A DNA stretch of 64,000 nucleotides from an uncultured Prevotellaceae bacterium (GTDB taxonomy: Bacteria > Bacteroidota > Bacteroidia > Bacteroidales > Bacteroidaceae). The notes below the pieces were generated by a model. That model had not been told where the DNA came from. It made no database searches and worked only from the letters and a program-made list of their open reading frames with translations. The stretch lies in contig ONMI01000001.1 in assembly GCA_900318915.1 (NCBI GenBank), forward strand, positions 56,712 through 120,711, given 5' to 3'. The position numbers and the translations under genes were made by a program. Positions 1 through 64,000 of the stretch are shown here, in pieces (positions within the stretch are counted from its first letter, which is position 1; each line of letters opens with the position of its first letter).

Positions 1-1713
1 TTGCGCCGGGTCGAACTTGCCGTGCTCTATGTCGCGCAGCTTCTTCTCCCAGATGCCGGTCAGCTCGCAGCTCTTCAGCAGTTCCTCGCGTATGGTGTCT
101 ATCAGCTCTATGCCGGTGGCGGTGGCAAGCAGGTTCTTGCGCTGCCGCATGATGTAGTGGCGCTTGAAGAGTGTCTCAATGATGCCGGCTCTCGACGACG
201 GACGCCCTATGCCGTTCTCCTTCAGGGCAGAGCGCAGTTCCTCGTCGTCCACAAATTTGCCGGCCGTCTCCATGGCGCGCAGCAGGGTGGCCTCGGTGTA
301 GTATTTGGGCGGGGTGGTCCATTTCTCGGTCAGCGTGGGCTGGTGCGGGCCGCTCTCGCCTTTCACGAAGTCGGGCAGTATCTTCTCCTCGTCGTCTTTC
401 TTCTCCTCATCGTCGGCCTGCCGCACCTCCTTGGCATAGAGCACGCGCCATCCCAGACTCTGTATCTGCTTGCCGGTGGCCTTGAATTCTATCTCGTCTA
501 CCTTGCCGTTCACCGTGGTGGTGGTGAAGAGGCAGTCGGGGTAGAAGGCGGCTATGAAGCGGCGGGTCACCAGGTCGTACACATGGCGCTCCATGTCGGT
601 GAGTCCGGTGGGGGCCACGCCGGTGGGGATGATGGCGTGGTGGTCGGTCACCTTCGAGGTGTCGAACACTTTCTTGCTCTTCTTGAGCGGGGCCGAGAGC
701 AGGGGCATGGTGGCGCCCTCGTAGCCTTTCAGTCCGCGCAGTATGCCGGGGCATTTGGGGTAGATGTCGTCGCTCAGGTACTGGGTGTCCACACGGGGAT
801 AGGTGGTGAACTTGCGCTCGTATAGGGTCTGGGCGATGCCTAAGGTCATGTCGGCGCTCATGCCGAACTTCTTGTTGCAGTCCACCTGCAGCGAGGTGAG
901 GTCGTAAAGGTAGGGTGGGGCCTCGGTGCCTTTCTTCTTCTGCACGCCGGTCACGGTGAAGGGCTTGTCCTGTATCAGAGCAAAACTTTGCTCGCCCTCT
1001 TCCTTGCTGGTGAACTTGCCCTTCGTGGCGGTGAAGAGGGTGTCGCGGTAGAGGGTGGAGAGCACCCAGTAGGGCTCGGGCACGAACTGGTCTATCTCCC
1101 GCTGCCGCTTCACGATGAGGGCCAGGGTGGGGGTCTGCACGCGCCCTATGGAGAGCACCTGGCTGTTCTGACCGTACTTCAGGGTGTAGAGCCGGGTGGC
1201 GTTCATGCCCAGTATCCAGTCGCCGATGGCGCGGCACAGACCGGCCAAGTACAACCGTTCGTAGGCACTCTGGTCTTTCAGTTGACTGAATCCTTCGCGT
1301 ATGGCCTCGTCGGTCATCGACGATATCCACAGCCGCTTCACGGGGCAGGTGGCCTTGGCTTTCTGCATCACCCACCGCTGTATGAGCTCACCCTCCTGGC
1401 CGGCATCACCGCAGTTGATGATGCCGTCGGCCTTCTGCATCAGTTGCTCGATGACGGCAAACTGGCGTTTGATGCCTTCGTCCTCGATGAGCTTGATGCC
1501 GAAGCGGGCGGGCAGCATGGGCAGGGTACGCAGGTCCCACCGTTTCCACGCGTCGGTGTAGTCGTTGGGCTCTTTCAGCGTGCACAGGTGTCCGAAGGTC
1601 CAGGTCACCTGGTAGCCGTTGCCTTCCATGTAGCCGTTGTGCGATGCCGTGGCGCCTATGATGCGTGCTATGTCCTTGGCCACGCTGGGTTTCTCTGCTA
1701 TGCAAACTATCAT
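1..1713 (-). CDS. topB: DNA topoisomerase III, C-terminus beyond window
   Basis: Type IA topoisomerase that relaxes and decatenates DNA through a transient 5'-phosphotyrosine bond. The reading frame is open from an ATG at 1713 to the window edge (571 codons; the family is usually 650-700 residues, so the C-terminus is missing). The N-terminus has the Toprim start MIVCIAEKPSVAKDIARI and an acidic Toprim motif (CGDAGQEGE). The active-site stretch TTYPRVDTQYLSDD lies near residue 300; its Tyr is the expected nucleophile. The ATG lies 16 bp downstream of the LUD gene's stop, so the two are probably co-transcribed. Plasmid or ICE-borne topB paralogues exist in Bacteroidetes, but the GC content here matches the flanking chromosome. 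Confidence 0.93.
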   Translation of the reverse strand, partial: MIVCIAEKPSVAKDIARIIGATASHNGYMEGNGYQVTWTFGHLCTLKEPNDYTDAWKRWDLRTLPMLPARFGIKLIEDEGIKRQFAVIEQLMQKADGIINCGDAGQEGELIQRWVMQKAKATCPVKRLWISSMTDEAIREGFSQLKDQSAYERLYLAGLCRAIGDWILGMNATRLYTLKYGQNSQVLSIGRVQTPTLALIVKRQREIDQFVPEPYWVLSTLYRDTLFTATKGKFTSKEEGEQSFALIQDKPFTVTGVQKKKGTEAPPYLYDLTSLQVDCNKKFGMSADMTLGIAQTLYERKFTTYPRVDTQYLSDDIYPKCPGILRGLKGYEGATMPLLSAPLKKSKKVFDTSKVTDHHAIIPTGVAPTGLTDMERHVYDLVTRRFIAAFYPDCLFTTTTVNGKVDEIEFKATGKQIQSLGWRVLYAKEVRQADDEEKKDDEEKILPDFVKGESGPHQPTLTEKWTTPPKYYTEATLLRAMETAGKFVDDEELRSALKENGIGRPSSRAGIIETLFKRHYIMRQRKNLLATATGIELIDTIREELLKSCELTGIWEKKLRDIEHGKFDPAQ

Positions 1714-1729
1714 GTCGTCTCGTAGCAGT

Positions 1730-2368
1730 TCAATAGCCCAGGTTCTGGTCGGTCAGTATCACGATGTGTCGGCCGGCGGGGAAGGAGTTGCGGGTGAAGT
1801 GGATATAGTTGCAGATGCTCTGGGGCGAGTTGCAGTTGTGGCAGGTGCCGTCGGCCTGGCAGGGGGTCTTGATGTCGAAGCGGGCGGCGTTGATGGGCGA
1901 GGCGGTGCTGCGGGCGCGCTGCAGGGCGGCGGTCACGTCTTGCGCCACCTTGTTCAGTCCTATCACGAAGATTACCTTTTTGGGGCCCCAGGTGATGGCG
2001 GCCACCCGGTTGCCCGTGCCGTCGATGTTCACGATGACGCCGTCCTCGCTCAGGGCGTTGGCGCTCGAGAGGTAGAAGTCGGCGGTGAAGGCTTTACGGT
2101 AGATGTCGAGTTTCTCCTCGGCGGTCTGTGCCTCGTCGCGGTCCCACACCTCATAGCCGGCGTCTTTCAGCATCTGGGGTATGCCCAGGCTGCGCACGGT
2201 GGTGGTGCCGCCCCAGGTCACGCTGCTGCCTTCGGGCATCAGTTCACGTATCTGTGCGTGTATCTCTTCGGTGGTGCGGCAGTAGTAGGCCTCGAAGTGC
2301 CGCCGTTGCAGTTGGCGTATCAGTTTCTGGGCGAGCCGCTCGTTTCGGGTGTCAATTGGGTTGCTCAT
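1730..2368 (-). CDS. LUD-domain (LutC/YkgG-like) protein
   Basis: A 212-residue protein of the LUD (formerly DUF162) family, whose better-known members LutB and LutC take part in lactate oxidation. The nucleotide-binding-like core is visible in SVTWGGTTTVRSLGI near residue 50 and in the SANALSEDGVIVNIDGTGNR block near residue 105, both typical of the stand-alone branch. A Cys-rich segment (CQADGTCHNC) near residue 170 could bind metal. No LutA or LutB partner is adjacent, so a lactate role is only a guess. It sits between the CotH gene (12-bp gap) and topB (16-bp gap) on the same strand. Confidence 0.85.
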   Translation of the reverse strand: MSNPIDTRNERLAQKLIRQLQRRHFEAYYCRTTEEIHAQIRELMPEGSSVTWGGTTTVRSLGIPQMLKDAGYEVWDRDEAQTAEEKLDIYRKAFTADFYLSSANALSEDGVIVNIDGTGNRVAAITWGPKKVIFVIGLNKVAQDVTAALQRARSTASPINAARFDIKTPCQADGTCHNCNSPQSICNYIHFTRNSFPAGRHIVILTDQNLGY

Positions 2369-2380
2369 ATCGTTGATTTT

Positions 2381-5308
2381 TTATAGTTTTATCTTGGTTT
2401 GTGCATGGCTGGTCTTGATGAGGTAGACACCTCCCTGGGGCAGGGAGAGGTGCAGGCGGCCGTGCTGCGGTGCGTAGGTGCCCAGGAGCATGCCCTGCAG
2501 GTTGTACACCCTCACGGGTTCGTCGGCGGTCAGTCCGCTCAAGGTAAGTCCGTCGGCATCCTTGCGCCACTGCCATCTTGTGTCGGCGGTCTCCTCTATG
2601 CCGTCGTGGTCGGCCAGGGTGGCGCGCACGATGAGGCGGGTGCAGACGGGCATGTCAAGGGTGAGGGTGGGGCCGTCGTAGTCCTGCTCCTGACTGCCCT
2701 GACTGCTGATGGTGATAACCTTCCAGCCCGTCACCTGTTTGCCGTCGGCGGGAGTGCCGCTCAGGGTGAGGCTTCGTCCTTGGAAGAACTTGCCGTCGAA
2801 GATGCCCTTGCTCAGCCTCACGCCGTTGATGCTGATGTCCACGCCCTGCAGCTCCTCCTCGTCCATGTTTTTGTTCACCTCCATGGCTATGGGACTGCCC
2901 AGCTCGTAGTAGTTGGCCAGGTGGTTGTAGAAGTAGTTGCAGCGGTCGCGCAGGAAGTTGCGTGCGCTGGTCAGCTCATCGTTGTAGTTGGGCCACCACC
3001 GGTTGATGAGTTCGCGGTGGTAGGGATACTCGGTCTTTATCATCTCATACATGGGGTCCCACACCTCGCGGGTGCCGCTCTGGTTCATGAAGTCGCCCAT
3101 ATAGATGGCTGCGCGGTCTATGAACTCGCGCTTGAAGTCGTCCACCTCCATCATGCGGCGGAACAGCCGGGTGTGCTCGGAGTGGTTGGCCCAGTTGTGG
3201 CTGCTGTCGTAGTTGGGGTCGTATATCCAGGCTATCGTGTTGTAGCTGGCCTGGGTGCCGTAGAGTCCCAGTCCGAAGTCGGTGTCCTTGGCTATGAAGC
3301 GCCACACGCCGCCCTCGGTGCGGGGGCGCCACATCACGATGTTGTTGCCGGGGAAGTCCTGGTTGTTGTAGAAGAGGTTCATCACCATCAGATTGAGGAA
3401 CTCGCGCCAGTCTATCCACTGCTCATACTCCTCGAGGGTGTGTCCGTGTTCGCCGTAGAAGGCGGCGAAGGCGTTCCAGTGGTCCATGTCGCCCTCCTTC
3501 AGCTGGTTCCAGTTCTCTATCATGTCGATGTCTTCCAGCCCGTCGTAGTGGGTGTAGATGTTGTCCTCGTTGCTGCGCTCGCGTATGTTGAGCATGCCTT
3601 TGTACACGCCATTTATGTAGATTACCACGGGCCGCCATGCCTGCCAGTCGAGGTCGGTGTGGCGGGCCATGGTGCGCTGAATCACGGCATCGCGCATGTA
3701 GAGATAGTCGAAGTCGTTGCCGGCGTTGCGAAGGATGATTGATTTGAAGTCGGTCACACCGGGCCGCTGGTCGGGGAAGAACTCATAGTCCAGCCGCTTG
3801 GTGCCGAACCGCTTGTTGGCATACACCACCAGGCTCTTGAGCTGTGCGCCGCGCGAGGCGCCGCCCTGCACGCGGGTCTCGCAGAGTTGGTTAAGAAGAC
3901 TGCTGGTGTTCTCTCCCTCGAAATACTCGAAGTTGATGGGCCTGCGCCAGTCGTATTCGTAGTTTTTCTTGTTCGAGCTGTAGGTGCCGTTCACATAGAT
4001 GCCCTGCTTGTTGTGGTAGAAGTGCTTGTCGTCGGTCACAATCGACACCACGGGCAGGGTGAGCTGGTGTCCTAAGTAGAGGTAGGAGTGGGTGGTGGAG
4101 CGGGGCGAAAGGAAACCCTCGCAGAACAGCTTGGCACGCACGGTGCGGGTGTTGTAGATGGTGATGGGACCTGTATATTCGGGACTGCTCTCGGTGGGCT
4201 CGCTGCCGTTGATGGTGTAGCGTATCACGGTACCCTCAGGGCTGCCCTCGGGCAGCGAGAGCGTCAGACTGATGCTTTCGTGTCCGGTGGTCACACGGCC
4301 GGGTTCGCTGAACACGGGGTCGCCCAGCAGAGTGCTGCTCACCGAGCCGCAGTTGGCCTTGCCGGGGGTGGGGGTGGTCATATAGCCCCATTCCTCGGCG
4401 CCGTTGGTCTTGCGGCCGTAGGCTATGTTGGGTGCGGGTTGTTTCTTCTTCGGGGTGGCCTTGTCGGTCTGCTGTCCGTTGTGGAACAGGTACACGGCGC
4501 CGTCCTTGCCTGAGTCGATGCGGAAGTCGGTGTGCCAGCGGTCAGCCACCTTGTCGCAGTACACCAAGGCATATTGTCCCGGTCCCAGCATGCGGTCGGG
4601 CAGGGGCCAGGCCTTGGCGGCGTCGGGACTGTCGCCAAGGGCATATTCGCTCACCTGTATGGGGGCGGTGCTGTTGTTGAACAGCTCCACCCACGAGTCG
4701 GGATAGTCATTGATGTCATCGAGCAGACAGTCGATGTTCGACTGCATGATTTCATTGATGACCAGTTGCGAGATGTCGGGGTTTATCTCTCCGGGGCCTT
4801 CCTCCGACTCCTCGTAGGGATGTGTCACCAGGTACACCCGGGTCACGGTGATGGTGGCGGGATTGGAGGTCTGCAGGGCTATCTGGTCCACGCTGCTCAT
4901 GTCGTGGCCGTCGAAGAGGCACTCCAGGCGGGTGATGCCTCTCTCGCCCCAACCGCTGGCGCTGCCCACCAGTATCTGCGTGTTCACCGTGGTGGCCTCG
5001 GCATATTCGAACACCACCTTCTCATACTCACTCCAGTCGGCCCCATGCCCGTCCTGCTGCAGCCAGGCGGCCATGCCGCCCCAGGTTTGCGCGTGGAAGG
5101 TCACCGAGCCGTCGTCGTTGTTCACGAGCCACTCGTTGCCTCCCCAGCAGTAGGTGAAGAGCGACAGTATATCCGTCGTGTCGGCTTTCAGCACATGCGG
5201 CGCTTGGGGTGCCTCCCATTCGCCGGCCTTGTTCATGGCGTTGCTGCAGAGGGTGCCGGTCAGCATCATACCTGCAACCATCAGTAAAAAGAGTCTTTTC
5301 TTATGCAT
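2381..5308 (-). CDS. Secreted CotH-family protein with lamin-tail domain
   Basis: A 975-residue exported protein. Residues 1-25 form a signal peptide. Around 180-300 is a lamin-tail (LTD) domain (LVINEIMQSN, DSWVELFNNS), around 335-405 a chitobiase/FN3-like beta domain (IRYTINGSEPTESSPEYTGP), and from about 405 to 800 a CotH domain with RVQGGASRGAQLKS and IAKDTDFGLGLYG, the latter matching the divergent kinase-like core. The last 60-70 residues (VRVYNLQGMLLGTY, then GGVYLIKTS) resemble a type IX secretion sorting domain, so surface display is likely. CotH proteins phosphorylate spore-coat proteins in Bacillus; the substrate in Bacteroidetes is unknown. A TACATTTG -7-like element lies at 5338-5345 on the minus strand, but no TTTG is at the right distance. 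Confidence 0.88.
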   Translation of the reverse strand: MHKKRLFLLMVAGMMLTGTLCSNAMNKAGEWEAPQAPHVLKADTTDILSLFTYCWGGNEWLVNNDDGSVTFHAQTWGGMAAWLQQDGHGADWSEYEKVVFEYAEATTVNTQILVGSASGWGERGITRLECLFDGHDMSSVDQIALQTSNPATITVTRVYLVTHPYEESEEGPGEINPDISQLVINEIMQSNIDCLLDDINDYPDSWVELFNNSTAPIQVSEYALGDSPDAAKAWPLPDRMLGPGQYALVYCDKVADRWHTDFRIDSGKDGAVYLFHNGQQTDKATPKKKQPAPNIAYGRKTNGAEEWGYMTTPTPGKANCGSVSSTLLGDPVFSEPGRVTTGHESISLTLSLPEGSPEGTVIRYTINGSEPTESSPEYTGPITIYNTRTVRAKLFCEGFLSPRSTTHSYLYLGHQLTLPVVSIVTDDKHFYHNKQGIYVNGTYSSNKKNYEYDWRRPINFEYFEGENTSSLLNQLCETRVQGGASRGAQLKSLVVYANKRFGTKRLDYEFFPDQRPGVTDFKSIILRNAGNDFDYLYMRDAVIQRTMARHTDLDWQAWRPVVIYINGVYKGMLNIRERSNEDNIYTHYDGLEDIDMIENWNQLKEGDMDHWNAFAAFYGEHGHTLEEYEQWIDWREFLNLMVMNLFYNNQDFPGNNIVMWRPRTEGGVWRFIAKDTDFGLGLYGTQASYNTIAWIYDPNYDSSHNWANHSEHTRLFRRMMEVDDFKREFIDRAAIYMGDFMNQSGTREVWDPMYEMIKTEYPYHRELINRWWPNYNDELTSARNFLRDRCNYFYNHLANYYELGSPIAMEVNKNMDEEELQGVDISINGVRLSKGIFDGKFFQGRSLTLSGTPADGKQVTGWKVITISSQGSQEQDYDGPTLTLDMPVCTRLIVRATLADHDGIEETADTRWQWRKDADGLTLSGLTADEPVRVYNLQGMLLGTYAPQHGRLHLSLPQGGVYLIKTSHAQTKIKL

Positions 5309-5640
5309 GGTAAGTGGTTATTCAGAAAATCATCATGCAAATGTACCTCTTTTTTCCCAAACTCCGATGCCTATGCCCCATTTTATTAAAAAAGGAGTGC
5401 AAACCCCTTTGGTCAGCACTCCTTCCTCTCATCATAGCCGCCCCTTATCAAGGGGCTCCAAATTTTTTCCTCCTTTTTGAGAATGCCTTGGCTTTTTTCA
5501 TTACTTCCAGCTTACGAGAGACTGTTTCCTCACGTTTTTTATTTCTTTTTATTCTTTTTATAAAGCAAAGCGGTTTTTTATCATCTTCTTGTTCAGCTAC
5601 ATTCCCGATAATTACCCTCATGCGCCTGCGCACATGATAA
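5309..5640. other. Gene-free spacer with hairpin
   Basis: No convincing gene. A hairpin lies at 5440-5456 (GCCCCTT, loop ATC, AAGGGGC). Its core, CCCTTgatAAGGG followed by CGGCTA on the minus strand, recurs on the plus strand near 47525-47550, so it belongs to a dispersed intergenic element. A 78-codon lysine-rich minus frame crosses the spacer, but it begins inside the repeat and looks accidental. Confidence 0.6.
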
Positions 5641-5966
5641 TTTCTGCGCATTACGGCAATTTCTTTCAATGTCATTCTGATCAATTATGAGTATTATGGG
5701 TATTTCTTTCAGATTCTTCACTGGAGGTGCAATATTTCTGTTTCGTTCAGCAAGATTTGGAATAAAAAATGATCATCGGGAACCGTCCCCGATGATCAAA
5801 TATTTCTGCGCATTACGGCAATTTCTTTCAATGTCATTCTGATCAATTATGAGTATTATGGTTATTTCTTTCAGATTCTGCACCGTAGGTGCAATATTTC
5901 TGTTTCGTTCAGCAAGATTTGGAATAAAAAAATGATCATCGAGAACCGTCCCCGATGATCATTTTT
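5641..5966. repeat. Tandem duplication of a 162-bp intergenic unit
   Basis: Two adjacent copies begin at 5641 and 5803. They start with TTTCTGCGCATTACGGCAAT and differ at only a few positions (for example the bases before GCAGGTGC-type sequence near 5720 and 5882). Each copy ends in a hairpin. The first (5771-5797) is GATCATCGGG, loop AACCGTC, CCCGATGATC. The second (5934-5960) has one mismatch. The opening motif recurs near 47576, so the unit is part of a dispersed family. Confidence 0.9.
5920..5960 (-). terminator. Probable nadE terminator
   Basis: Read on the minus strand just after the nadE stop at 5972, the 10-bp hairpin 5960-5934 is followed by a run of seven T residues (complement of the A-run at 5927-5933). 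This is a Rho-independent layout. The tandem copy at 5771-5797 provides a second similar hairpin with a shorter T run downstream. Confidence 0.7.
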
Positions 5967-5971
5967 CATTT

Positions 5972-6727
5972 TTAATCTTTAATCTTTTCAAAGTGCGGTA
6001 TCGGTTTCAGCTTGAACAGATTCTTCCTGTGCTTGTCGTCGATGAGCGCTTTTACCCTCGGGTCCTCGCACTCGCCCGTCAGGATGTAGCGGTCCAGGGC
6101 GGCGTAGGTGAATCCCAGATTGTCCTCATCTGTCTTTCCGCACAGACCGTCGGAGGGCGTCTTCTCCACCAGGTCGATGGGCAGCCCCAGTTCCTTGCCC
6201 ACGGCTATCACCTCGCACACGCACAGTCCGCCCAGCGGCGAGAAGTCGCCGGCTGCGTCGCCATAACGTGTGGAGTAGCCCACCCAGTCTTCCGACAGGT
6301 TGCAGGTGTTGGCCACGCGTCCGTTCATCGACTGTGACACGGCATAGAGGGTGGTCATGCGAAGGCGCGGCGGCATGTTGATGGTAGTTTGGCTGCTCAC
6401 CTCGGCGCCCAGGGTGGCCAGTTGCTCGCTCACCGCCTTGGTCAGTGCGGCGCTCGTCTCACCTATGTTCACGCAGCAGTGGCGGATGCCCAGATGGTTG
6501 ATGAGCCGCATACTGTCGTCGATGTCGGGCTGCACGCCGTTGGGCATGGTCACGCCAATCACACGGTCCTTGCCCAGTGCCTCCACGCAGAGGCCGGCCA
6601 CCACACTGCTGTCTTTACCGCCCGAGATGCCGATTACGGCGTTGCAGCCGGGACCGTTCTCCTCGAACCACTGTCTTATCCACTCCACTACTTGGTCTTT
6701 CACTTTCTTTGCGTCAAATGTTTCCAT
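5972..6727 (-). CDS. nadE: NH3-dependent NAD+ synthase
   Basis: Catalyses the last step of NAD+ synthesis, amidation of deamido-NAD+ with ammonia and ATP. The 251-residue length fits the ammonia-only class without a glutaminase domain. The PP-loop SGGKDSSVV is at residues 34-42 and the family stretch GYSTRYGDAAGDFSPLGGL lies near 150. The C-terminal KTPSDGLCGKTDEDNLGFTY also fits. It stands alone, with a repeat-rich spacer on each side. Confidence 0.95.
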   Translation of the reverse strand: METFDAKKVKDQVVEWIRQWFEENGPGCNAVIGISGGKDSSVVAGLCVEALGKDRVIGVTMPNGVQPDIDDSMRLINHLGIRHCCVNIGETSAALTKAVSEQLATLGAEVSSQTTINMPPRLRMTTLYAVSQSMNGRVANTCNLSEDWVGYSTRYGDAAGDFSPLGGLCVCEVIAVGKELGLPIDLVEKTPSDGLCGKTDEDNLGFTYAALDRYILTGECEDPRVKALIDDKHRKNLFKLKPIPHFEKIKD

Positions 6728-6796
6728 GTCTTTTGTGTTTTTATGTCTTTTTATGTTTATATGTCTTTTTAATACCCTTTAATTTCCTTTTCAAAA

Positions 6797-6919
6797 CCAC
6801 AAATGTCCTTTTAACTTCCCTTTAACTTCCTTTTAACTCCCTTTTAACTTCCTTTTAACTCCCCTTTAACTTCCCTTTAACTTCCCTTCTCTTTAACTTC
6901 CCTTCTCTTTAACTTCCCT
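6797..6919. repeat. Short T/C-rich tandem repeat
   Basis: About ten imperfect copies of an 11-14 bp unit of the type TTTAACTTCCC fill the spacer between nadE and the lyase gene. The array continues into the 3' end of the lyase-mutarotase gene, where it encodes the final Lys-Gly-Ser and stop on the minus strand. All units are purine-rich on the minus strand. Copy number could vary by slippage. Confidence 0.85.
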
Positions 6920-9575
6920 TAAAAAAGATGAGTTTCGTTTCCGATCGGTACTCCTCGCCGGGCCGCAGCACCGTCGAGGGCCACTCCGGATGATGCGGAC
7001 TGTCGGCCAGGTGCATCGTTTCTAAGCAGATGGCCGAGCGGCGTGGATAGGCCACGCCCTGCTTGCCGCGTTGCGCCCCTTTCAGTCCGTTGGCGGTGTA
7101 GATATGCACCACGGGCTCGGTGGTGTACAGGCGCATGCGGCGTCCGCTCGTGGGGTCGTACACCTCGGCGGCACAGCCGCCCCTGCGCGCTTTCTTGCCC
7201 AGGACGAACGAGTGGTCGTAGCCCCGCGTCACGTTCAGCTGGTCGTCGTCGCGGTCTATGTCCTGCCCTATGCGCTTGGGCTTGACGAAGCAGAAGGGGT
7301 CGCTCTGTCGGGTCGTCTTCCTGAACTTGCCGTCCAGGTTCTTGTTGGCGTCGAAGGTGGCTATCTGCTTGCTGTCCACCCACAGCAGTTCGTCGGTTAT
7401 CGCCCGGTCGTGCTGTCCGCTCAGGTTGAAGAAACTGTGGTTGGACAGGTTCACCACCGTGGGCTTGTCGGTGGTGGCGCGGTACTCCATCGACAGACTG
7501 TTGTCGGCGCCTAACGTGTAGGTCAGGTCCACGGTCAGCGTGCCCGGAAAGCCGTTCTCGCCGTCGGCCGACACATAGCGCAGGGTGAGCGAGCTGTCGG
7601 TCTGTGCCACACAGGTCCACACCTGGTCGGCGAAGCCCGGATAACCGCCGTGCGAGATATTGCCGCCCCCCGTCTGCTGCAGGTCATAGTCCCTGCCGTC
7701 GAGGGTGATCTTCGCCCCCTTGATGCGGCCTATGTAGCGGCCCACGGTGGCGCCGAAGTTCTGCCGGTAGTGGTGGTAGTCGGCCACATTGTCGAATCCC
7801 AGCACCACATCCTCCAACCGGCCGTTGCGGTCGGGCACCATCAGCGACACCAGGCGTGCGCCATAGTTGGTCACACAGGCCTCCAGTCCGCCGGCGTTGC
7901 GCAGTGTGTAGAGCGCGGTGGCCTTTCCGGTCACCCGTCCCTCGAAGGCTTCCGGCCGCAGACCCGAACGCGTGGTGCGGTCCGGGCGGAGCGACTGTAT
8001 CAGCACCGCCATGTTGCGCAGGAACGCCTGTGTGCTGATGCCCTTTACACTCTCGTCGGTATAGGGCGAGGTGTCATACTCGTCGCCCACCATCGTGCTG
8101 ATGAACTCCCGGCTGTCGCTCTCCGCCGCCATCGTTTTGGGGATGGCCTTGTAGGGGTGCGACACCTGTCGCAGCGGTGTGAGCCAGTAGCCCTCGTCGT
8201 TCAGACTGGCCACTATCTGGTCCACACCCGGCGGCTGCGGTCCGCGGCCCGTGAAACTGCCACGGTCGAAGTGGTAGGTGGGGTAGTGGGTGGGTGCATT
8301 GTCGAAAAACTGGTTGCGCAGCAGGTCCTTCTGGTTCAGTTGCCGTATGTCCTTCAGCCGCTGGCGCATGGCGGCGGGGTTGCACACCATAAAAGAACTG
8401 TAGTGGGCGATGGTGCCGTGCGGATTCTCGTCGGTGTAGTAAGTGCCGTTCTGCACATTGCCGCCTTTGCGGTGCACATAGAGCGGACGGCCCGTCTCCG
8501 GCACGATGAAGCGCGGCAGCAGAATTTCGCCCTCCTGGAGCGGCGTGCGGCGCACCTCCTTGGCCAGTGAGGCTGGCAGCTCAAGACTCTCTAAAAACTG
8601 GATGGCCTCGGGCAACCGCTGCAGGTAGCTGGTGTCGCCCGTCATCTCATAGTAGCGCAGCATCTGGTGAAACATTGACACCGTGGTGCCTGTGTTGATG
8701 CTGCGCGGCTCATACGAGCGGGCGTGGGCCGGCTGCAGGTCATCGGGGGTGTACTGGTCGGCCCATCCCGCCAGGGGCAGCGGCTGCTGCAGGTCGCGCA
8801 GCAGGTGCATGGCCCTGAGCACAGGCTCCTTCACCCGCTCCAGACCCAGCATGCCGTAGCAGTTGGCCAGGAAGCGTATGTTCTCCGGCGTCACATTGTC
8901 GTTCAGTGTCACAAAGGGCGTGTAGTCGGCCTTTCCCTTGAAGGGATGGTCGGTCTTCAGCGGGTAGCGCTGCGGCCATCCGCCGTTGTCGTACTGGCTC
9001 TCGAGCATGAAGTCCACCACACGCATCACGGCGTCGAGCACCTGCCGGTCGTCCTTCCGCTCCATGTAGAAGCGAAGCAGAAACTGGGCGCAGTTGGCCG
9101 TGGCCTCGTCGTCGAAGGTGGCGTTGCCGTAGTAATGCTGAAACTCCTCCAAGCGCCATGCCTGCCGGCCGATGGTGGCATACCACTGCCGCGTCTGCTC
9201 CTCCGTGCCGAAGTCGATGAGGTAGTTCCATCCGCCGCAGGGCAACTGTCCCGCCATGATGCAGCGCGCTATGCGTCCGGCGCACTCGTAGTAGTACTCG
9301 TCGCCCGTGGCGTGGTAGGCGTCTATCATCAGCTCGCCCATCTCCGGTGTGCTCGGGCTCTGCAGCCACACCATGGTGGGCGACGCCTCCAACTCGCCCC
9401 ACCGCCGCGAGTAGTCGGGCAGGTAGCTCCACACGAAACCGTCGCGGTAGGCCGCCCGGTCCATCATATAGTGTGTGGCGCGCAGCATCGTCTGCCGCAC
9501 CTCGCCATCGTCTGCCGCCCGCAGGTCCGTCGTCAGCCCCACCAGCAGAGCGGTAAGGAGCACCCTCAGCCTCAT
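6909..9575 (-). CDS. PL10-type pectate lyase fused to aldose 1-epimerase
   Basis: An 888-residue exported fusion with a signal peptide at residues 1-20. The N-terminal half (about 25-430) resembles family PL10 pectic acid lyases, with the alpha/alpha-barrel signature YDNGGWPQRYPL near 195. The C-terminal third (from about 550) is a galactose-mutarotase domain: VTNYGARLVSLMVPDRNG, SNHSFFNLSG (catalytic His), GYDHSFVL, and CLETMHLADSPHHPEWPS, which carries the expected Glu. Cleaving pectate while equilibrating the released sugar's anomers would be a coherent combined job. The start overlaps the GH43 stop by 4 bp, so they form an operon. The C-terminus runs into a tandem repeat. Confidence 0.88.
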   Translation of the reverse strand: MRLRVLLTALLVGLTTDLRAADDGEVRQTMLRATHYMMDRAAYRDGFVWSYLPDYSRRWGELEASPTMVWLQSPSTPEMGELMIDAYHATGDEYYYECAGRIARCIMAGQLPCGGWNYLIDFGTEEQTRQWYATIGRQAWRLEEFQHYYGNATFDDEATANCAQFLLRFYMERKDDRQVLDAVMRVVDFMLESQYDNGGWPQRYPLKTDHPFKGKADYTPFVTLNDNVTPENIRFLANCYGMLGLERVKEPVLRAMHLLRDLQQPLPLAGWADQYTPDDLQPAHARSYEPRSINTGTTVSMFHQMLRYYEMTGDTSYLQRLPEAIQFLESLELPASLAKEVRRTPLQEGEILLPRFIVPETGRPLYVHRKGGNVQNGTYYTDENPHGTIAHYSSFMVCNPAAMRQRLKDIRQLNQKDLLRNQFFDNAPTHYPTYHFDRGSFTGRGPQPPGVDQIVASLNDEGYWLTPLRQVSHPYKAIPKTMAAESDSREFISTMVGDEYDTSPYTDESVKGISTQAFLRNMAVLIQSLRPDRTTRSGLRPEAFEGRVTGKATALYTLRNAGGLEACVTNYGARLVSLMVPDRNGRLEDVVLGFDNVADYHHYRQNFGATVGRYIGRIKGAKITLDGRDYDLQQTGGGNISHGGYPGFADQVWTCVAQTDSSLTLRYVSADGENGFPGTLTVDLTYTLGADNSLSMEYRATTDKPTVVNLSNHSFFNLSGQHDRAITDELLWVDSKQIATFDANKNLDGKFRKTTRQSDPFCFVKPKRIGQDIDRDDDQLNVTRGYDHSFVLGKKARRGGCAAEVYDPTSGRRMRLYTTEPVVHIYTANGLKGAQRGKQGVAYPRRSAICLETMHLADSPHHPEWPSTVLRPGEEYRSETKLIFFKGS

Positions 9576-11188
9576 AACTCGGTGTATTTGAAGTTTTCAA
9601 ACTTGGCAAAGCCCTGACCCTCGCAGAACACGCCCGGCAGCACGCTTTGGAAGTCGTAGAGTGTGTTGTGGTTGAATCCCGACACCTCCTGGCCCCACGT
9701 CTCGCGGTTCCAGGTCTTGCCGTCGGTGCTCCACCAGGCCGTCACCACATGGTTGTCGTTGCGCAGGCGCAGCCACTGCTTCGTGCCCGCACTCTTGCCC
9801 ACGCCGTTGGCATGGTCGCGGCGGTAGCGGTAGCGGCGGTCCTTGTCGAATCCCGTTCCCACGTTGTACTGCGCGTTGTAGTAGAGGCAGAGGCCCGCTT
9901 TCGCATCGCCATAGACCGTCACCTCCGCCTCAATCTCGTAACTATGGCAGCCCGCCACGAACATCAGCGGAGCCGAGGCGCCCAGACTGTTGCCGCGCCC
10001 CTCGAGTGTGAGCGCATGGTCCTTTATGTGCACCCGCTCCGGAATCCAACGCTTGTAGAAGCGCCAGTCCAGTCCGATGCGGAACTCATTCAGCCTTGCG
10101 TGGCGGTCGGTCAGCAGCTGCGTCTTCAGCGGCAGCGGCATCGCCTTTGAGGCGTCGCCCCCGTCCGCCTTGATCCATCCGTCGGCGGTGAAGTGAACCG
10201 GCTCCATCAGTGTCTGGCGGCCCAGACCGGTGAAGTCCTTCTCATAACTGTGGTACACGCAGAACCACCGTCCGTCGGGCGTGTCGATGAGCGATCCGTG
10301 ACCCTTCGACCACCATCGCTCCGTGGCGCTGTAGGTATGGATGAGCGGGTTGGTGGGCATGTTCTCCCACGGTCCGTCGATGCTCTTGGAGCGCGCCACC
10401 ACCACCATGTGGCTGGTGGGAGGACCCGCTGTGCCGCCCTCCGCGCTGATGTAGTAGAACCAGTCGCCTATATGGTAGAGTTTCGGTCCCTCCAGGCAGA
10501 AACCTTCTGTGAGCCACTCCTCCGGATACTGCCATCCGTCGTAGAAATGAATCTTCGAGTCTTTCACCACCGACAGTCCGTCGTCGGCCAGCGTCCATCG
10601 GTTGCCTCCGCTCATCACGAGGTAGCACTTGCCGTCGCCGCCCTCCACGAAGCACGGGTCGATGTCGCCTATGTTCAGGTCCACAGGGTCGCTCCACGGT
10701 CCGTAGGGCGAGTCGGCGGTCACCACGCAGTTGGTGCGCCGTGTTCCGTGCACGGTGAAGTAGATATAATATTTTCCGCGGTATTTCTTGATGTCCGGTG
10801 CCCAGATAGAGCCTAAGTATGTCTTCAGCGCATAGCCGATGGGCTCCCAGTGCACCAGGTCGCGCGAATGCCACACCACGAGTCCCGGCACATAGTCGAA
10901 TGCCGAGTGCGTCATGTAGTAGTCCTCCCCGTCCCGCAGTATCGTCGGGTCGGGGTAGTCGCCGCCCAAGATGGGATTGGTGAAGGTCGTGGCGGGTTTT
11001 TGCGCTGTTTTTGTAGCTTTCTTCACCGACTTCGGTATGCCAGCGGTAGCGCTTGTTTGCGCTTTTCCCACATTCAGTGCTACAGCGTCAGTGTCCAGCA
11101 CCGTTGAATTCAGTTTCTTTGCCAATGCCGGAGTCAACATCGCTACAGCTATGAACAAAGTTGTCGTCAGTAGTTTTAAGTTCTTCAT
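9572..11188 (-). CDS. Family 43 glycoside hydrolase (xylosidase/arabinosidase type)
   Basis: A 538-residue exported enzyme with a signal peptide at about 1-23. The five-bladed GH43 propeller begins with NPILGGDYPDPTILRDGEDYYMTHS near residue 72; the Asp in YPDP is the usual general base. SIWAPDIKKYRGKYYIYFT carries the pKa-modulating Asp, and EGPKLYHIGDWFYYISAEGG carries the catalytic acid region. The C-terminal about 180 residues form a beta-sandwich (concanavalin-like) domain. As first gene of the pectin operon it probably removes arabinose or xylose side chains. The exact sugar specificity cannot be read from the sequence. Confidence 0.9.
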   Translation of the reverse strand: MKNLKLLTTTLFIAVAMLTPALAKKLNSTVLDTDAVALNVGKAQTSATAGIPKSVKKATKTAQKPATTFTNPILGGDYPDPTILRDGEDYYMTHSAFDYVPGLVVWHSRDLVHWEPIGYALKTYLGSIWAPDIKKYRGKYYIYFTVHGTRRTNCVVTADSPYGPWSDPVDLNIGDIDPCFVEGGDGKCYLVMSGGNRWTLADDGLSVVKDSKIHFYDGWQYPEEWLTEGFCLEGPKLYHIGDWFYYISAEGGTAGPPTSHMVVVARSKSIDGPWENMPTNPLIHTYSATERWWSKGHGSLIDTPDGRWFCVYHSYEKDFTGLGRQTLMEPVHFTADGWIKADGGDASKAMPLPLKTQLLTDRHARLNEFRIGLDWRFYKRWIPERVHIKDHALTLEGRGNSLGASAPLMFVAGCHSYEIEAEVTVYGDAKAGLCLYYNAQYNVGTGFDKDRRYRYRRDHANGVGKSAGTKQWLRLRNDNHVVTAWWSTDGKTWNRETWGQEVSGFNHNTLYDFQSVLPGVFCEGQGFAKFENFKYTEL

Positions 11189-11456
11189 AAGTAGTTGTCT
11201 TTCAATATCTTTTGTTTAGGTTTAGATTCATTTTGGCAGCCGCACGATGCGCACGTCTCCTTATAAATTTATAACGGATAGTCGTGATTAATATTGCATG
11301 TGTAAAGATATATTATACAGAGGAGATACTCAGAAAACACTCCTCATTTCCTCGACATTTAATCCTTTCATCCCCATTTTTACCAATCTTTCTAAACATT
11401 TTAACGAAAATAGTAAAAAAATCCACACAAAAAAATGAGCAATTCCAAAGATATTT
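11189..11456. other. AT-rich leader/spacer at island edge
   Basis: This stretch between the divergently placed GH43 start and the island contains no convincing gene. Base composition falls sharply after about 11260. No complete TTTG/TAnnTTTG pair could be placed for the GH43 operon. Confidence 0.5.
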
Positions 11457-11480
11457 TGTATATTTGGCGCCAAATGTACA
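11457..11480. promoter_or_regulatory. 24-bp palindrome centred on GGCGCC
   Basis: A nearly perfect 24-bp inverted repeat (one mismatched pair) at the island's left edge. Each arm contains a TAnnTTTG -7-like element (TATATTTG on plus at 11459-11466, TACATTTG on minus at 11471-11478), pointing in opposite directions. A -33 TTTG is missing at the proper distance on both sides. It may be an operator or a recombination or IS-end relic rather than a working divergent promoter. Confidence 0.45.
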
Positions 11481-11502
11481 TCCCTAGGAAAGAGATCTGA
11501 CA

Positions 11503-11809
11503 ATAGTTGAACTCTATAGGGAGCGATAGCAGGTGGAATGTTTCAAATGGATTAAGCAGCGGCAGCACATCAAGTCGTTCTTGGAACGAGCCAGAATGCG
11601 GTCTACTTACAGATTTGGATTGCCATACGCGATTATCTGTTGCTTGCCATTGCTAAGAAAGTGTGCCATGTTGATCAAACCTTAATATTTAATCGGCTGC
11701 CATTGGGGAAGTGCTCTTTTAGAGAAAACCCTTAGGTGAGCTATTTGTTAAACCTAAACGTCCGTATAATGATTCCGATTATGGTCAACTGACTTTATGG
11801 GATTATTTT
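11503..11809 (+). pseudogene. Decayed IS4-type transposase, C-terminal remnant
   Basis: Joined across lesions, the frames give the familiar C-terminal signature of Bacteroides IS4-family transposases: ELYRER, a stop where Trp is expected, QVECFKWIKQ, then after a one-base deletion near 11582 GTSQNAVYLQIWIAI and LLLAIAKK. After another frame change come PLGELFVKPKRP and YGQLTLWDYF, resembling the family's end. The last frame runs without a stop into the next gene, explaining its open upstream extension. The N-terminal DD part is absent, so the copy is dead. It marks the junction between the GC-rich core and the AT-rich island. Confidence 0.8.
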
Positions 11810-11824
11810 TTGCAAAGTAGTAAT

Positions 11825-14083
11825 ATGCTATACAATTTATATATCGAAGCAAACAAGCAAGCTCATATCGTTAGATTAGGTGAGAAGAAACAATCTCCCA
11901 ATCAGTATCTGACGATAAATACTGATGGGCTCGACGAACTCTTTACGATTGGCAAATCAATAAAACTGGTTTCATCGACAAGTATGGTCGATGACAGACA
12001 AGTCTTCATCGGGGATATTAAGCTTCAAGAAACGTCAGTCACCGTCTCTTTAAGTGATAAAAAGAATCCTAAAGAGACCTTCCCTTCAAATGATTGCATA
12101 CGCATTCGTTCAGGGAAAAAGGCTATTGTGTTTGAAAATATAATTGAGGGTCAAAATATATATTGTTCATTCAACGTTGTTTTCAAATATAAATGTTATT
12201 TAGGCGAAATTATAGTTCATTGTGTTCCTTCAAAAGATTTATATGATGTTGTATTAGATTTCGGTTCTGAGGCTAGTCAGATGTTGATAAGGCACAATGC
12301 TGATGGCGCAGGCGCTAAACCTCACCAATTGTTTTCTTATATGCTTCGTCATTATTGGAAGGCCGTCGTTGGTGGTCAGAGACGGGTGTATGACCAACAG
12401 GATGATAATCCGGAACTCTTTAGAAGTATTTTCTTCAAAAAAGAGAATGCTATTATGGATAGCAATTTCGAGTTGCAAGAGCCTAACGACCAAGATAGTT
12501 TTGTAAATTTCATAACTAGAAGAAATCGTAATTCGGGTGAAAGAATTCCTAATGTTAAAATTTCATTTTTAACAGGGCAACAAATAGAAGGAGCCGATAG
12601 AACTCGTTTGCATGTTGGTATCATCATGCGATTCTTGCATGAGGCTTTAAAACGCATAGGTGAAATGCAAAAGGAAGCTATGCGTGGGGTTGATGTGAAT
12701 ACTGCTATAAGATTTACAATTCTGCTTCCAAATGTGATGCCTCAATCAAATGTGTCTTCTCTAATTAAGAAGTTACAGGAACTAGCAAACACTCCTGAAT
12801 TTTTAAATAAATTCAGTGATTGTATAAAGGTTCCCTATATTCAGGTATCATGTTGCTCTGAAAGTGATGCTTCTTTCTTGGACCGAATGAATGTCATTGG
12901 GCTTAAATCTGGTGATAGATGTCTGACTATCGACATAGGAAAAGGGACAACCGATTTTTCTATAACCAAGAAGATAGATGCGAATAAGGCGACAAGTCTT
13001 TTTAGGTCTGGATTTGTTGGTGCAGGAAATGCACTTTCATATGCAATTTTTGATAATTGCATTGAACAAATGGTCGGCAAATCAAAAAAGACAGAAATGA
13101 TAAAAAGAGTACTTGACGCAGAGCCAGCTCTTTTGTTTGACCTCGATAATATCATAGAGGATATTAAGCACAACTGGGGCAAGAAAACATCATCAAAGTC
13201 GACATTGGCAGAAATCTCGTCAACTGCTTCAATTGAGGCTGTTCTTGATAGAATTAGAATGGCAAGAGGTGTTTCCGATTCAACTGGATCTGTTAAAAGA
13301 ATGGCTGAAGAAATCACGGATAATATTCTAAAGCGTCTTCCAGAAGTGAAAATAAACAAGATTGTTATCAGTGGTCGAGCCTTCCGTTTTAATGAGTTAA
13401 GAGATGTACTTACAAAGAAACTAGCAGAGAAATTTAGAGGCGTTAATTGTGTCTACGATGACAAATCCGCTAAAAGTGGCTGCCTGTTAGGAGCTTCTTC
13501 AAGCATCAAGCTAAGTTTGTCGTCTTCAATGGTTGGTTTGCCTTTCATTCTTGATGCATCGGAATTAGATCTTTCTAATCCAAAAGAATTTCTCAAAGAG
13601 ATTGCCGAGTCAGCCAACACTGATAAGAGTGTGACAACGACCATTAATTCTGTTGTTTCAAACAAGAGGTTAGAGTCTATTGCCAGAGTTGCAAACTCAA
13701 CGGTGAAGTTTGTTTCAGAATTGTTCAAGAATGACGATGAAGGCTACTCTCGTGGGTCGGTTTCATCACCGAAAGTATCAACTAATAGTTCAGATGAAGC
13801 ACGTGAACTTATGTCACAAGGAAAAGAATACTCAAAGATTAACTCTAATTCGTTGATCAGCATATCTGGAAGATATTACGTTCCAGCTGACCAATATACG
13901 ATTGATGATACTCATCGTCCATATCAGATATACTTTGATGGCGAAGAGTTTTATCTTAGACACAAAGAAGGCTCTCATAAATTGGTTGCTGCGGCTATGC
14001 AAGGAGATCAAAACTTGTGTTTTGAGAGTCAGTTCCCTTATTCTCGAACAATTTATAACGACGATTCAAGTATTCCCGATTAA
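11825..14083 (+). CDS. Actin/Hsp70-fold ATPase of the Ter island
   Basis: A 752-residue protein with the three nucleotide-binding signatures of the ASKHA (actin/Hsp70) fold: phosphate-1-like DFGSEAS at about 145, phosphate-2 DIGKGTTDFS at about 370, and adenosine-like IVISGRAF at about 513. An N-terminal beta-rich domain (1-140) precedes the ATPase core, and a low-complexity linker (about 620-670) leads to a short C-terminal domain. It is not DnaK: no substrate-binding domain is visible. I chose the ATG at 11825; the frame is open back to 11810 and beyond only because it continues a dead transposase. First gene of an operon whose other members are envelope and TerD proteins. Client unknown. 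Confidence 0.78.
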   Translation: MLYNLYIEANKQAHIVRLGEKKQSPNQYLTINTDGLDELFTIGKSIKLVSSTSMVDDRQVFIGDIKLQETSVTVSLSDKKNPKETFPSNDCIRIRSGKKAIVFENIIEGQNIYCSFNVVFKYKCYLGEIIVHCVPSKDLYDVVLDFGSEASQMLIRHNADGAGAKPHQLFSYMLRHYWKAVVGGQRRVYDQQDDNPELFRSIFFKKENAIMDSNFELQEPNDQDSFVNFITRRNRNSGERIPNVKISFLTGQQIEGADRTRLHVGIIMRFLHEALKRIGEMQKEAMRGVDVNTAIRFTILLPNVMPQSNVSSLIKKLQELANTPEFLNKFSDCIKVPYIQVSCCSESDASFLDRMNVIGLKSGDRCLTIDIGKGTTDFSITKKIDANKATSLFRSGFVGAGNALSYAIFDNCIEQMVGKSKKTEMIKRVLDAEPALLFDLDNIIEDIKHNWGKKTSSKSTLAEISSTASIEAVLDRIRMARGVSDSTGSVKRMAEEITDNILKRLPEVKINKIVISGRAFRFNELRDVLTKKLAEKFRGVNCVYDDKSAKSGCLLGASSSIKLSLSSSMVGLPFILDASELDLSNPKEFLKEIAESANTDKSVTTTINSVVSNKRLESIARVANSTVKFVSELFKNDDEGYSRGSVSSPKVSTNSSDEARELMSQGKEYSKINSNSLISISGRYYVPADQYTIDDTHRPYQIYFDGEEFYLRHKEGSHKLVAAAMQGDQNLCFESQFPYSRTIYNDDSSIPD

Positions 14084-14085
14084 TT

Positions 14086-14742
14086 ATGAAACATTTGTAT
14101 ATAGCTCTTATCGTACTGACATCATTGATACTATGTGCATTGGTAAGTCTGTATTTCTTAGGCAACATTTTGCTTGAACAAATGTTGCTTATGACTGCAG
14201 TCATGAATGGAATAGGTATTATTGTTTTCAGCATTATAAGGTTGCGGACTCCTGAATGTCCTAAGAATCAACATTTCCCTGAAGCTCAAATTATCGAGAC
14301 TCCAGTCCTTTCCGAACAGGTTAAAGAAACTACCGTATCATCTGTCCCCTCGGTTAGAAAACAATGGAGTAAAGCCATGTATAGAGTTTATGTCGACCGT
14401 TGGAACGAAGTCTTTGAAAATATTAAACATCCAATAGAAGAAACGTCAAAATCAGAAATTATGGTCCTGTGTTGGGATATAGCATCCAAAACAATGGACT
14501 ATCTTTTGGTTGAAAATGATGATCCAAATGTATTGGAGAGAAACAGAAACAGTGTGGATGCTGTTTTATCAGGGAAAAAAATATCAGAATTGAATCTCAA
14601 AGAGTTTTTTGATGATCCTTCAACCGTTCCTGCAAAAGTCATAGGTGTTCATGATGCATTATCTTCTCAACTCACAAAAGGACAATGTTTTTCAACCCAA
14701 GTTTTCGGTTATCTTGTAGAACTGTCTTCAAAAAATGGATAA
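14086..14742 (+). CDS. Two-TM membrane protein, unknown
   Basis: A 218-residue protein not assigned to a family. Residues 4-26 and 31-51 form two membrane helices, followed by a linker and a helical soluble domain from about 95 to 218, probably cytoplasmic. The gene starts 2 bp after the ATPase gene and overlaps the SEDS-PBP gene by 8 bp, so the three are translationally linked. It may tether the ATPase to the large membrane enzyme (inference). Confidence 0.7.
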   Translation: MKHLYIALIVLTSLILCALVSLYFLGNILLEQMLLMTAVMNGIGIIVFSIIRLRTPECPKNQHFPEAQIIETPVLSEQVKETTVSSVPSVRKQWSKAMYRVYVDRWNEVFENIKHPIEETSKSEIMVLCWDIASKTMDYLLVENDDPNVLERNRNSVDAVLSGKKISELNLKEFFDDPSTVPAKVIGVHDALSSQLTKGQCFSTQVFGYLVELSSKNG

Positions 14743-17700
14743 AAGATTATATATCCAAGCTCTAATACCGTTGGTATTAATTATAGGAATTAACTGCTTA
14801 TTTCCTATAACATTTACTGCGTATTTCCTCCTTTGTGCTTTTGCTTTATTTGCTAGTGTTTTCTGGAGCACTAGAGTTACTTGCTGGAGTATAATTACAA
14901 CGGCATCTGTGCTTGTAACTTTGAATTATCTGCGTCCAAGTTCAGATGTATACAATAATGCAGCACATCATGTTATTGCCTTAAGAGGCATGGAAAAGCA
15001 AGGGACTATAACTCTGGTTAATTCATCTGATCCTAAAAAAGCTCTGAACGATGGTGATCAGTATAACGGTTACTTGTTTGCGAAATTTGTTTCAAATAGG
15101 AATAGCATAGAAATTAGAGAGAAATTATCGTCGCAGCCTATTTATGTTTTTGACAAATCAATAGGTGATGAAGGTGCATATCGTTTGTTAAACGGAGAAA
15201 ATCTTATTCGATTTACAAAGAACATTAAGTTTTCTGTCGGTGGACATTCTGTTTCGCTATCATTGAGTAATGATGCCGATACATTAATTTGTAAGGCTGA
15301 ATTTGTTACGGATAGTAATCGTATTGCAAATTTAGCATTTAACAAAAAGATTAAAGAGGGTTACCCTATTGTTGATTTACTCCGTAGCGGAGGAAATTGC
15401 TCAGCAACAGAAGAAGACGTTTTGTCTTATGTTAAAGACGTATATGTTGTTAGAGAAATCATTTCATCAGATCATCTCTCTGATGACATATGGTATATTA
15501 CAGTAACACCAACTTTATATTCTGCTCTTAATCGGGAAGAAGTCACGATATCATGCGATAATCAAAAATACACTTATGCATTATGTGAAAGTAATCATGT
15601 TCTTAGCGAAGAACAAAAAATGTACTGGGGAGTAGGATCTTCAAAATCTCTTGCTATTTACTTTTGTGGTATTGAAGGTGATGGTATAGAGATGAATTAT
15701 GATATGCCTATAATGTATAATTTCCCTGCTGATTCGATTGGATGTTGCAATAAGATAGCAGCTATATCATCTTCGAGTGATGATTTACTGTCCTCTGAAA
15801 TCAAGGAAGCCTTTTTCTTTGATATGTTTACGAAAAAAGGAAACGAGTTCAACTTTAGTGGAACTATCTCATACCAGACTGCAGCAAGTCCAGCTCCTTT
15901 AAGTGTTAACATTTTAGATGCCAATCAAGATAAAGGAAAGAAAGTCATTGCTTCCACAAATAACTCTAATCATTTTCAACTTACTACGAAAAAGGGGCAT
16001 GCGAAATGGAATGTCTCTATCGTAAATCTTAGAGAGATAAGCCCGATTGATGAGGCTGCGAATCCATTTATAAGTGAATGGTTATTGATAGGTATTATCC
16101 TTTTTGTCAGCTTGTTTACTATACTCACATTAGTTATCTTCTCTGACGGTGGCTTGAACACCTATAAGGCAACTTCGGTGTTTAACATATGGAGTTTTTT
16201 TGTTCCTTTGGTAACTTTGCGCTTGTACCTTTTGTGGCGTATTGCAGTGTTTCCACCTACAACAAACATTACAAAAGCAGAGTTTCTTCGTTATCGAATG
16301 GAAAACGGCCTAACACAAAATGCGATGGCGTTAACTCTGTTTTGCATAGGTGTGCTTGTCCTCCTGACAATAGGATTGTGCATCTATGAGAAAGTCTTGA
16401 AACAAAAGTCTTTAGCTATTTCTCTTTCAGAGAAACAGGGGCTGTATGTTTATGTAGTGTCTTTAATTGTGGCAGTTGCGTCTATGTTCTCAGGACTTGT
16501 GCTTGGTAATATTATGATGCCAGTTTTGGTGTTCTTCATAAATGAGTATATCTGCCTTAAATATCTTAAGTTACCATATAGAATCTTAAATATACTTGTG
16601 GTTATGGCATTACTTGTTAAGGGTGATCCTGGATATGCCATAATGTTTGTGATATTCGTATCTGTATATTTTATTATACAGACAATTGTGTTCCGTAATT
16701 CGGAATCAACAGATAGAGCTGAACGAAATGCAGCATGGAATTTATGCTTGATGCTTTCGGTATTAGTTGGTACAATTATTATCTTTGCGCCACAACTTGT
16801 AGCTTGCTTGTTTGACAACTCTACCATATTGGGTATAGGACTCCCATCTTGGATTTTTGCAATAATCTCTACCGTCTTTTTTATAGCGACCATACGACTC
16901 ATCTATATCTATTATGGTAATAAGTTAGCAGGTATTGCTATTATATCTGCCTTTATTCTTATTCCAACGATAAGTATTGTCGGCCCTTCTTTCTTGAATA
17001 ACAACAAACATGTCAAGTATCGTTCTCTTATTCATACACAAGACGTTGGACAGATAATGATGAATGAGAATGTAGCTGAACGAGACAATCAACGCCTTCT
17101 TGAAGCATCACAAAATCAATGGTTCTTGCAATACCATTCTAATTTGGGAGAAAAGCGGGTTCTTGACGATGGAATCCTACATCTCTATCCTCACTTCAAA
17201 AAGGGTGTGTCATGGAGCACACAGATAAGTGACGTTATTTGTTCTCGCTATATAATTGGCGAATTATCTCTGATTGTGCCTTTAGCAATGATTTGTTTTG
17301 TCATTGTATTTTTCTTGTTTTCATTGAAACATGCCAGTGAATCTCCTGTTGGTAAATCTGTATCGTATGGTATAGCTTTATTATTCTTAATACAAACAAC
17401 ATTCGTTTGGATGGCTAATACCAATAGAATGATTTTCTTTGGCCAGGACTTTCCTTTCATGAGTCAAAATGCTCGTATCACGATGCTCATGTTCTGTTTG
17501 CTTCTTTTCATGATGATGTGCTCATCTGGAAGAGACGAGAGTGATGATAGCGTAGTGGAAAGCAGATTGTCAAATAATGGTTTTGATTATTTTAATCATA
17601 AACCTTTGAAATCATTTATGGTATTGTTCTTCGTCATTTTTGGAGTGGTATTTATGTTTGGCAACAAGTACTCTTCATTGTATCATACAGATCAGGCTAC

Positions 17701-19873
17701 TGCATTTAATGCCGGAGAAGCTATGATGCAGGCGGAGAAGGATTTAGATAAGATTAATGCACATTTAGCTACATTTGCTGCCAAAAAGAAATTAAAACCA
17801 AATGGCGAAAATCTTACAAAACTTTTTGACGAGATAAACAATACAATAGGTATTGACAACTATGTTAAAACGCTTGAAGAGAATGGTGAAATACAGCCTT
17901 TCTCAGCTTCTCTGTATCATGCATTCCGCAATAATTTGCAGTTAGATAATAGGATAGATAATATCATTCATCTTCAGTATATTTCTGCAGCTAAAGCATA
18001 CAAATTTGCACTAAATAATGGTTTTTATAGCCTTCGCACACCCGAAATGCAGAAAATGTTATGGAGTGGAAATGTCTATGCATACGATGATAAGCATGAC
18101 ATGGATAATTTGCTTGTCTCTTCCGGTAGCACTGACAAGATTGACATATACAGGATCCCAAGATCTTGGCTCATGGATGACTCTCAGGATATCGGTATCG
18201 CTGATGTAAGATACACTCGTGGCGATTGCGATATCGTTTTGAGATCACCTCTATGTGATTATCGTATCAATGAAGCCAAAGTCTTCGTTTTAAATCTGAA
18301 TGAATGTATTGAGACAAGAATAGGAAATACCATTTATCTAGATCAGTTATCAGGCAGAAAGGAGAAACTGTTGGCAAAGAATATGATTGTCAATGGCCAA
18401 AATAGATTCTTCTACCCAATGGGTAAAAGTCTTTTCTGGATAAAAGATTTCTCCGAAATGCTAGCATCTCAATCTTATGATAGTAAGAATAAAAACTGTG
18501 AGTTGACTCTTGACAAAGATCTTTTGGGAAACATATATGATATTCTTGATGGTACCAAGAAGACATGTTCTGTAGTTGCTCTTGATGGAGATGGCAATGT
18601 ACGTCTCCTGGCAGAGTACAACTCTAGGGATGAGTACAATCTTGATCCGAATAATACAATTGCCATAGAACGCTTTGTAGAACAGAGCTATCTCAATCCA
18701 AATTACTCAGAAGACTCAAAGATATTTGGCAACCAAAATTTGGTTTATATGCTTCCTGGTCCGGGTTCATCATTAAAGCCAATTACATATGCTGCTGTTA
18801 CATCCCAAACAAGTTCTGTAGATTGGGCTTCTTTGAGACTTCATGCTCCAAAATCAGATTTCATGTCGCCTGATTATCGATACTATTTGATGAAAGAGTT
18901 CGGCCCTGATTATAAGTACTCAGATAAAGTTCCATTCAAGTCAATATGTGGAGATGAAAACGGAAAGGATGGATGGGTAGATAATGATTTCTATCTCTAT
19001 AAATCTTCAAACTACTATAATGCTTTGGTTACCTACTTCGGCAACTATGACATTGGTGAGCTAAGTAATCTATCTCAGATTATTGAGCCAACGTCAGACA
19101 TGTCAAACTTTCCTGTATTCGAGTTGAATGGAAAAACTTATAAGTTCAAGAACTCTCCTAATAAGGATAGACAGAATAGTATTCTGAATACAGCCTTGGC
19201 ACTTAACTTCAAAATGAAAGTGGCTTTGGATGCAAAAGATTCTACAAGATTTGTATCTGAAGAATGGTCGCGTAGTGCAAAAGTTGCAAATCATCCATGG
19301 GTATTTCCAGCGTCATCAAATGCATATCTGCAACAGATGCGTGATCTACCGTCAGAAGCTCTTAGACTAAAACAATACACACTTGGTTCAAGCCCATTGC
19401 GTATTACACCTTTAATGATGGCAGAAATGTATGGTAGGCTGTATTCTCTACATCCCGACTTTTATGCGTGCATAACAAAAAATAAGAATGTTCAGAAAGA
19501 GATATGGGATGTTCCAAATGGCAAAAGGCAAGATGAAATGTTCGACTTCTACAAGAAGAACTTGTTCCGAGGTATGGCGAACTGCGTTTCCATTGGTACA
19601 GCATCTAAACATCTGTCAGGTGTTGACAAGAAAGACAAGTATTTCTTATATGCGAAAACGGGAACACTTACCCTTGGCGATAATATAAAAGATGACCGAA
19701 TGCTTGCAGTAATCATTACAAATCGTGATTTGAGTCAGGTGACTGATCCAAAGGACTACAAGTTCTATGTGGTCTACTTCCGCTTTAAGCAAACGGGCGA
19801 AATGTACAACGTAAGCAAGGTTATTAACCAAATAATCGGAAGCAAGTCATTCTCTACCTACATGAGTATATAA
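14735..19873 (+). CDS. Giant SEDS-penicillin-binding protein fusion
   Basis: A 1712-residue protein. Residues 1-70 hold about three membrane helices, then an extracytoplasmic beta-rich region (70-440). From about 447 to 930 come roughly ten helices. Their last part resembles the SEDS (FtsW/RodA) C-terminus: STQISDVICSRYIIGE near 829 parallels the HTDFIFAVIGEE-type motif, and FFGQDFPFMSQNARITM near 902 parallels the LPFxSYGGS motif. One more helix (about 960-976) leads to a periplasmic transpeptidase domain with all three active-site motifs: SxxK (SSLK, S1345-K1348), SxN (SSN, 1424-1426) and KTG (1641-1643). SEDS proteins polymerise lipid II and class B PBPs cross-link; normally they are separate chains. 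The SEDS catalytic Asp could not be pinned down. Confidence 0.8.
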   Translation: MDKRLYIQALIPLVLIIGINCLFPITFTAYFLLCAFALFASVFWSTRVTCWSIITTASVLVTLNYLRPSSDVYNNAAHHVIALRGMEKQGTITLVNSSDPKKALNDGDQYNGYLFAKFVSNRNSIEIREKLSSQPIYVFDKSIGDEGAYRLLNGENLIRFTKNIKFSVGGHSVSLSLSNDADTLICKAEFVTDSNRIANLAFNKKIKEGYPIVDLLRSGGNCSATEEDVLSYVKDVYVVREIISSDHLSDDIWYITVTPTLYSALNREEVTISCDNQKYTYALCESNHVLSEEQKMYWGVGSSKSLAIYFCGIEGDGIEMNYDMPIMYNFPADSIGCCNKIAAISSSSDDLLSSEIKEAFFFDMFTKKGNEFNFSGTISYQTAASPAPLSVNILDANQDKGKKVIASTNNSNHFQLTTKKGHAKWNVSIVNLREISPIDEAANPFISEWLLIGIILFVSLFTILTLVIFSDGGLNTYKATSVFNIWSFFVPLVTLRLYLLWRIAVFPPTTNITKAEFLRYRMENGLTQNAMALTLFCIGVLVLLTIGLCIYEKVLKQKSLAISLSEKQGLYVYVVSLIVAVASMFSGLVLGNIMMPVLVFFINEYICLKYLKLPYRILNILVVMALLVKGDPGYAIMFVIFVSVYFIIQTIVFRNSESTDRAERNAAWNLCLMLSVLVGTIIIFAPQLVACLFDNSTILGIGLPSWIFAIISTVFFIATIRLIYIYYGNKLAGIAIISAFILIPTISIVGPSFLNNNKHVKYRSLIHTQDVGQIMMNENVAERDNQRLLEASQNQWFLQYHSNLGEKRVLDDGILHLYPHFKKGVSWSTQISDVICSRYIIGELSLIVPLAMICFVIVFFLFSLKHASESPVGKSVSYGIALLFLIQTTFVWMANTNRMIFFGQDFPFMSQNARITMLMFCLLLFMMMCSSGRDESDDSVVESRLSNNGFDYFNHKPLKSFMVLFFVIFGVVFMFGNKYSSLYHTDQATAFNAGEAMMQAEKDLDKINAHLATFAAKKKLKPNGENLTKLFDEINNTIGIDNYVKTLEENGEIQPFSASLYHAFRNNLQLDNRIDNIIHLQYISAAKAYKFALNNGFYSLRTPEMQKMLWSGNVYAYDDKHDMDNLLVSSGSTDKIDIYRIPRSWLMDDSQDIGIADVRYTRGDCDIVLRSPLCDYRINEAKVFVLNLNECIETRIGNTIYLDQLSGRKEKLLAKNMIVNGQNRFFYPMGKSLFWIKDFSEMLASQSYDSKNKNCELTLDKDLLGNIYDILDGTKKTCSVVALDGDGNVRLLAEYNSRDEYNLDPNNTIAIERFVEQSYLNPNYSEDSKIFGNQNLVYMLPGPGSSLKPITYAAVTSQTSSVDWASLRLHAPKSDFMSPDYRYYLMKEFGPDYKYSDKVPFKSICGDENGKDGWVDNDFYLYKSSNYYNALVTYFGNYDIGELSNLSQIIEPTSDMSNFPVFELNGKTYKFKNSPNKDRQNSILNTALALNFKMKVALDAKDSTRFVSEEWSRSAKVANHPWVFPASSNAYLQQMRDLPSEALRLKQYTLGSSPLRITPLMMAEMYGRLYSLHPDFYACITKNKNVQKEIWDVPNGKRQDEMFDFYKKNLFRGMANCVSIGTASKHLSGVDKKDKYFLYAKTGTLTLGDNIKDDRMLAVIITNRDLSQVTDPKDYKFYVVYFRFKQTGEMYNVSKVINQIIGSKSFSTYMSI

Positions 19874-19885
19874 TATTAAAGGTAT

Positions 19886-20335
19886 ATGAAAACATCTTAT
19901 TTGATTATAGCGTTATTGGTTGTGCTTATCCTATCTGTATTAGCATACTTTAGACTGACAGCAAAGGTTTATTCTTCATTTGCTGTTGAGGACATGCCTG
20001 TTGATTCAAAAGAATTTGTATGGGTTCGTATGGACTCTCTATCAAAAGGTCTTATGGATATTTCAGGCACAGAGATTAAGGTTGATTCCACAAAATCAAA
20101 GGCTTACATAATTACATACACTTCTAAAAAATACTTGCTTCATGAAGTCATAGAAGGCATAGAAACAAACAGGAAACATCTTCTTGAAAACGCAAAAGAT
20201 TTAATGAAATATAAGGAAGATGGCAGCAAGGTTGAAATATCACTAAAAAAGAAAGATAAGTTTGTCTATTGTCCTGTGTTGATTCTTGATAGAATTTTAT
20301 ATTGGAAAAATAAGCAATCCACTAAATTAGATTAA
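19886..20335 (+). CDS. Membrane-anchored small protein, unknown
   Basis: A 149-residue protein with one N-terminal membrane helix (5-24) and a mixed alpha/beta soluble part, probably extracytoplasmic. No family recognised. It lies 12 bp after the SEDS-PBP gene and 6 bp before the TerD-tail gene, so it belongs to the same operon. Confidence 0.65.
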   Translation: MKTSYLIIALLVVLILSVLAYFRLTAKVYSSFAVEDMPVDSKEFVWVRMDSLSKGLMDISGTEIKVDSTKSKAYIITYTSKKYLLHEVIEGIETNRKHLLENAKDLMKYKEDGSKVEISLKKKDKFVYCPVLILDRILYWKNKQSTKLD

Positions 20336-20341
20336 GTAAAA

Positions 20342-21463
20342 ATGAGTATATTCAATCAAAATCTGAAATCTCCGTTGGAGGTAATAGTTGAGTGGGTGCG
20401 CAACTCTTCTGTGCCACCACTAACGCTTAGTATCTCTGCGCTTATGCTCAATAAGGATGATGTCATCAATAGATTAGAGGATTTCGTTTTTTACGGAACC
20501 CCTAATAAAGGCAATGATATTATTTCATCGGACAAGAGTGTTACTTGCGATGCACTTAACTTCGAGAAAGGTTTCGGTACAGAGAACTCGTACAAGATGA
20601 ATCTTGAATTAGGGAGGGTGTCAGCAAATGTCGATCGTATTAATATTGTGGTTAGTATCAATACTAAAGGCGACAATACACAGCTTCCTGCTTTTGATTC
20701 TTTAACCAAAGCGACATTCTCAATAAAAGATGCTGCAGGTTTAACATTTACAACAGACCTTAACAAAACAGGTGAATCGTCTTGTAGATGCATATCCGTT
20801 GGCTTAGTACGTCGTTATGCACAGTTTTGGAGATTTGAAGAGGAGATGGAGCTAAAACTTGGAGGTCTGGAACTTGTTTACAACGAGTACATGAGTGATT
20901 CTATTAAAAAAAATTATCCTTTCTCAAAGATTGGAGATTTAAGTCTTATAGAGAATAGGTATAAGAAGACTACAAAAACTACAAACATTTCTAAGGATGG
21001 TTCCAAAAGCATCATAGAAAAAACAGTTGAAATGATTACAACCCAATTGGGTAAAATAGCAGGGACGATTGAACCACAGAAGCCCTGGAAAGTTGCAATT
21101 CCTATAAATCCTATGCTAGGGGGTAATTCAGCTGGAGTTAATTCAAATAAAGAATATAAAGAATCCGGTCATAGAGAGGGGAAGAAATGGTCAGCACTGA
21201 TACCCCAACAGCATAAAACAGAAAATAATGGTTTAGAAACTAAAGATTCTATGCAAAAAGGTGGAGAAGATAAGCCTTGGAAAAGTCAGATACCCCATTC
21301 ACCTAACGATTCTGGAACTTGTGAAGGTGCAAGTACACCGATAGAAGACACTAATTATTCTTCGGCAAAACCAAAGAAAAATCAAATTGTATCACGGACT
21401 GCAGGTTCGTCAAATAAAAACGAGAATAAACCTTGGAGTAATATTATTCCTAACAAAAAATAA
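20342..21463 (+). CDS. TerD-like protein with repeated W-x3-IP tail
   Basis: Residues 1-190 look like a divergent TerD domain (FVFYGTPNKGNDIISSD; RINIVVSINT; RRYAQFWRFEEEMELKLGG). Residues about 200-373 are polar and probably disordered, and carry four copies of a short motif, K-[PK]-W-x3-I-P, starting at residues 247, 281, 311 and 363; the last lies at the extreme C-terminus. Such spacing suggests several docking sites for one partner. TerD domains bind Ca2+. The gene is in the membrane-enzyme operon rather than beside the classical ter genes. Confidence 0.75.
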   Translation: MSIFNQNLKSPLEVIVEWVRNSSVPPLTLSISALMLNKDDVINRLEDFVFYGTPNKGNDIISSDKSVTCDALNFEKGFGTENSYKMNLELGRVSANVDRINIVVSINTKGDNTQLPAFDSLTKATFSIKDAAGLTFTTDLNKTGESSCRCISVGLVRRYAQFWRFEEEMELKLGGLELVYNEYMSDSIKKNYPFSKIGDLSLIENRYKKTTKTTNISKDGSKSIIEKTVEMITTQLGKIAGTIEPQKPWKVAIPINPMLGGNSAGVNSNKEYKESGHREGKKWSALIPQQHKTENNGLETKDSMQKGGEDKPWKSQIPHSPNDSGTCEGASTPIEDTNYSSAKPKKNQIVSRTAGSSNKNENKPWSNIIPNKK

Positions 21464-21479
21464 AAATAATTATTAATTT

Positions 21480-22181
21480 ATGGCAGATTTTTTTGAAGCT
21501 GGTGATTTCACGAAAACACTGAAACTCGCCGATGAATTGGTTTTTACCAAGCAAAAATTTAGTAAAATCAAGGTTGAACTTTCTTGGGAAGGAGACGACC
21601 TTGACTTGTGTGCATTCATGGTTGATGCCAAGAACAAGGTTAAAAATAAACTTGACCTCGTTTACTTTGGTTCTGAACGTAGATGGTTAACTACGAAACC
21701 TTTTAATGCTCCCGATTTTGATCCACTTGAAGGCAGAGTAAGCGTATGGGAGAATGATGCAGAACGTAACTTTAAGAATGACGACAAGTGGAAGGAAAGA
21801 ACTCTTCCTTTGTCTCTTGACGATTCTGTAATTGGTTCTTGGGATGACGCTGGAAATGGCGCATGTGGTGAAAGAATGCATGTGTTACTTAAAGAGGTTG
21901 ACACAAGAAAATACAAATCCATTGTATTTGCTGCTGTAGTCGCAGAATCAGACCTTGAAGAAGGGTTGACATTCTCAGATGTAAAGAATCCTTATGTTCG
22001 CATCTATGATGCTGAGACAAACAAGACTCTTGCAGAGTATCGATTGAATCAGGATTTCCCGGGTAAGGGTTCTGTGTGTTTTGGTAAACTAACTATTGAT
22101 TCTGACAAACGTTGGAAGTTTGTCGCGATGGCAGAGGCATATGATGGAGGTATGTATTATCTTGCAAAGGAAGTGTTCTAA
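21480..22181 (+). CDS. TerD-family protein
   Basis: A 233-residue TerD-fold protein. The hallmark acidic loop is present (VELSWEGDDLDLCAFM, near residue 40), as are DDSVIGSWDDAGNG near 110, PYVRIYDAETNKTLAEYRL near 180 and the closing RWKFVAMAEAYDGG. It has an extra segment around residues 60-100 compared with 190-residue TerD or TerE. The known role of the family is Ca2+ binding in tellurite, phage and colicin resistance. It is separated by 16 bp from the preceding TerD-tail gene. Confidence 0.85.
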   Translation: MADFFEAGDFTKTLKLADELVFTKQKFSKIKVELSWEGDDLDLCAFMVDAKNKVKNKLDLVYFGSERRWLTTKPFNAPDFDPLEGRVSVWENDAERNFKNDDKWKERTLPLSLDDSVIGSWDDAGNGACGERMHVLLKEVDTRKYKSIVFAAVVAESDLEEGLTFSDVKNPYVRIYDAETNKTLAEYRLNQDFPGKGSVCFGKLTIDSDKRWKFVAMAEAYDGGMYYLAKEVF

Positions 22182-22192
22182 ACAAATTTGTT

Positions 22193-22699
22193 ATGGCTAA
22201 TGATTTGTTTACAAAAGAAGATTTTGTAAAAAAAGGAAAAGTATCAAATCCTTGGTACAAGAATTGGAAGATTCTAACCCCAAGTGCATTAGTGTTGGCT
22301 GTTGCTAGTGTTATAGGAATCTCACAATTTAATAGTAGTGGAGGAAATGGTCAAACACATCAAAAAACTGACACCATTACTATTGATAGTGTTACTAAAA
22401 AGACACCCATAATCACTCCTGACAGTTTGACTGTAACAGAAGAAATTGGTGATTCTATCAATGAAGAGGCTGAAAAGGACATCTCAAAAACAGTAAATAA
22501 GACAGGCAAAATAGAATCAGCAAACACGAATATCAGTAAGACCTCTGATTCCCATTTCGATAATGTAGAAGAAGAAGCATTGTCTGTAATTCGAGGTAAC
22601 TACGGCAATAATCCAGAACGTCGCCGTTTGCTTAAAGAACGCTACCAAGAGATACAAAACAAGGTTAACGAAATGTATCGAAACGGTCAAGTGAAATAA
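22193..22699 (+). CDS. Single-TM protein with CW_7-like C-terminal module
   Basis: A 168-residue protein with a short N-terminal cytoplasmic stretch, one membrane helix (about 29-45), a Thr/Ser/Lys-rich linker, and a C-terminal module at about 126-165. The module has VIRGNYGNNPERRRLL followed by Y-x2-IQNKVNEMY. This pattern (GxYGN-x2-ER-x2-L, then VQ-x2-VN) matches CW_7 (Cpl-7) repeats, which bind peptidoglycan muropeptides. That would place the module in the periplasm, next to the SEDS-PBP product. Last gene before a strong terminator. The CW_7 call is by eye. Confidence 0.65.
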   Translation: MANDLFTKEDFVKKGKVSNPWYKNWKILTPSALVLAVASVIGISQFNSSGGNGQTHQKTDTITIDSVTKKTPIITPDSLTVTEEIGDSINEEAEKDISKTVNKTGKIESANTNISKTSDSHFDNVEEEALSVIRGNYGNNPERRRLLKERYQEIQNKVNEMYRNGQVK

Positions 22700-22710
22700 T
22701 GTTTATTAAT

Positions 22711-22742
22711 AGACTGGGCGAGTAAAATAGCTCGTCCAGTCT
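22711..22742 (+). terminator. Hairpin ending the first island operon
   Basis: A 12-bp stem (AGACTGGGCGAG with CTCGTCCAGTCT, one G-U pair) and an 8-nt loop, 11 bp after the stop of the CW_7-like gene. It separates the SEDS-PBP block from the genes downstream. The T run is short. Confidence 0.8.
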
Positions 22743-22755
22743 TAATCACTAAAAG

Positions 22756-22992
22756 ATGAATAGATTAGTATCATTTCTCTTATTTTATATAGTAATAGTA
22801 CCACAAATATATACTAATGGAGATACAAGTGTAAGTTCATCATCTGGACAGTTGGTATATATTTGTGTTACTGGTAAAGTGTATCATTCAACAAAAAAAT
22901 GTCGAGGGTTGAGCAATGCCACCCATAAAATAAAAGGCGTTCCTTTGGAGGAAGCTCAAAAAACAAGAAGACCTTGCAAAATTTGCTATTAA
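22756..22992 (+). CDS. Small exported Cys/His protein, probable metal binder
   Basis: A 78-residue protein with a signal peptide (about 1-20) and a compact domain VYHSTKKC followed by C-x2-C at the C-terminus (RPCKIC). The His-x4-Cys plus Cys-x2-Cys layout resembles small Zn-binding knuckles found in many Bacteroidetes secreted proteins and in Ada-like domains. It starts just after the operon terminator and one base before the DUF1810 gene. Confidence 0.65.
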   Translation: MNRLVSFLLFYIVIVPQIYTNGDTSVSSSSGQLVYICVTGKVYHSTKKCRGLSNATHKIKGVPLEEAQKTRRPCKICY

Positions 22993-22993
22993 A

Positions 22994-23431
22994 ATGGATG
23001 ATTTGGATAGGTTTGTAGAAGCTCAAGAAAGGAAGTATTTTTTTGCTTTGGAAGAAATTAAAAATGGCAGGAAAAGAAGCCATTGGATATGGTATGTTTT
23101 TCCGCAGTTAAAAGGTCTACGACATAGTTATAGGTCAAACTTTTATGGAATTAAGGATGAGGAAGAGGCCAAATCTTATCTTGATCACCCCATATTAGGG
23201 CCTAGATTAAAAGAAATAACCCAGGCCTTACTTGATTTGCCCAAAGAATTAACGGCACGAGAAATATTAGGTCGGATAGATGCCCTAAAGGTCAAGTCTT
23301 CAATGACTCTTTTCTATCAAGTGTCTAAGGAAGATTTATTCCTTAGAGTTCTGAATAGGTTCTATGATGGTTGTCAAGACCAATATACTATTAACATTTT
23401 GAATAAAGGACGACATGAAAATGTTTTATAG
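22994..23431 (+). CDS. DUF1810 family protein
   Basis: A 145-residue protein of the DUF1810 family, matched across its length: FVEAQERKYFFALEEIKNGRKRSHWIWYVFPQ (split here as the family's opening), GLRHSYRSNFYGI, and the HPILGPRLKEI block. Members often lie near macrodomain or stress genes; the biochemical function is unknown. It overlaps the following lipoprotein gene by 17 bp. Confidence 0.85.
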   Translation: MDDLDRFVEAQERKYFFALEEIKNGRKRSHWIWYVFPQLKGLRHSYRSNFYGIKDEEEAKSYLDHPILGPRLKEITQALLDLPKELTAREILGRIDALKVKSSMTLFYQVSKEDLFLRVLNRFYDGCQDQYTINILNKGRHENVL

Positions 23432-23798
23432 AATATTTACAGCATTCTTCTTTATAAGTATTGTTGTGACTGCAATATCTTGTAATTCAAAACAGGATGC
23501 GTTATCACGACTCGAAACACTTTACGAAGAGTTGCAACAGAATTGTGACGAATATTCAGCAGACGATTGGGATGCCGTTATTGCCGAGATGAATGATATT
23601 GATGATGTGTTAAAGCAGAACCAATCAGATTATTCTGATGAAGAAATAAAAGAAATAGGCAGGCTTAAAGGTCTTTGCCTAGCCCAAATCGCTAAGTCTT
23701 CTGCCCACTCATTTAAAGAACAATTGAAAAATGTGATAAATGAAGCAGAGGGCTTGTTTGAAGGTTTTACAGAAGGATTGACTGATTCAAGAAGATAA
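23415..23798 (+). CDS. Small helical lipoprotein
   Basis: A 127-residue protein with an N-terminal membrane segment and lipobox TAISC (Cys at about 23). The mature part is an acidic helical bundle with the pattern YSADDWDAVIAEM and YSDEEIKEIGRLKG, resembling small Bacteroidales lipoproteins of the DUF6565 type. The second ATG (third codon) is an equally good start. Confidence 0.7.
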   Translation: MKMFYRIFTAFFFISIVVTAISCNSKQDALSRLETLYEELQQNCDEYSADDWDAVIAEMNDIDDVLKQNQSDYSDEEIKEIGRLKGLCLAQIAKSSAHSFKEQLKNVINEAEGLFEGFTEGLTDSRR

Positions 23799-23843
23799 AG
23801 ACTATCAATATCTTTTTATTGGTCATTTGAGTGTTATAAAGAT

Positions 23844-25241
23844 ATGAAACAGATAGAGCGTGCTAGCATAATGCGTGTTGTGTCGGATATGATCAAAGCC
23901 GATGCAATTATTGATATGCAGGAAATAGAGTTCTTGAATAGTATCCGGCTAAAATATAACATCAAGAGAGAAGATGAGATTTTTGCTAATACTCTCACAT
24001 TGGCAGATGCATTTCAGACATTAAAAGATTCCCCGGAAAGCTTGAGGCAAGACTTGTGGGGTGACTTCAGAGGCATGGCTATATCCGATAACGCTTGCTC
24101 TAGAGAAGAAGCCATGTATCTGTTGAGTGTAGTCGCTTGTCTTTCGAATAAGTTATCTGACATCTCTAATGTGTATTCAGTTGAGCTATCCAGCAATATT
24201 AGATTAGATAATTCGCAAGTCCTATATGTTGAGGGGGAGTACTATAAGGAGGCAAACCGTGAGATACAGATACACTATCGTGAGATTATCAATGAACTGC
24301 GACTTATCGGCTTTAATTTTGTCTATCTCCCCAAAGTAGGAGAGCATTACCGATCCTTGTCAAGTGAAGAGTTGCATACACTTATTTCGTTCCTATATCC
24401 ATCTGTAACTGACATTCGAATGGAACAGGTGGCAAAGCAGTTGACCACTTTGAGTACATCCGACTTCTGCAAAGCAGAAATAGTTGGACGTATGAAAATT
24501 GACGGGTTAGCTCACTCTCTTCCTTCTATGATGTTCCAAATAGGACTTACATCTATCAATGGTAAGTATTATGATAACTTTCTTGTTGTCACAATAGAGG
24601 AAGATGCACTTGTGGCGGTTAGACGCATAGTTGATACTTTTGTTTCGATGTTCAAGCCACGTCTTTTAAATCCCATTTATGAAGAAAAACAACGGTTCGT
24701 ATATCATGGCTTCTATAAACAGATTTTTGACTCTTTTGTTTTTAAGAAAGGTATAAGGAGTAGTGTCGTGGTTGACCTCGTTCATGGTGATATCCTTTTA
24801 CCGGAAGCCGATACAAAAATAACGGGATTGCATCGTCGTGAAAAGGCCTTGTATGCACTCTTCTTGCTTGAGTCTTCGAGTGGTGGCATTAACTTTAATA
24901 AGCCAAATGGTATTAGGTCTTTGGATAAATACAATCATCGTATGGCTGCAATACAACGGAAATACGAAATTCTGTATGAGAATTTCGGCGGAGAACGTTC
25001 AAAGGCACCTCAGATAGAAATGCCGGAGAATAGGCTTCCGATGATTAGTTTGATTAAAAGGCAATTCCGCCAATTGGGTGACTTGTTGAATCAATCCGAT
25101 GATTATTTGGTGCAACGTAATATGTTTGGTAACTATTGTGTAGCGATACCACCAGAGCTTTGTCTGTGCTTTGACATCGCAACAGCTAGCATTCGCCCGT
25201 TCGAGAAATCGGAGTTTTGGAGCCAATTACTAGCTATGTAA
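23844..25241 (+). CDS. TerB-like protein with C-terminal extension
   Basis: A 465-residue protein. Residues 1-100 resemble a TerB helical domain: an N-terminal helix pair with ADAIIDMQEIEFLNSI (acidic metal-binding face) and a second SDNACSREEAMYLLSVVACL. Residues 130-465 form a mixed domain without a recognised family. TerB-type domains bind divalent metals and are typical partners of TerD and TerY. The gene stands 46 bp after the lipoprotein gene and before the terD promoter. Confidence 0.65.
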   Translation: MKQIERASIMRVVSDMIKADAIIDMQEIEFLNSIRLKYNIKREDEIFANTLTLADAFQTLKDSPESLRQDLWGDFRGMAISDNACSREEAMYLLSVVACLSNKLSDISNVYSVELSSNIRLDNSQVLYVEGEYYKEANREIQIHYREIINELRLIGFNFVYLPKVGEHYRSLSSEELHTLISFLYPSVTDIRMEQVAKQLTTLSTSDFCKAEIVGRMKIDGLAHSLPSMMFQIGLTSINGKYYDNFLVVTIEEDALVAVRRIVDTFVSMFKPRLLNPIYEEKQRFVYHGFYKQIFDSFVFKKGIRSSVVVDLVHGDILLPEADTKITGLHRREKALYALFLLESSSGGINFNKPNGIRSLDKYNHRMAAIQRKYEILYENFGGERSKAPQIEMPENRLPMISLIKRQFRQLGDLLNQSDDYLVQRNMFGNYCVAIPPELCLCFDIATASIRPFEKSEFWSQLLAM

Positions 25242-25279
25242 CCTTGTATGGCATCTGTCCTTGTGCCTCTGTCATTTTA

Positions 25280-25329
25280 GTTGCAAGGTTGCAACTTTCA
25301 ATAAACCATTTTTAATATAGCTATATTTG
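25280..25329 (+). promoter_or_regulatory. Promoter and inverted repeat upstream of terD block
   Basis: An inverted repeat GTTGCAA-GG-TTGCAAC (25280-25295) lies just upstream of a TATATTTG element (25322-25329) that fits the Bacteroidetes -7 consensus TAnnTTTG. The -33 is weak (TTTC at 25296-25299, 22-bp spacing). The repeat sits where an activator or repressor would act. Transcription would start about 35 bp before the terD ATG. Confidence 0.55.
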
Positions 25330-25368
25330 TATCAGATTTTTTAATTCGTAAACAATATTTGAACAATT

Positions 25369-25926
25369 ATGGCAATATCATTGGAAAAAGGACAGCGCAT
25401 TGGAATTGGACTGTCGAAAGTAAGTGTAGGACTTGGATGGGATCCCAATGAGGGGTCGGGGTTTGATTTTGATTTGGATGCTTCGGCATTCATGCTTGGT
25501 GAGAACAGGAAACTCCCTAAAGATGAGTTCTTCGTTTTCTATAACAATCAGAAATCACCTGATGGTGCAGTAGAATCTACAGGTGATGACCTTACTGGAG
25601 GTAACAGCGACGGTGGTGATGACGAAACACTGAATGTTGACTTAGCAAAGGTTAATCCACAGATTCAAGAAATTATTTTCACTGCAACAATTTATAAGGC
25701 TGAAGAGAGAAAACAGAATTTTGGTCAGGTTCGTAATTCGTACATTCGTATCTATAACTCTATTACGAATGAAGAAATTGCTCGTTATGACCTTGATGAA
25801 GATTTCTCTATTGAGACAGCAGTAGAGTTCGGCCGTCTCTATCGTCGTAATGGAGAATGGAAATTCGAAGCTATGGGTATCGGTAATAAGGGCGGCTTAC
25901 AGGCTCTAGTCAATAAATACCAGTAA
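25369..25926 (+). CDS. terD: TerD/TerE Ca2+-binding protein
   Basis: A 185-residue classical TerD/TerE protein, close to the usual 190. Key features are GLGWDPNEGSGFDFDLDASAFM near 25-47 (acidic Ca2+ site), STGDDLTGGNSDGGDDETL near 73-91 (second acidic site) and YIRIYNSITNEEIARYDLDEDFS near 125. TerD paralogues bind Ca2+ and take part in tellurite, phage and pore-forming colicin resistance. First gene of the ter block, followed within 2 bp by the TerA-like gene. Confidence 0.92.
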   Translation: MAISLEKGQRIGIGLSKVSVGLGWDPNEGSGFDFDLDASAFMLGENRKLPKDEFFVFYNNQKSPDGAVESTGDDLTGGNSDGGDDETLNVDLAKVNPQIQEIIFTATIYKAEERKQNFGQVRNSYIRIYNSITNEEIARYDLDEDFSIETAVEFGRLYRRNGEWKFEAMGIGNKGGLQALVNKYQ

Positions 25927-25928
25927 AT

Positions 25929-26564
25929 ATGGCTATTATCCTCGAAAAGTCAGGCGATCAGCATCGAATCAATCTTGAAAAAGGTGGCTCTTCTTTCTCC
26001 GGTGAGATAATTATAAATCTCGACTGGAGCAAAGGCGGCCTTCTTAAGCAAATGTTTGGAAAACCTGTTGACCTTGATTTGGGCTGCTTTTACGAATTGC
26101 GTGATGGTTCAAAAATGCTCATAGATGGGCTTCAGTTCTCCCATGGTAGAGGTGGCAATCGTCATCAAGTAACTCGACAAGGCTGTTACGACCAAAAACC
26201 TTTTATATGGCATCAAGGTGATGACCGTGGTGGAGGCTCATCGTCAGGTGAAACCATTCTAGTCAACCCCCAAGGTGTAAATGAGATAAAACGAATAATC
26301 GTTTATACTTTTATATTTGAAGGTGCTGCTAAGTGGGCGGATACAAATGCAGTTGTAAAAGTAAAAGTTCCAGGCAATGAAGACATCATTGTGGAAATGG
26401 GACAACAATCAAGCAACCAACGCTTTTGTGCCATTGCCGAACTCGATTTTGGAGGAGATAACTCTATTACGGTTAAAAAACTTGTTACATTCCATGGTAG
26501 TCACAGCGAATGTGACCGTCAATATGGTTGGGGATTTAATTACAAACCAGGTAGTAAAGACTAA
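25929..26564 (+). CDS. TerA-like protein
   Basis: A 211-residue TerD-superfamily protein. GEIIINLDWSKGG and DLDLGCFYELRDGSK near 30-65 show the TerD core. The C-terminal half has RFCAIAELDFGGDNSITVKKLV and FHGSHSECDRQYGWGFNYKPGSKD, matching the C-terminal domain of TerA. TerA is normally longer (about 380 residues), so this may be the single-domain form. Lies between two terD-type genes with gaps of 2 and 11 bp. Confidence 0.8.
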   Translation: MAIILEKSGDQHRINLEKGGSSFSGEIIINLDWSKGGLLKQMFGKPVDLDLGCFYELRDGSKMLIDGLQFSHGRGGNRHQVTRQGCYDQKPFIWHQGDDRGGGSSSGETILVNPQGVNEIKRIIVYTFIFEGAAKWADTNAVVKVKVPGNEDIIVEMGQQSSNQRFCAIAELDFGGDNSITVKKLVTFHGSHSECDRQYGWGFNYKPGSKD

Positions 26565-26575
26565 AACATACGAAT

Positions 26576-27241
26576 ATGGCTATAAAACTTGAAAAAGGAC
26601 AGCGCATCAATCTTGAAAAAAGAAGTGGCGCAAAACTTACCAACTTTTGTGTAGGTTGCAATTGGGGGGCTATTACTAAGAAATCTTTCTTTGGACTGAC
26701 GACAACAACTGTTGATGTTGACTTGGATTTGAGTTGTTTGTTATTCAACGAGAAAGGCGAAGTTGTTGACCACATCTGGTCTCCGTTATATAATTTGGGA
26801 AAAGTAGGGCTTCCTAAAGGTAAGCTTGATTCAAATGACCGAGCTCTACATCATACAGGAGATGACCTTACTGGAGACCAGAATGGTGACGACGGCTTGG
26901 ATAATGAGATCATCACAGTTGACCTTAATCGTGTCAGCAGTAATGTTAATTCTATTGTGTTCTTCTTGAACATATATAATAATAATGATTATCAAGGAGA
27001 TTTCTCTGGCATTCCTTACGCATCCATCCGCATGTATGAAGGAACACCAACCAAAGTAAATGAAGTCTTTGCACAATATGATGTTGCAACTAAAACTGAC
27101 TGCGTCGGTAAGAGGGCATTAGTAATGGGCAAACTCTATCGACGAAATGGTGAATGGAGGTTCGCTGCTATCGGTGATGCTTTTGATGATAAGATCATCG
27201 CTCTCACTATTGCAAGGGTAGCAAAAGACTATAATAAATAA
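26576..27241 (+). CDS. TerZ/TerD-family protein
   Basis: A 221-residue TerD-superfamily protein nearer to TerZ. KLEKGQRINLEK opens the protein, with acidic sites VDVDLDLSCLLFNEKG near 43 and HTGDDLTGDQNGDDG near 92, and YASIRMYEG then RALVMGKLYRRNGEWRFAAIGD at the end. The YRRNGEW block is shared almost exactly with the TerD gene at 25369, indicating duplication. Confidence 0.85.
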   Translation: MAIKLEKGQRINLEKRSGAKLTNFCVGCNWGAITKKSFFGLTTTTVDVDLDLSCLLFNEKGEVVDHIWSPLYNLGKVGLPKGKLDSNDRALHHTGDDLTGDQNGDDGLDNEIITVDLNRVSSNVNSIVFFLNIYNNNDYQGDFSGIPYASIRMYEGTPTKVNEVFAQYDVATKTDCVGKRALVMGKLYRRNGEWRFAAIGDAFDDKIIALTIARVAKDYNK

Positions 27242-27252
27242 AAACATTAATT

Positions 27253-27891
27253 ATGAGAAGATTACCTGTTTATCTATTACTTGACACCTCGGGGTCAATG
27301 TATGGTGAGCCAATAGAGGCTGTAAAGAATGGTGTCCAGACACTTGTCTCAACGCTACGCAGTGATCCGTATGCTTTGGAAACTGCATACATCAGTATTA
27401 TAACATTCAATTCTAGTGCTCAACAAATTGCACCACTGACTGAGTTGGCTTCATTCCAACCACCCATGATTGATGCGAGCGGCTGCACTGCATTAGGTGA
27501 GGCCTTGAGTCTGCTAGCTCAAAAAGTTGATTCTGAAATTGTTAAGACTACAGCAGAAGTGAAAGGCGACTGGAAACCCATTGTCTTCATTATGACTGAC
27601 GGCGAACCAACAGATGACTTGCAAAAAGGATTGAATGAATTCAAAAAACGTAAGTTCGGTATGGTCGTGGCATGTGCTGCTGGGCAAGGTGCAAACACCA
27701 ACACCCTGAAACAAATCACAGAAAATGTGGTACAGCTTGACACAGCAGACAGTGCAACTATCAAAGCTTTCTTCAAGTGGGTAAGTGCAAGTATCAGTAC
27801 TGGCAGTCAAAAAGTGGAGGATACTCACGGCGATGTAACAACTATGAGTGAGTTGCCACCGCCACCACCAGAAGTAAATATTGTTGTATAA
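27253..27891 (+). CDS. TerY-type vWA protein, copy 1
   Basis: A 212-residue single vWA domain. The MIDAS is complete: DTSGSM near residue 10, Thr near 80 (DASGCTALGEAL) and TDGEPTD near 114. The protein ends in a Pro-rich stretch and PPPEVNIVV. TerY proteins are partners of PP2C and kinase in TerY-P systems, and metal-dependent ligand binding is expected. It lies 11 bp after the TerZ-like gene. Confidence 0.9.
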   Translation: MRRLPVYLLLDTSGSMYGEPIEAVKNGVQTLVSTLRSDPYALETAYISIITFNSSAQQIAPLTELASFQPPMIDASGCTALGEALSLLAQKVDSEIVKTTAEVKGDWKPIVFIMTDGEPTDDLQKGLNEFKKRKFGMVVACAAGQGANTNTLKQITENVVQLDTADSATIKAFFKWVSASISTGSQKVEDTHGDVTTMSELPPPPPEVNIVV

Positions 27892-27908
27892 CAAATATCT
27901 AATAACCT

Positions 27909-27936
27909 CTCCGAATGGCATATATGCCATTCGGAG
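27909..27936. promoter_or_regulatory. 28-bp perfect palindrome between terY and membrane gene
   Basis: CTCCGAATGGCAT followed by AT and its exact reverse complement, 17 bp after the terY stop. It would form a 12-13 bp RNA hairpin with almost no loop. No T run follows, so it could be an operator, an RNA-stability element or a weak bidirectional terminator. Confidence 0.6.
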
Positions 27937-27951
27937 ATAATACGTTTGTGT

Positions 27952-28377
27952 ATGTCTGAATACGATATTGACAAGTTAAACAATTCCGTTCAAGAAGATT
28001 CCACGCCAAATACCTCGAATGAAGATGAGGAAAAGCCTAATTATCTAATGGCATTTCTTGCTGGATTTGGAACAAGTGTAATTGTCGGAATTGCTTTAGC
28101 ATTAATAGGAATATGGGCAGAAGCCGAATACATGGCAGCTCTTTTGATAGGTGCTGTCATTGTAGCTTCTGTTATTAGGCATTTTGTACCTCGCCAATCA
28201 ATCGGTGGAGCCATTATTGGAGCAGTATTAACTCCCGCAACATATTTTATATACCAGGGCATTATGGCATTTAATGGCTATTACTACGAAAAGGATGGCG
28301 ATATATTGTTCTGGATCTACTTAATTGGAAGTGTCTTCTTGGGTGGATATGCGGGATATAATAATGATGATGAATAA
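27952..28377 (+). CDS. Four-TM membrane protein, unknown
   Basis: A 141-residue protein with an acidic N-terminal cytoplasmic tail (about 1-30) and four membrane helices near 32-54, 59-78, 84-106 and 119-136. I use the ATG at 27952; a TTG six bases upstream is less likely. No family recognised. It is set between two terY copies (3 bp before the next), so it probably belongs to the system's membrane arm. Confidence 0.7.
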   Translation: MSEYDIDKLNNSVQEDSTPNTSNEDEEKPNYLMAFLAGFGTSVIVGIALALIGIWAEAEYMAALLIGAVIVASVIRHFVPRQSIGGAIIGAVLTPATYFIYQGIMAFNGYYYEKDGDILFWIYLIGSVFLGGYAGYNNDDE

Positions 28378-28380
28378 ATT

Positions 28381-29019
28381 ATGGCAAGAAGATTACCGGT
28401 TTATATACTAATAGATACATCAGGCTCTATGAAAGGTGAGCCTATAGAATCTGTAAAAGTAGGGTTGGCAGATATGATTGCAACACTACGCCAAGATCCC
28501 TATGCACTTGAAACTGTCTGTATCAGTATAATCACATACGATCGAGATGTAAAACAGGTCTTGCCACTTACGGAGTTGGAAAATCTGCAATTGCCAGATA
28601 TTATAACGCCAGAGTCTGGTCCAACTCATACCGGTTTAGCTCTTAAAATGTTATGTGAAAAGGTTGAAACTGAAGTCAAGAAAGGAACTCTTGAACAAAA
28701 AGGCGATTGGCGTCCACTATTGTTCGTATTGACAGACGGAAAGCCAAGTGACGTACAAGATTACAATCAAGTCATCCCAAAAGTTAAGAGCTTCAACTTT
28801 GCCAGCATAGTAGCCTGCGCAGCAGGGCCCAAGGCAAAAGTCGAACCTCTTCAACAATTAACAGACCAGGTGTTCCGACTTGATACCATGGATGCAACTT
28901 CATTTAAGAAGTTCTTCGTTTGGGTTACTGATGTCATTGGAGTTGGTGGAAAGAGCGTAGGCACTACTGATTCCATAGCGTTGCCAGGGCCTCCAGAAGA
29001 AGTAAATATAGTTATATAG
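28381..29019 (+). CDS. TerY-type vWA protein, copy 2
   Basis: A 212-residue vWA protein, a close paralogue of the terY at 27253, with the same opening (RRLPVY-x-L-x-DTSGSM) and DPYALET. MIDAS: DTSGSM near 11, GPTHTGLAL near 80, TDGKPSD near 117. It ends in PPEEVNIVI, the same tail as copy 1. It lies 1 bp before the TerB-YqhA fusion gene. Confidence 0.9.
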   Translation: MARRLPVYILIDTSGSMKGEPIESVKVGLADMIATLRQDPYALETVCISIITYDRDVKQVLPLTELENLQLPDIITPESGPTHTGLALKMLCEKVETEVKKGTLEQKGDWRPLLFVLTDGKPSDVQDYNQVIPKVKSFNFASIVACAAGPKAKVEPLQQLTDQVFRLDTMDATSFKKFFVWVTDVIGVGGKSVGTTDSIALPGPPEEVNIVI

Positions 29020-29020
29020 T

Positions 29021-29899
29021 ATGGATAATCTTATAGAACTTCGCAAGAAAATCATCGCAGACGGACAACTGTCATCCAAAGAGGTTGAGTCTCTTCGACA
29101 AGAGTTGTTCTCTAATGGTGGTATGACAAAAGAAAAAGGCGATTTCTTGTTTGACTTTAAGGATTTTCTTAGCAAGGAAAAAATAACTCCTGAGTTTCGC
29201 AATTTATTTATTGATGCCATCTCTTCTCTACTCTTAGAGGATGAAATAAGCCCTGGCGAAATTGATGAATCGGAGGCAAAATGGTTACGAGCTAAAATAC
29301 AGTTTAAAGGCTATCAAGATCGTACAGATCAGCTTTTGTTGGATAATTTAAGGCGCAAGTCTATCAATTTCCCCGAAATACTAAACTATAAGACAAGATT
29401 ATCTCGTTGGTTCGAGTCTGGTTTATATTTCTCACGGTATCTGACATTATTTGCAGTGATAGGTTCGTTGCTATCTGCCTTTGCTTTGTTTATAAGAGGT
29501 TCTATGGTTGTAGCATTCGGCCTAGTTGATTTCTTCCATTCCTTTTCTTCTGGCGCAGAAGAGTATGAGAAATTATTAGCTGCTTTCGTTTCATCGGTAG
29601 ACATCTTTTTGTTTGCAATGGTTCTTGTTATATTCGGAATGGGCATATATGAACTGTTTATAAATAAGATAGACCCCGTTGAACGGAAAGCCGACAGCCG
29701 TCCCTCATGGTTACAGATACAAAGTATTGACGAACTTAAATCTTCGTTAGGAAAAGTCATCTTGATGGTTCTTATTGTATCTTTCTTCAAACATTCTCTT
29801 GATATTTCTTTTTCAAGTGCGAGTGATTTGCTGTTTCTTTCTATTGGAATATTGCTTGTCGCATCTGCTCTTTATATAGCAAACAAACAACATAAATAA
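29021..29899 (+). CDS. TerB-like domain fused to YqhA (UPF0114) membrane domain
   Basis: A 292-residue protein. Residues 1-115 are a helical TerB-like domain with acidic turns (GQLSSKEVESLRQELF, DEISPGEIDESEAKWL). Residues about 130-290 match the YqhA/UPF0114 family: SRYLTLFAVIGSLLSAFALF, VDIFLFAMVLVIFGMGIYELF, and ELKSSLGKVILMVLIVSFFKH, with four membrane helices. Escherichia coli YqhA is a stand-alone membrane protein of unclear function. The fusion would couple cytoplasmic metal sensing to the membrane (inference). Confidence 0.8.
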   Translation: MDNLIELRKKIIADGQLSSKEVESLRQELFSNGGMTKEKGDFLFDFKDFLSKEKITPEFRNLFIDAISSLLLEDEISPGEIDESEAKWLRAKIQFKGYQDRTDQLLLDNLRRKSINFPEILNYKTRLSRWFESGLYFSRYLTLFAVIGSLLSAFALFIRGSMVVAFGLVDFFHSFSSGAEEYEKLLAAFVSSVDIFLFAMVLVIFGMGIYELFINKIDPVERKADSRPSWLQIQSIDELKSSLGKVILMVLIVSFFKHSLDISFSSASDLLFLSIGILLVASALYIANKQHK

Positions 29900-29904
29900 T
29901 TATT

Positions 29905-29970
29905 ATGAGACGACTACCTATTTATATCTTGATTGATAAAGTGGTTTTATGTAAGGTCAACCTTAATTAA
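29905..29970 (+). pseudogene. 5' remnant of a terY (vWA) gene
   Basis: A 21-codon frame that begins MRRLPIYILID, the same opening as the terY genes at 27253, 28381 and 31358, then diverges into unrelated sequence and stops. The MIDAS serine motif and everything after it is lost. It is the left side of a deletion whose right side is an AIM24-like 3' end. Confidence 0.8.
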
Positions 29971-30221
29971 TCTTTAACATACAAGGAATACTCGGAGGTG
30001 TTGGATTCTTCCCACCTCTTGAAAGAATTTTGAATAATGGGGAGACTTTTGAAGTTGACGAGAACCATATCGTTGCACTTCATGGATTCCACTCCTCTCA
30101 AATCCAAGCAGAATGGTCTGTAGGGAATGTCCTTATAGGTGAAGGATTAAGTCTAATGAATATCACTGGGCCTGGAAAGGTCTATTTGAGTCCATTACCA
30201 ATTATTATTCGTACACAATGA
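29967..30221 (+). pseudogene. 3' remnant of an AIM24-like gene
   Basis: About 84 codons in a different frame from the terY remnant. The sequence GILGGVGFFPPLERILNNG, VDENHIVALH and then GEGLSLMNITGPGKVYL matches the C-terminal half of AIM24/TIGR00266 proteins, which often lie beside TerD genes. The N-terminal half and a start codon are absent. The stop overlaps the next vWA gene by 4 bp, the spacing of a formerly intact operon gene. Confidence 0.75.
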
Positions 30222-30790
30222 CAAAAAACCAAATATTCATATTAGTTGATTGCTCAGGGTCAATGAGTGGGACACCAATTCAACAGGGAACGCTGCTTGT
30301 CAAAGAATTGGTCAAATCACTATGTAACAATTCAAACTCACAAAAATCCAAGGCATCAATTATAACATATAATATGGATATTAGGGAAGTCATCGCAATG
30401 TGTCCCGTAACTTCCATAAAGACCGTTTCAATCAATGAAGAATGTATCGGACCGAAAAATTTGGGGAAAGCTATTAAACATGTTAATGATTTCTCCCCAG
30501 AAAGCAAAATTGTATTTATTATTACCAAGGGTAGGCCATCTGATGTTCAACTATACAATGAACAAATCAAGCTCTGTAAAAACAACAATGATGACATCAT
30601 CGTTATACATGGTAATATTGATAAATATGGCGACACATTTAATGAAATAGCCAGAATTGTTTCACCATGGGATAATGTAAGTTTTCCAGAAATTATCAAG
30701 TCTTTATTCGGAGGAAAAGAAAAAACCTCATCTGATGGTCGTGACATTCTTCAAGATCCGCCCAAAGTAATAGAGATTCAGATTGAATAA
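30218..30790 (+). CDS. Divergent vWA protein, copy 3
   Basis: A 190-residue vWA protein. The first MIDAS motif is intact (DCSGSM near residue 10), but the third is altered (TKGRPSD, Lys for the usual Asp). It ends in PPKVIEIQIE, echoing the PPxEVNIV tail of copies 1 and 2. Base content is more AT-rich than its neighbours. It overlaps the AIM24 remnant by 4 bp. Confidence 0.75.
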   Translation: MTKNQIFILVDCSGSMSGTPIQQGTLLVKELVKSLCNNSNSQKSKASIITYNMDIREVIAMCPVTSIKTVSINEECIGPKNLGKAIKHVNDFSPESKIVFIITKGRPSDVQLYNEQIKLCKNNNDDIIVIHGNIDKYGDTFNEIARIVSPWDNVSFPEIIKSLFGGKEKTSSDGRDILQDPPKVIEIQIE

Positions 30791-30806
30791 CATAATATTT
30801 AAGCCA

Positions 30807-31346
30807 ATGATTAGACCAATAATCATATTAATAGATAATACAATTGAAATGGCAAGATATTCATCGTGCCTTAAAGATTCTATTGTCGAAATAATAAGCT
30901 ATTGTCGAACTAATCCATATATGCTTGATTGTAATGTCTCATTCGTATCTTTTGAAGGCAAAATCTTGTATAATACTACAATTAATCAATTTGAAGAAGG
31001 CAACATTTCCCTGCGAACATCTTCAAAAGCATCACTAGATGGTGGCGTTATTTCAATATTAAATCAATCTGTGAATAATCACCGAAAATCATTTGCAATT
31101 ATAATAACTTGCGGTGAAAGCACCTTTATACAGCCTTCAACAATTAAGGAGTATAGAGCCTCTTATACACCCTTCGTTGTGGTGTGCTTGGAGCAAAACC
31201 GCAATTGTGACTGGGTTGAAAAACTTACCAACAATCCAAGGGTTTTTCACTCTCCTCTTACGAAAGATAGACTCAACAACATGTTCGTTGTACCTACCTT
31301 TTATATTAATGATAATAGAGATACTAATTATATCGCAACAGTTTAA
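30807..31346 (+). CDS. Degenerate vWA-like protein, copy 4
   Basis: About 179 residues with the vWA fold pattern (PIIILIDNTIEMARYSSCL; CNVSFVSFEG; FAIIITCGEST), but both MIDAS motifs are lost: DNTIEM replaces DxSGSM and TCGEST replaces TDGxPT. It probably cannot bind the metal. It could be a decoy or scaffold paralogue, or a decaying gene. The ATG at 30807 removes the overlap with copy 3. Confidence 0.6.
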   Translation: MIRPIIILIDNTIEMARYSSCLKDSIVEIISYCRTNPYMLDCNVSFVSFEGKILYNTTINQFEEGNISLRTSSKASLDGGVISILNQSVNNHRKSFAIIITCGESTFIQPSTIKEYRASYTPFVVVCLEQNRNCDWVEKLTNNPRVFHSPLTKDRLNNMFVVPTFYINDNRDTNYIATV

Positions 31347-31357
31347 ATTTTAATTAT

Positions 31358-32404
31358 ATGAGACGATTACCTATTTATTTTTTGATAGATGTATCAGAGT
31401 CAATGGTGGGAGACCCCATCACTCAAGTAGAGAATGGAATGAGGAATATAATCCAAGAGTTAAGAACAGATCCTTACGCTCTTGAAACAGTCTTCGTGTC
31501 TGTTATCGCTTTTGCTGGAAAAGCAAAGAATCTTTCTCCTTTAACGGAATTATATAAGTTCTATCCTCCACAATTCCCTATTGGAGGCGGCACATCCTTG
31601 GGGACTGCATTGAATTTTCTAATGGATGACATAGACAAGTCGGTCCAAAAGACGACTGCAGATATGAAAGGTGACTGGAAACCAATCATTTTCCTGTTCA
31701 CAGACGGTACTCCTACTGATAATCCAAATCCTGCTATAGACAGATGGCAGAAACATTTCAAGACTAAATGCAATCTTGTCTGTATATCATTAGGAGATAA
31801 TGCAGACACGCATCTTTTAGGGAAACTGACAGAGAATGTCCTCCGTCTGAAAGAAACGGACGAGTATTCTTTCAAAGCTTTCTTCAAGTGGGTAACAGCA
31901 TCCATTAAAACCAGTAGTGTTTCCGTTACAGATACAGGCATGGACGATATTCAATTGGCCCCAATGGATGGAATCAATTTGGAGAAGGTAAACACCGAAG
32001 AGAATTGTATTATTGATGAGAACTTTGCCGTACTATTAGGGAAGTGCTCAAATACAAAGAAAACGTATTTGGTTAAATATGCAAAACGAATTGGTGATAT
32101 ACGGGGATTGGAAAGTCTTGGCATTAAAGCAACTGACTATAAACTCGTCGGTGCATATCCAGTAGATGAGGAGACATATAATAGCCTTAGTGAAGGGAAA
32201 TCTAATCGCAGTATCAATACAATGTCTCTTCGTGGGGTTCCCACTTGCCCCTGTTGTGGCAACCAATTTGGCGTAGTGGTCTGTGAGTGTGGAAATATAA
32301 TGTGCTCTGACGGAAAGACAGCTTCATGTCCTTGGTGCGGAATGGAAGGCTATTTGGGTGAAGGAGAAGAAGGTGGAATGAACATAACAAGAGGACGAGG
32401 ATGA
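31358..32404 (+). CDS. TerY vWA protein with C-terminal zinc ribbon (triad member)
   Basis: A 348-residue protein. The N-terminal vWA (1-200) has MIDAS DVSESM near 11 and TDGTPTD near 116. A linker leads to a C-terminal zinc-ribbon-like module with CPCC, CECG, C and CPWC pairs near 290-335 (TerY-C type). The stop overlaps the PP2C gene by 4 bp. This vWA + PP2C + kinase order is the TerY-P triad described in comparative work on Ter systems. The expected role is to bring the kinase and phosphatase to the TerD complex. Confidence 0.88.
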   Translation: MRRLPIYFLIDVSESMVGDPITQVENGMRNIIQELRTDPYALETVFVSVIAFAGKAKNLSPLTELYKFYPPQFPIGGGTSLGTALNFLMDDIDKSVQKTTADMKGDWKPIIFLFTDGTPTDNPNPAIDRWQKHFKTKCNLVCISLGDNADTHLLGKLTENVLRLKETDEYSFKAFFKWVTASIKTSSVSVTDTGMDDIQLAPMDGINLEKVNTEENCIIDENFAVLLGKCSNTKKTYLVKYAKRIGDIRGLESLGIKATDYKLVGAYPVDEETYNSLSEGKSNRSINTMSLRGVPTCPCCGNQFGVVVCECGNIMCSDGKTASCPWCGMEGYLGEGEEGGMNITRGRG

Positions 32405-33801
32405 AATCACATATCGAACGTTTCCTGTTGGGAATATTACACCGGAATGGAATACAGCCAACACAGTATGAACTTGACGATTTTATCAATCGTGAGGTTT
32501 GTGGATTGTGGAACAAAGTTGCTAAAGAACGTATGGATGAAAGACTGATTATAAAGAATGCTGTAGATACAGCTAATATAATTCTACCCAATGGACGTGT
32601 AGGAGAACAATATAAAGCAGATGTCTCTTTCTGCATAAATGGCGTTCTGGATTATATCATAGAAGGACTTGATGCTGTGAAATTGGCCTATGAGAAAACC
32701 GCCAAGGGGTTCGTTATTACAGGAACTGCACAGCCCGAAGACATTAAAGGAGGTGATTTTCCCCTAATTCTTCGCTATAAGCCCAAAGGACTTCTCGAAG
32801 GCGAAGAATGGTTGGAGAGGAAACTGACACTTATTCTTAATCCAGACCCAAAGACTTTATGGAAAGACATCCCGACGCCAAGAGATACAGTATATTATAA
32901 GGAGGACTCTCAAATGCAGTATGTAAAAGTAGAGGAGAAGGATGGCGTTCCTTGTAAGGATATTGTTGCCGCAAGTCAACGTGGCCGCTCCCATGCTCAT
33001 GAAGGTAAACCACGGGATGACCATTTCCTCCTACATTACTGTGATAAAACAGAGTGGTATATCATAGCGGTAGCCGATGGCGCAGGCTCCGCCAAGTATT
33101 CTCGAGAGGGTTCAAAGATTGCATGTGAAACTGCTGTTGCACATTGCAAAGCCGCATTGGCAGACAGTTCTGAGTTCGAGAACGTTATTCGGCAGTTCGC
33201 AGACAATGCAGAGTCACAGGAATCAAGGAAACTTGTTGGTGACGAAATCTATAGAATAGTAGGTAATGCCGCATTGAAAGCACACAATGCCATCAAGAAA
33301 GAAGCAGAGCGAAAAGAGGACGCAAAGTTGAAAGACTATGCGACAACCCTTCTTCTAGCCATCTGCAAACGCTTTGAATTCGGATGGGCAGTAGCCTCTT
33401 TCTGGGTTGGCGATGGGGCCATGTGCATATACGATGCTGAAAAGCACTCTGCTGATATGCTAGGAATGCCTGATGAAGGTGAGTTTGCAGGGCAAACCCG
33501 CTTTTTAACTATGCCTGAGATTTTTGCCAACACTGCATCTTTCTATAAAAGACTACGTTTCAAGATATATCCTGATTTCACTGCACTGATGTTAATGACA
33601 GATGGTGTTAGCGACCCGAAGTTTGAGACAGATGTAAATTTGCAAAATCCAGAGAAATGGGATGCTCTTTGGAAAGATCTTGCGGAAAATGGAGTGGAAC
33701 TTACTGATGATAATGAGAAGTCGAAGGAGCAACTACTCAACTGGCTCAATTTCTGGGACAGAGGAAACCATGATGATAGAACTATAGCAATATTGTATTA
33801 A
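32401..33801 (+). CDS. PP2C-type protein phosphatase of the TerY-P triad
   Basis: A 466-residue protein. Residues 1-190 form a domain of unknown family, and 200-466 the PP2C fold with metal-binding motifs RDDHF near 202, VADGAGSA near 223, VGDGA near 338, TDGVSD near 401 and NHDDRT near 457. It removes phosphate from Ser/Thr, expected to oppose the adjacent kinase. The start overlaps the terY stop (ATGA) and the kinase follows after 15 bp. Confidence 0.9.
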   Translation: MKSHIERFLLGILHRNGIQPTQYELDDFINREVCGLWNKVAKERMDERLIIKNAVDTANIILPNGRVGEQYKADVSFCINGVLDYIIEGLDAVKLAYEKTAKGFVITGTAQPEDIKGGDFPLILRYKPKGLLEGEEWLERKLTLILNPDPKTLWKDIPTPRDTVYYKEDSQMQYVKVEEKDGVPCKDIVAASQRGRSHAHEGKPRDDHFLLHYCDKTEWYIIAVADGAGSAKYSREGSKIACETAVAHCKAALADSSEFENVIRQFADNAESQESRKLVGDEIYRIVGNAALKAHNAIKKEAERKEDAKLKDYATTLLLAICKRFEFGWAVASFWVGDGAMCIYDAEKHSADMLGMPDEGEFAGQTRFLTMPEIFANTASFYKRLRFKIYPDFTALMLMTDGVSDPKFETDVNLQNPEKWDALWKDLAENGVELTDDNEKSKEQLLNWLNFWDRGNHDDRTIAILY

Positions 33802-33816
33802 CAAAAGGAGGTCTAT

Positions 33817-35334
33817 ATGCCAAACATTATAAAACTGCCAATCAAACTGCTTGCACAAAATGCGCCTATTCGTAGTAGTCAAGTTGAATTCTATGACGAG
33901 ATAAGGGCACAAGGTGGTGTAAAGGATGTCTATTTTAGCTGTGATAAAACTTATGTTGTTGCGTTCTATCGTAAACAGTTAGATGCAAACGACAAAGACC
34001 GCCTTGAAAGAATTGTCAGCACTTATTATCCTCGAATTTTCGATGGAACAGCCATTGGAGAATATTGGCGAGAAAAATTGTACCTGCCCTGTGGCATCGT
34101 TGACTGGAATGGGAAGTTGGGGGTAATTGTCCCTTTTTACAACAAACGATTCTTCTTTAGTGGTATTCCTGCTGATTATCCATATATTAAGAACGGGCAG
34201 GAGAAGGATGGGAAACGTTTTGCCTCAGCTAAGAACATGAATCGTTTTGTTCCTTCAGACCAAAAAGGAACTTGGCTGAACCGGCTTCACATGTGCATTC
34301 AGATAGCACGTGAAGTGAGAAGATTACATGCAGCAGGATTGGCACATTCTGATTTGTCCTATAAAAATGTTCTTGTAGATCCCGTTACGGGTAGTGCATG
34401 CATCATTGACGCTGATGAAGTAGTTGTACCAGGAAGATATCCTCCAGGAGTTATAGGTACACCAGACTTTATTGCACCAGAAGTAATGGCAACAAAGGGA
34501 CTTAAAATTGATGATCCTAACAGACGGCTTCCCAGAATCGAGACAGACCGCCATGCATTGGCAGTTCTTATATATATGTATTTGCTCAATCGTCATCCTC
34601 TAAGAGGCGGTAAGGTTTGGGATACTGACTCTGCAAAAGATGAAGAACTAACGATGGGTTCCAAAGCTTTGTTTATTGAGAACCCTATTGACTCAAGTAA
34701 TAGGGTAAAAGTTGATCAGTTGGGAAAAGCAGAGCTTCCGCAAGGTGATCCAAGCAAACTCCCATACTCTATTTGTGGCCCTTATCTGAAAGACCTTTTC
34801 AACAAAGCATTTATCGACGGTCTCCACAATCCGTCTTTACGACCTACTGCTCAGCAATGGGAGGATGCTTTAGTAAAGACCGCTGACTTGGTTCAGCCTT
34901 GTCAGAACCCTAATTGCGAAAACCACTGGTACGTCTTTGACAATACTCGAAAACCTAAATGTCCATTCTGTGGCACTGAGTATAAAGGACAGTTGCCTAT
35001 ACTGAATTTCTATTATAAACCAAGGGATAAGTATCAGTATGAGAATCATCGACTGATGGTGTATAATGGACAGACTTTATACAAATGGCATTCAAATAAT
35101 TTGGTTCCCATTGGCGAAAAGACAAATTCTGAAGATAAAAAGCCTGTTGGAGATTTCCACTTTCATAGTGGTCAATGGATTCTTATAAACCGTCGCTTGC
35201 CTGACATGTATGATGTGACAGATAAAAAGCCTGTTCCTATAGGTGGCTTTGTACCATTAACGGATGGAAGGCAAATACTCCTAGATAAAAGCCAAGGTGG
35301 GCGTCTCGTAATTGTTCAACTTGTTAAAAACTGA
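33817..35334 (+). CDS. Protein kinase with zinc ribbon (TerY-P triad)
   Basis: A 505-residue protein. The kinase domain (about 25-360) has VVAFYRK, catalytic loop HSDLSYKNVL near 184 (variant of HRDLxxxN), metal motif DADE near 205 in place of DFG, and GTPDFIAPEV as an APE motif. A zinc ribbon follows (CQNPNCENHW to CPFCGTEY, about 365-395), then a beta-rich C-terminal domain. This is the expected third member of the TerY-P triad. A purine-rich AAAGGAGG sits just upstream, a rare good Shine-Dalgarno here. Confidence 0.9.
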   Translation: MPNIIKLPIKLLAQNAPIRSSQVEFYDEIRAQGGVKDVYFSCDKTYVVAFYRKQLDANDKDRLERIVSTYYPRIFDGTAIGEYWREKLYLPCGIVDWNGKLGVIVPFYNKRFFFSGIPADYPYIKNGQEKDGKRFASAKNMNRFVPSDQKGTWLNRLHMCIQIAREVRRLHAAGLAHSDLSYKNVLVDPVTGSACIIDADEVVVPGRYPPGVIGTPDFIAPEVMATKGLKIDDPNRRLPRIETDRHALAVLIYMYLLNRHPLRGGKVWDTDSAKDEELTMGSKALFIENPIDSSNRVKVDQLGKAELPQGDPSKLPYSICGPYLKDLFNKAFIDGLHNPSLRPTAQQWEDALVKTADLVQPCQNPNCENHWYVFDNTRKPKCPFCGTEYKGQLPILNFYYKPRDKYQYENHRLMVYNGQTLYKWHSNNLVPIGEKTNSEDKKPVGDFHFHSGQWILINRRLPDMYDVTDKKPVPIGGFVPLTDGRQILLDKSQGGRLVIVQLVKN

Positions 35335-35339
35335 CAAAA

Positions 35340-35630
35340 ATGAAAGTTTTGCAGCATTTCATAGTCTTCTTGCTTGCCATTGTTTTGTTTTCCAGCTGTG
35401 GACTTGCCTATCAAAAGCAGAAAAAGGAATTGGCTGAAAAATTGTACAAGGAATATCCCACAATGGTTGGAGACATCCCTCATAAACCTGTAAATCGCTG
35501 TTATTATGATAAAGAGTTAGGACATCGAGTAGAAGATACAATTTTGGTTGTTATAAATGGCGGCAAATACTTTGAAATAGATAAAAAAGGCAATAGAACT
35601 GAAGTCAAATATTACAAAAGACGAAGATAA
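35340..35630 (+). CDS. Small lipoprotein, unknown
   Basis: A 96-residue protein with a lipobox (LFSSC, Cys at about 20) and a basic C-terminus. No family recognised. It lies 5 bp after the kinase stop and is probably co-transcribed. Confidence 0.7.
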   Translation: MKVLQHFIVFLLAIVLFSSCGLAYQKQKKELAEKLYKEYPTMVGDIPHKPVNRCYYDKELGHRVEDTILVVINGGKYFEIDKKGNRTEVKYYKRRR

Positions 35631-35665
35631 GAGGAATGTCTTATGATACAGGATCAATGCAGTAA

Positions 35666-35767
35666 ATGCTCCCTATCATTCCTTTGATTCTTGTATTCTT
35701 TGGACTGATGCTTTTAACAATATATTTGAAACAAGGCGTTAACTATCAATCAAAACTGAGACAATAA
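35666..35767 (+). CDS. 33-residue single-TM peptide
   Basis: A short frame beginning MLPIIPLILVFFGLMLLTIYL, a single membrane helix with a polar, basic tail. Its stop TAA shares one base with the ATG of the MBL gene (TAATG), a typical translational coupling. It is shorter than usual gene-calling limits. It may be chance, but the coupling and hydrophobic pattern favour a real small membrane protein. Confidence 0.5.
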   Translation: MLPIIPLILVFFGLMLLTIYLKQGVNYQSKLRQ

Positions 35768-36420
35768 TGGTAATACAGTCGTTTGTATTTAATAAGAATC
35801 AGGTAAATACATACGTGGCTTCCGATGAAACAACAAATGAAGCTATGATAATAGACTGTGGTTGCACATCTCAAGAAGAATTCGACAAAATCGTAAGTTA
35901 TGTAAATGAGAATAAATTGAGTTTTAAATTCAGTTTTTGTACTCATTTGCATTTTGACCATATGTTCGGAATCAATTACATTTACGACAAATATCATGTC
36001 ATAACAAAGGCTTGTATTCTAGACTATGACCTTATAGAATGGAATAAGCTTTGTTCTGTATTAATGGGATTAAGCAGCAAAGAAAAGGTACTGTTATCAA
36101 CAGATTACATTCAATGGATAGAGGAACCATATGAGAAATTGATGATTGGAGACAATGTGTTCTCTGTTATCCCAACCCCCGGACACTCGCCTGGAAGTAT
36201 TTCTTTTCAATGTGAGTCAAAGAAAATCATCTTTTGTGGTGATGTACTCTTTAAAAACGGACAAGGTAGAACTGATTTTGACGGAGGAGATTCTTCTGCC
36301 TTAAAACATAGCATAGAATACATATTAAGCCTAGATAAGGACACATTGGTGTTGCCTGGTCATTATCAGCCATTTAGAGTTAAGGACAGATTGCCATGTA
36401 ACCTTGCAACAAAAAATTAG
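35767..36420 (+). CDS. MBL-fold hydrolase (glyoxalase II-like)
   Basis: A 217-residue metallo-beta-lactamase-fold enzyme. The metal motif is CTHLHFDHMFG near 60 (HxHxDH type), with PTPGHSPGSISF near 138, CGDVLFKNGQGRTDFDGGD near 157 and LPGHY near 198, all typical of the hydroxyacylglutathione hydrolase-like branch. Substrate unknown. It is out of place for a Ter operon but continues the transcription direction. Confidence 0.88.
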   Translation: MVIQSFVFNKNQVNTYVASDETTNEAMIIDCGCTSQEEFDKIVSYVNENKLSFKFSFCTHLHFDHMFGINYIYDKYHVITKACILDYDLIEWNKLCSVLMGLSSKEKVLLSTDYIQWIEEPYEKLMIGDNVFSVIPTPGHSPGSISFQCESKKIIFCGDVLFKNGQGRTDFDGGDSSALKHSIEYILSLDKDTLVLPGHYQPFRVKDRLPCNLATKN

Positions 36421-36526
36421 ATATGGGATAAGAAAGTATTGCAATATTGGAGAAAACATATAACGACGATAAGATGTACGTAACTTTGCAACATCAAAAG
36501 TAATAATCAATTAAAAGAAAAAGAAT

Positions 36527-36928
36527 ATGATAAAGATTATTTTGACGGCAGTAATCGCTCTTATGGGCATGGTAAGTGCAAATGCGCAAGGTTACTATGG
36601 TACTTCATCTGGAACTTATGGAAGTCGTTCAAACAGTTATGGCAGTAGCACCAACTCTTCTGTTCGCTACCAACAAGGATATACTCGTACAGATGGTACT
36701 TATGTTCAAGGTCATTATAAGACTAATACAAATAGTACCAATCATGATAACTTTTCTACGAGGGGTAATGTGAATAGCTATACTGGAACATCTGGAAGTC
36801 GTGCCCGTGACTATTCTACAGGCGCATACAACTATGGTTCTGGGCATACAATACATACCGGATCTCGTGGCGGGCAGTACTACATTAACAGTCGTGGTAA
36901 TAGGACTTATGTTCCGAAGCGCAGATAA
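36527..36928 (+). CDS. Secreted Gly/Ser/Tyr-rich protein with PBCV-type basic domain
   Basis: A 133-residue protein with a signal peptide (about 1-21), a Gly/Ser/Tyr-rich part, and YTRTDGTYVQGHYKT, a motif common in Bacteroidetes secreted proteins. The C-terminus IHTGSRGGQYYINSRGNRTYV resembles the small PBCV-specific basic adaptor domain. TAACTTTG at 36481-36488 fits a -7 element, but the -33 is not clear. Confidence 0.7.
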   Translation: MIKIILTAVIALMGMVSANAQGYYGTSSGTYGSRSNSYGSSTNSSVRYQQGYTRTDGTYVQGHYKTNTNSTNHDNFSTRGNVNSYTGTSGSRARDYSTGAYNYGSGHTIHTGSRGGQYYINSRGNRTYVPKRR

Positions 36929-36948
36929 ACAATAATCACAGAGCAGCT

Positions 36949-37272
36949 ATGAAGAGAGCAGATAAAATATTGTTTACGACAGCCTGTGCTGTATTTGTTG
37001 GGCTATTGTTGTTTTTTGACGCTTTGGTTATACTGAAGGTGATAGTTTGCTTATTAGTTTTGGGACTCATTCTTTATTGGAAAATACTTCCTTATAGGAA
37101 CCAGTTATACCCTCAATATGCGAAAATTGCTGACCGCATAGGAATTGTCCTCAATCCTGTACTGCAATTATTCAACAAGATGCCGAACATTCAGTTAGGA
37201 GACAAACTGTTTGTTGATACTAAATATCTTATTCTATGCTCTTTGTTGCTTTTACTACTAGTCATCATTTAA
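36949..37272 (+). CDS. Small membrane protein, unknown
   Basis: A 107-residue protein with helices at about 9-25, 27-43 and 92-107 and a short polar loop between. No family recognised. Its proximity to the SPFH gene (11 bp) suggests a membrane-domain partner. Confidence 0.6.
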   Translation: MKRADKILFTTACAVFVGLLLFFDALVILKVIVCLLVLGLILYWKILPYRNQLYPQYAKIADRIGIVLNPVLQLFNKMPNIQLGDKLFVDTKYLILCSLLLLLLVII

Positions 37273-37283
37273 ACTACTGAGAA

Positions 37284-38084
37284 ATGAAAAAAGTTCGTAT
37301 ATTTCTTATAAGCTTCATAGCCATAGTTTTGTCTGCCGCATTCTTTCATTGGTTTATGGCTGTTGAACGAATAGATGCCGGATGCGTTGGAATCAAAGTC
37401 AAGCTAGTTGGTAATGAGAGGGGAGTTGCAGATATTACCGAATGTTCTGGATGGGTTGTGTACATGCCTTTGTTTACAGAGATACATGAATTTCCCGTAT
37501 ATACTCAGGTGAAAGACTATGACCCCTTTGCTATTAATGCAAAAGACGGTTCAGAGTTTACCGTAGATCCAACATTCTCATATAAAGTTAATGCTATTAA
37601 AGTGCCTGATATTTTTCGGAATTTTCGGCGTGGACTGCCTGAACTGGAGAACACATACCTTCGTAATGTCATAATGGATTGCTATAGAAATGTGGCAAAT
37701 CTATATCTGTCGGATTCGCTAATTAGTCACCGGCCACAATTTGAGGCTGCGGTCCAAACAATGATAGTCGAGCAGTTGAAAGAAGAGGGATTTGAATTTC
37801 AGCAATTAACGTCTAATTTAAATGCCCCGCAATCACTTAAAGATGCAATAGACGCAAAGAATAAGACCACACAAGAAGCTATCCAATCAGAGAACAAGTT
37901 GCGAAAAGCAGAAGCTGAGGCAAAAGCAAAGATAATTGCTGCTGAGGCTGAGAAGAAAGCTAATGACTTGAAAGCCTCTGCTTTGACCCCTCTAATTATT
38001 CAACAAATGTACATTGAGAAATGGGATGGAAAACTTCCCACCTATGGCCAGGTCCCTCAATTGTTCCAAAATATAACTAAATAG
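37284..38084 (+). CDS. SPFH/prohibitin-like membrane protein
   Basis: A 266-residue protein with one N-terminal membrane helix (6-24), an SPFH (band 7) domain (about 28-190; VDAGCVGIKVKL-type start and GWVVYMPLFTEIHEFPVYTQ), and an Ala/Glu-rich coiled coil near 190-235 (EAEAKAKIIAAEAEKKAND). SPFH proteins build membrane cages and regulate proteases. Last gene in the operon before the Ca2+ ATPase. Confidence 0.88.
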   Translation: MKKVRIFLISFIAIVLSAAFFHWFMAVERIDAGCVGIKVKLVGNERGVADITECSGWVVYMPLFTEIHEFPVYTQVKDYDPFAINAKDGSEFTVDPTFSYKVNAIKVPDIFRNFRRGLPELENTYLRNVIMDCYRNVANLYLSDSLISHRPQFEAAVQTMIVEQLKEEGFEFQQLTSNLNAPQSLKDAIDAKNKTTQEAIQSENKLRKAEAEAKAKIIAAEAEKKANDLKASALTPLIIQQMYIEKWDGKLPTYGQVPQLFQNITK

Positions 38085-38296
38085 TGATTTGAAAAAGATT
38101 TTATTAATATTATTTTTAGACGTAGTCCCTTCTTTGAGTGGTTTTTGCCAAGGAAGGTTCTCCGATGATGATAGTTTTTTGAGAACACATCCTGCAATTT
38201 GAGAAATAATAGCAATTATTGTGGTAATGGGCTTTGGCTAATTCTCGATAGCATAAGAATTTATATAGTGTTAAAGAACAAATAAAAACTTTAGTT

Positions 38297-41293
38297 ATGA
38301 AACAAATTCATCATTACACAGGCTTGACCGATGCACAGGTGCTCGAAAGCCGCGCGAAGTATGGAGCCAACGTGTTGACTCCACCAGAAGAAGATTCTTT
38401 ATGGGATCAGATTAAAGAAGTGTGCAAACATCCTATTGCCATTACGATGGCTTGCCTGATTGTTGGCACCGCTATTTTGGCAGGCATTCTTGCAGGTAGC
38501 ATGGGGACAATGATATGGATGATGCCTGCAATTGTTGCTGTTGCGACATTGCTAATCCTCATCGTTGGCTTCTTTGGCGGTTTTGACGATCCGCTCTTTA
38601 AAATTCTGATTACCGCATTTGTCTTATCGATGGGCATTTCTATCTATGAGTACGAATGGCATGGAGCGGAATGGACTGTTTTCTTTGAACCGATTGGTAT
38701 CATTGTGGCGCTGATACTTGCAACGAGTATTGCTTATTTCTTGGAGAAGAAAAATGAGAAGACGTTCCAAAGCTTGAATCAGACGAATGACGAGGTTCCT
38801 GTAAAGGTGTACCGTAATGGTCACATGTGCCAGGTTCCGCGTAAAGAGATTGTAGTTGGAGATATTATCAAACTGGAAACAGGTGAAGAAATCCCGGCAG
38901 ACTGTGAATTGTTGGAATCGCAGAATTTGATTGTCAACGAGTCGTCGCTTACGGGTGAATTGCAAGCTACGAAGACAACAAATCCTGAACTGTTTGATAG
39001 TAATGCCACATATAAGTCAAATGAAATAAAGAAAGGCACAACCGTTATCGAAGGTAACTGTACTGCTGAGGTAAAGAGTGTTGGTGACAAGACAGAAAGT
39101 GGTGAGGTATATCGTTCGCTGAACGAAGGAAATGAAGTTAAAGTTGGCTGGCTTTTGAAAGACAAAACCAATAACACAATTATTGACAAGTTCAATACCG
39201 AGGATGATGCCAATGAGGCTCTTGAAAAATATCTTGAGAAACATGAGGATGCTGATGTGGTTGTGGAGCAGCCACTGATTGACAGGATGCGTGTAAGTAA
39301 GGGAAGCGAGACTCCATTGAGCAAAAAGCTGAATGGACTTGCCGACTGGATTACTAATGCCAGTTATGTATTGGCTGTATTGATTATCATTGGTCGTATA
39401 ATATGGTATTTTGTTTCCTATGATGTAAACTTCTCTTCTGGAGATTTTTGGGTCGATTTCGTAAGCTATGTGCTGAAGACTATCATGATTGCCGTTACAT
39501 TGGTTGTGGTGGCCGTTCCTGAAGGTTTGCCGATGTCTGTCACATTGAGCCTTGCGTTCAGTATGCGGAAACTGATGAAGAGTAATACGCTTCCTCGAAC
39601 GATGCATGCCTGTGAGACAATGGGAGCTGCTTCTGTTATCTGTACCGATAAAACTGGTACTTTGACAAAAAATATGATGGAGGTGACAGATACCAAGTTG
39701 GATACCACGAATGACAAACTGCTTGCAGAGATGATTGCCGTCAACACTACTGCCAATCTTGACTTTACAGACATAAAGTCCATTAAGGTGATTGGCAATC
39801 CTACAGAAGGGGCATTGTTGCTTTGGCTGAATGGGAAAGGTGTCGATTATCTTGATATCAGAGAGAACACCCCTGTTGTCGATAGCTTGCCATTCTCAAC
39901 AGAAAACAAGTACATGGCAACAGTAGTAAGTTCTGCCGTCCTTGGGAAAAAGGTCGCATATGTAAAGGGTGCTCCCGAGATTCTTCTGGCGATGTCTGAC
40001 ATTGATGCAACATCAAAGGCTGAATATGAAAAAACATTGGCTGATTATCAGAAAGGCGCAAAACGTACACTAGCTCTCGCCTTTATGGAGTTGGGTGAAT
40101 CAGAATCTATCATATCTGAAGGCAAACTGAATACAAATAAGCTGAAGTTTGTGGGCGTTTTTGCTATTCAGGATGATATCCGCGAAGGAGTAAAAGAATC
40201 CATGGAAGAATGTATGAAAGCTGGTATTGCCGTGAAGATTGTGACGGGTGACAATCCAGGAACGGCGAAAGAAATTGGTCGTAAGATTGGTCTGTGGACA
40301 AAAGATGATAATGACAAGAACATCATCACTGGTTCTGAGATGGCTAAGTTGTCTGACAAACAACTTAAAGAACGGGTTATGGACATCAAGATTATCGCAC
40401 GTGCAAGACCTATGGACAAGAAGCGACTGGTGGAAGCTTTACAGGACTTGGATCAGGTCGTGGCAGTTACAGGTGATGGAACGAACGATGCCCCTGCTCT
40501 TAACAAGGCAGATGTCGGACTTGCAATGGGCAATGGAACTCAGGTAGCCAAGGATGCCTCTGACATGATTATCCAGGACAATTCATTCAGTACAATTGCA
40601 AATGCAGTAATGTGGGGACGCTCTTTGTACAAAAACATTCAGAGATTCTTGCTGTTCCAGTTGACTGTGAATGTCGCAGCATGTTTCCTCGTTCTTTTTG
40701 GTGCATTCCTTGGTACGGAATCTCCTTTGACTGTGACTCAGATGCTTTGGGTAAATCTTATCATGGATACCTTTGCTGCTATTGCTTTGTCGGCCCTGCC
40801 TCCGCAGAAATCAGTTATGGATGAAAAACCACGTGACCCCAAGGCATTTATTCTCGACAAATCGATGTTGCACAACATCTTTGGAGTTGGTGGATTCTTC
40901 TTCCTTATGCTTCTTGTATTGTTGATTATCTTCCAGCATACAGAGATAACAAGTATGAAGGACTTGCTGAACTTCTCATTTGGTGAAAGAAGTCATGTCA
41001 CCACATACGAGTTGACGTTGCTCTTTACCATTTTCGTTATGACTCATATGGGTTATATGTTCAATGCGCGTGGTTACAAGACTGGAGGTTCTGGTTGGAA
41101 TTTGAAGGGATGTGATGGCTTCTTGCTGATAGCAACAGTTATTACTCTCGGACAAATTGCTATCGTACAGGTTCCGTTCTTGAATGATTTCTTTAATGTT
41201 CAGGCACTTCCTCTATTTGACTGGATAGTAATTTTCATTATGGGATTCCTGGTAACAGGGGTTAGAGAATTGAAACATTTAATTTTTAAATAA
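38297..41293 (+). CDS. PMCA-type Ca2+-transporting P-type ATPase
   Basis: A 998-residue P2-type ATPase. Phosphorylation motif CTDKTGTLT near 450, PEGLP near 411 (M4 ion site), TGE near 217 (actuator), KGAPE near 557, TGDGTNDAPALN near 728 and NLIMDT near 816 agree with Ca2+ pumps of the PMCA branch. About 45 extra residues lie between the actuator and M3 (near 275-325), rich in Asp/Glu/Lys. Expected job: Ca2+ export. It follows the Ca2+-binding TerD island after a 212-bp gap, and it is less AT-rich than the genes before it, so it may be an older neighbour. Confidence 0.92.
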   Translation: MKQIHHYTGLTDAQVLESRAKYGANVLTPPEEDSLWDQIKEVCKHPIAITMACLIVGTAILAGILAGSMGTMIWMMPAIVAVATLLILIVGFFGGFDDPLFKILITAFVLSMGISIYEYEWHGAEWTVFFEPIGIIVALILATSIAYFLEKKNEKTFQSLNQTNDEVPVKVYRNGHMCQVPRKEIVVGDIIKLETGEEIPADCELLESQNLIVNESSLTGELQATKTTNPELFDSNATYKSNEIKKGTTVIEGNCTAEVKSVGDKTESGEVYRSLNEGNEVKVGWLLKDKTNNTIIDKFNTEDDANEALEKYLEKHEDADVVVEQPLIDRMRVSKGSETPLSKKLNGLADWITNASYVLAVLIIIGRIIWYFVSYDVNFSSGDFWVDFVSYVLKTIMIAVTLVVVAVPEGLPMSVTLSLAFSMRKLMKSNTLPRTMHACETMGAASVICTDKTGTLTKNMMEVTDTKLDTTNDKLLAEMIAVNTTANLDFTDIKSIKVIGNPTEGALLLWLNGKGVDYLDIRENTPVVDSLPFSTENKYMATVVSSAVLGKKVAYVKGAPEILLAMSDIDATSKAEYEKTLADYQKGAKRTLALAFMELGESESIISEGKLNTNKLKFVGVFAIQDDIREGVKESMEECMKAGIAVKIVTGDNPGTAKEIGRKIGLWTKDDNDKNIITGSEMAKLSDKQLKERVMDIKIIARARPMDKKRLVEALQDLDQVVAVTGDGTNDAPALNKADVGLAMGNGTQVAKDASDMIIQDNSFSTIANAVMWGRSLYKNIQRFLLFQLTVNVAACFLVLFGAFLGTESPLTVTQMLWVNLIMDTFAAIALSALPPQKSVMDEKPRDPKAFILDKSMLHNIFGVGGFFFLMLLVLLIIFQHTEITSMKDLLNFSFGERSHVTTYELTLLFTIFVMTHMGYMFNARGYKTGGSGWNLKGCDGFLLIATVITLGQIAIVQVPFLNDFFNVQALPLFDWIVIFIMGFLVTGVRELKHLIFK

Positions 41294-41309
41294 GTAATAA
41301 GTAATAAGT

Positions 41310-41335
41310 AATAGGGGGGGAGCGCCCCCCCTATT
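41310..41335 (+). terminator. Strong hairpin after Ca2+ ATPase
   Basis: An 11-bp stem AATAGGGGGGG / CCCCCCCTATT with a 4-nt loop, preceded by three TAATAAG repeats. It closes the island transcription unit, and GC content rises again to its right. Confidence 0.85.
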
Positions 41336-41470
41336 ATTCTATATCAATGAAGTTCGATATTCAGTGAGCTAAATCGATAATAGTTATTTGGCCAAAACGG
41401 AGAAAATTCAATCACTAGCAATGACTCTCCTCGCCTGTATGGGGAGCAATAAACGACTTGAATTATTCTT

Positions 41471-41830
41471 ATGACCAGCCTTTTAAAATTTGCAGAATAT
41501 ATCATAAATCCAAAACAAGCAATCATGCCCCTCATCCTAAATCTCCTCTTAGCCGTCCTGCTCCTCCTCTGCCTGGCTGACATGCCATACGGCTATTACA
41601 CGTTGGTGCGGTATGTGTCAGCTTTCGTCTTTGCCTATTATGCTTATGTTTGCTTCAAGGCAGAGAGGGTGGGGCTGGCGTTCACCTTTGGGGCGCTGGC
41701 TCTGCTGTTCCAACCTTTCTATAAGATTGTGCTGGGCCGCACGGTATGGAATGTGGTTGATGTGGTAGTCGCCGCCGGCTTGCTCTACCTCATGGTGAAA
41801 TCTTTCAACAAAAATGTCGACAAGAAATAA
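41471..41830 (+). CDS. Small three- to four-TM membrane protein
   Basis: A 119-residue hydrophobic protein (helices at about 18-36, 43-60, 66-85 and 92-109). It resembles small membrane proteins common in Bacteroidetes, but I cannot name the family with certainty. The ATG at 41525 is an alternative start that removes 18 residues. First gene of normal GC composition after the island. Confidence 0.65.
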   Translation: MTSLLKFAEYIINPKQAIMPLILNLLLAVLLLLCLADMPYGYYTLVRYVSAFVFAYYAYVCFKAERVGLAFTFGALALLFQPFYKIVLGRTVWNVVDVVVAAGLLYLMVKSFNKNVDKK

Positions 41831-41882
41831 AAGAAAGCTCTGCACAAGTGTTTACAAAATCAGCAATAGCGTATAAACTATC

Positions 41883-42398
41883 ATGACACGCAGAAAGAAG
41901 AGGTTCCTATATGGGCTATTGGCATTGGTCGCACAGGGATTGAGGCTTGTTAAGACCAATGACAGGCCTGCTCCCGGCACCGCTCTTTCTGCGCAGATAA
42001 AAAGTCAGATTGGTCGGGAGTGCAAGAGCTTGAAGCCTGAGGATTGTGCGAAATATAGCATGCGGCTGACAGCAGACTTGTTGTCGTTTACCGAGAAAAA
42101 TGACCTTGACAATGGCAAGGCCAATTGTGTGGGCTATGCCGTCTTGTGCTCCCGTATCTGCAATTATGCTTTTCAAGTGAATGGTATGGGGCATAGAGCG
42201 AAGCCTGTGGTGGGCTACGTGTCGTTCTATGGCGTCAATTTATGCCGCCTGCTCCAGGCTGTTGCCCCTCAGCGATGGAAGAATTATGTGAAAGATCATG
42301 ACTTCGTTGAGGTGAAACTTGAGGACAGGACCCTTTTCTTCGACGCAAGTCTATACGACTTCAATCTGGATTGTACCACCACGACAAACAATTCTTAG
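41883..42398 (+). CDS. Transglutaminase-like cysteine protein
   Basis: A 171-residue protein with a positively charged, weakly hydrophobic N-terminus. KANCVGYAVLC near 81-91, DHDFVEVK near 139 and FFDASLYDF near 155 give the Cys-His-Asp order of transglutaminase/papain-like enzymes. The catalytic role is inferred from that pattern only. Confidence 0.6.
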   Translation: MTRRKKRFLYGLLALVAQGLRLVKTNDRPAPGTALSAQIKSQIGRECKSLKPEDCAKYSMRLTADLLSFTEKNDLDNGKANCVGYAVLCSRICNYAFQVNGMGHRAKPVVGYVSFYGVNLCRLLQAVAPQRWKNYVKDHDFVEVKLEDRTLFFDASLYDFNLDCTTTTNNS

Positions 42399-42479
42399 CA
42401 TTTTACTAACAAACTTCTTACTAACAAACTTCTTACTTTTTCTTGCCCGGCCATCCTCCTCAAGTCTCCCCGCCAAGAA

Positions 42480-42505
42480 AAAAGCCGTGTAATCCCGCGG
42501 CTTTT
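42480..42505. terminator. Hairpin between transglutaminase-like and acyltransferase genes
   Basis: AAAAGCCGTG and CGCGGCTTTT form a 10-bp stem (one G-U) with a 6-nt loop, with A and T runs at the two ends, so it can end transcription in either direction. Confidence 0.7.
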
Positions 42506-42571
42506 CGCCGTCTTATTTGTACCTTTACCCCCGAAACAAGAAATTATCCTTTTCTTGTGACAAATAAGACA

Positions 42572-43567
42572 ATGACAAAACAAAACATACCCGAAAAAGG
42601 AAAAATACAGTGGCTGGCCATTCTGCAGGGCCTCTGCATGGTGATGGTGGTGATAGACCATATCCGCCTGTGCCAGGGGGAGATAATGCCCTGGTCGGCG
42701 GCTTTGAACAATGTGATTGAATCGTACGCCATGGAGCTGTTCATGTTCATCTCCGGATGGCTTTTCTACCACACCTGCATCCGTAAGGAGAAGTCTTATA
42801 AAGAGGTGCTGCGCTCCAAGTTCATACGGCTCGGCATTCCTTTCTTCGCCTTTACTGTGGCGGCCACACTGGTCAAGCTGCCGCTGCCTTTCCTCATGCA
42901 CAGACCGGTCGATGCCGAGGAGCTGGTCAAGACGTACATCCTGTTCCGGTCGAACCCGCTGAAGGAAATGTGGTTTATCAACACGCTGCTTGAAATCATG
43001 CTCCTCTATCCGCTGTTCCGCCTGGCCGTGAAAAACCGATGGACCGCACTTGTAGCCTTGCTGGTGGGTCTGGCCATGTATTACTTCTTCCCGAAGGATA
43101 TCTACAATTTCCGGCTCAATTATGTGCGGTGGATGCTGGTCTACTTCACAGCCGGCATCCTGGCTTGCAGATACCGCATCCTTGAGCGGCTGAACGGCTG
43201 GTGGTGCATCATCGTGAGCGGTGCCCTCTTCGCCGCGCTGTATTATATCGAACTGGTGCCCCACCGAAGCGACCTGCCGCTCTCCTTCGCGGGGATTGCC
43301 TTCACGGTGGCAGTATGCAGGATAATAGCGGAGCATTGTCCGTCGCTCTTCTCCAGTTTCCGCGACTACACCTATCAGATTTTCTTGATGGCCATCTTCT
43401 TGCAGATGCCGATACGCTGGCTGTTCAGTGCCCTGCATCAGAATTGGCTCTACCTCCCGCTGTATGCTGCCAGTCTGCTCATCGGCATTTATGTGCCCAC
43501 CATGATAGCGAAGGCCTTGCAAAAAAAGGCACCGCGCTATGTGAGAGTCTGTTTCGGACTTTCTTGA
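42572..43567 (+). CDS. Acyltransferase family 3 membrane protein
   Basis: A 331-residue integral membrane O-acyltransferase (OafA/YrhL type) with about ten helices. The N-terminal IQWLAILQGLCMVMVVIDHIRL contains the conserved His of the family, and ELFMFISGWLFYHT follows. It probably acetylates a cell-surface sugar. The ATG at 42572 is preferred; the open frame before it is low-quality and crosses the hairpin. Confidence 0.85.
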   Translation: MTKQNIPEKGKIQWLAILQGLCMVMVVIDHIRLCQGEIMPWSAALNNVIESYAMELFMFISGWLFYHTCIRKEKSYKEVLRSKFIRLGIPFFAFTVAATLVKLPLPFLMHRPVDAEELVKTYILFRSNPLKEMWFINTLLEIMLLYPLFRLAVKNRWTALVALLVGLAMYYFFPKDIYNFRLNYVRWMLVYFTAGILACRYRILERLNGWWCIIVSGALFAALYYIELVPHRSDLPLSFAGIAFTVAVCRIIAEHCPSLFSSFRDYTYQIFLMAIFLQMPIRWLFSALHQNWLYLPLYAASLLIGIYVPTMIAKALQKKAPRYVRVCFGLS

Positions 43568-43606
43568 TTTTGCTGACCACTATCACAATGAAATAACACC
43601 TGAGAC

Positions 43607-46600
43607 ATGAGAAAATGCTTCACGATAGCGCTCCTGCTCACCGCTGCCATGGCGGTGCGGGCGCAGATGGAAAATAACTTCAAAACCCCGCCCGCCGAGA
43701 TGTGCAGCCACGTGATTCTGGGGTGGGACGGAGAAATCACCCCCGAGGTCATCGGCCGTGACCTCAGCGAGATTCAGGCCAAGGGCTTCCGCAACGTCAT
43801 CATCGAACCGGGCTATCACATGGGGGCCGACTACCTCAGTCCGCAGTGGTTCGCCAATGTGCGCATGATGGCCGATTCGGTGGAACGCCGCGGCATGCAC
43901 ATGTGGATTATCGATGAGGGGAAATATCCCAGCGGCATGGCCGGGGGCAAGTTCTCCAAAGAGCGGCCCGACCTGTGCATGCAGGCGCTGGTGGCCGACG
44001 GCGATACGGTAAAGGCGGTACGGAGGTCGTCGCAGACGCGCTGCGTGAACAACCCCACCGGCGGAAAGGACGAGACCAATTCGCTCTGCGACTACCTCGA
44101 CTCCGCGGCCGTGAGCCAGTTCATCAGTTGGACGCACGAGGAGTACCGCCGGACGCTGGGACATCACTTCGGCACCACCGTACTGGGATTCCGCGGCGAT
44201 GAGCCGGCCTTCCAGCGGGTGCCGTGGACGGGCGACATTCTCGAGGTGTTCCGGCGGGAGAAGGGCTATGACCCCTCGCGCTGGCTCGGCGCGCTGGTCA
44301 AGAGCGACCGCACCTCGGTGCACAGCGATGCGCTGGGCGAGGTGGAGCGCCGCGTGAAGGCGGATTTCTGGGATGTGTGGAGCCGCCTCTTCGCCGACCG
44401 CTTTTTCCTGGCGCAGGCGAAATGGTGCGAGGCCAACGGCGTGCGCCACATCACCCACATGGACAAGGACGATATGCTGCCTTGGTGCGTGAAGATGGAG
44501 GGTGACCCCTTCCGCTGCCTGAGCCGGGTGCAGGTGCCGGGCATCGATGTCATCTGGTCGCAGATTTGGTACGGCAGCTATACGGAGTTCCCGCGCCTGG
44601 CTTCGTCCACGGCGCATGTCTACGGCCGCCAGCGGGCTTTCAGCGAGAGCTTCGCGGCTTTCAACAAACCGCTCTCGGTGGCGTCGGCGCGCTATATCGT
44701 CGACTACCAGCTGGCGCGGGGCATCAACTTCTTCGAGTTCATGTTCTGGGCCAGCAAGAAGGGGGCTCGGGGCTTCATGGCCGAACCGGGCATGAAGCAG
44801 CTCAACGACTATGTGAACCGGGCGGGATACCTCCTCTCGCAGGGCCGGCCCACGGCGCGCGTGGCGGTCTATGCGCCCATCCCCTCGCTGTGGCTGGGCA
44901 ACAACCGGGCCGACGACTTCATGAAGGCGGCGGCGCACATGCTCGCGGCGCATCAGTATGACTTCGATTTCATCACCGACGACGGCATCATTGAGGCGAC
45001 CACACCGCGCAACGGAGCGCTCGTCAACCGCAGCGGACAGGCGTACACCACACTCGTCATCCCGGTTGCCGAGGCCATCCGCGAGGCGGCGTGGGAGAAG
45101 ATTCGCGAGTTCGCGGCCCGCGGGGGTAGGGTAGTGTACCTGGGCGGGGCGCCGCAGAGCACTTTTGCCAGCACACTCACGCAGACGAGACCCATTGAGC
45201 CGATTGACGGGGCGCTGCTCGTGGCCGACAGCACCTGGACGGCCGAACTGGACGCCTATCTGCCGGCGCGCGACATGCTGGTGAGCGAGGGACGGGCCGA
45301 CAGCCTGGTGTGCTGCGCACGCCAGACGGCCGACAGCCGCATCTTCTTCCTCCTCAACCAAAAGGGCGAGGCGAAGGACGTGACGCTCGACCTCGACGCC
45401 ATGGGCGAGGCGCAGCTGTGGGACGCTGCCACCGGCGAAATCCGGACGTTGACCTTCACCGTGGCCGACGGACGCACGCGGGTGCGCCTGCACTTCGATG
45501 CATGGCAGTCGCACATCGTGGTGGTGCGCAAGCGCACGGCCACTTACGACGCGCGCCGCTACAAGAACATTCAGGCGGCCATAGACCGCGCCCACAGCGA
45601 GGGCGGCGGCACGGTGGTGCTCAGGAAGGGGCGCCACCGCACGGGGGCGCTCTTCTTCCCGCGGGGGGTGGACCTGCACTTGGACCGCGGCGCCACCCTG
45701 GTGAGCATCGTCGACACCACGCTCTATCCGCTCATCACCACACGTTGGGAGGGACGGGTCAGAAAGGCGCGAGCAGCCTTGCTCAACTTCGACCACAACG
45801 AGGGCTGCCGGCTCTCGGGCGAGGGTACCATCGACGCACAGGGCCTGGAATGGAAACGACTGAGCCTGCCCTTCGCCGGAAGACCCAAGACGGTCTGTTT
45901 CGACCATTGCGACGGGGGCACCATCAGCGGGGTGCACATCCGCAACCAGGCGTTCTGGTGCGTGCACATCCTTTTCACCAACGGTTTTACAGTAGACGGC
46001 ATTGACATCTGTGCCGAAGACTATATCCCCAGCAGCGATGGTATCGACATCGACTCGTCGACGGGGGTAACGGTGCGCAACACGCATATCCAGGCGCACG
46101 ACGACTGCATCTCCATCAAGAGCGGACGCGACACCGACGGCCGCAGGGTGAACCAGGCCTCGCAGGACATCCTGATAGAGCACTGCCACTTCGACTATGG
46201 TCACGGGGGCGTGGCCATAGGAAGCGAGGTGAGCGGCGACGTGCGCAATGTGACGGTGCGCCATTGCGACATGGCGGGAGAGAACTGGAATCCTATCCGA
46301 TTCAAGAGCCAGCCCTCGCGTGGCGGCGTAGTGGAGAACATCCTCTTCGAGGACATCGACATAGCCAAGGCACGTAATGTGGTGGAGGTGAACATGACCT
46401 GGCGCATGAAGGGGGCCGACGAGTCGGCTTACTCGCCACGCACGGTGCTGCGCAATATCCGACTGCGCAACATACGTGCTCACGCCGAGCGGGGCGGCAT
46501 CATACAGGGTTTTGAGGAGCAGCCCATACCGCGCGGGGCTATCTCGTTCGAGAACTGCCTTTTCGATACCGGCGCGCCCCTCCAGATAAGCCATGCCGAT

Positions 46601-46636
46601 GTGGACCTCAGCGGGGTGGTGATGGATAAATTCTGA
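43607..46636 (+). CDS. GH106-like domain fused to GH28 polygalacturonase
   Basis: A 1009-residue exported fusion with a signal peptide at about 1-20. The N-terminal part (20-620) resembles GH106-type alpha-L-rhamnosidases ([47 protein letters not shown]). From about 645 comes a GH28 right-handed beta helix: SDGIDIDSS near 810 and [11 protein letters not shown] near 829 supply the acidic residues, [10 protein letters not shown] near 864 the His, and RFKS near 898 the Arg/Lys. Removing rhamnose and cutting galacturonan in one chain suggests rhamnogalacturonan use. It fits the pectin operon at 6.9-11.2 kb. Confidence 0.82.
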
Positions 46637-46638
46637 GC

Positions 46639-46688
46639 GGTTGGTACAATAAATCACCGTCGGGCGGGTTTATATCTTAGTACCAACC
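46639..46688. promoter_or_regulatory. Widely spaced inverted repeat upstream of barrel gene
   Basis: GGTTGGTAC (46639-46647) and GTACCAACC (46680-46688) are perfect reverse complements separated by 32 bp, filling the gap between the GH28 fusion gene and the barrel gene. It could be an operator pair or a long hairpin in the mRNA. Confidence 0.5.
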
Positions 46689-46698
46689 TTACAGAAAA

Positions 46699-47400
46699 AT
46701 GAAAAGATTCCTGATTTGCTGTTTCCTCGCAATGGCTGCCCTGGGCCTCCATGCCCAGCAGCCGGCGGGCAAGTTCTCACTCATTCCCAGAGCGGGCCTT
46801 TCCATCGCCAACCTTACCAACAATGAGATTTTATATGGTTTAGACAGCAAGGTGTCGTCGCGCTACAACGCACGCTTTGCGGGAGGACTGGAGGGGGAGT
46901 ATCAGATGCTGCCCGCAACGAGCCTCTCGCTGGGGGTCTACTATGCGCAGATGGGATGCCGTTTTCCCGATTTCGTGGATACGCCGGTAGTAGATTTTGC
47001 GCCTGTGACACAGTCGTCAGGCATGTCGCACCTGCGTCAGAAAATGGACTATGTGCAGGTGCCGCTGCTGGTGAACCAGTATATCCTGCCGGGACTGGCC
47101 GTGAAGGCGGGTGTGCAGCTGGGCTTTCTCACTTCGGCCGAATTCTCCTACGATGAGACCCTCATCACACACAAGAAGGATGGTACCGACGAGTATGGAG
47201 AGAAGAAACACCACGATGGCGATTTGAAGGAGGTGACGAACAAGGTGGATGTCTCCATCCCCATCGGCGTGTCCTATGAGTATGAGCGTGTGATTCTCGA
47301 CTTCCGCTACCACATCGGGCTGAAAAATATCTCCAAGATAGAGGGCATCAAAGAGAAGAATAAGTTCTTCACCTTCACTGTGGGCTACCGCCTCTTCTAA
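46699..47400 (+). CDS. Outer-membrane beta-barrel protein
   Basis: A 233-residue protein with a signal peptide (about 1-20) and alternating beta-strands of a PorT/OMP_b-brl type barrel (FSLIPRAGLSIANL, YYAQMGCRF, VPLLVNQYI, FFTFTVGYRLF). It ends in aromatic Phe, typical for barrel insertion. Likely a small outer-membrane protein of unknown ligand. Confidence 0.85.
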   Translation: MKRFLICCFLAMAALGLHAQQPAGKFSLIPRAGLSIANLTNNEILYGLDSKVSSRYNARFAGGLEGEYQMLPATSLSLGVYYAQMGCRFPDFVDTPVVDFAPVTQSSGMSHLRQKMDYVQVPLLVNQYILPGLAVKAGVQLGFLTSAEFSYDETLITHKKDGTDEYGEKKHHDGDLKEVTNKVDVSIPIGVSYEYERVILDFRYHIGLKNISKIEGIKEKNKFFTFTVGYRLF

Positions 47401-47732
47401 TCAGGCAAATGCCGATCCTTTCCTGATTTGTTTCGACCGGTTTTAAACCGCCCCGTCCCTAATAATCAAATAGAGCCGCTTTGCGGGAATTTATTCAAAA
47501 ATAAATCCAAAATTAAACAGAATTAGACCCCCTTGATAAGGGACGGCTAAAAAGCGGGTCTAAAATGAAAAAATTTCTGCGCATTACGATAATTTCTTTC
47601 AAGAAAGACCTTTATGAATAATTACGTGAATTACGAGAATTTCTGTTCATTTCCCGCACCGCAGGTGCCCATTAATTTCCCATCTTTCAATTATAATTTT
47701 TAATCTTTAATTTTTCATTTTTCATTTTTCAT
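47401..47732. repeat. Dispersed intergenic repeat, third copy
   Basis: No gene in this 332-bp spacer. A small hairpin CCCTTgatAAGGG with CGGCTA (47530-47550) is followed by TTTCTGCGCATTACG (47575-47589), AATTTCTTTCA and then TGAATTACGAGAATTTCTG. The same order of elements is seen at 5.4-5.9 kb. The AT-rich end (47695-47730) may form part of the phosphatase gene's terminator. Confidence 0.7.
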
Positions 47733-49010
47733 TTATCTTCCCCTCCATAGCGCCCTAACTTCGCTCCAGCGGTAGTAAGGCGCTTTTTCGCTTTCCAGCG
47801 GCAGAGTGGCCTCCTGCTCGTTGAGCAGTATCTTCACCCATACATCGGTGTCGGCGGCATCGGAGCGGTAGAATACCACCTGCACGTTGCCGGCCATGGG
47901 ATACAGGTGATAGTTGCGCCATCCGGCGGCTTCCAGCTCGTCGGCGGTGGCCCAGTCGTGGTCCAGATTGTCGATTCCCATGAGGCATATCAGCGGCAGC
48001 AGCACACTTTCGTGACCGAAGCGCAGGTGGGCCGCTGTCTCTCCGCCGGCTATGGCCGCGTCGGCATCGTCGGTCATGCGCTGCAGCAGGGCCTTGGCCG
48101 TGGTGCCTTTGTGGTAACTGTTGTAGGCTTTCACATTCATCCTTCGCCAGCCCTCATACAGTTCCTCGTCGGTGAAGATGTCGTAGAGGGTGAGGCTGTC
48201 GCCTATCTCGCTGTTCTGCACCGACGACACCACCTCCAGCAGGGCGTTGAAGAGGGTGGCGGTGTCTACCTGCTGGGCGATGTAGGCGCTGTCACTAATC
48301 AACTGGCTGGCCACACGGCGGCTGTTCACCTTGGGCACCGGCACGGCCTTCGCGGTCGCCTGGCTGTGGCGGGGTGCCGTGCGGTGTTCGGGGGCAGCGC
48401 TGCTGGGCTTGTAATAGCCGGAGAGCAGGAAGGGCATGTCGCGCACGCTGGCTTGCGCCGAGGTCTGCAACCGGGGGTTGAAGGCTTTCAGTTCGCCGAG
48501 CAGTCCTGTCATCGAAAGGATGCAGCGCGAGTAGATGGTGCTGCGGGCGTCCACCCGCTTCGTGCCGGCGAAGACCTCAGGAAAATTGCGTGTCATCCGC
48601 CGTCCTATCTCCTGCCATTGGCGCAGCCCCACGGGGGTCAGTTCCTCGTAGCGGTCGGCGGCGTCGGCGGCGATGGCCTGCAGGTCGGCCAGCACCTTGT
48701 GGCCGAAGGGGCTGAGCACTCCGGCGCTCTCAGCGGCCTGGAGGGGGGCGATAGGAGCGTTGTAGGTGTCGGCGTTGTTCATCCAGCGCGAGCCGTGGCG
48801 GCCGTAATGGCTGATGTAGAAGGGGATCTTGCCGGCGGGAGGCGGGGTGAGGGTGTCCTGCAGCGGACCGGGGTAGGCGGTGAGGTAGTAGCCGGAGAGG
48901 GTCACGTCGGCGGCTATCTCCTCGTGTGCGGTCTGGCTGCGCAGGGGCTGTGTGCCGGCCACCATCATGACCAGCAGCCACAGAAGACGGTATGGATGGG
49001 CGATGTGCAT
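47733..49010 (-). CDS. Histidine acid phosphatase, MINPP/phytase-like
   Basis: A 425-residue exported enzyme with a signal peptide (about 1-24). The catalytic motif YGRHGSRW near 70 has the phospho-accepting His. The distal motif is GHES near 345, with Glu as in multiple inositol polyphosphate phosphatases (HAE) rather than HD of classical acid phosphatases. It may cleave phytate. The start at 49010 is preferred because everything upstream lies in an antisense-like, Pro-rich frame inside the BspA gene. It lies 1 bp after the BspA gene. Confidence 0.85.
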   Translation of the reverse strand: MHIAHPYRLLWLLVMMVAGTQPLRSQTAHEEIAADVTLSGYYLTAYPGPLQDTLTPPPAGKIPFYISHYGRHGSRWMNNADTYNAPIAPLQAAESAGVLSPFGHKVLADLQAIAADAADRYEELTPVGLRQWQEIGRRMTRNFPEVFAGTKRVDARSTIYSRCILSMTGLLGELKAFNPRLQTSAQASVRDMPFLLSGYYKPSSAAPEHRTAPRHSQATAKAVPVPKVNSRRVASQLISDSAYIAQQVDTATLFNALLEVVSSVQNSEIGDSLTLYDIFTDEELYEGWRRMNVKAYNSYHKGTTAKALLQRMTDDADAAIAGGETAAHLRFGHESVLLPLICLMGIDNLDHDWATADELEAAGWRNYHLYPMAGNVQVVFYRSDAADTDVWVKILLNEQEATLPLESEKAPYYRWSEVRALWRGR

Positions 49011-49011
49011 G

Positions 49012-51084
49012 CTATTGGGCGGTTTTCTGGCCGTTGACGATGTAAATGCCGTGGGGCGGCTGGCTGCCGTGGGGCAATCGGGTGCCGTTGATGTGATAGG
49101 TGGTGCCGGGGGCGGTTTCCCCCGAGGCGGTGGCGACGGTCGTGATGCCGGTGGTGTCGGTGTGGATGGGCACCAGGGCGGGACCGGCCGCATCGTCGGT
49201 GGTGAGATGGCAGCGGAAGGCATTCACCGTTCCGGCGGGGGTGAGGACGAAGGCATCGCCGGCAGCGTTCAGCACGTAGCCGCTCACCGTGTGGCGGTGC
49301 AGCGTGCCGTGCAGGGTGTAGGGATACCACGTGCGGCACATGGCGGGGGTGGCGCGGACGGTGGTGTGGCGGGCGGCAAACTGCAGCGGCTTGCCACGGA
49401 GGTCGTAGAAGTCGCCCCAGGTGTCAGCGGGCACGGCCAGCAGATAGGGTTCGTTGGCCTCCCAGGTGGCGGCGTCGGCAAAGAGGAGGCCGCCGTCGCC
49501 GTCGGTGCCGGCAAAGTGGCGCAGCCAGAACCGGTGGCCGTAGTCGTCGGGACCTTGCCGCCAGGCTATCTGCTCGCCGGCCTCCACATCGGTCACTTCC
49601 TCCACACCGAAGGGCAGCACGATGCTGTCCCAGCCGCCGTGGCCGTTGGTGCCCAGGGTGGGGGTGCGGGTGTAGAGGGCTTCGTCGGCTTCCAGGTCGA
49701 AGGGCACGAAGATGTCGTGCCCGTCGGTCAGTGTCAGGCGGTCGGCGTGTCCGTTCACCACCACGTTGCGGTCGGCAAGCGGGGCGGGCACTGCTGCCGT
49801 GCGGCTCAACACATAGAGGGTGTTGGGGTTGCTGTTGGGGCGGATGTCGGCGTCGGGGCAACTGGTAAGGTCGGCGCAGACGGCTTCCTCGGGCACCTCG
49901 ATGGTGCCGCTGGCCTCGCGCAGTGTCATCAGTCCGTCGGCGCTCCACACGGCATACTGCCCGTTCTTCTCCAGTATTACGCGGATGGCCATGCCGCGCC
50001 GCGCTTTCTCTATCGTCAGTGTCTGGTCGGCGTCTATCTGTTCCGTCACGTCGGCGCCGTCTACCGTCACCCGGTGGATGCGCCAACCGGCGTTGGGCCG
50101 GATGTGGAGCCGCACGGGGCGGTTCTCCACTACGTCTATCTGCAGACTGCCGTTCTCGTCGTGGCAGAGGGTGAGATAGGTGTCGCGCTGGGCGAAGACG
50201 GCGCGCACGGCGGTGTTGGCTGTCAGGGCAGGCAGGGTGAGGGTGTCGCCGTGCAGGAGTTCCGTGTGCTCTTGGCCGTTCACGTAGACGTGCTGCAGTG
50301 TGTAGTCTTTCTCGGGCTCCAGCATCAGTTCCAGGGGCTCGCCCTTCGGCAGGGTGTAGGTGTGGCCGGAGGCCATCTCGCCGTCGGCGTGCACCACATG
50401 GCCGCTGCCCTCGATGGTGAGGGAGAGCAGGGCCTGGCCGACGGTGGCGGTGTGGTCGGTGATATGGGCAAACTGGCTCCATCCCGGTGCGGCATGGTAG
50501 CGGGCGGCGCTGCCTTCGGGCACGGTCACCACGATGCCGTCGCGGTCGGTGCCGGCAAAACTATCCAGCAGACCGCTTCCCGTCAGGGTGGGGGGCGTGG
50601 CACCCTCGGCCTGTATGTGCTGCAGACCGCTGCAGCCCTTGAAGGCGGCCCGGCCTATGTATTTCAGGGTGGCGGGCAGGTGGAGCTCGCTCAGCATCGT
50701 GCATTGGCTGAAGGCGTAGTGGCCTATGCTGTCGGTCTGTTGCCCTATGTCGGCCTGGGCCAATTGGCTGCAGCCGTAGAAGGCTCTCTCGGCTATGTGT
50801 CTCACCGTGGCGGGCAGGGCGATGCGCAGCAGTTGGGCACAGCAAAGGAAAGCACCGTCGCCTATGCGGGTCACCGTGTAGCGCTGTCCGCCGTGCTGCA
50901 CCGTGCCGGGCACGCTGACGGCTCCCCCGTAGGGCAGGGTGTCGTTGCGCACCACTTCCACGGTTCGCTCCGTGGTGGAGAGCACACGGTAGGTGAGTCC
51001 GCCGATTACGAAGTCGGCGGCTCTCGCCTGCTGAAGGCTCAGCAGCGCGATTATGAGCAGGAGATGGAGCGTCTTGTGGTTCAT
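49012..51084 (-). CDS. BspA-type leucine-rich repeat surface protein
   Basis: A 690-residue exported protein with a signal peptide (1-22). LRR_5 repeats of the BspA type occupy about 60-165 (RIGDGAFLCCAQLLRIALPATVRHIAERAFYGCSQL in successive repeats). It continues with beta-sandwich and Bacteroidetes-type repeat domains (about 230-600) and a short C-terminal segment (TYHINGTRLPHG, GIYIVNGQKTAQ) resembling a sorting tail. BspA proteins mediate adhesion. It is probably co-transcribed with the phosphatase. Confidence 0.85.
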   Translation of the reverse strand: MNHKTLHLLLIIALLSLQQARAADFVIGGLTYRVLSTTERTVEVVRNDTLPYGGAVSVPGTVQHGGQRYTVTRIGDGAFLCCAQLLRIALPATVRHIAERAFYGCSQLAQADIGQQTDSIGHYAFSQCTMLSELHLPATLKYIGRAAFKGCSGLQHIQAEGATPPTLTGSGLLDSFAGTDRDGIVVTVPEGSAARYHAAPGWSQFAHITDHTATVGQALLSLTIEGSGHVVHADGEMASGHTYTLPKGEPLELMLEPEKDYTLQHVYVNGQEHTELLHGDTLTLPALTANTAVRAVFAQRDTYLTLCHDENGSLQIDVVENRPVRLHIRPNAGWRIHRVTVDGADVTEQIDADQTLTIEKARRGMAIRVILEKNGQYAVWSADGLMTLREASGTIEVPEEAVCADLTSCPDADIRPNSNPNTLYVLSRTAAVPAPLADRNVVVNGHADRLTLTDGHDIFVPFDLEADEALYTRTPTLGTNGHGGWDSIVLPFGVEEVTDVEAGEQIAWRQGPDDYGHRFWLRHFAGTDGDGGLLFADAATWEANEPYLLAVPADTWGDFYDLRGKPLQFAARHTTVRATPAMCRTWYPYTLHGTLHRHTVSGYVLNAAGDAFVLTPAGTVNAFRCHLTTDDAAGPALVPIHTDTTGITTVATASGETAPGTTYHINGTRLPHGSQPPHGIYIVNGQKTAQ

Positions 51085-51190
51085 CGTGGTGGAAATAGGG
51101 CTGGCGGCATGTCATGAGCGCACACTGAGCAAAGATAACATAAAAAAGTCGATTGTCGAAATAACTGGTCGCAAAAAAATGTTTTTTCTT

Positions 51191-51221
51191 TTTGTCGGTC
51201 AGTCGGTTTTATTTACCTTTG
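51191..51221 (+). promoter_or_regulatory. Bacteroidetes-type promoter of DUF3332 gene
   Basis: TTTG at 51191-51194 and TACCTTTG at 51214-51221, with a 19-bp spacer, matches the TTTG/TAnnTTTG consensus closely. Confidence 0.8.
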
Positions 51222-51234
51222 CATTCAGTAAATC

Positions 51235-51819
51235 ATGTTTAACCCGAAAAAAGTATTGACAATGGTAAACAAAATGTGTTTGAAAACCGTCATCTGCCTC
51301 CTCGCAGGCAGCATGATGTTCAGTTCGTGTATCGGTTCGTTCAGCCTCTTCAATCAGTATGCCGCATGGCAGAAGGATATGACCAGCAACAAGTTCATCA
51401 ACGCCATCGTGGGCTTCGTGCTCATGCCTATCGTGGGTGGCGTGGCACTCACCGTCGACGCCGTGGTGCTCAACACCATCGAGTTCTGGACCGGTGAGAA
51501 TCCCGTGGCACAGAATGTGGGCAAGACTCAGATGATCAAGGGCGACGACGGTCTGCTCTATGCCGTGAAGACCCTGCACAAGGGCTATGAAATCAAGGCC
51601 CCCAACGGACAGGTGACCCTCCTCACCTACAACAAGCGCGACGACAGCTGGTCCATCTCGCAGAACGGCGTCACCAAAGAGATCTTCCGCTTCAATGAGG
51701 ACGGCAAGAGCATCAAGGTGGTGATGAACGGCGAAGACCGCAACTTCACCCTCAACGAGCAGGGCGTGAACAATGCCGAAATGGCTGCCCACGAGGGCTG
51801 GTTTGTAGCCCAGAAGTAA
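51235..51819 (+). CDS. DUF3332-family lipoprotein
   Basis: A 194-residue protein of the DUF3332 family. The lipobox is MMFSSC (Cys near 32), followed by IGSFSLFNQYAAWQ and a hydrophobic stretch VGFVLMPIVGGVALTVDAVVLNTIEFW typical of the family. The function is unknown. The upstream promoter puts the transcript start close to the first ATG at 51235; the ATG at 51262 is an equally good start and gives a normal signal peptide length. Confidence 0.85.
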   Translation: MFNPKKVLTMVNKMCLKTVICLLAGSMMFSSCIGSFSLFNQYAAWQKDMTSNKFINAIVGFVLMPIVGGVALTVDAVVLNTIEFWTGENPVAQNVGKTQMIKGDDGLLYAVKTLHKGYEIKAPNGQVTLLTYNKRDDSWSISQNGVTKEIFRFNEDGKSIKVVMNGEDRNFTLNEQGVNNAEMAAHEGWFVAQK

Positions 51820-51858
51820 ACGATTGTCGTTATTTCGTGCATTTTTTCTTGCAAAATG

Positions 51859-51890
51859 TTTGCGGAAACAGATTTTTTGTTTTACTTTTG
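51859..51890 (+). promoter_or_regulatory. Promoter of aromatic amino acid operon
   Basis: TTTG at 51859-51862 and TACTTTTG at 51883-51890, 20 bp apart, match the Bacteroidetes consensus. Transcription would begin near 51897, leaving a leader of about 190 nt before pheA. Confidence 0.8.
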
Positions 51891-51914
51891 CAACCGACAA
51901 AAAGAACAGAGCTG

Positions 51915-51989
51915 ATGTGTAACCGGAATTCATATTATGGCTATTACTATTTTTACTTTGCACGCAAGGGCAGAGCGGGAATCTTGTAG
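51915..51989 (+). CDS. Tyr/Phe-rich leader peptide
   Basis: A 24-codon frame (ATG at 51915, TAG at 51987-51989) containing SYYGYYYFYF: six Tyr and two Phe within ten residues. This is the composition expected of a leader peptide that senses charged tRNA-Tyr and tRNA-Phe. It lies just after the promoter and before the hairpins in the leader. An overlapping shorter frame (51937-51999) has a single Phe and is less likely. Confidence 0.75.
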   Translation: MCNRNSYYGYYYFYFARKGRAGIL

Positions 51990-52063
51990 CAGGTCGTAAA
52001 AATGAATCCATATACATTTCAATGACATACCATAGAATCCCGCTTCACCATGAGGCGGGATTC
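51973..52063 (+). promoter_or_regulatory. Putative Tyr/Phe attenuator
   Basis: Segment 2 (51973-51983, GAGCGGGAATC) can pair with segment 3 (52035-52046, GAATCCCGCTTC), one mismatch. Segment 3 can instead pair with segment 4 (52052-52063, GAGGCGGGATTC) in a 12-bp hairpin with a 5-nt loop. Segment 2 lies in the last codons of the leader peptide. A ribosome stalled at the Tyr/Phe run leaves 2 free (2:3 forms); one that finishes covers 2 (3:4 forms). No U run follows 3:4, so the terminator is not classical. Confidence 0.65.
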
Positions 52064-52087
52064 AGTCGTTAATAATATGCGTAGTTT

Positions 52088-52930
52088 ATGAAGAGAGTAG
52101 CCATACAGGGACAAGCAGGGTCGTTTCACGACATCGCCGTGCAGCATTATTTCGGACAGGAACAGGTGCAGCTTATCTACTGCGCCACCTTCGAGATGGT
52201 GTTCGAGAACATCAAGCGCGACCCTACCGTCATCGGCATGGTGGCCATAGAGAACACCATAGCGGGCAGCCTGCTGCACAACTATGAACTGCTGCGCGAC
52301 TCGGGTGTCACCGTGGTGGGCGAGCACAAACTGCACATACAGCATGCCATCTGCTGCCTGCCCGACGACTCATGGGACACCCTGCGCGAGGTGCACTCGC
52401 ATCCCGTGGCGCTCATGCAGTGCCGGCAGTTCCTGGCCAACAGGCCCGAGCTCAGGGCTGTGGAGGCGGAAGACACCGCAGGCGCGGCCGAGTATATTGC
52501 GCAGCACCAGTGCCGCGGCACGGCCGCCATCTGCCACGCCGAGGCGGCCCGAATGAACGGACTCAAGGTGCTCGAGGATGCCATCGAGGACAACAAGCAC
52601 AACTTCACCCGGTTCCTCGTGGTGTGCGACCCGAGAAAGGCCGACTTCATGCGGCCGCTCGACAAAACCGACAAGGCCAGCCTCGTGTTCTCGCTGCCCC
52701 ATGAGGAGGGCTCGCTCTCCAAGGTTCTCACCATCCTCTCGTTCTACAACATCAACCTCACCAAGATTCAGTCGCTGCCCATTATCGGGCAGGAGTGGGA
52801 GTATCTGTTCTATGTGGATGTGACCTACAACAACCTTATCCGCTACCGCCAGAGCATCGACGCCATCATCCCCCTCACACGCGAACTTAAAATATTAGGA
52901 GAGTACAACAATGGGAAACAGACTCGCTGA
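52088..52930 (+). CDS. pheA: Prephenate dehydratase
   Basis: A 280-residue monofunctional enzyme converting prephenate to phenylpyruvate. GQAGSFHDIAVQHYF opens the catalytic domain, NTIAGSLLHNYELL carries the substrate-site pattern, and the NFTRFLVV block near 172 is the conserved Thr-Arg-Phe motif. The C-terminal ACT domain (about 195-280; SLVFSLPHEEGSLSKVL, then ESLP-type LTKIQSLPI) suggests Phe feedback. It opens the operon under a putative attenuator and overlaps the aminotransferase by 20 bp. Confidence 0.93.
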   Translation: MKRVAIQGQAGSFHDIAVQHYFGQEQVQLIYCATFEMVFENIKRDPTVIGMVAIENTIAGSLLHNYELLRDSGVTVVGEHKLHIQHAICCLPDDSWDTLREVHSHPVALMQCRQFLANRPELRAVEAEDTAGAAEYIAQHQCRGTAAICHAEAARMNGLKVLEDAIEDNKHNFTRFLVVCDPRKADFMRPLDKTDKASLVFSLPHEEGSLSKVLTILSFYNINLTKIQSLPIIGQEWEYLFYVDVTYNNLIRYRQSIDAIIPLTRELKILGEYNNGKQTR

Positions 52931-54101
52931 CATCCAGCCGGCCGACAGGCTCGGCACCGTGCAGGAATACTACTTCAGCCGTAAACTCAAAGAGGTGGCC
53001 CGGCTCAACAGCCAGGGACTCGATATCGTGAGCCTGGCCATAGGAAGCCCCGACCGGCCGCCCTCAGACGATACTATAGAAACACTCTGCCAGGTGGCAC
53101 GGCGTCCCGACACCCACGGCTATCAGCCCACCATGGGCACACCGGAGCTGAGGCAGGCCATGGCGCGGTTCTACAAGCGCTGGTATGGCGTGGAGCTGGA
53201 CCCGGCTACCGAAATACTGCCGCTCATAGGCAGCAAGGAGGGCATACTGCACGTGACACTGGCCTTCGTCAATCCGGGCGACGGTGTGCTCGTGCCCGAT
53301 CCGGGCTATCCCACCTACACCTCGCTGAGCCGCATACTGGGCGCACGCATCGTGAACTACAACCTGCGCAGCGACAATGCGTGGCAGCCTGATTTCGACG
53401 AACTGGAACGGATGGACCTCACGGGGGTGAAACTCATGTGGACCAATTATCCCAACATGCCCACCGGAGGCGATGCCTCGATGGAGACGTACCGGCGGCT
53501 GGTCGACTTCGCCAGACGGCACCACATCGTGGTGGTGAACGACAATCCTTACTCCTTCATCCTGAACCGACAGCCCAAGTCGCTCCTGCAGGTGGAGGGT
53601 GCCAAAGACTGCTGCATAGAGTTCAACTCCATGAGCAAAAGCCACAACATGCCGGGATGGCGCGTGGGACTGTGCGCCTCGAACCCTACCTTCATCTCCT
53701 GGATACTGAAGATAAAAAGCAATGTGGACAGCGGCACCTTCCGCGGACTGCAACTGGCTGCCGCACAGGCTTATGACAATACCGACGAATGGCACGCCGA
53801 GGCGAATTACGACACATATCTGCGGCGCCGAAAAGTGGCCGAGCAGATTACGACGGCACTGGGGTGCTCCTTCGACCCGAAGCAGGTGGGCATGTTCCTC
53901 TGGGGACGGATTCCCGATGGTATGGCCGATGCCGAGACGCTCACCGAAAAGGTGCTCCACGAGGCGAGGGTTTTCATCACACCGGGCTTCATCTTCGGCG
54001 AGAACGGAAGGCGATATGTGCGCATCTCGCTCTGCGCCGACGATGAACGCATGCAGGAGGCCCTGCGCCGAATCAACGCTATGAATAATAATAACAAATA
54101 A
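52911..54101 (+). CDS. PLP aminotransferase, probably aromatic
   Basis: A 396-residue class I/II aminotransferase. The PLP Lys lies in SMSKSHNMPGWRVG near 241, with NYPNMPTGG near 180 and NDNPYSF near 212. It resembles LL-diaminopimelate/aspartate-type enzymes, but its place between pheA and the DAHP synthase gene points to phenylpyruvate/4-hydroxyphenylpyruvate transamination, the last step to Phe and Tyr (inference). Confidence 0.88.
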   Translation: MGNRLADIQPADRLGTVQEYYFSRKLKEVARLNSQGLDIVSLAIGSPDRPPSDDTIETLCQVARRPDTHGYQPTMGTPELRQAMARFYKRWYGVELDPATEILPLIGSKEGILHVTLAFVNPGDGVLVPDPGYPTYTSLSRILGARIVNYNLRSDNAWQPDFDELERMDLTGVKLMWTNYPNMPTGGDASMETYRRLVDFARRHHIVVVNDNPYSFILNRQPKSLLQVEGAKDCCIEFNSMSKSHNMPGWRVGLCASNPTFISWILKIKSNVDSGTFRGLQLAAAQAYDNTDEWHAEANYDTYLRRRKVAEQITTALGCSFDPKQVGMFLWGRIPDGMADAETLTEKVLHEARVFITPGFIFGENGRRYVRISLCADDERMQEALRRINAMNNNNK

Positions 54102-54113
54102 AAATATAATCTC

Positions 54114-55178
54114 ATGGATCTGAACCTACAACCGCTCCATCTTCCGAGCGACAACGAACGGCCTTTCGTGATAGCTGGACCTTGCTCGGCCGAAACCGAG
54201 GAACAAGTGATGAAAACGGCCTGGCAACTGGCCAAGAAGGGTTGCCATATGTTCCGCGCCGGCGTGTGGAAACCGCGTACCAAACCAGGCGGATTCGAAG
54301 GCAACGGACTGAAGGCGCTGCCTTGGCTCAAAAGGGTGAAGGAGGAGACGGGCATGCTCGTGGCCACCGAGGTGGCCACACCCACCCATGTGGAGCAGGC
54401 ACTGGCCCATGGCATCGACATCCTCTGGATAGGGGCACGCACATCGGCCAACCCCTTCGCCATGCAGGACCTGGCCGACGCCCTCAGGGGCACCGATGCC
54501 ACCGTGCTGGTGAAAAACCCGGTGAACCCTGACCTCGAACTGTGGATAGGGGCCCTGGAGCGCATCAACCAGGCGGGCATCACCAAGCTGGCAGCCGTCC
54601 ACCGGGGTTTCTCCAGCTACGACAAGAAAATTTACCGCAACCTGCCCATGTGGCAGATTCCTATCGAACTGCGACGCCGTATTCCCGATTTGCCCATCAT
54701 CAACGACCCCAGCCATATAGGTGGACGACGCGAACTGGTGGCGCCGCTCTGCCAACAGGCCATGGACCTGGGATTCGACGGACTGCTCGTTGAGGCGCAC
54801 TGCGACCCCGACAAGGCGTGGAGCGACGCAAAGCAGCAGGTGACACCTGATGTGCTCGACTATATCCTCTCGCTTATCGTGGTGCGCGACGAGACGGTCA
54901 CCACCGAAGGTATACATGAACTGCGCAACCAGATTGACGAACTCGACAACCAACTCATGGACCTTCTGGCCAAGCGTATGCGGGTGTGCCGCGAGATAGG
55001 ACAGTATAAGAAAGAGCACAATATGACCGTGCTGCAGCCGGTGCGCTACAGCGAGATTCTCGACAAACGGGGCGCACAGGGTGTGCTCTGCGGCATGGAC
55101 GCTGAGTTCGTGAAGAAAATATTCGAGAATGTGCACGAGGAGAGCGTGCGGCAGCAAATGGAAATCATCAACAAATAA
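54114..55178 (+). CDS. Bifunctional DAHP synthase-chorismate mutase
   Basis: A 354-residue fusion. Residues 1-255 are a class I DAHP synthase (AGPCSAETEEQV near 21, FRAGVWKPRTKPGGFEGNG near 45, and VEAHCDPDKAWSD near 228), the first shikimate-pathway step. Residues about 262-354 are an AroQ chorismate mutase (LRNQIDELDNQLMDLLAKRM), which makes prephenate. Bacteroidetes commonly have this order, and fused mutase often serves as the allosteric site. It is placed between the aminotransferase and tyrA. Confidence 0.92.
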   Translation: MDLNLQPLHLPSDNERPFVIAGPCSAETEEQVMKTAWQLAKKGCHMFRAGVWKPRTKPGGFEGNGLKALPWLKRVKEETGMLVATEVATPTHVEQALAHGIDILWIGARTSANPFAMQDLADALRGTDATVLVKNPVNPDLELWIGALERINQAGITKLAAVHRGFSSYDKKIYRNLPMWQIPIELRRRIPDLPIINDPSHIGGRRELVAPLCQQAMDLGFDGLLVEAHCDPDKAWSDAKQQVTPDVLDYILSLIVVRDETVTTEGIHELRNQIDELDNQLMDLLAKRMRVCREIGQYKKEHNMTVLQPVRYSEILDKRGAQGVLCGMDAEFVKKIFENVHEESVRQQMEIINK

Positions 55179-55190
55179 TCCTTACACACT

Positions 55191-55985
55191 ATGAGAATAC
55201 TGGTCATGGGAGCCGGCAAGATGGGAAGCTTCTTCCTCGACCTGCTGAGCTTCGAACATGAGACGGCGGTCTTCGAGAAAGACCCCAAGCGGATGCGGTT
55301 CACCTACAACACGCAGCGATTCACCCGACTGGAGGAAATAGCTGAGTTTCAGCCTGAATTGGTAATCAACGCCGTCACGGTGAAGTATACCATCCCGGCT
55401 TTCGAGGAGGTGATGCCTTACCTGCCCAAGGAGTGCATCATCAGCGACATCGCATCGGTGAAAACCGGACTGAAAGACTTCTACGACCGCTCCGGACGCC
55501 GGTACGTCTCCACGCACCCCATGTTCGGACCTACCTTCGCCAATCTGCAGCAGCTCAGCGAGGAGAACGCCGTCATTATCAGCGAGGGCGACTACATGGG
55601 ACGCATCTTCTTCAAAGACCTCTACAGCCGACTCGGACTCAATATCTATGAGTATACCTTCGACGAGCACGACCAGACCGTGGCCTACTCGCTCAGTATC
55701 CCCTTTGTGAGTACCTTCGTCTTCGCGGCGGTCATGAAGCACCAGGACGCGCCGGGCACCACCTTCAAGCGGCACATGCGCATAGCCAAGGGGGTGCTCA
55801 ATGAGGACGACTACCTGCTGCAGGAAATACTCTTCAATCCCTATACGGGCGGACAGGTGTCGAAAATACGCACCGAACTGAAAGAACTGCTCGACATCAT
55901 CGAACACCACGACGAAGGACGCATGCAGGAATACCTGGCCAAGATACGCCACAATGTGGCACGCGATATACAAATAGACCGATAA
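55191..55985 (+). CDS. tyrA: Prephenate dehydrogenase
   Basis: A 264-residue NAD(P)-dependent enzyme that converts prephenate to 4-hydroxyphenylpyruvate. The Rossmann motif is VMGAGKMGSFF near 5-15. IISDIASVKTGL near 84 and STHPMFGPTF near 103 contain the expected catalytic His. No ACT domain is attached, consistent with control at the DNA/RNA level. Confidence 0.92.
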   Translation: MRILVMGAGKMGSFFLDLLSFEHETAVFEKDPKRMRFTYNTQRFTRLEEIAEFQPELVINAVTVKYTIPAFEEVMPYLPKECIISDIASVKTGLKDFYDRSGRRYVSTHPMFGPTFANLQQLSEENAVIISEGDYMGRIFFKDLYSRLGLNIYEYTFDEHDQTVAYSLSIPFVSTFVFAAVMKHQDAPGTTFKRHMRIAKGVLNEDDYLLQEILFNPYTGGQVSKIRTELKELLDIIEHHDEGRMQEYLAKIRHNVARDIQIDR

Positions 55986-56052
55986 CACCTTCGTGCTCAA
56001 CCGATAACGACTTCACCCCTCTACCTCTGAGAAACCTTATCCAACCAATACC

Positions 56053-56997
56053 ATGCAACTGCTGCTGCTCATCGCTTCGCTTTTCACCTTCGTGGAGTTC
56101 AACTGCGAGAACCTCTTCGACTGCGAGCACGACTCGCTGAAAAACGACTATGAGTTTCTGCCGGCATCGCAGCGTCATTGGGACAGTCACAAATACTGGC
56201 AGAAGGTGAACAACGTGGCCCGCGCGGTGCTCTCTTGCGGCGAACAGGACGGCACAGAGTGGGCACTGCCCGACATGGTGGCGCTCTGCGAGGTGGAGAA
56301 CGACTCGGTGATACGCGACCTGGCCCGAAGGTCGCTCCTGCGGAAGGCGGGCTATGAATACATCGTCACGCAGAGCGGCGATGAGCGGGGCATCGATGTG
56401 GCGCTGCTCTATTCGCCCTTCTCCTTCCGGATTATCAGCCATACGGCGCTGCGTATCCTGCCCGAAGGACGCCAGCATCCCACCCGCGATGTGCTCTATG
56501 CCTGCGGAGTGGTGCGCGGGGGCGACACACTGCATGTGCTGGCGGTGCACGCCCCCAGCAGGGCCAGCGGGGCGGCACAGACCAATGCCTACCGCGTCAG
56601 GGTGGCGCAACGGGTGGCCGAGGCGGTCGACTCCATACGGGCGGCACAGCAGCACCCGCTCATCATCGTGGCGGGCGATTTCAATGATTATCAAGGCGAT
56701 GAGGCCATCCGCCTGCTGCAGGAGCATGGCCTCACCGATGTCTCTGCGGCGGCGGTGGGGCAGAACGGCGCCCGCGGCACCTACAAATACCGTGGGCGAT
56801 GGGGCAGCCTCGACCATATCTTTGTGAATAGTCTCTTGCTGCACAACCTCAGCACCTGCCGTGTGCACGACGCCGACTTCCTCATCGAAGAGGATGAACG
56901 CTACGGCGGCGTGCAGCCCCGCCGCACCTTCATAGGCCGCCGCTACCACGGCGGCACCAGCGACCACCTCCCTCTGGTGGCTTCCTTCATGCTATAG
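56053..56997 (+). CDS. Endonuclease/exonuclease/phosphatase-family protein
   Basis: A 314-residue protein of the EEP fold: FVEFNCENLFDCEHD opens it, with ALCEVEN near 77 (metal Glu), VHAPSRASGA near 170, VAGDFNDYQGDEA near 205 (Asp/Asn pair) and GTSDHLPLVASF at the end (Asp-His). The hydrophobic N-terminus could be a signal peptide. The substrate may be nucleic acid or a phospho-compound. Confidence 0.88.
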   Translation: MQLLLLIASLFTFVEFNCENLFDCEHDSLKNDYEFLPASQRHWDSHKYWQKVNNVARAVLSCGEQDGTEWALPDMVALCEVENDSVIRDLARRSLLRKAGYEYIVTQSGDERGIDVALLYSPFSFRIISHTALRILPEGRQHPTRDVLYACGVVRGGDTLHVLAVHAPSRASGAAQTNAYRVRVAQRVAEAVDSIRAAQQHPLIIVAGDFNDYQGDEAIRLLQEHGLTDVSAAAVGQNGARGTYKYRGRWGSLDHIFVNSLLLHNLSTCRVHDADFLIEEDERYGGVQPRRTFIGRRYHGGTSDHLPLVASFML

Positions 56998-57056
56998 GGC
57001 TTAGGGCCTCCAGGGCATCTAGGGCTTCTAGGGCATCTAGGGCCTTCCCCCCCCCC
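56994..57056. repeat. CTAGGGC repeat and C10 tract
   Basis: Short units of the type catCTAGGGC recur four to five times between the endonuclease and ffh genes and end in a run of ten C residues (57047-57056). Such tracts can vary in length by slippage. No gene is interrupted. Confidence 0.75.
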
Positions 57057-57100
57057 GAAAACCCTTTTTAAGGCGAAAAAGTGATAAAAACCTGTTTTTG

Positions 57101-57132
57101 TTTGTTTGCGTCAAGGTTTTTGTGTATTTTTG
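57101..57132 (+). promoter_or_regulatory. Promoter of ffh
   Basis: TTTG at 57101-57104 and TATTTTTG at 57125-57132, 20 bp apart, fit the Bacteroidetes consensus. The ffh ATG follows 33 bp after the -7 element. Confidence 0.75.
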
Positions 57133-57165
57133 CAATCTAATATATATTGTGATACAACGACAGTT

Positions 57166-58524
57166 ATGTTTGAAAACTTAAACGAAAGACTAGAACGCTC
57201 TTTTAAAATTCTGAAAGGTGAGGGAAAAATCACCGAAATCAATGTCGCTGAGACCCTGAAAGATGTGCGTCGCGCACTTATCGATGCCGACGTCAATTAT
57301 AAAGTGGCCAAAACCTTCACCGATACGGTGAAGAAAAAAGCATTGGGCATGAATGTGCTCACCGCCGTGAAGCCCGGACAGCTCATGGTAAAACTCGTGC
57401 ACGACGAACTGGCCGAACTCATGGGAGGCGAGGCCGTGGGCCTGAAACTCGAGGGAAAACCTGCCATCATCCTCATGTCGGGTCTGCAGGGCTCGGGTAA
57501 AACCACCTTCAGCGGCAAACTGGCCAATATGCTCAAGACGCGCCAGCACAAAAACCCGCTCCTCGTGGCCTGCGACGTGTACCGTCCCGCTGCCATCGAA
57601 CAGCTCAAAGTGGTGGGCGAGGGCATCGGTGTGCCCGTCTATACCGAGGAGGGCAACAAAGATGTGGTGGCCATCGCCAAAAATGCCATCAACGAGGCCA
57701 AAAACGGTAAATACAACGTCGTCATCATCGATACCGCCGGACGACTGGCCATCGATGAGCAGATGATGGAGGAGATAGCAAGGCTTAAAGAGGCTGTACA
57801 GCCCGATGAGACACTCTTCGTGGTCGACTCGATGACGGGTCAGGATGCCGTGAACACCGCCAAGGAGTTCAACGACCGGCTCGACTTCGACGGCGTGGTG
57901 CTCACCAAACTCGACGGCGACACCCGTGGCGGTGCGGCGCTCTCCATTCGCACCGTGGTGACCAAACCCATCAAGTTTGTGGGTACCGGAGAGAAAATGG
58001 ATGCCATCGACGTGTTCTATCCCACACGTATGGCCGACCGTATTCTCGGCATGGGCGACGTGGTGAGCCTCGTGGAGAGGGCACAGCAGCAGTTCGACGA
58101 GGAAAAAGCCAAAGAGCTGGAGCGTAAAATTCGCAAGAATAAGTTCGACTTCGACGACTTCCTCGGACAAATTGAGCAGATACAGAAAATGGGCAACCTC
58201 AAAGACCTGGCATCCATGATTCCGGGCATGGGAAAAGCCCTCAAGGATGTGGAAATCGATGACAATGCCTTCAAGGGCATCACCGCCATCATCCATAGTA
58301 TGACACCCTATGAGCGCTCCCATCCCGATGTGCTCAACCAGAGCCGACGCATGCGCATAGCCAAGGGCTCCGGCACCAACATCCAGGAGGTAAACCGACT
58401 CATCAAACAGTTTGACCAGACGCGCAAGATGATGAAAATGGTGACCGACCAGTCGCGCATGGGCATGATGATGAAAGGCATGAAGGCCATGAGGGGCATG
58501 AAGGGCGGTATGCCCAAAATGTAA
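57166..58524 (+). CDS. ffh: Signal recognition particle protein Ffh
   Basis: A 452-residue SRP54 GTPase that targets nascent membrane proteins. N domain 1-90; G domain with GLQGSGKTTFSGKLA near 108, DTAGR near 190 and TKLDGDTRGG near 247; the C-terminal M domain (about 330-452) ends in a Met-rich tail. I start at 57166 because the -7 element is at 57125-57132 and the first codons match the family start MFENLNERLERSFK. Confidence 0.96.
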   Translation: MFENLNERLERSFKILKGEGKITEINVAETLKDVRRALIDADVNYKVAKTFTDTVKKKALGMNVLTAVKPGQLMVKLVHDELAELMGGEAVGLKLEGKPAIILMSGLQGSGKTTFSGKLANMLKTRQHKNPLLVACDVYRPAAIEQLKVVGEGIGVPVYTEEGNKDVVAIAKNAINEAKNGKYNVVIIDTAGRLAIDEQMMEEIARLKEAVQPDETLFVVDSMTGQDAVNTAKEFNDRLDFDGVVLTKLDGDTRGGAALSIRTVVTKPIKFVGTGEKMDAIDVFYPTRMADRILGMGDVVSLVERAQQQFDEEKAKELERKIRKNKFDFDDFLGQIEQIQKMGNLKDLASMIPGMGKALKDVEIDDNAFKGITAIIHSMTPYERSHPDVLNQSRRMRIAKGSGTNIQEVNRLIKQFDQTRKMMKMVTDQSRMGMMMKGMKAMRGMKGGMPKM

Positions 58525-58550
58525 TAGCAACAACCTGACAAAACGGATAT

Positions 58551-59429
58551 ATGACACTAATCGACGGTAAAGCCACAGCAGCGGCCATCAAACAGGAAAT
58601 CGCTGCCGAAGTGGCACAGATAGTGGCCGCCGGGGGTAGAGCTCCCCACCTCGTGGCGGTGCTCGTGGGCCACGACGGTGGCTCGGAAACCTATGTGAAA
58701 AACAAAGTGCTGGCCTGTGAGGCCTGCGGATTCCGCTCGTCGCTCATACGCTATGAGGACGACGTGACCGAGCAGGAACTGCTCCAGAAGGTGGCCGAAC
58801 TGAATGCCGACCCTGAAGTGGACGGCATGATTGTGCAGCTGCCGCTGCCCCGACACATCGACGAGCAGAAGGTGGTCATGGCCATCGACTACAGAAAGGA
58901 TGTCGACGGCTTCCATCCTGTCAATGTGGGACGCATGGCCATCGGTCTGCCTTGCTTCATCTCGGCCACACCGCTCGGCATCCTCACCCTGCTGCAGCAC
59001 TACAACATTCCCACCAGTGGCAAGAAGTGTGTCATCCTGGGACGCAGCAACATCGTGGGCAAGCCCATGGCCCAACTCATGATGCAGAAACAGTTTGGCG
59101 ACGCCACCGTCACCGTGTGCCACAGCCACAGCGCCACCCTCAAGGAGGAGTGCCGCCAGGCCGATATCATCATCGCCGCCATCGGAAGCCCTGAGTTCGT
59201 CACCGCCGATATGGTGAAAGAGGGGGCCGTGGTCATCGACGTGGGAACCACACGCGTGCCCGACGCCACCAGAAAGAGCGGATTCCGACTCACCGGTGAT
59301 GTGAAGTTCAGCGAGGTGGCACCCAAGTGCTCCTACATCTCGCCCGTGCCGGGCGGCGTGGGACCCATGACCATCTGCTCGCTGATGAAAAATACACTGG
59401 CAGCAGGAAAGAAAATCTATTATCCATGA
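58551..59429 (+). CDS. folD: Bifunctional methylenetetrahydrofolate dehydrogenase/cyclohydrolase
   Basis: A 292-residue enzyme interconverting methylene- and formyl-tetrahydrofolate. GSETYVKNK near 44 (catalytic Lys), [10 protein letters not shown] near 94, [11 protein letters not shown] near 117, [14 protein letters not shown] near 164 (nucleotide site) and [14 protein letters not shown] near 265 match FolD. The stop overlaps the small TPR gene by 4 bp. Confidence 0.95.
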
Positions 59430-59605
59430 CAGCAGACGAATATTACCGACTCGGCAACGAGTACAGAAAGCAGGGCAACTGGCAGATGGCGCTCAACAAC
59501 TATATGGAGGCCATCGCCCTCGACCCCGAGAGTCCGGCCGTGCAAGCAAAGGAAATGCTCGACCAGATTCTCAGCTTCTATCACAAAGATTATTATAATC
59601 CCTAA
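59426..59605 (+). CDS. Small TPR protein
   Basis: A 59-residue protein with one and a half TPR units ([32 protein letters not shown]). The start at 59426 overlaps the folD stop (ATGA). A longer upstream frame lies inside folD and is not credible. It could be an adaptor for the ferredoxin oxidoreductase downstream (weak inference). Confidence 0.75.
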
Positions 59606-59654
59606 AGTTTATATGCTATAAGAAAAACACAACAAAACAAAAACATTAGAGAGT

Positions 59655-59888
59655 ATGAGTAAAATCAAAGGTTCAATCGTGGTAAACACCAACAGGTGCA
59701 AGGGATGCTCTCTCTGCGTCTACGCTTGTCCGAAGGGCGTCATCGCACTCGCCGACAAGAAAGTCAACGTCTCGGGCTATCCCTATGTCGAGGCCAAAAA
59801 CCCCGACGATTGTATCGGATGCGCCTCGTGCGCTATCGTGTGTCCTGACGGATGCATTGCTGTGTACCGTAAAAAAATGGAGGGTTAA
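59655..59888 (+). CDS. 2-oxoacid:ferredoxin oxidoreductase, ferredoxin-like (delta) subunit
   Basis: A 77-residue protein with two 4Fe-4S motifs: C-x2-C-x2-C-x3-CP near 14-24 and a second near 54-64 (CIGCASCAIVCP). It passes electrons from the alpha/beta subunits to free ferredoxin. It is the first of four genes spaced 3-4 bp or overlapping. Confidence 0.9.
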   Translation: MSKIKGSIVVNTNRCKGCSLCVYACPKGVIALADKKVNVSGYPYVEAKNPDDCIGCASCAIVCPDGCIAVYRKKMEG

Positions 59889-59891
59889 AAA

Positions 59892-60973
59892 ATGGCTGAA
59901 CAGGAAGTTACTTTGATGAAAGGCAACGAGGCTATCGCCCACGCTGCCATCAGGTGCGGATGCGACGGATACTTCGGATATCCCATCACACCGCAAAGTG
60001 AGGTAATCGAAACGCTCTGCCTGCTCAAACCCTGGGAAACCACCGGCATGGTGGTGGTACAGGCTGAGAGCGAGGTGGCCTCTATCAATATGGTATACGG
60101 CGCTGCCGGTGCCGGAAAAAGGGCCATGACCTCGTCGTCAAGCCCCGGTGTGGCACTCATGCAGGAGGGTATCGCCTATATGGCCGGTGCCGAACTGCCG
60201 GGCGTCTTTGTCAACGTGCAGCGCGGCGGCCCCGGACTGGGTACCATCCAGCCCTCACAGAGCGACTACTTCCAGGCTACCAGAGGTGGCGGCAACGGCG
60301 ACTACTATGTCATCGTGCTGGCACCCAACTCGGTGCAGGAAATGGCCGACTTTGTTGACCTGGCCTTCGAACTCGCTTTCAAATACCGCAACCCCGCCAT
60401 GATCCTGAGCGACGGTGTTATCGGACAGATGATGGAGAAAATAGTGCTCCCGCCCTATAAACCCCGCCGTACCGACGAGGAGGTGATGCGCGAGTGCCCC
60501 TGGGCTTCGTTCGGACGCAAGAAAGACCGCCAGCCCAATATCATCACCTCGCTGGAGCTGAAACCGGAGATCATGGAGGAACGCAACATCCATCTTCAGA
60601 AGAAATACCAGCAGATTCGTGAAAACGAAGTGCGCTATGAGACACAGCAGTGCGAGGATGCCGACTATGTAATCGTATCCTTCGGCTCGGCTGCACGTAT
60701 CTCGGAGAAAGCTATCGAGCTGGCACGCGAAGAGGGCATCAAGGTGGGACTCTTCCGCCCCATCACCGTATGGCCCTTCCCCACAGAGCAGGTGCGCGAC
60801 ATCGCACGCGGCAAGAAAGGGGTGCTCGTGGCAGAAATCAACGCCGGCCAGATGGTCGAGGATGTGAAACTGGCCATCAATGGCGAAGTGCCTGTAGATT
60901 ATTTCGGACGATTGGGTGGTATCGTGCCCGAGCCCGAGGAAATTGTGGATGCTTTGAAATCTAAATTAATGAA

Positions 60974-60977
<4 letters not shown>
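59892..60977 (+). CDS. 2-oxoacid:ferredoxin oxidoreductase alpha subunit
   Basis: A 361-residue pyruvate-ferredoxin-type alpha subunit: GNEAIAHAAIRCGCDGYFGYPITPQSEV at the start (Thr/Ser at the substrate site), SSSPGVALMQEGIAYMAGAELP, and GRLGGIVPEPEEI at the end. The gene order delta-alpha-beta-gamma is that of KorDABC/VorDBAC; 2-oxoglutarate or branched-chain 2-oxoacids are the likely substrates and cannot be told apart here. It overlaps the beta gene by 4 bp. Confidence 0.9.
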
Positions 60978-61747
<770 letters not shown>

Positions 61748-61794
61748 GTACGTGGCATAAGCATTTCAAATTCTGATTCTAACAGCTAATTAGT

Positions 61795-62337
61795 ATGAAA
61801 CACGAAATCATTATATCGGGATTCGGTGGACAGGGCGTGCTCTCTATGGGCAAAATCCTGGCCTATTCCGGACTCATGGAGGGAAAAGAAGTGACATGGA
61901 TGCCTGCCTACGGACCGGAGCAGCGCGGTGGAACTGCCAACGTGACGGTCATCGTCAGCGATGAGCGCATCTCGTCGCCCATACTCAGCAAGTATGATAT
62001 CGCCATCGTGCTCAACCAGCCTTCGCTCGATAAGTTCCAGCCCAAGGTGAAGCCCGGCGGCATCCTTATCTACGACAGCTATGGCATCATCAACCCGCCT
62101 ACACGCAAGGATATCAAGGTGTACAGCATCAGTGCCATGGACAAGGCGGCTGAGATGAAAAACTCTAAGATTTTCAACATGATTGTGCTGGGCGGCATGC
62201 TGAGCGTTTGCCCCGTCGTGACCAACGAGGGCCTGGAGAAGGCGCTCTACAAGACGCTGCCTGAGCGCCACCACGGACTCATTCCTCTCAACATGGAGGC
62301 GGTGAAGGCCGGAGGCGAAATCATGGAGCTGAAATAA
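61795..62337 (+). CDS. 2-oxoacid:ferredoxin oxidoreductase gamma subunit
   Basis: A 180-residue subunit: SGFGGQGVLSMGKILAYSG near 8, PAYGPEQRGGTANVTVIVSD near 40 and the middle VLNQPSLDKFQPKVKPGGI match the family. Last gene of the operon, ended by the terminator at 62368-62399. Confidence 0.92.
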   Translation: MKHEIIISGFGGQGVLSMGKILAYSGLMEGKEVTWMPAYGPEQRGGTANVTVIVSDERISSPILSKYDIAIVLNQPSLDKFQPKVKPGGILIYDSYGIINPPTRKDIKVYSISAMDKAAEMKNSKIFNMIVLGGMLSVCPVVTNEGLEKALYKTLPERHHGLIPLNMEAVKAGGEIMELK

Positions 62338-62367
62338 TCACTTTTCTTCTATAGCATAGAAACGATG

Positions 62368-62399
62368 AGAGCCTGGATGTTTGTCCAGGCTCTTTTTTT
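62368..62399 (+). terminator. Terminator of ferredoxin oxidoreductase operon
   Basis: A 10-bp stem AGAGCCTGGA / TCCAGGCTCT with a 6-nt loop and a run of seven T residues (62393-62399), a textbook Rho-independent terminator. The convergent cob operon ends 34 bp further on. Confidence 0.93.
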
Positions 62400-62432
62400 G
62401 ATGGCCGCCGGATAAAAAAGCGATTCCTTGGG

Positions 62433-62960
62433 TTATAGCTCGATTTCTTCTATTCCGCCGTAGTCCACCTGGTGGGCGAAGGCGTCGTCGCGGGCAAAGA
62501 GCCCGCCGTAGATACCGGCGCATACGAGCACACCGGCGTGGGCGAAGATGCACACGCGCTCATAGGGCTGCCGGCGCAGTTCGTCGAGGAAGTCGGCCAC
62601 ACGGGCGTAGAGCATTGGCAGACTTTCGCCGCCTTTGGTGGGCTTGTTCATATAGTCGTCGTACCATTCCTGCAGTTCGGGGTCGTCAATCTCGTCGTAG
62701 CGCTTCATCTCCCATTCGCCCATGTACATCTCTTTCAGTCGGTCGTCGGCCTCGGCGTCGGGCCAGCCGCAGAAGTCGGCCAACCGGCGGGCGCGGCTCA
62801 GCGGCGAGGTGTATACCTTGTCGAAGGCGATGCCTTCCAGACGGCTGCGGGTGCAGGCGGCTTCCTCCTCGAAGGTGGCGGCGCAGGACACGTCGCTCCA
62901 TCCGTAGCACACGCCTCGGGGCACGTCTACTCGGGTGTGTCTCACCAGAATTACTCGCAT
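62433..62960 (-). CDS. cobC: Histidine phosphatase, probable alpha-ribazole phosphatase
   Basis: A 175-residue histidine-phosphatase-family protein, [20 protein letters not shown] at the start, with the catalytic His in LVRHT (RHT instead of RHG, as in CobC proteins). YTSPLSRARRLADF and the second His in FAHAGV near 154 follow. It would dephosphorylate alpha-ribazole phosphate. The ATG at 62960 is chosen because the longer frame is a shadow of cobS. It overlaps the cobS end by 10 bp. Confidence 0.85.
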   Translation of the reverse strand: MRVILVRHTRVDVPRGVCYGWSDVSCAATFEEEAACTRSRLEGIAFDKVYTSPLSRARRLADFCGWPDAEADDRLKEMYMGEWEMKRYDEIDDPELQEWYDDYMNKPTKGGESLPMLYARVADFLDELRRQPYERVCIFAHAGVLVCAGIYGGLFARDDAFAHQVDYGGIEEIEL

Positions 62961-63745
62961 AACACGCTCATTGTAAGGTAAAGACTCAGTTCTATCAGCA
63001 GGAAGAGGGCGCCGCAGCAGTCGCCGGTATAGCCGCGCAGCTTCGACCAGATAATGCGGTAGAGCACGTACATCACCAGGCAGGGCACAAAAAGGATAAT
63101 CTCCCAGTAGCCCAGCAGGGCGGGACGAAGGTAGAAGAGCAGCGCCACGGGCAGCAGACCCTGAACGGCCAGTCCTATCGAGGCGGGCACACTGATTTTG
63201 CGGTACACCATGCGGGCCTTGGCTTCTTGCTCGGTGCGGGCGTAGGGCATCATCTGCAGCAGTTGGCCGGCCAGCATCTTCGAGTAGGGGTCGGCGCACA
63301 GTATGGTGAGGGCGGCCGTCTCCACAGGCAGGCTGCTGAGCGAAAGGTAGAGCAGCAGACCGTACATGAGCAGACCCAGCACGCCGTAGGTGCCTATGCG
63401 CGAGTCTTTCATGATGTCGAGGATGCGCTGGCGGTCGCTGCCGCCACCGCCGAAACCGTCGCAGAAGTCGGCCAGGCCGTCTTCGTGCAGCGCTCCTGTT
63501 ATCAGCAGCCGCATCAGGATGGCTAAGGCCACGGCCACCGACGGGGGGAAGAGCCGCGCGCCGAAGAAGAGGGTGGCGGCTGTCACGCTGGCCGTGAACC
63601 AGCCCGTGAGGGGCCAGAACTCCACCACCGCCTTGTAGCTCTCGCTGTTGGGCGAGTAGAGCTTGTAGAAGGGCAGCCGGGTGAAGAAGATGAAGGCGGC
63701 CCAGGCATTCTCATACCATCTAGAAGTATTTAGTGATTTTAGCAT
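62951..63745 (-). CDS. cobS: Cobalamin synthase (adenosylcobinamide-GDP ribazoletransferase)
   Basis: A 264-residue membrane enzyme joining adenosylcobinamide-GDP to alpha-ribazole. FFTRLPFYK near 21, [35 protein letters not shown] near 92 and the six to seven membrane helices match CobS. It overlaps cobT by 26 bp and cobC by 10 bp, showing a tight operon. Confidence 0.93.
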
Positions 63746-64000
63746 TGTCGAAGTTGTTCATTTCATTGATCATCCTTACAGCGCTCTCCACGATGGGATA
63801 GGCGCAGAGGGCGCCCGTGCCCTCGCCCAGGCGGAGACCGAGCCGCAGCAGGGGCTGTGCGTTCATCAAGGCGAGCATGCGGCCGTGGCCGCTCTCGTCG
63901 CCGCAGTGGCCGAAGATGGCGTAGTGGAGCACCTCGGGGTGCAGGTGGCTGGCGGCCAGCATGCAGGCGGTCATGATGAAACCGTCTACCAGCACCAGCA
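63720..64000 (-). CDS. cobT: Nicotinate-nucleotide-dimethylbenzimidazole phosphoribosyltransferase, 5' part beyond window
   Basis: The last about 93 codons of CobT, open to the window edge: [37 protein letters not shown] (split in text here by position 64000-63890) and [25 protein letters not shown] match the family's C-terminal phosphate-binding GEGTGA and DGF motifs. It makes alpha-ribazole phosphate. The enzyme is normally about 350 residues, so most of it lies to the right. Confidence 0.93.

Follow-up and report, generated by a model that had tools for sequence, protein, structure and literature searches.

A predicted additional peptidoglycan synthesis module in Bacteroidota with SEDS-like and transpeptidase parts on one chain

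The 64,000-nucleotide stretch of DNA analyzed here (the window), from an uncultured Prevotellaceae bacterium, appears to encode an extra, self-contained module of peptidoglycan synthesis, namely, a SEDS-like polymerase fused to a transpeptidase and accompanied by an FtsA-like actin partner, a reading to which we assign a probability of about 0.6. It is based on the homology detected for each part, the invariance of the catalytic residues, a conserved operon, and the co-occurrence of the genes. The core operon, which is new here, encodes the actin-like ATPase, a membrane linker protein, the fusion protein, and a small bitopic protein; all features below lie on the + strand. The ordinary PBP2-RodA and FtsI-FtsW pairs (named from gene order) are present elsewhere in the genome. 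SEDS-PBP fusions as such are already in print, their existence as single ORFs being mentioned in PMC10449877 with reference to the Rhodococcus RHA1 genome, whereas for the present fusion family and its actin-like/linker/fusion/bitopic operon, no description was found in the literature searched.

The fusion protein (14735..19873; 1712 aa from an ATG start) consists of N-terminal TMs and a soluble stretch, the SEDS-like membrane part, a further TM, and the transpeptidase. The alignment of its family comprises nine members, the window protein and eight relatives, each of which is a single open chain of 1712-2100 aa, so that the fusion is no sequencing artefact. Alignment-averaged hydropathy yields ~12 peaks at 449-931, with adjoining segments merged manually, or 13 if the long 573-601 segment is taken as two; the sequence-only reading, with its “about ten helices,” was thus slightly low. 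Beyond this region, there are 2-3 peaks at the N-terminus, separated from the membrane part by ~390 peak-free residues, and one at 962-971 that precedes the transpeptidase domain. Mean pair identity is 0.374 at 756-935 and 0.322 at 1250-1700; three further stretches for which it was determined are at 0.21-0.23. Neither Pfam nor NCBIfam yielded a named domain anywhere in the window fusion protein, and the presence of SEDS-like and transpeptidase parts on one chain, as proposed from the sequence alone, is supported instead by profile comparison and by invariant catalytic residues.

The transpeptidase domain (residues ~1250-1700; 18482..19834) is similar to PBPs with P=1.8e-10 in hhalign, a match that covers the region from SxxK to SxN, with the KTG region falling in a separate match (P=1.3e-5). 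The score against PBPs was 94.2, compared to at most 19.9 in 30 column-shuffled controls, and the values for unrelated controls were 0.73 (SEDS), 0.29 (MurD), and 0.036 (P-type ATPase). The three motifs previously read from the single 1712-residue frame, SxxK at 1345, SxN at 1424, and KTG at 1641, are all confirmed and invariant in 9/9 members: S1345-SL-K1348 (18767..18778), within PGSSLKP, which aligns with PGSTVKP of E. coli FtsI; S1424-S-N1426 (19004..19012); and K1641-T-G (19655..19663). In Pfam, the window protein has no match to the Transpeptidase family PF00905 at its cut-off, and PF00905, with the best Pfam support among the members, reaches E=0.0014 and matches 2/9 of them at E<=1. 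The dimerisation/pedestal family typical of class B PBPs (PF03717) is absent from the Pfam matches of the window protein and of the nine members. When the PBP part was searched against PDB, PBP chains appeared at E 0.14-0.59, intermixed with the unrelated EZH2/EZH1 at 0.095-0.6, and accordingly, these matches were not taken as evidence. With respect to affinity within the PBPs, FtsI (9.7e-6) and PBP2 (1.4e-5) fit about equally, and two class A PBPs, a smaller set, gave 1.8e-4; the designation “divisome-like,” therefore, rests on the SEDS-like and actin-like parts.

The SEDS-like part (residues 447-935; 16073..17539) matches a set of 9 FtsW sequences with a probability of 96.3 and P=1.8e-9, the controls being at 0.26 (MraY) and 0.54 (P-type ATPase); against all SEDS, the hhalign score is 69.1, with column-shuffled controls not exceeding 17.6 (40 shuffles). 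The match encompasses the C-terminal half only, from the large loop through the last TM. With equal sets of eight sequences, FtsW gave P=9.5e-9 and RodA 5.1e-3, so that by sequence comparison the SEDS-like part leans towards FtsW, and a RodA origin was set aside as the weaker candidate. The FTSW_RODA_SPOVE family of Pfam (PF01098) had no match in the window protein and was absent from the matches of all 9 members at E<=1. No SEDS structure was matched in a PDB search with the fusion profile. A single-sequence search gave a weak match in genome G546 (E=9.7e-4, residues 450-539), located in an ORF that by eye is flippase-like and not SEDS.

Several positions of the SEDS-like part are conserved. 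D833 (17231..17233), aligned with the catalytic Asp of the TM7-8 loop (FtsW D297, RodA D262), is invariant in 9/9 members, as are G903, P907, and S910 within GQDFPFMS (903-910; 17441..17464), the aligned counterpart of GQPLPLIS in most of the FtsW compared. Outside the hhalign match, D631-P-G633 (16625..16633) was paired by eye with FtsW QPDLGT; its D and G are invariant in 9/9, and the Pro is not kept across members. Y762-R763, likewise paired by eye with FtsW Y242-R243, is found in 8/9. The large loop followed by three hydropathy peaks is as expected from the SEDS layout, in which ten TM are interrupted by a large loop between 7 and 8, but the total is ~12-13 peaks; additional hydrophobic segments are present in the first half, where visual inspection revealed nothing that clearly corresponds to the W138 loop. 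At the SYGG motif near the last TM, the Ser is kept in 9/9 members, and both Gly are missing in 9/9, A913 occupying the position of FtsW G381; according to PMC8765783, the G381D substitution in FtsW blocks septal synthesis. These missing glycines, the recognizability of just half of the SEDS part, and the extra hydrophobic peaks would fit a protein in which the transpeptidase is active but the SEDS-like part, devoid of glycosyltransferase activity, is a lipid II holder, anchor, or scaffold. We consider this unlikely, given that D833, D631, G633, G903, P907, and S910 are all invariant and that, among the five stretches of the fusion for which identity was determined, conservation is highest at 756-935.

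The actin-like ATPase gene (11825..14083), located two genes upstream of the fusion, had not been noticed in the sequence-only reading; it encodes 752 aa from the ATG at 11825, the mechanical ORF starting at TTG 11810. The DxGS (phosphate 1), DxGKGTxD (phosphate 2), and GxxF columns are invariant in 9/9 members, and the phosphate-2 and adenosine regions align to FtsA in hhalign. The respective P-values are 5.6e-7 for FtsA, 1.7e-4 for DnaK, and 8.2e-4 for MreB, with unrelated controls at 0.46-0.72; the actin-like part thus leans towards FtsA as far as sequence goes, and an MreB origin was rejected as weaker, in a comparison biased in favor of FtsA, given that the FtsA sequences used vary more among themselves (mean identity 0.30) than the MreB sequences (0.59). 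FtsA is also the only outside match of the actin-like profile across 201 family genomes. In Pfam, the window protein is below the cut-offs of FtsA, MreB, and HSP70, the best being MreB-like_C with 12.4 of 27.8 bits; across the 9 members, the E-values are 0.0034 for DDR (3/9), 0.0076 for Ppx-GppA, 0.056 for MreB-like_C, and 0.078 for FtsA, and a genome search with PF06723 did not pick up the actin-like protein. The PDB matches of its profile (pelota, 0.013; MreB, 0.3) were not used as evidence.

Between the actin-like gene and the fusion lies the gene for the membrane linker (14086..14742; 218 aa), a protein with one or more TMs at its N-terminus and a soluble, probably cytoplasmic domain at its C-terminus; an ORF in this position is found in 9/9 loci (partly masked in one), with weak sequence similarity and a C-terminal GY in 7/8 readable linkers. 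Directly 3' of the fusion, the small bitopic protein (19886..20335; 149 aa, one N-terminal TM) has counterparts of like size and layout in 9/9 loci, again with weak similarity. For the two small partners in the window, no Pfam family exceeded its cut-off. Across the 201 family genomes, the actin-like gene is strongly present in exactly 5, the same five that encode the fusion. The fusion profile matches 43 of these genomes, and in the other 38, it does so only at profile positions ~874-1016, in ORFs of 407-513 aa. Outside matches examined at 21 loci are all FtsW-like, 19 adjoining murG and 2 an apparent murD; a SYGG-type pattern was matched in 19/21, and L029 and L030, which fit no such pattern, were assigned to FtsW by sequence and by their place before murG. 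No FtsZ was found among the 30 window proteins scanned. Relatives of the fusion were absent from the viral contigs, plasmids, and phages searched, and those of the actin-like protein, from the viral contigs searched. Promoter-like and terminator-like sites are about as numerous as in shuffled sequence.

In the window, the core operon is followed by two TerD-domain proteins (20342..21463, PF02342 E=1.1e-11; and 21480..22181, PF02342 E=1.4e-22, with an N-terminal FxxxDFxK-type peptide) and by a bitopic protein (22193..22699) that combines an FxxxDFxK-type peptide, a TM, a linker, and a C-terminal CW_7 peptidoglycan-binding repeat (PF08230). Further downstream, as context rather than core, are a TerY-P-type triad (31358..35334), consisting of TerY (VWA and TerY_C), PP2C, and a kinase, and, 16 kb from the operon, a P-type cation ATPase (38297..41293). 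In the triad, PF15616 and PF13672 are over their cut-offs, and the kinase, with E=3.8e-7, is 1.5 bits below (30.2 of 31.7). CW_7 exceeds its cut-off in the window, L014, L017, and L020, and in the latter three loci, the P-type ATPase gene (in L017, split over two ORFs and recognized by its sequence start) is nearer to the module than in the window.

The sequence-only reading took the synthase to be dedicated to the Ter system. In that form, this is not supported: the survey found TerD genes near the fusion in 4/9 loci (the window, L014, L017, and L020). In L025, L034, and L036, the core is present with no TerD found adjoining, and an exclusive Ter function was rejected on account of loci lacking TerD. 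The TerD search of host genomes had no match in G038, G276, and G903 and located TerD in G193, a many-contig draft, and G661 only on another contig, the same search having also missed a weak TerD of G116 that was detected separately. Ter is, then, not a constant partner of the fusion. For the pairing of such a fusion with Ter genes, which, according to the sequence-only reading, is not known to have been described, we found no paper either.

This neighborhood bears on two other explanations. Sensor PBP domains exist, BlaR being an example, and the module could be a wall-damage receptor that makes no wall: muropeptides or drugs would be sensed by the PBP-type domain together with the CW_7 protein, and the signal would be relayed by way of the actin-like ATPase and the kinase and phosphatase of the Ter island. 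The TerY, PP2C, and kinase genes within the same island, an FHA protein that adjoins L018, and the binding of GMDP by the CW_7 repeats of Cpl-7, as given in PMC5705596, all speak for such a role, but a receptor would have no use for a SEDS-like part in which the catalytic Asp is conserved, and the core in L025, L034, and L036 has no adjoining TerD; we regard this explanation as improbable. Less probable still, indeed hardly likely, is that the module serves a TerY-P-type anti-phage island as an effector, mending or remodeling the wall in infection: TerY-P triads act against T7-like phages, as stated in PMC7699616, and one is present in the window, but it lies ~9 kb from the operon, outside the conserved core, and a comparison of the fusion and of the actin-like, TerY, PP2C, and kinase proteins with PADLOC models gave matches for the kinase alone, four in number and weak (best, mad6, 2.8e-6).

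Under the preferred reading, that of a synthesis module, enzymatic activity, actin coupling, the roles of the small proteins, and stress control are what we infer beyond these observations. The SEDS-like part is predicted to polymerize lipid II on the periplasmic face and the fused transpeptidase to crosslink the new strand, such that a fixed 1:1 chain would take the place of the usual paired proteins. The cytoplasmic FtsA-like ATPase, coupled via the membrane linker, might position or switch the synthase, a role modeled on that of FtsA for FtsWI and MreB for RodA-PBP2, and the small bitopic protein could assist in the periplasm. In one branch, where the core stands beside TerD and a CW_7 protein of FtsN-like layout, wall building may be tied to a calcium/phosphorylation stress signal. 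If this scheme is correct, the fusion would be a natural enzyme of fixed stoichiometry for studying the coupling of polymerization and crosslinking, would show how wall machines arise, and would provide the poorly understood Ter islands with a concrete and testable downstream process, wall building.

The closest relatives found for the SEDS-like and actin-like parts are FtsW and FtsA, and the divisome core, FtsA with FtsW-FtsI, likewise unites an actin-like ATPase, a SEDS polymerase, and a transpeptidase. In the divisome, however, these are separate chains, whereas here, the SEDS-like part and the transpeptidase share a chain that is extended at its N-terminus, encoded in an operon of its own, and additional to the ordinary pairs. 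The elongasome, MreB with RodA-PBP2, follows the same three-part logic, but the similarity is weaker (RodA 5.1e-3, MreB 8.2e-4). Class A PBPs also carry polymerase and crosslinker on one chain, but the polymerase is GT51 there and SEDS-like here; the ORF from the Rhodococcus RHA1 genome, as cited in PMC10449877, also joins SEDS and PBP. The CW_7 protein shares with FtsN, as described in PMC8078798, the layout of a short cytoplasmic peptide, TM, linker, and wall-binding end; FtsN carries SPOR in place of CW_7, and the likeness is one of layout, with no sequence homology claimed. PMC8078798 sets the divisome and the elongasome side by side as two actin and SEDS-bPBP systems. That the present module is a third actin-directed machine, patchily distributed in Bacteroidota, in which an FtsA-like actin steers a single FtsW-like/transpeptidase chain and an FtsN-like CW_7 protein acts as activator, with one branch wired to a TerD calcium/phosphorylation stress circuit, is a more tentative proposal, to which we give slightly less than even odds.

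The membrane part of the 1712-residue protein encoded at 14735-19873 resembles FtsW, and its C-terminal part resembles the transpeptidases of penicillin-binding proteins (PBPs). The sequence-only reading had proposed a SEDS-bPBP fusion in this frame, which starts with ATG and is open throughout, and had placed SxxK, SxN and KTG at positions that agree with ours; the domain profile search that it suggested returned no Pfam or NCBIfam model at E<=1. When the membrane part is compared with nine FtsW sequences using hhalign, the probability is 96.3 (P=1.8e-9, 174 columns) over a span that starts at the large periplasmic loop and ends with the last transmembrane (TM) segment, with controls at 0.26 (MraY) and 0.54 (P-type ATPase). 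Against all SEDS proteins, the score is 69.1, compared with 17.6 for the best of 40 column shuffles and a P of 0.15 for the reversed query, and with sets of eight sequences each, the values are 9.5e-9 for FtsW versus 5.1e-3 for RodA. D833 of the fusion aligns with the catalytic aspartate of FtsW (D297) and RodA (D262), mutation of which abolishes activity (PMC10449877, PMC8765783). Because both SYGG glycines are absent from all nine fusion members, the SEDS part does not align in its first half, and the window fusion stays below the Pfam cut-offs, we call the membrane part, as judged from sequence, SEDS-like and stop short of assigning it to the SEDS family itself.

The C-terminal part aligns with PBPs at P=1.8e-10, with SxxK and SxN in register, and the KTG region is matched in a separate comparison (1.3e-5). 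The controls here are 0.73 (SEDS), 0.29 (MurD) and 0.036 (P-type ATPase), the score of 94.2 compares with at most 19.9 in 30 shuffles, and FtsI and PBP2 fit about equally well. The catalytic positions of both halves are invariant in 9/9 members, and of five stretches measured, the two catalytic ones show the highest conservation. For the soluble N-terminal stretch (14912-16084, residues ~60-450), we found no family match, including with any of four profiles tried. Ordinary PBP2 and RodA, with mreB upstream, are encoded on contig 57 of the same genome, and ordinary FtsI and FtsW on contig 61, within a group of mur genes; the fusion is therefore an additional protein.

Full-length fusions occur in 5 of 201 family genomes (its own counted), with one more among 393 genomes at the order level, two more among 395 at the class level, and another in an uncultured Prevotellaceae genome (locus L014). 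The alignment A1 takes in all nine members, namely the window protein and eight relatives that share 58 to 23% identity with it, each a single open chain of 1712-2100 aa. A profile search of 395 phylum genomes added no fusion (seven matched: the own genome, G661 and five with FtsW-like matches), and viral contigs, plasmids and phages contained no relative. The A1 profile matches 43 of the 201 family genomes. Besides the five fusion genomes, these comprise 38 in which the match is confined to about profile positions 874-1016, in ORFs of 407-513 aa. All 21 outside loci inspected (two from the class search, five from the phylum search, 14 from the family A1 search) look like FtsW, 19 adjoining murG and two an apparent murD, and most carry GQPLPLIS, similar to GQDFPFMS of the fusion. 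Two weak matches of the class search proved to be FtsW, and that in G546 (9.7e-4, order search) a flippase-like ORF, named by eye.

Two genes upstream of the fusion lies a 752-residue protein with the phosphate and adenosine motifs of actin/Hsp70 (start at 11825, set by homology). In hhalign, it gives 5.6e-7 with FtsA, 1.7e-4 with DnaK, 8.2e-4 with MreB and 0.46-0.72 with unrelated proteins, the FtsA set being more diverse than the MreB set, which biases the comparison towards FtsA. Across the 201 family genomes, its profile finds a strong match in exactly five, all with the fusion; one further, weak match (5.8e-4) is to a gene immediately before ftsZ that we identify as ftsA by its sequence and the gene order. 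A TM linker is encoded between the actin-like gene and the fusion, and a small one-TM protein after the fusion, both poorly conserved. All nine loci keep this four-gene order, the core; in one of them, part of the linker is masked. In the window, neighbouring genes between 11825 and 22699 overlap or sit at most 16 bp apart. Shortly before the actin-like gene, at 11571-11728, is a remnant resembling an IS4-family transposase (50% identity to an annotated one, E=8e-7), in keeping with horizontal arrival.

The Ter setting proposed in the earlier reading is seen in four of the nine loci: TerD genes immediately follow the core in the window, L014 and L017, and lie ~8 kb upstream of it in L020. The genome search found no TerD match in G038, G276 and G903; for G193 and G661, the match is on another contig than the fusion. 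This search missed the TerD of G116, which a separate scan detects at 26.1 bits, and may therefore overlook weak forms. For L015 and L018, both close to the end of a contig, TerD may lie nearby. An FHA protein adjoins L018 and a DUF4407 protein L036. A P-type ATPase is near the core in L014, L017 and L020; in the window, the distance is 16 kb. Between this ATPase and the core in L020 (G116) is a 1041-aa protein (3700-6825 of that locus) with no Pfam match at E<=0.05. A further window region (25369-30790) holds genes for TerD (25369, 26576), VWA (27253, 28381, 30218) and UPF0114 (29021) proteins, followed by TerY, PP2C and kinase (31358-35334), a TerY-P-type triad of a kind reported to act against T7-like phages (PMC7699616). 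Downstream of the Ter genes, 35767-41293 encodes a metallo-beta-lactamase-fold protein, an SPFH/Band 7 protein and a P-type cation ATPase.

A bitopic protein (22193-22699), with homologs in L014, L017 and L020 near TerD genes, carries a CW_7 repeat (PF08230) above the Pfam cut-off in all four loci scanned (these three and the window); CW_7 of Cpl-7 binds the muropeptide GMDP (PMC5705596). The CW_7 protein and one TerD protein (21480-22181) have a common N-terminal FxxxDFxK-type peptide, as do the same pairs in L014, L017 and L020. The pattern is found in 8 of 636 ORFs, two per locus; it was drawn from these proteins, so that only its absence elsewhere is informative. The second TerD-like protein of L020 does not have it. 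The peptide is perhaps a docking signal shared by the TerD and CW_7 proteins.

In a literature survey that covered few subscription journals, we found nothing pairing TerD with SEDS, nothing pairing TerD or TerY with an actin-like protein, and nothing on a SEDS fusion with Bacteroidetes; "SEDS-PBP fusion" led to PMC10449877 alone, where a single-ORF SEDS-PBP is mentioned. In the mechanism we envisage, the SEDS-like part would polymerise, the fused transpeptidase would crosslink, and the FtsA-like ATPase would position or switch via the linker, control by Ter signals being plausible only in loci with TerD and CW_7 nearby. The layout of the CW_7 protein recalls that of FtsN, which acts on FtsA through its cytoplasmic peptide, and an actin-like protein is coupled to a SEDS-bPBP pair in both the divisome and the elongasome (PMC8078798). 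The core contains the same three parts, with the putative polymerase and crosslinker joined in one chain.
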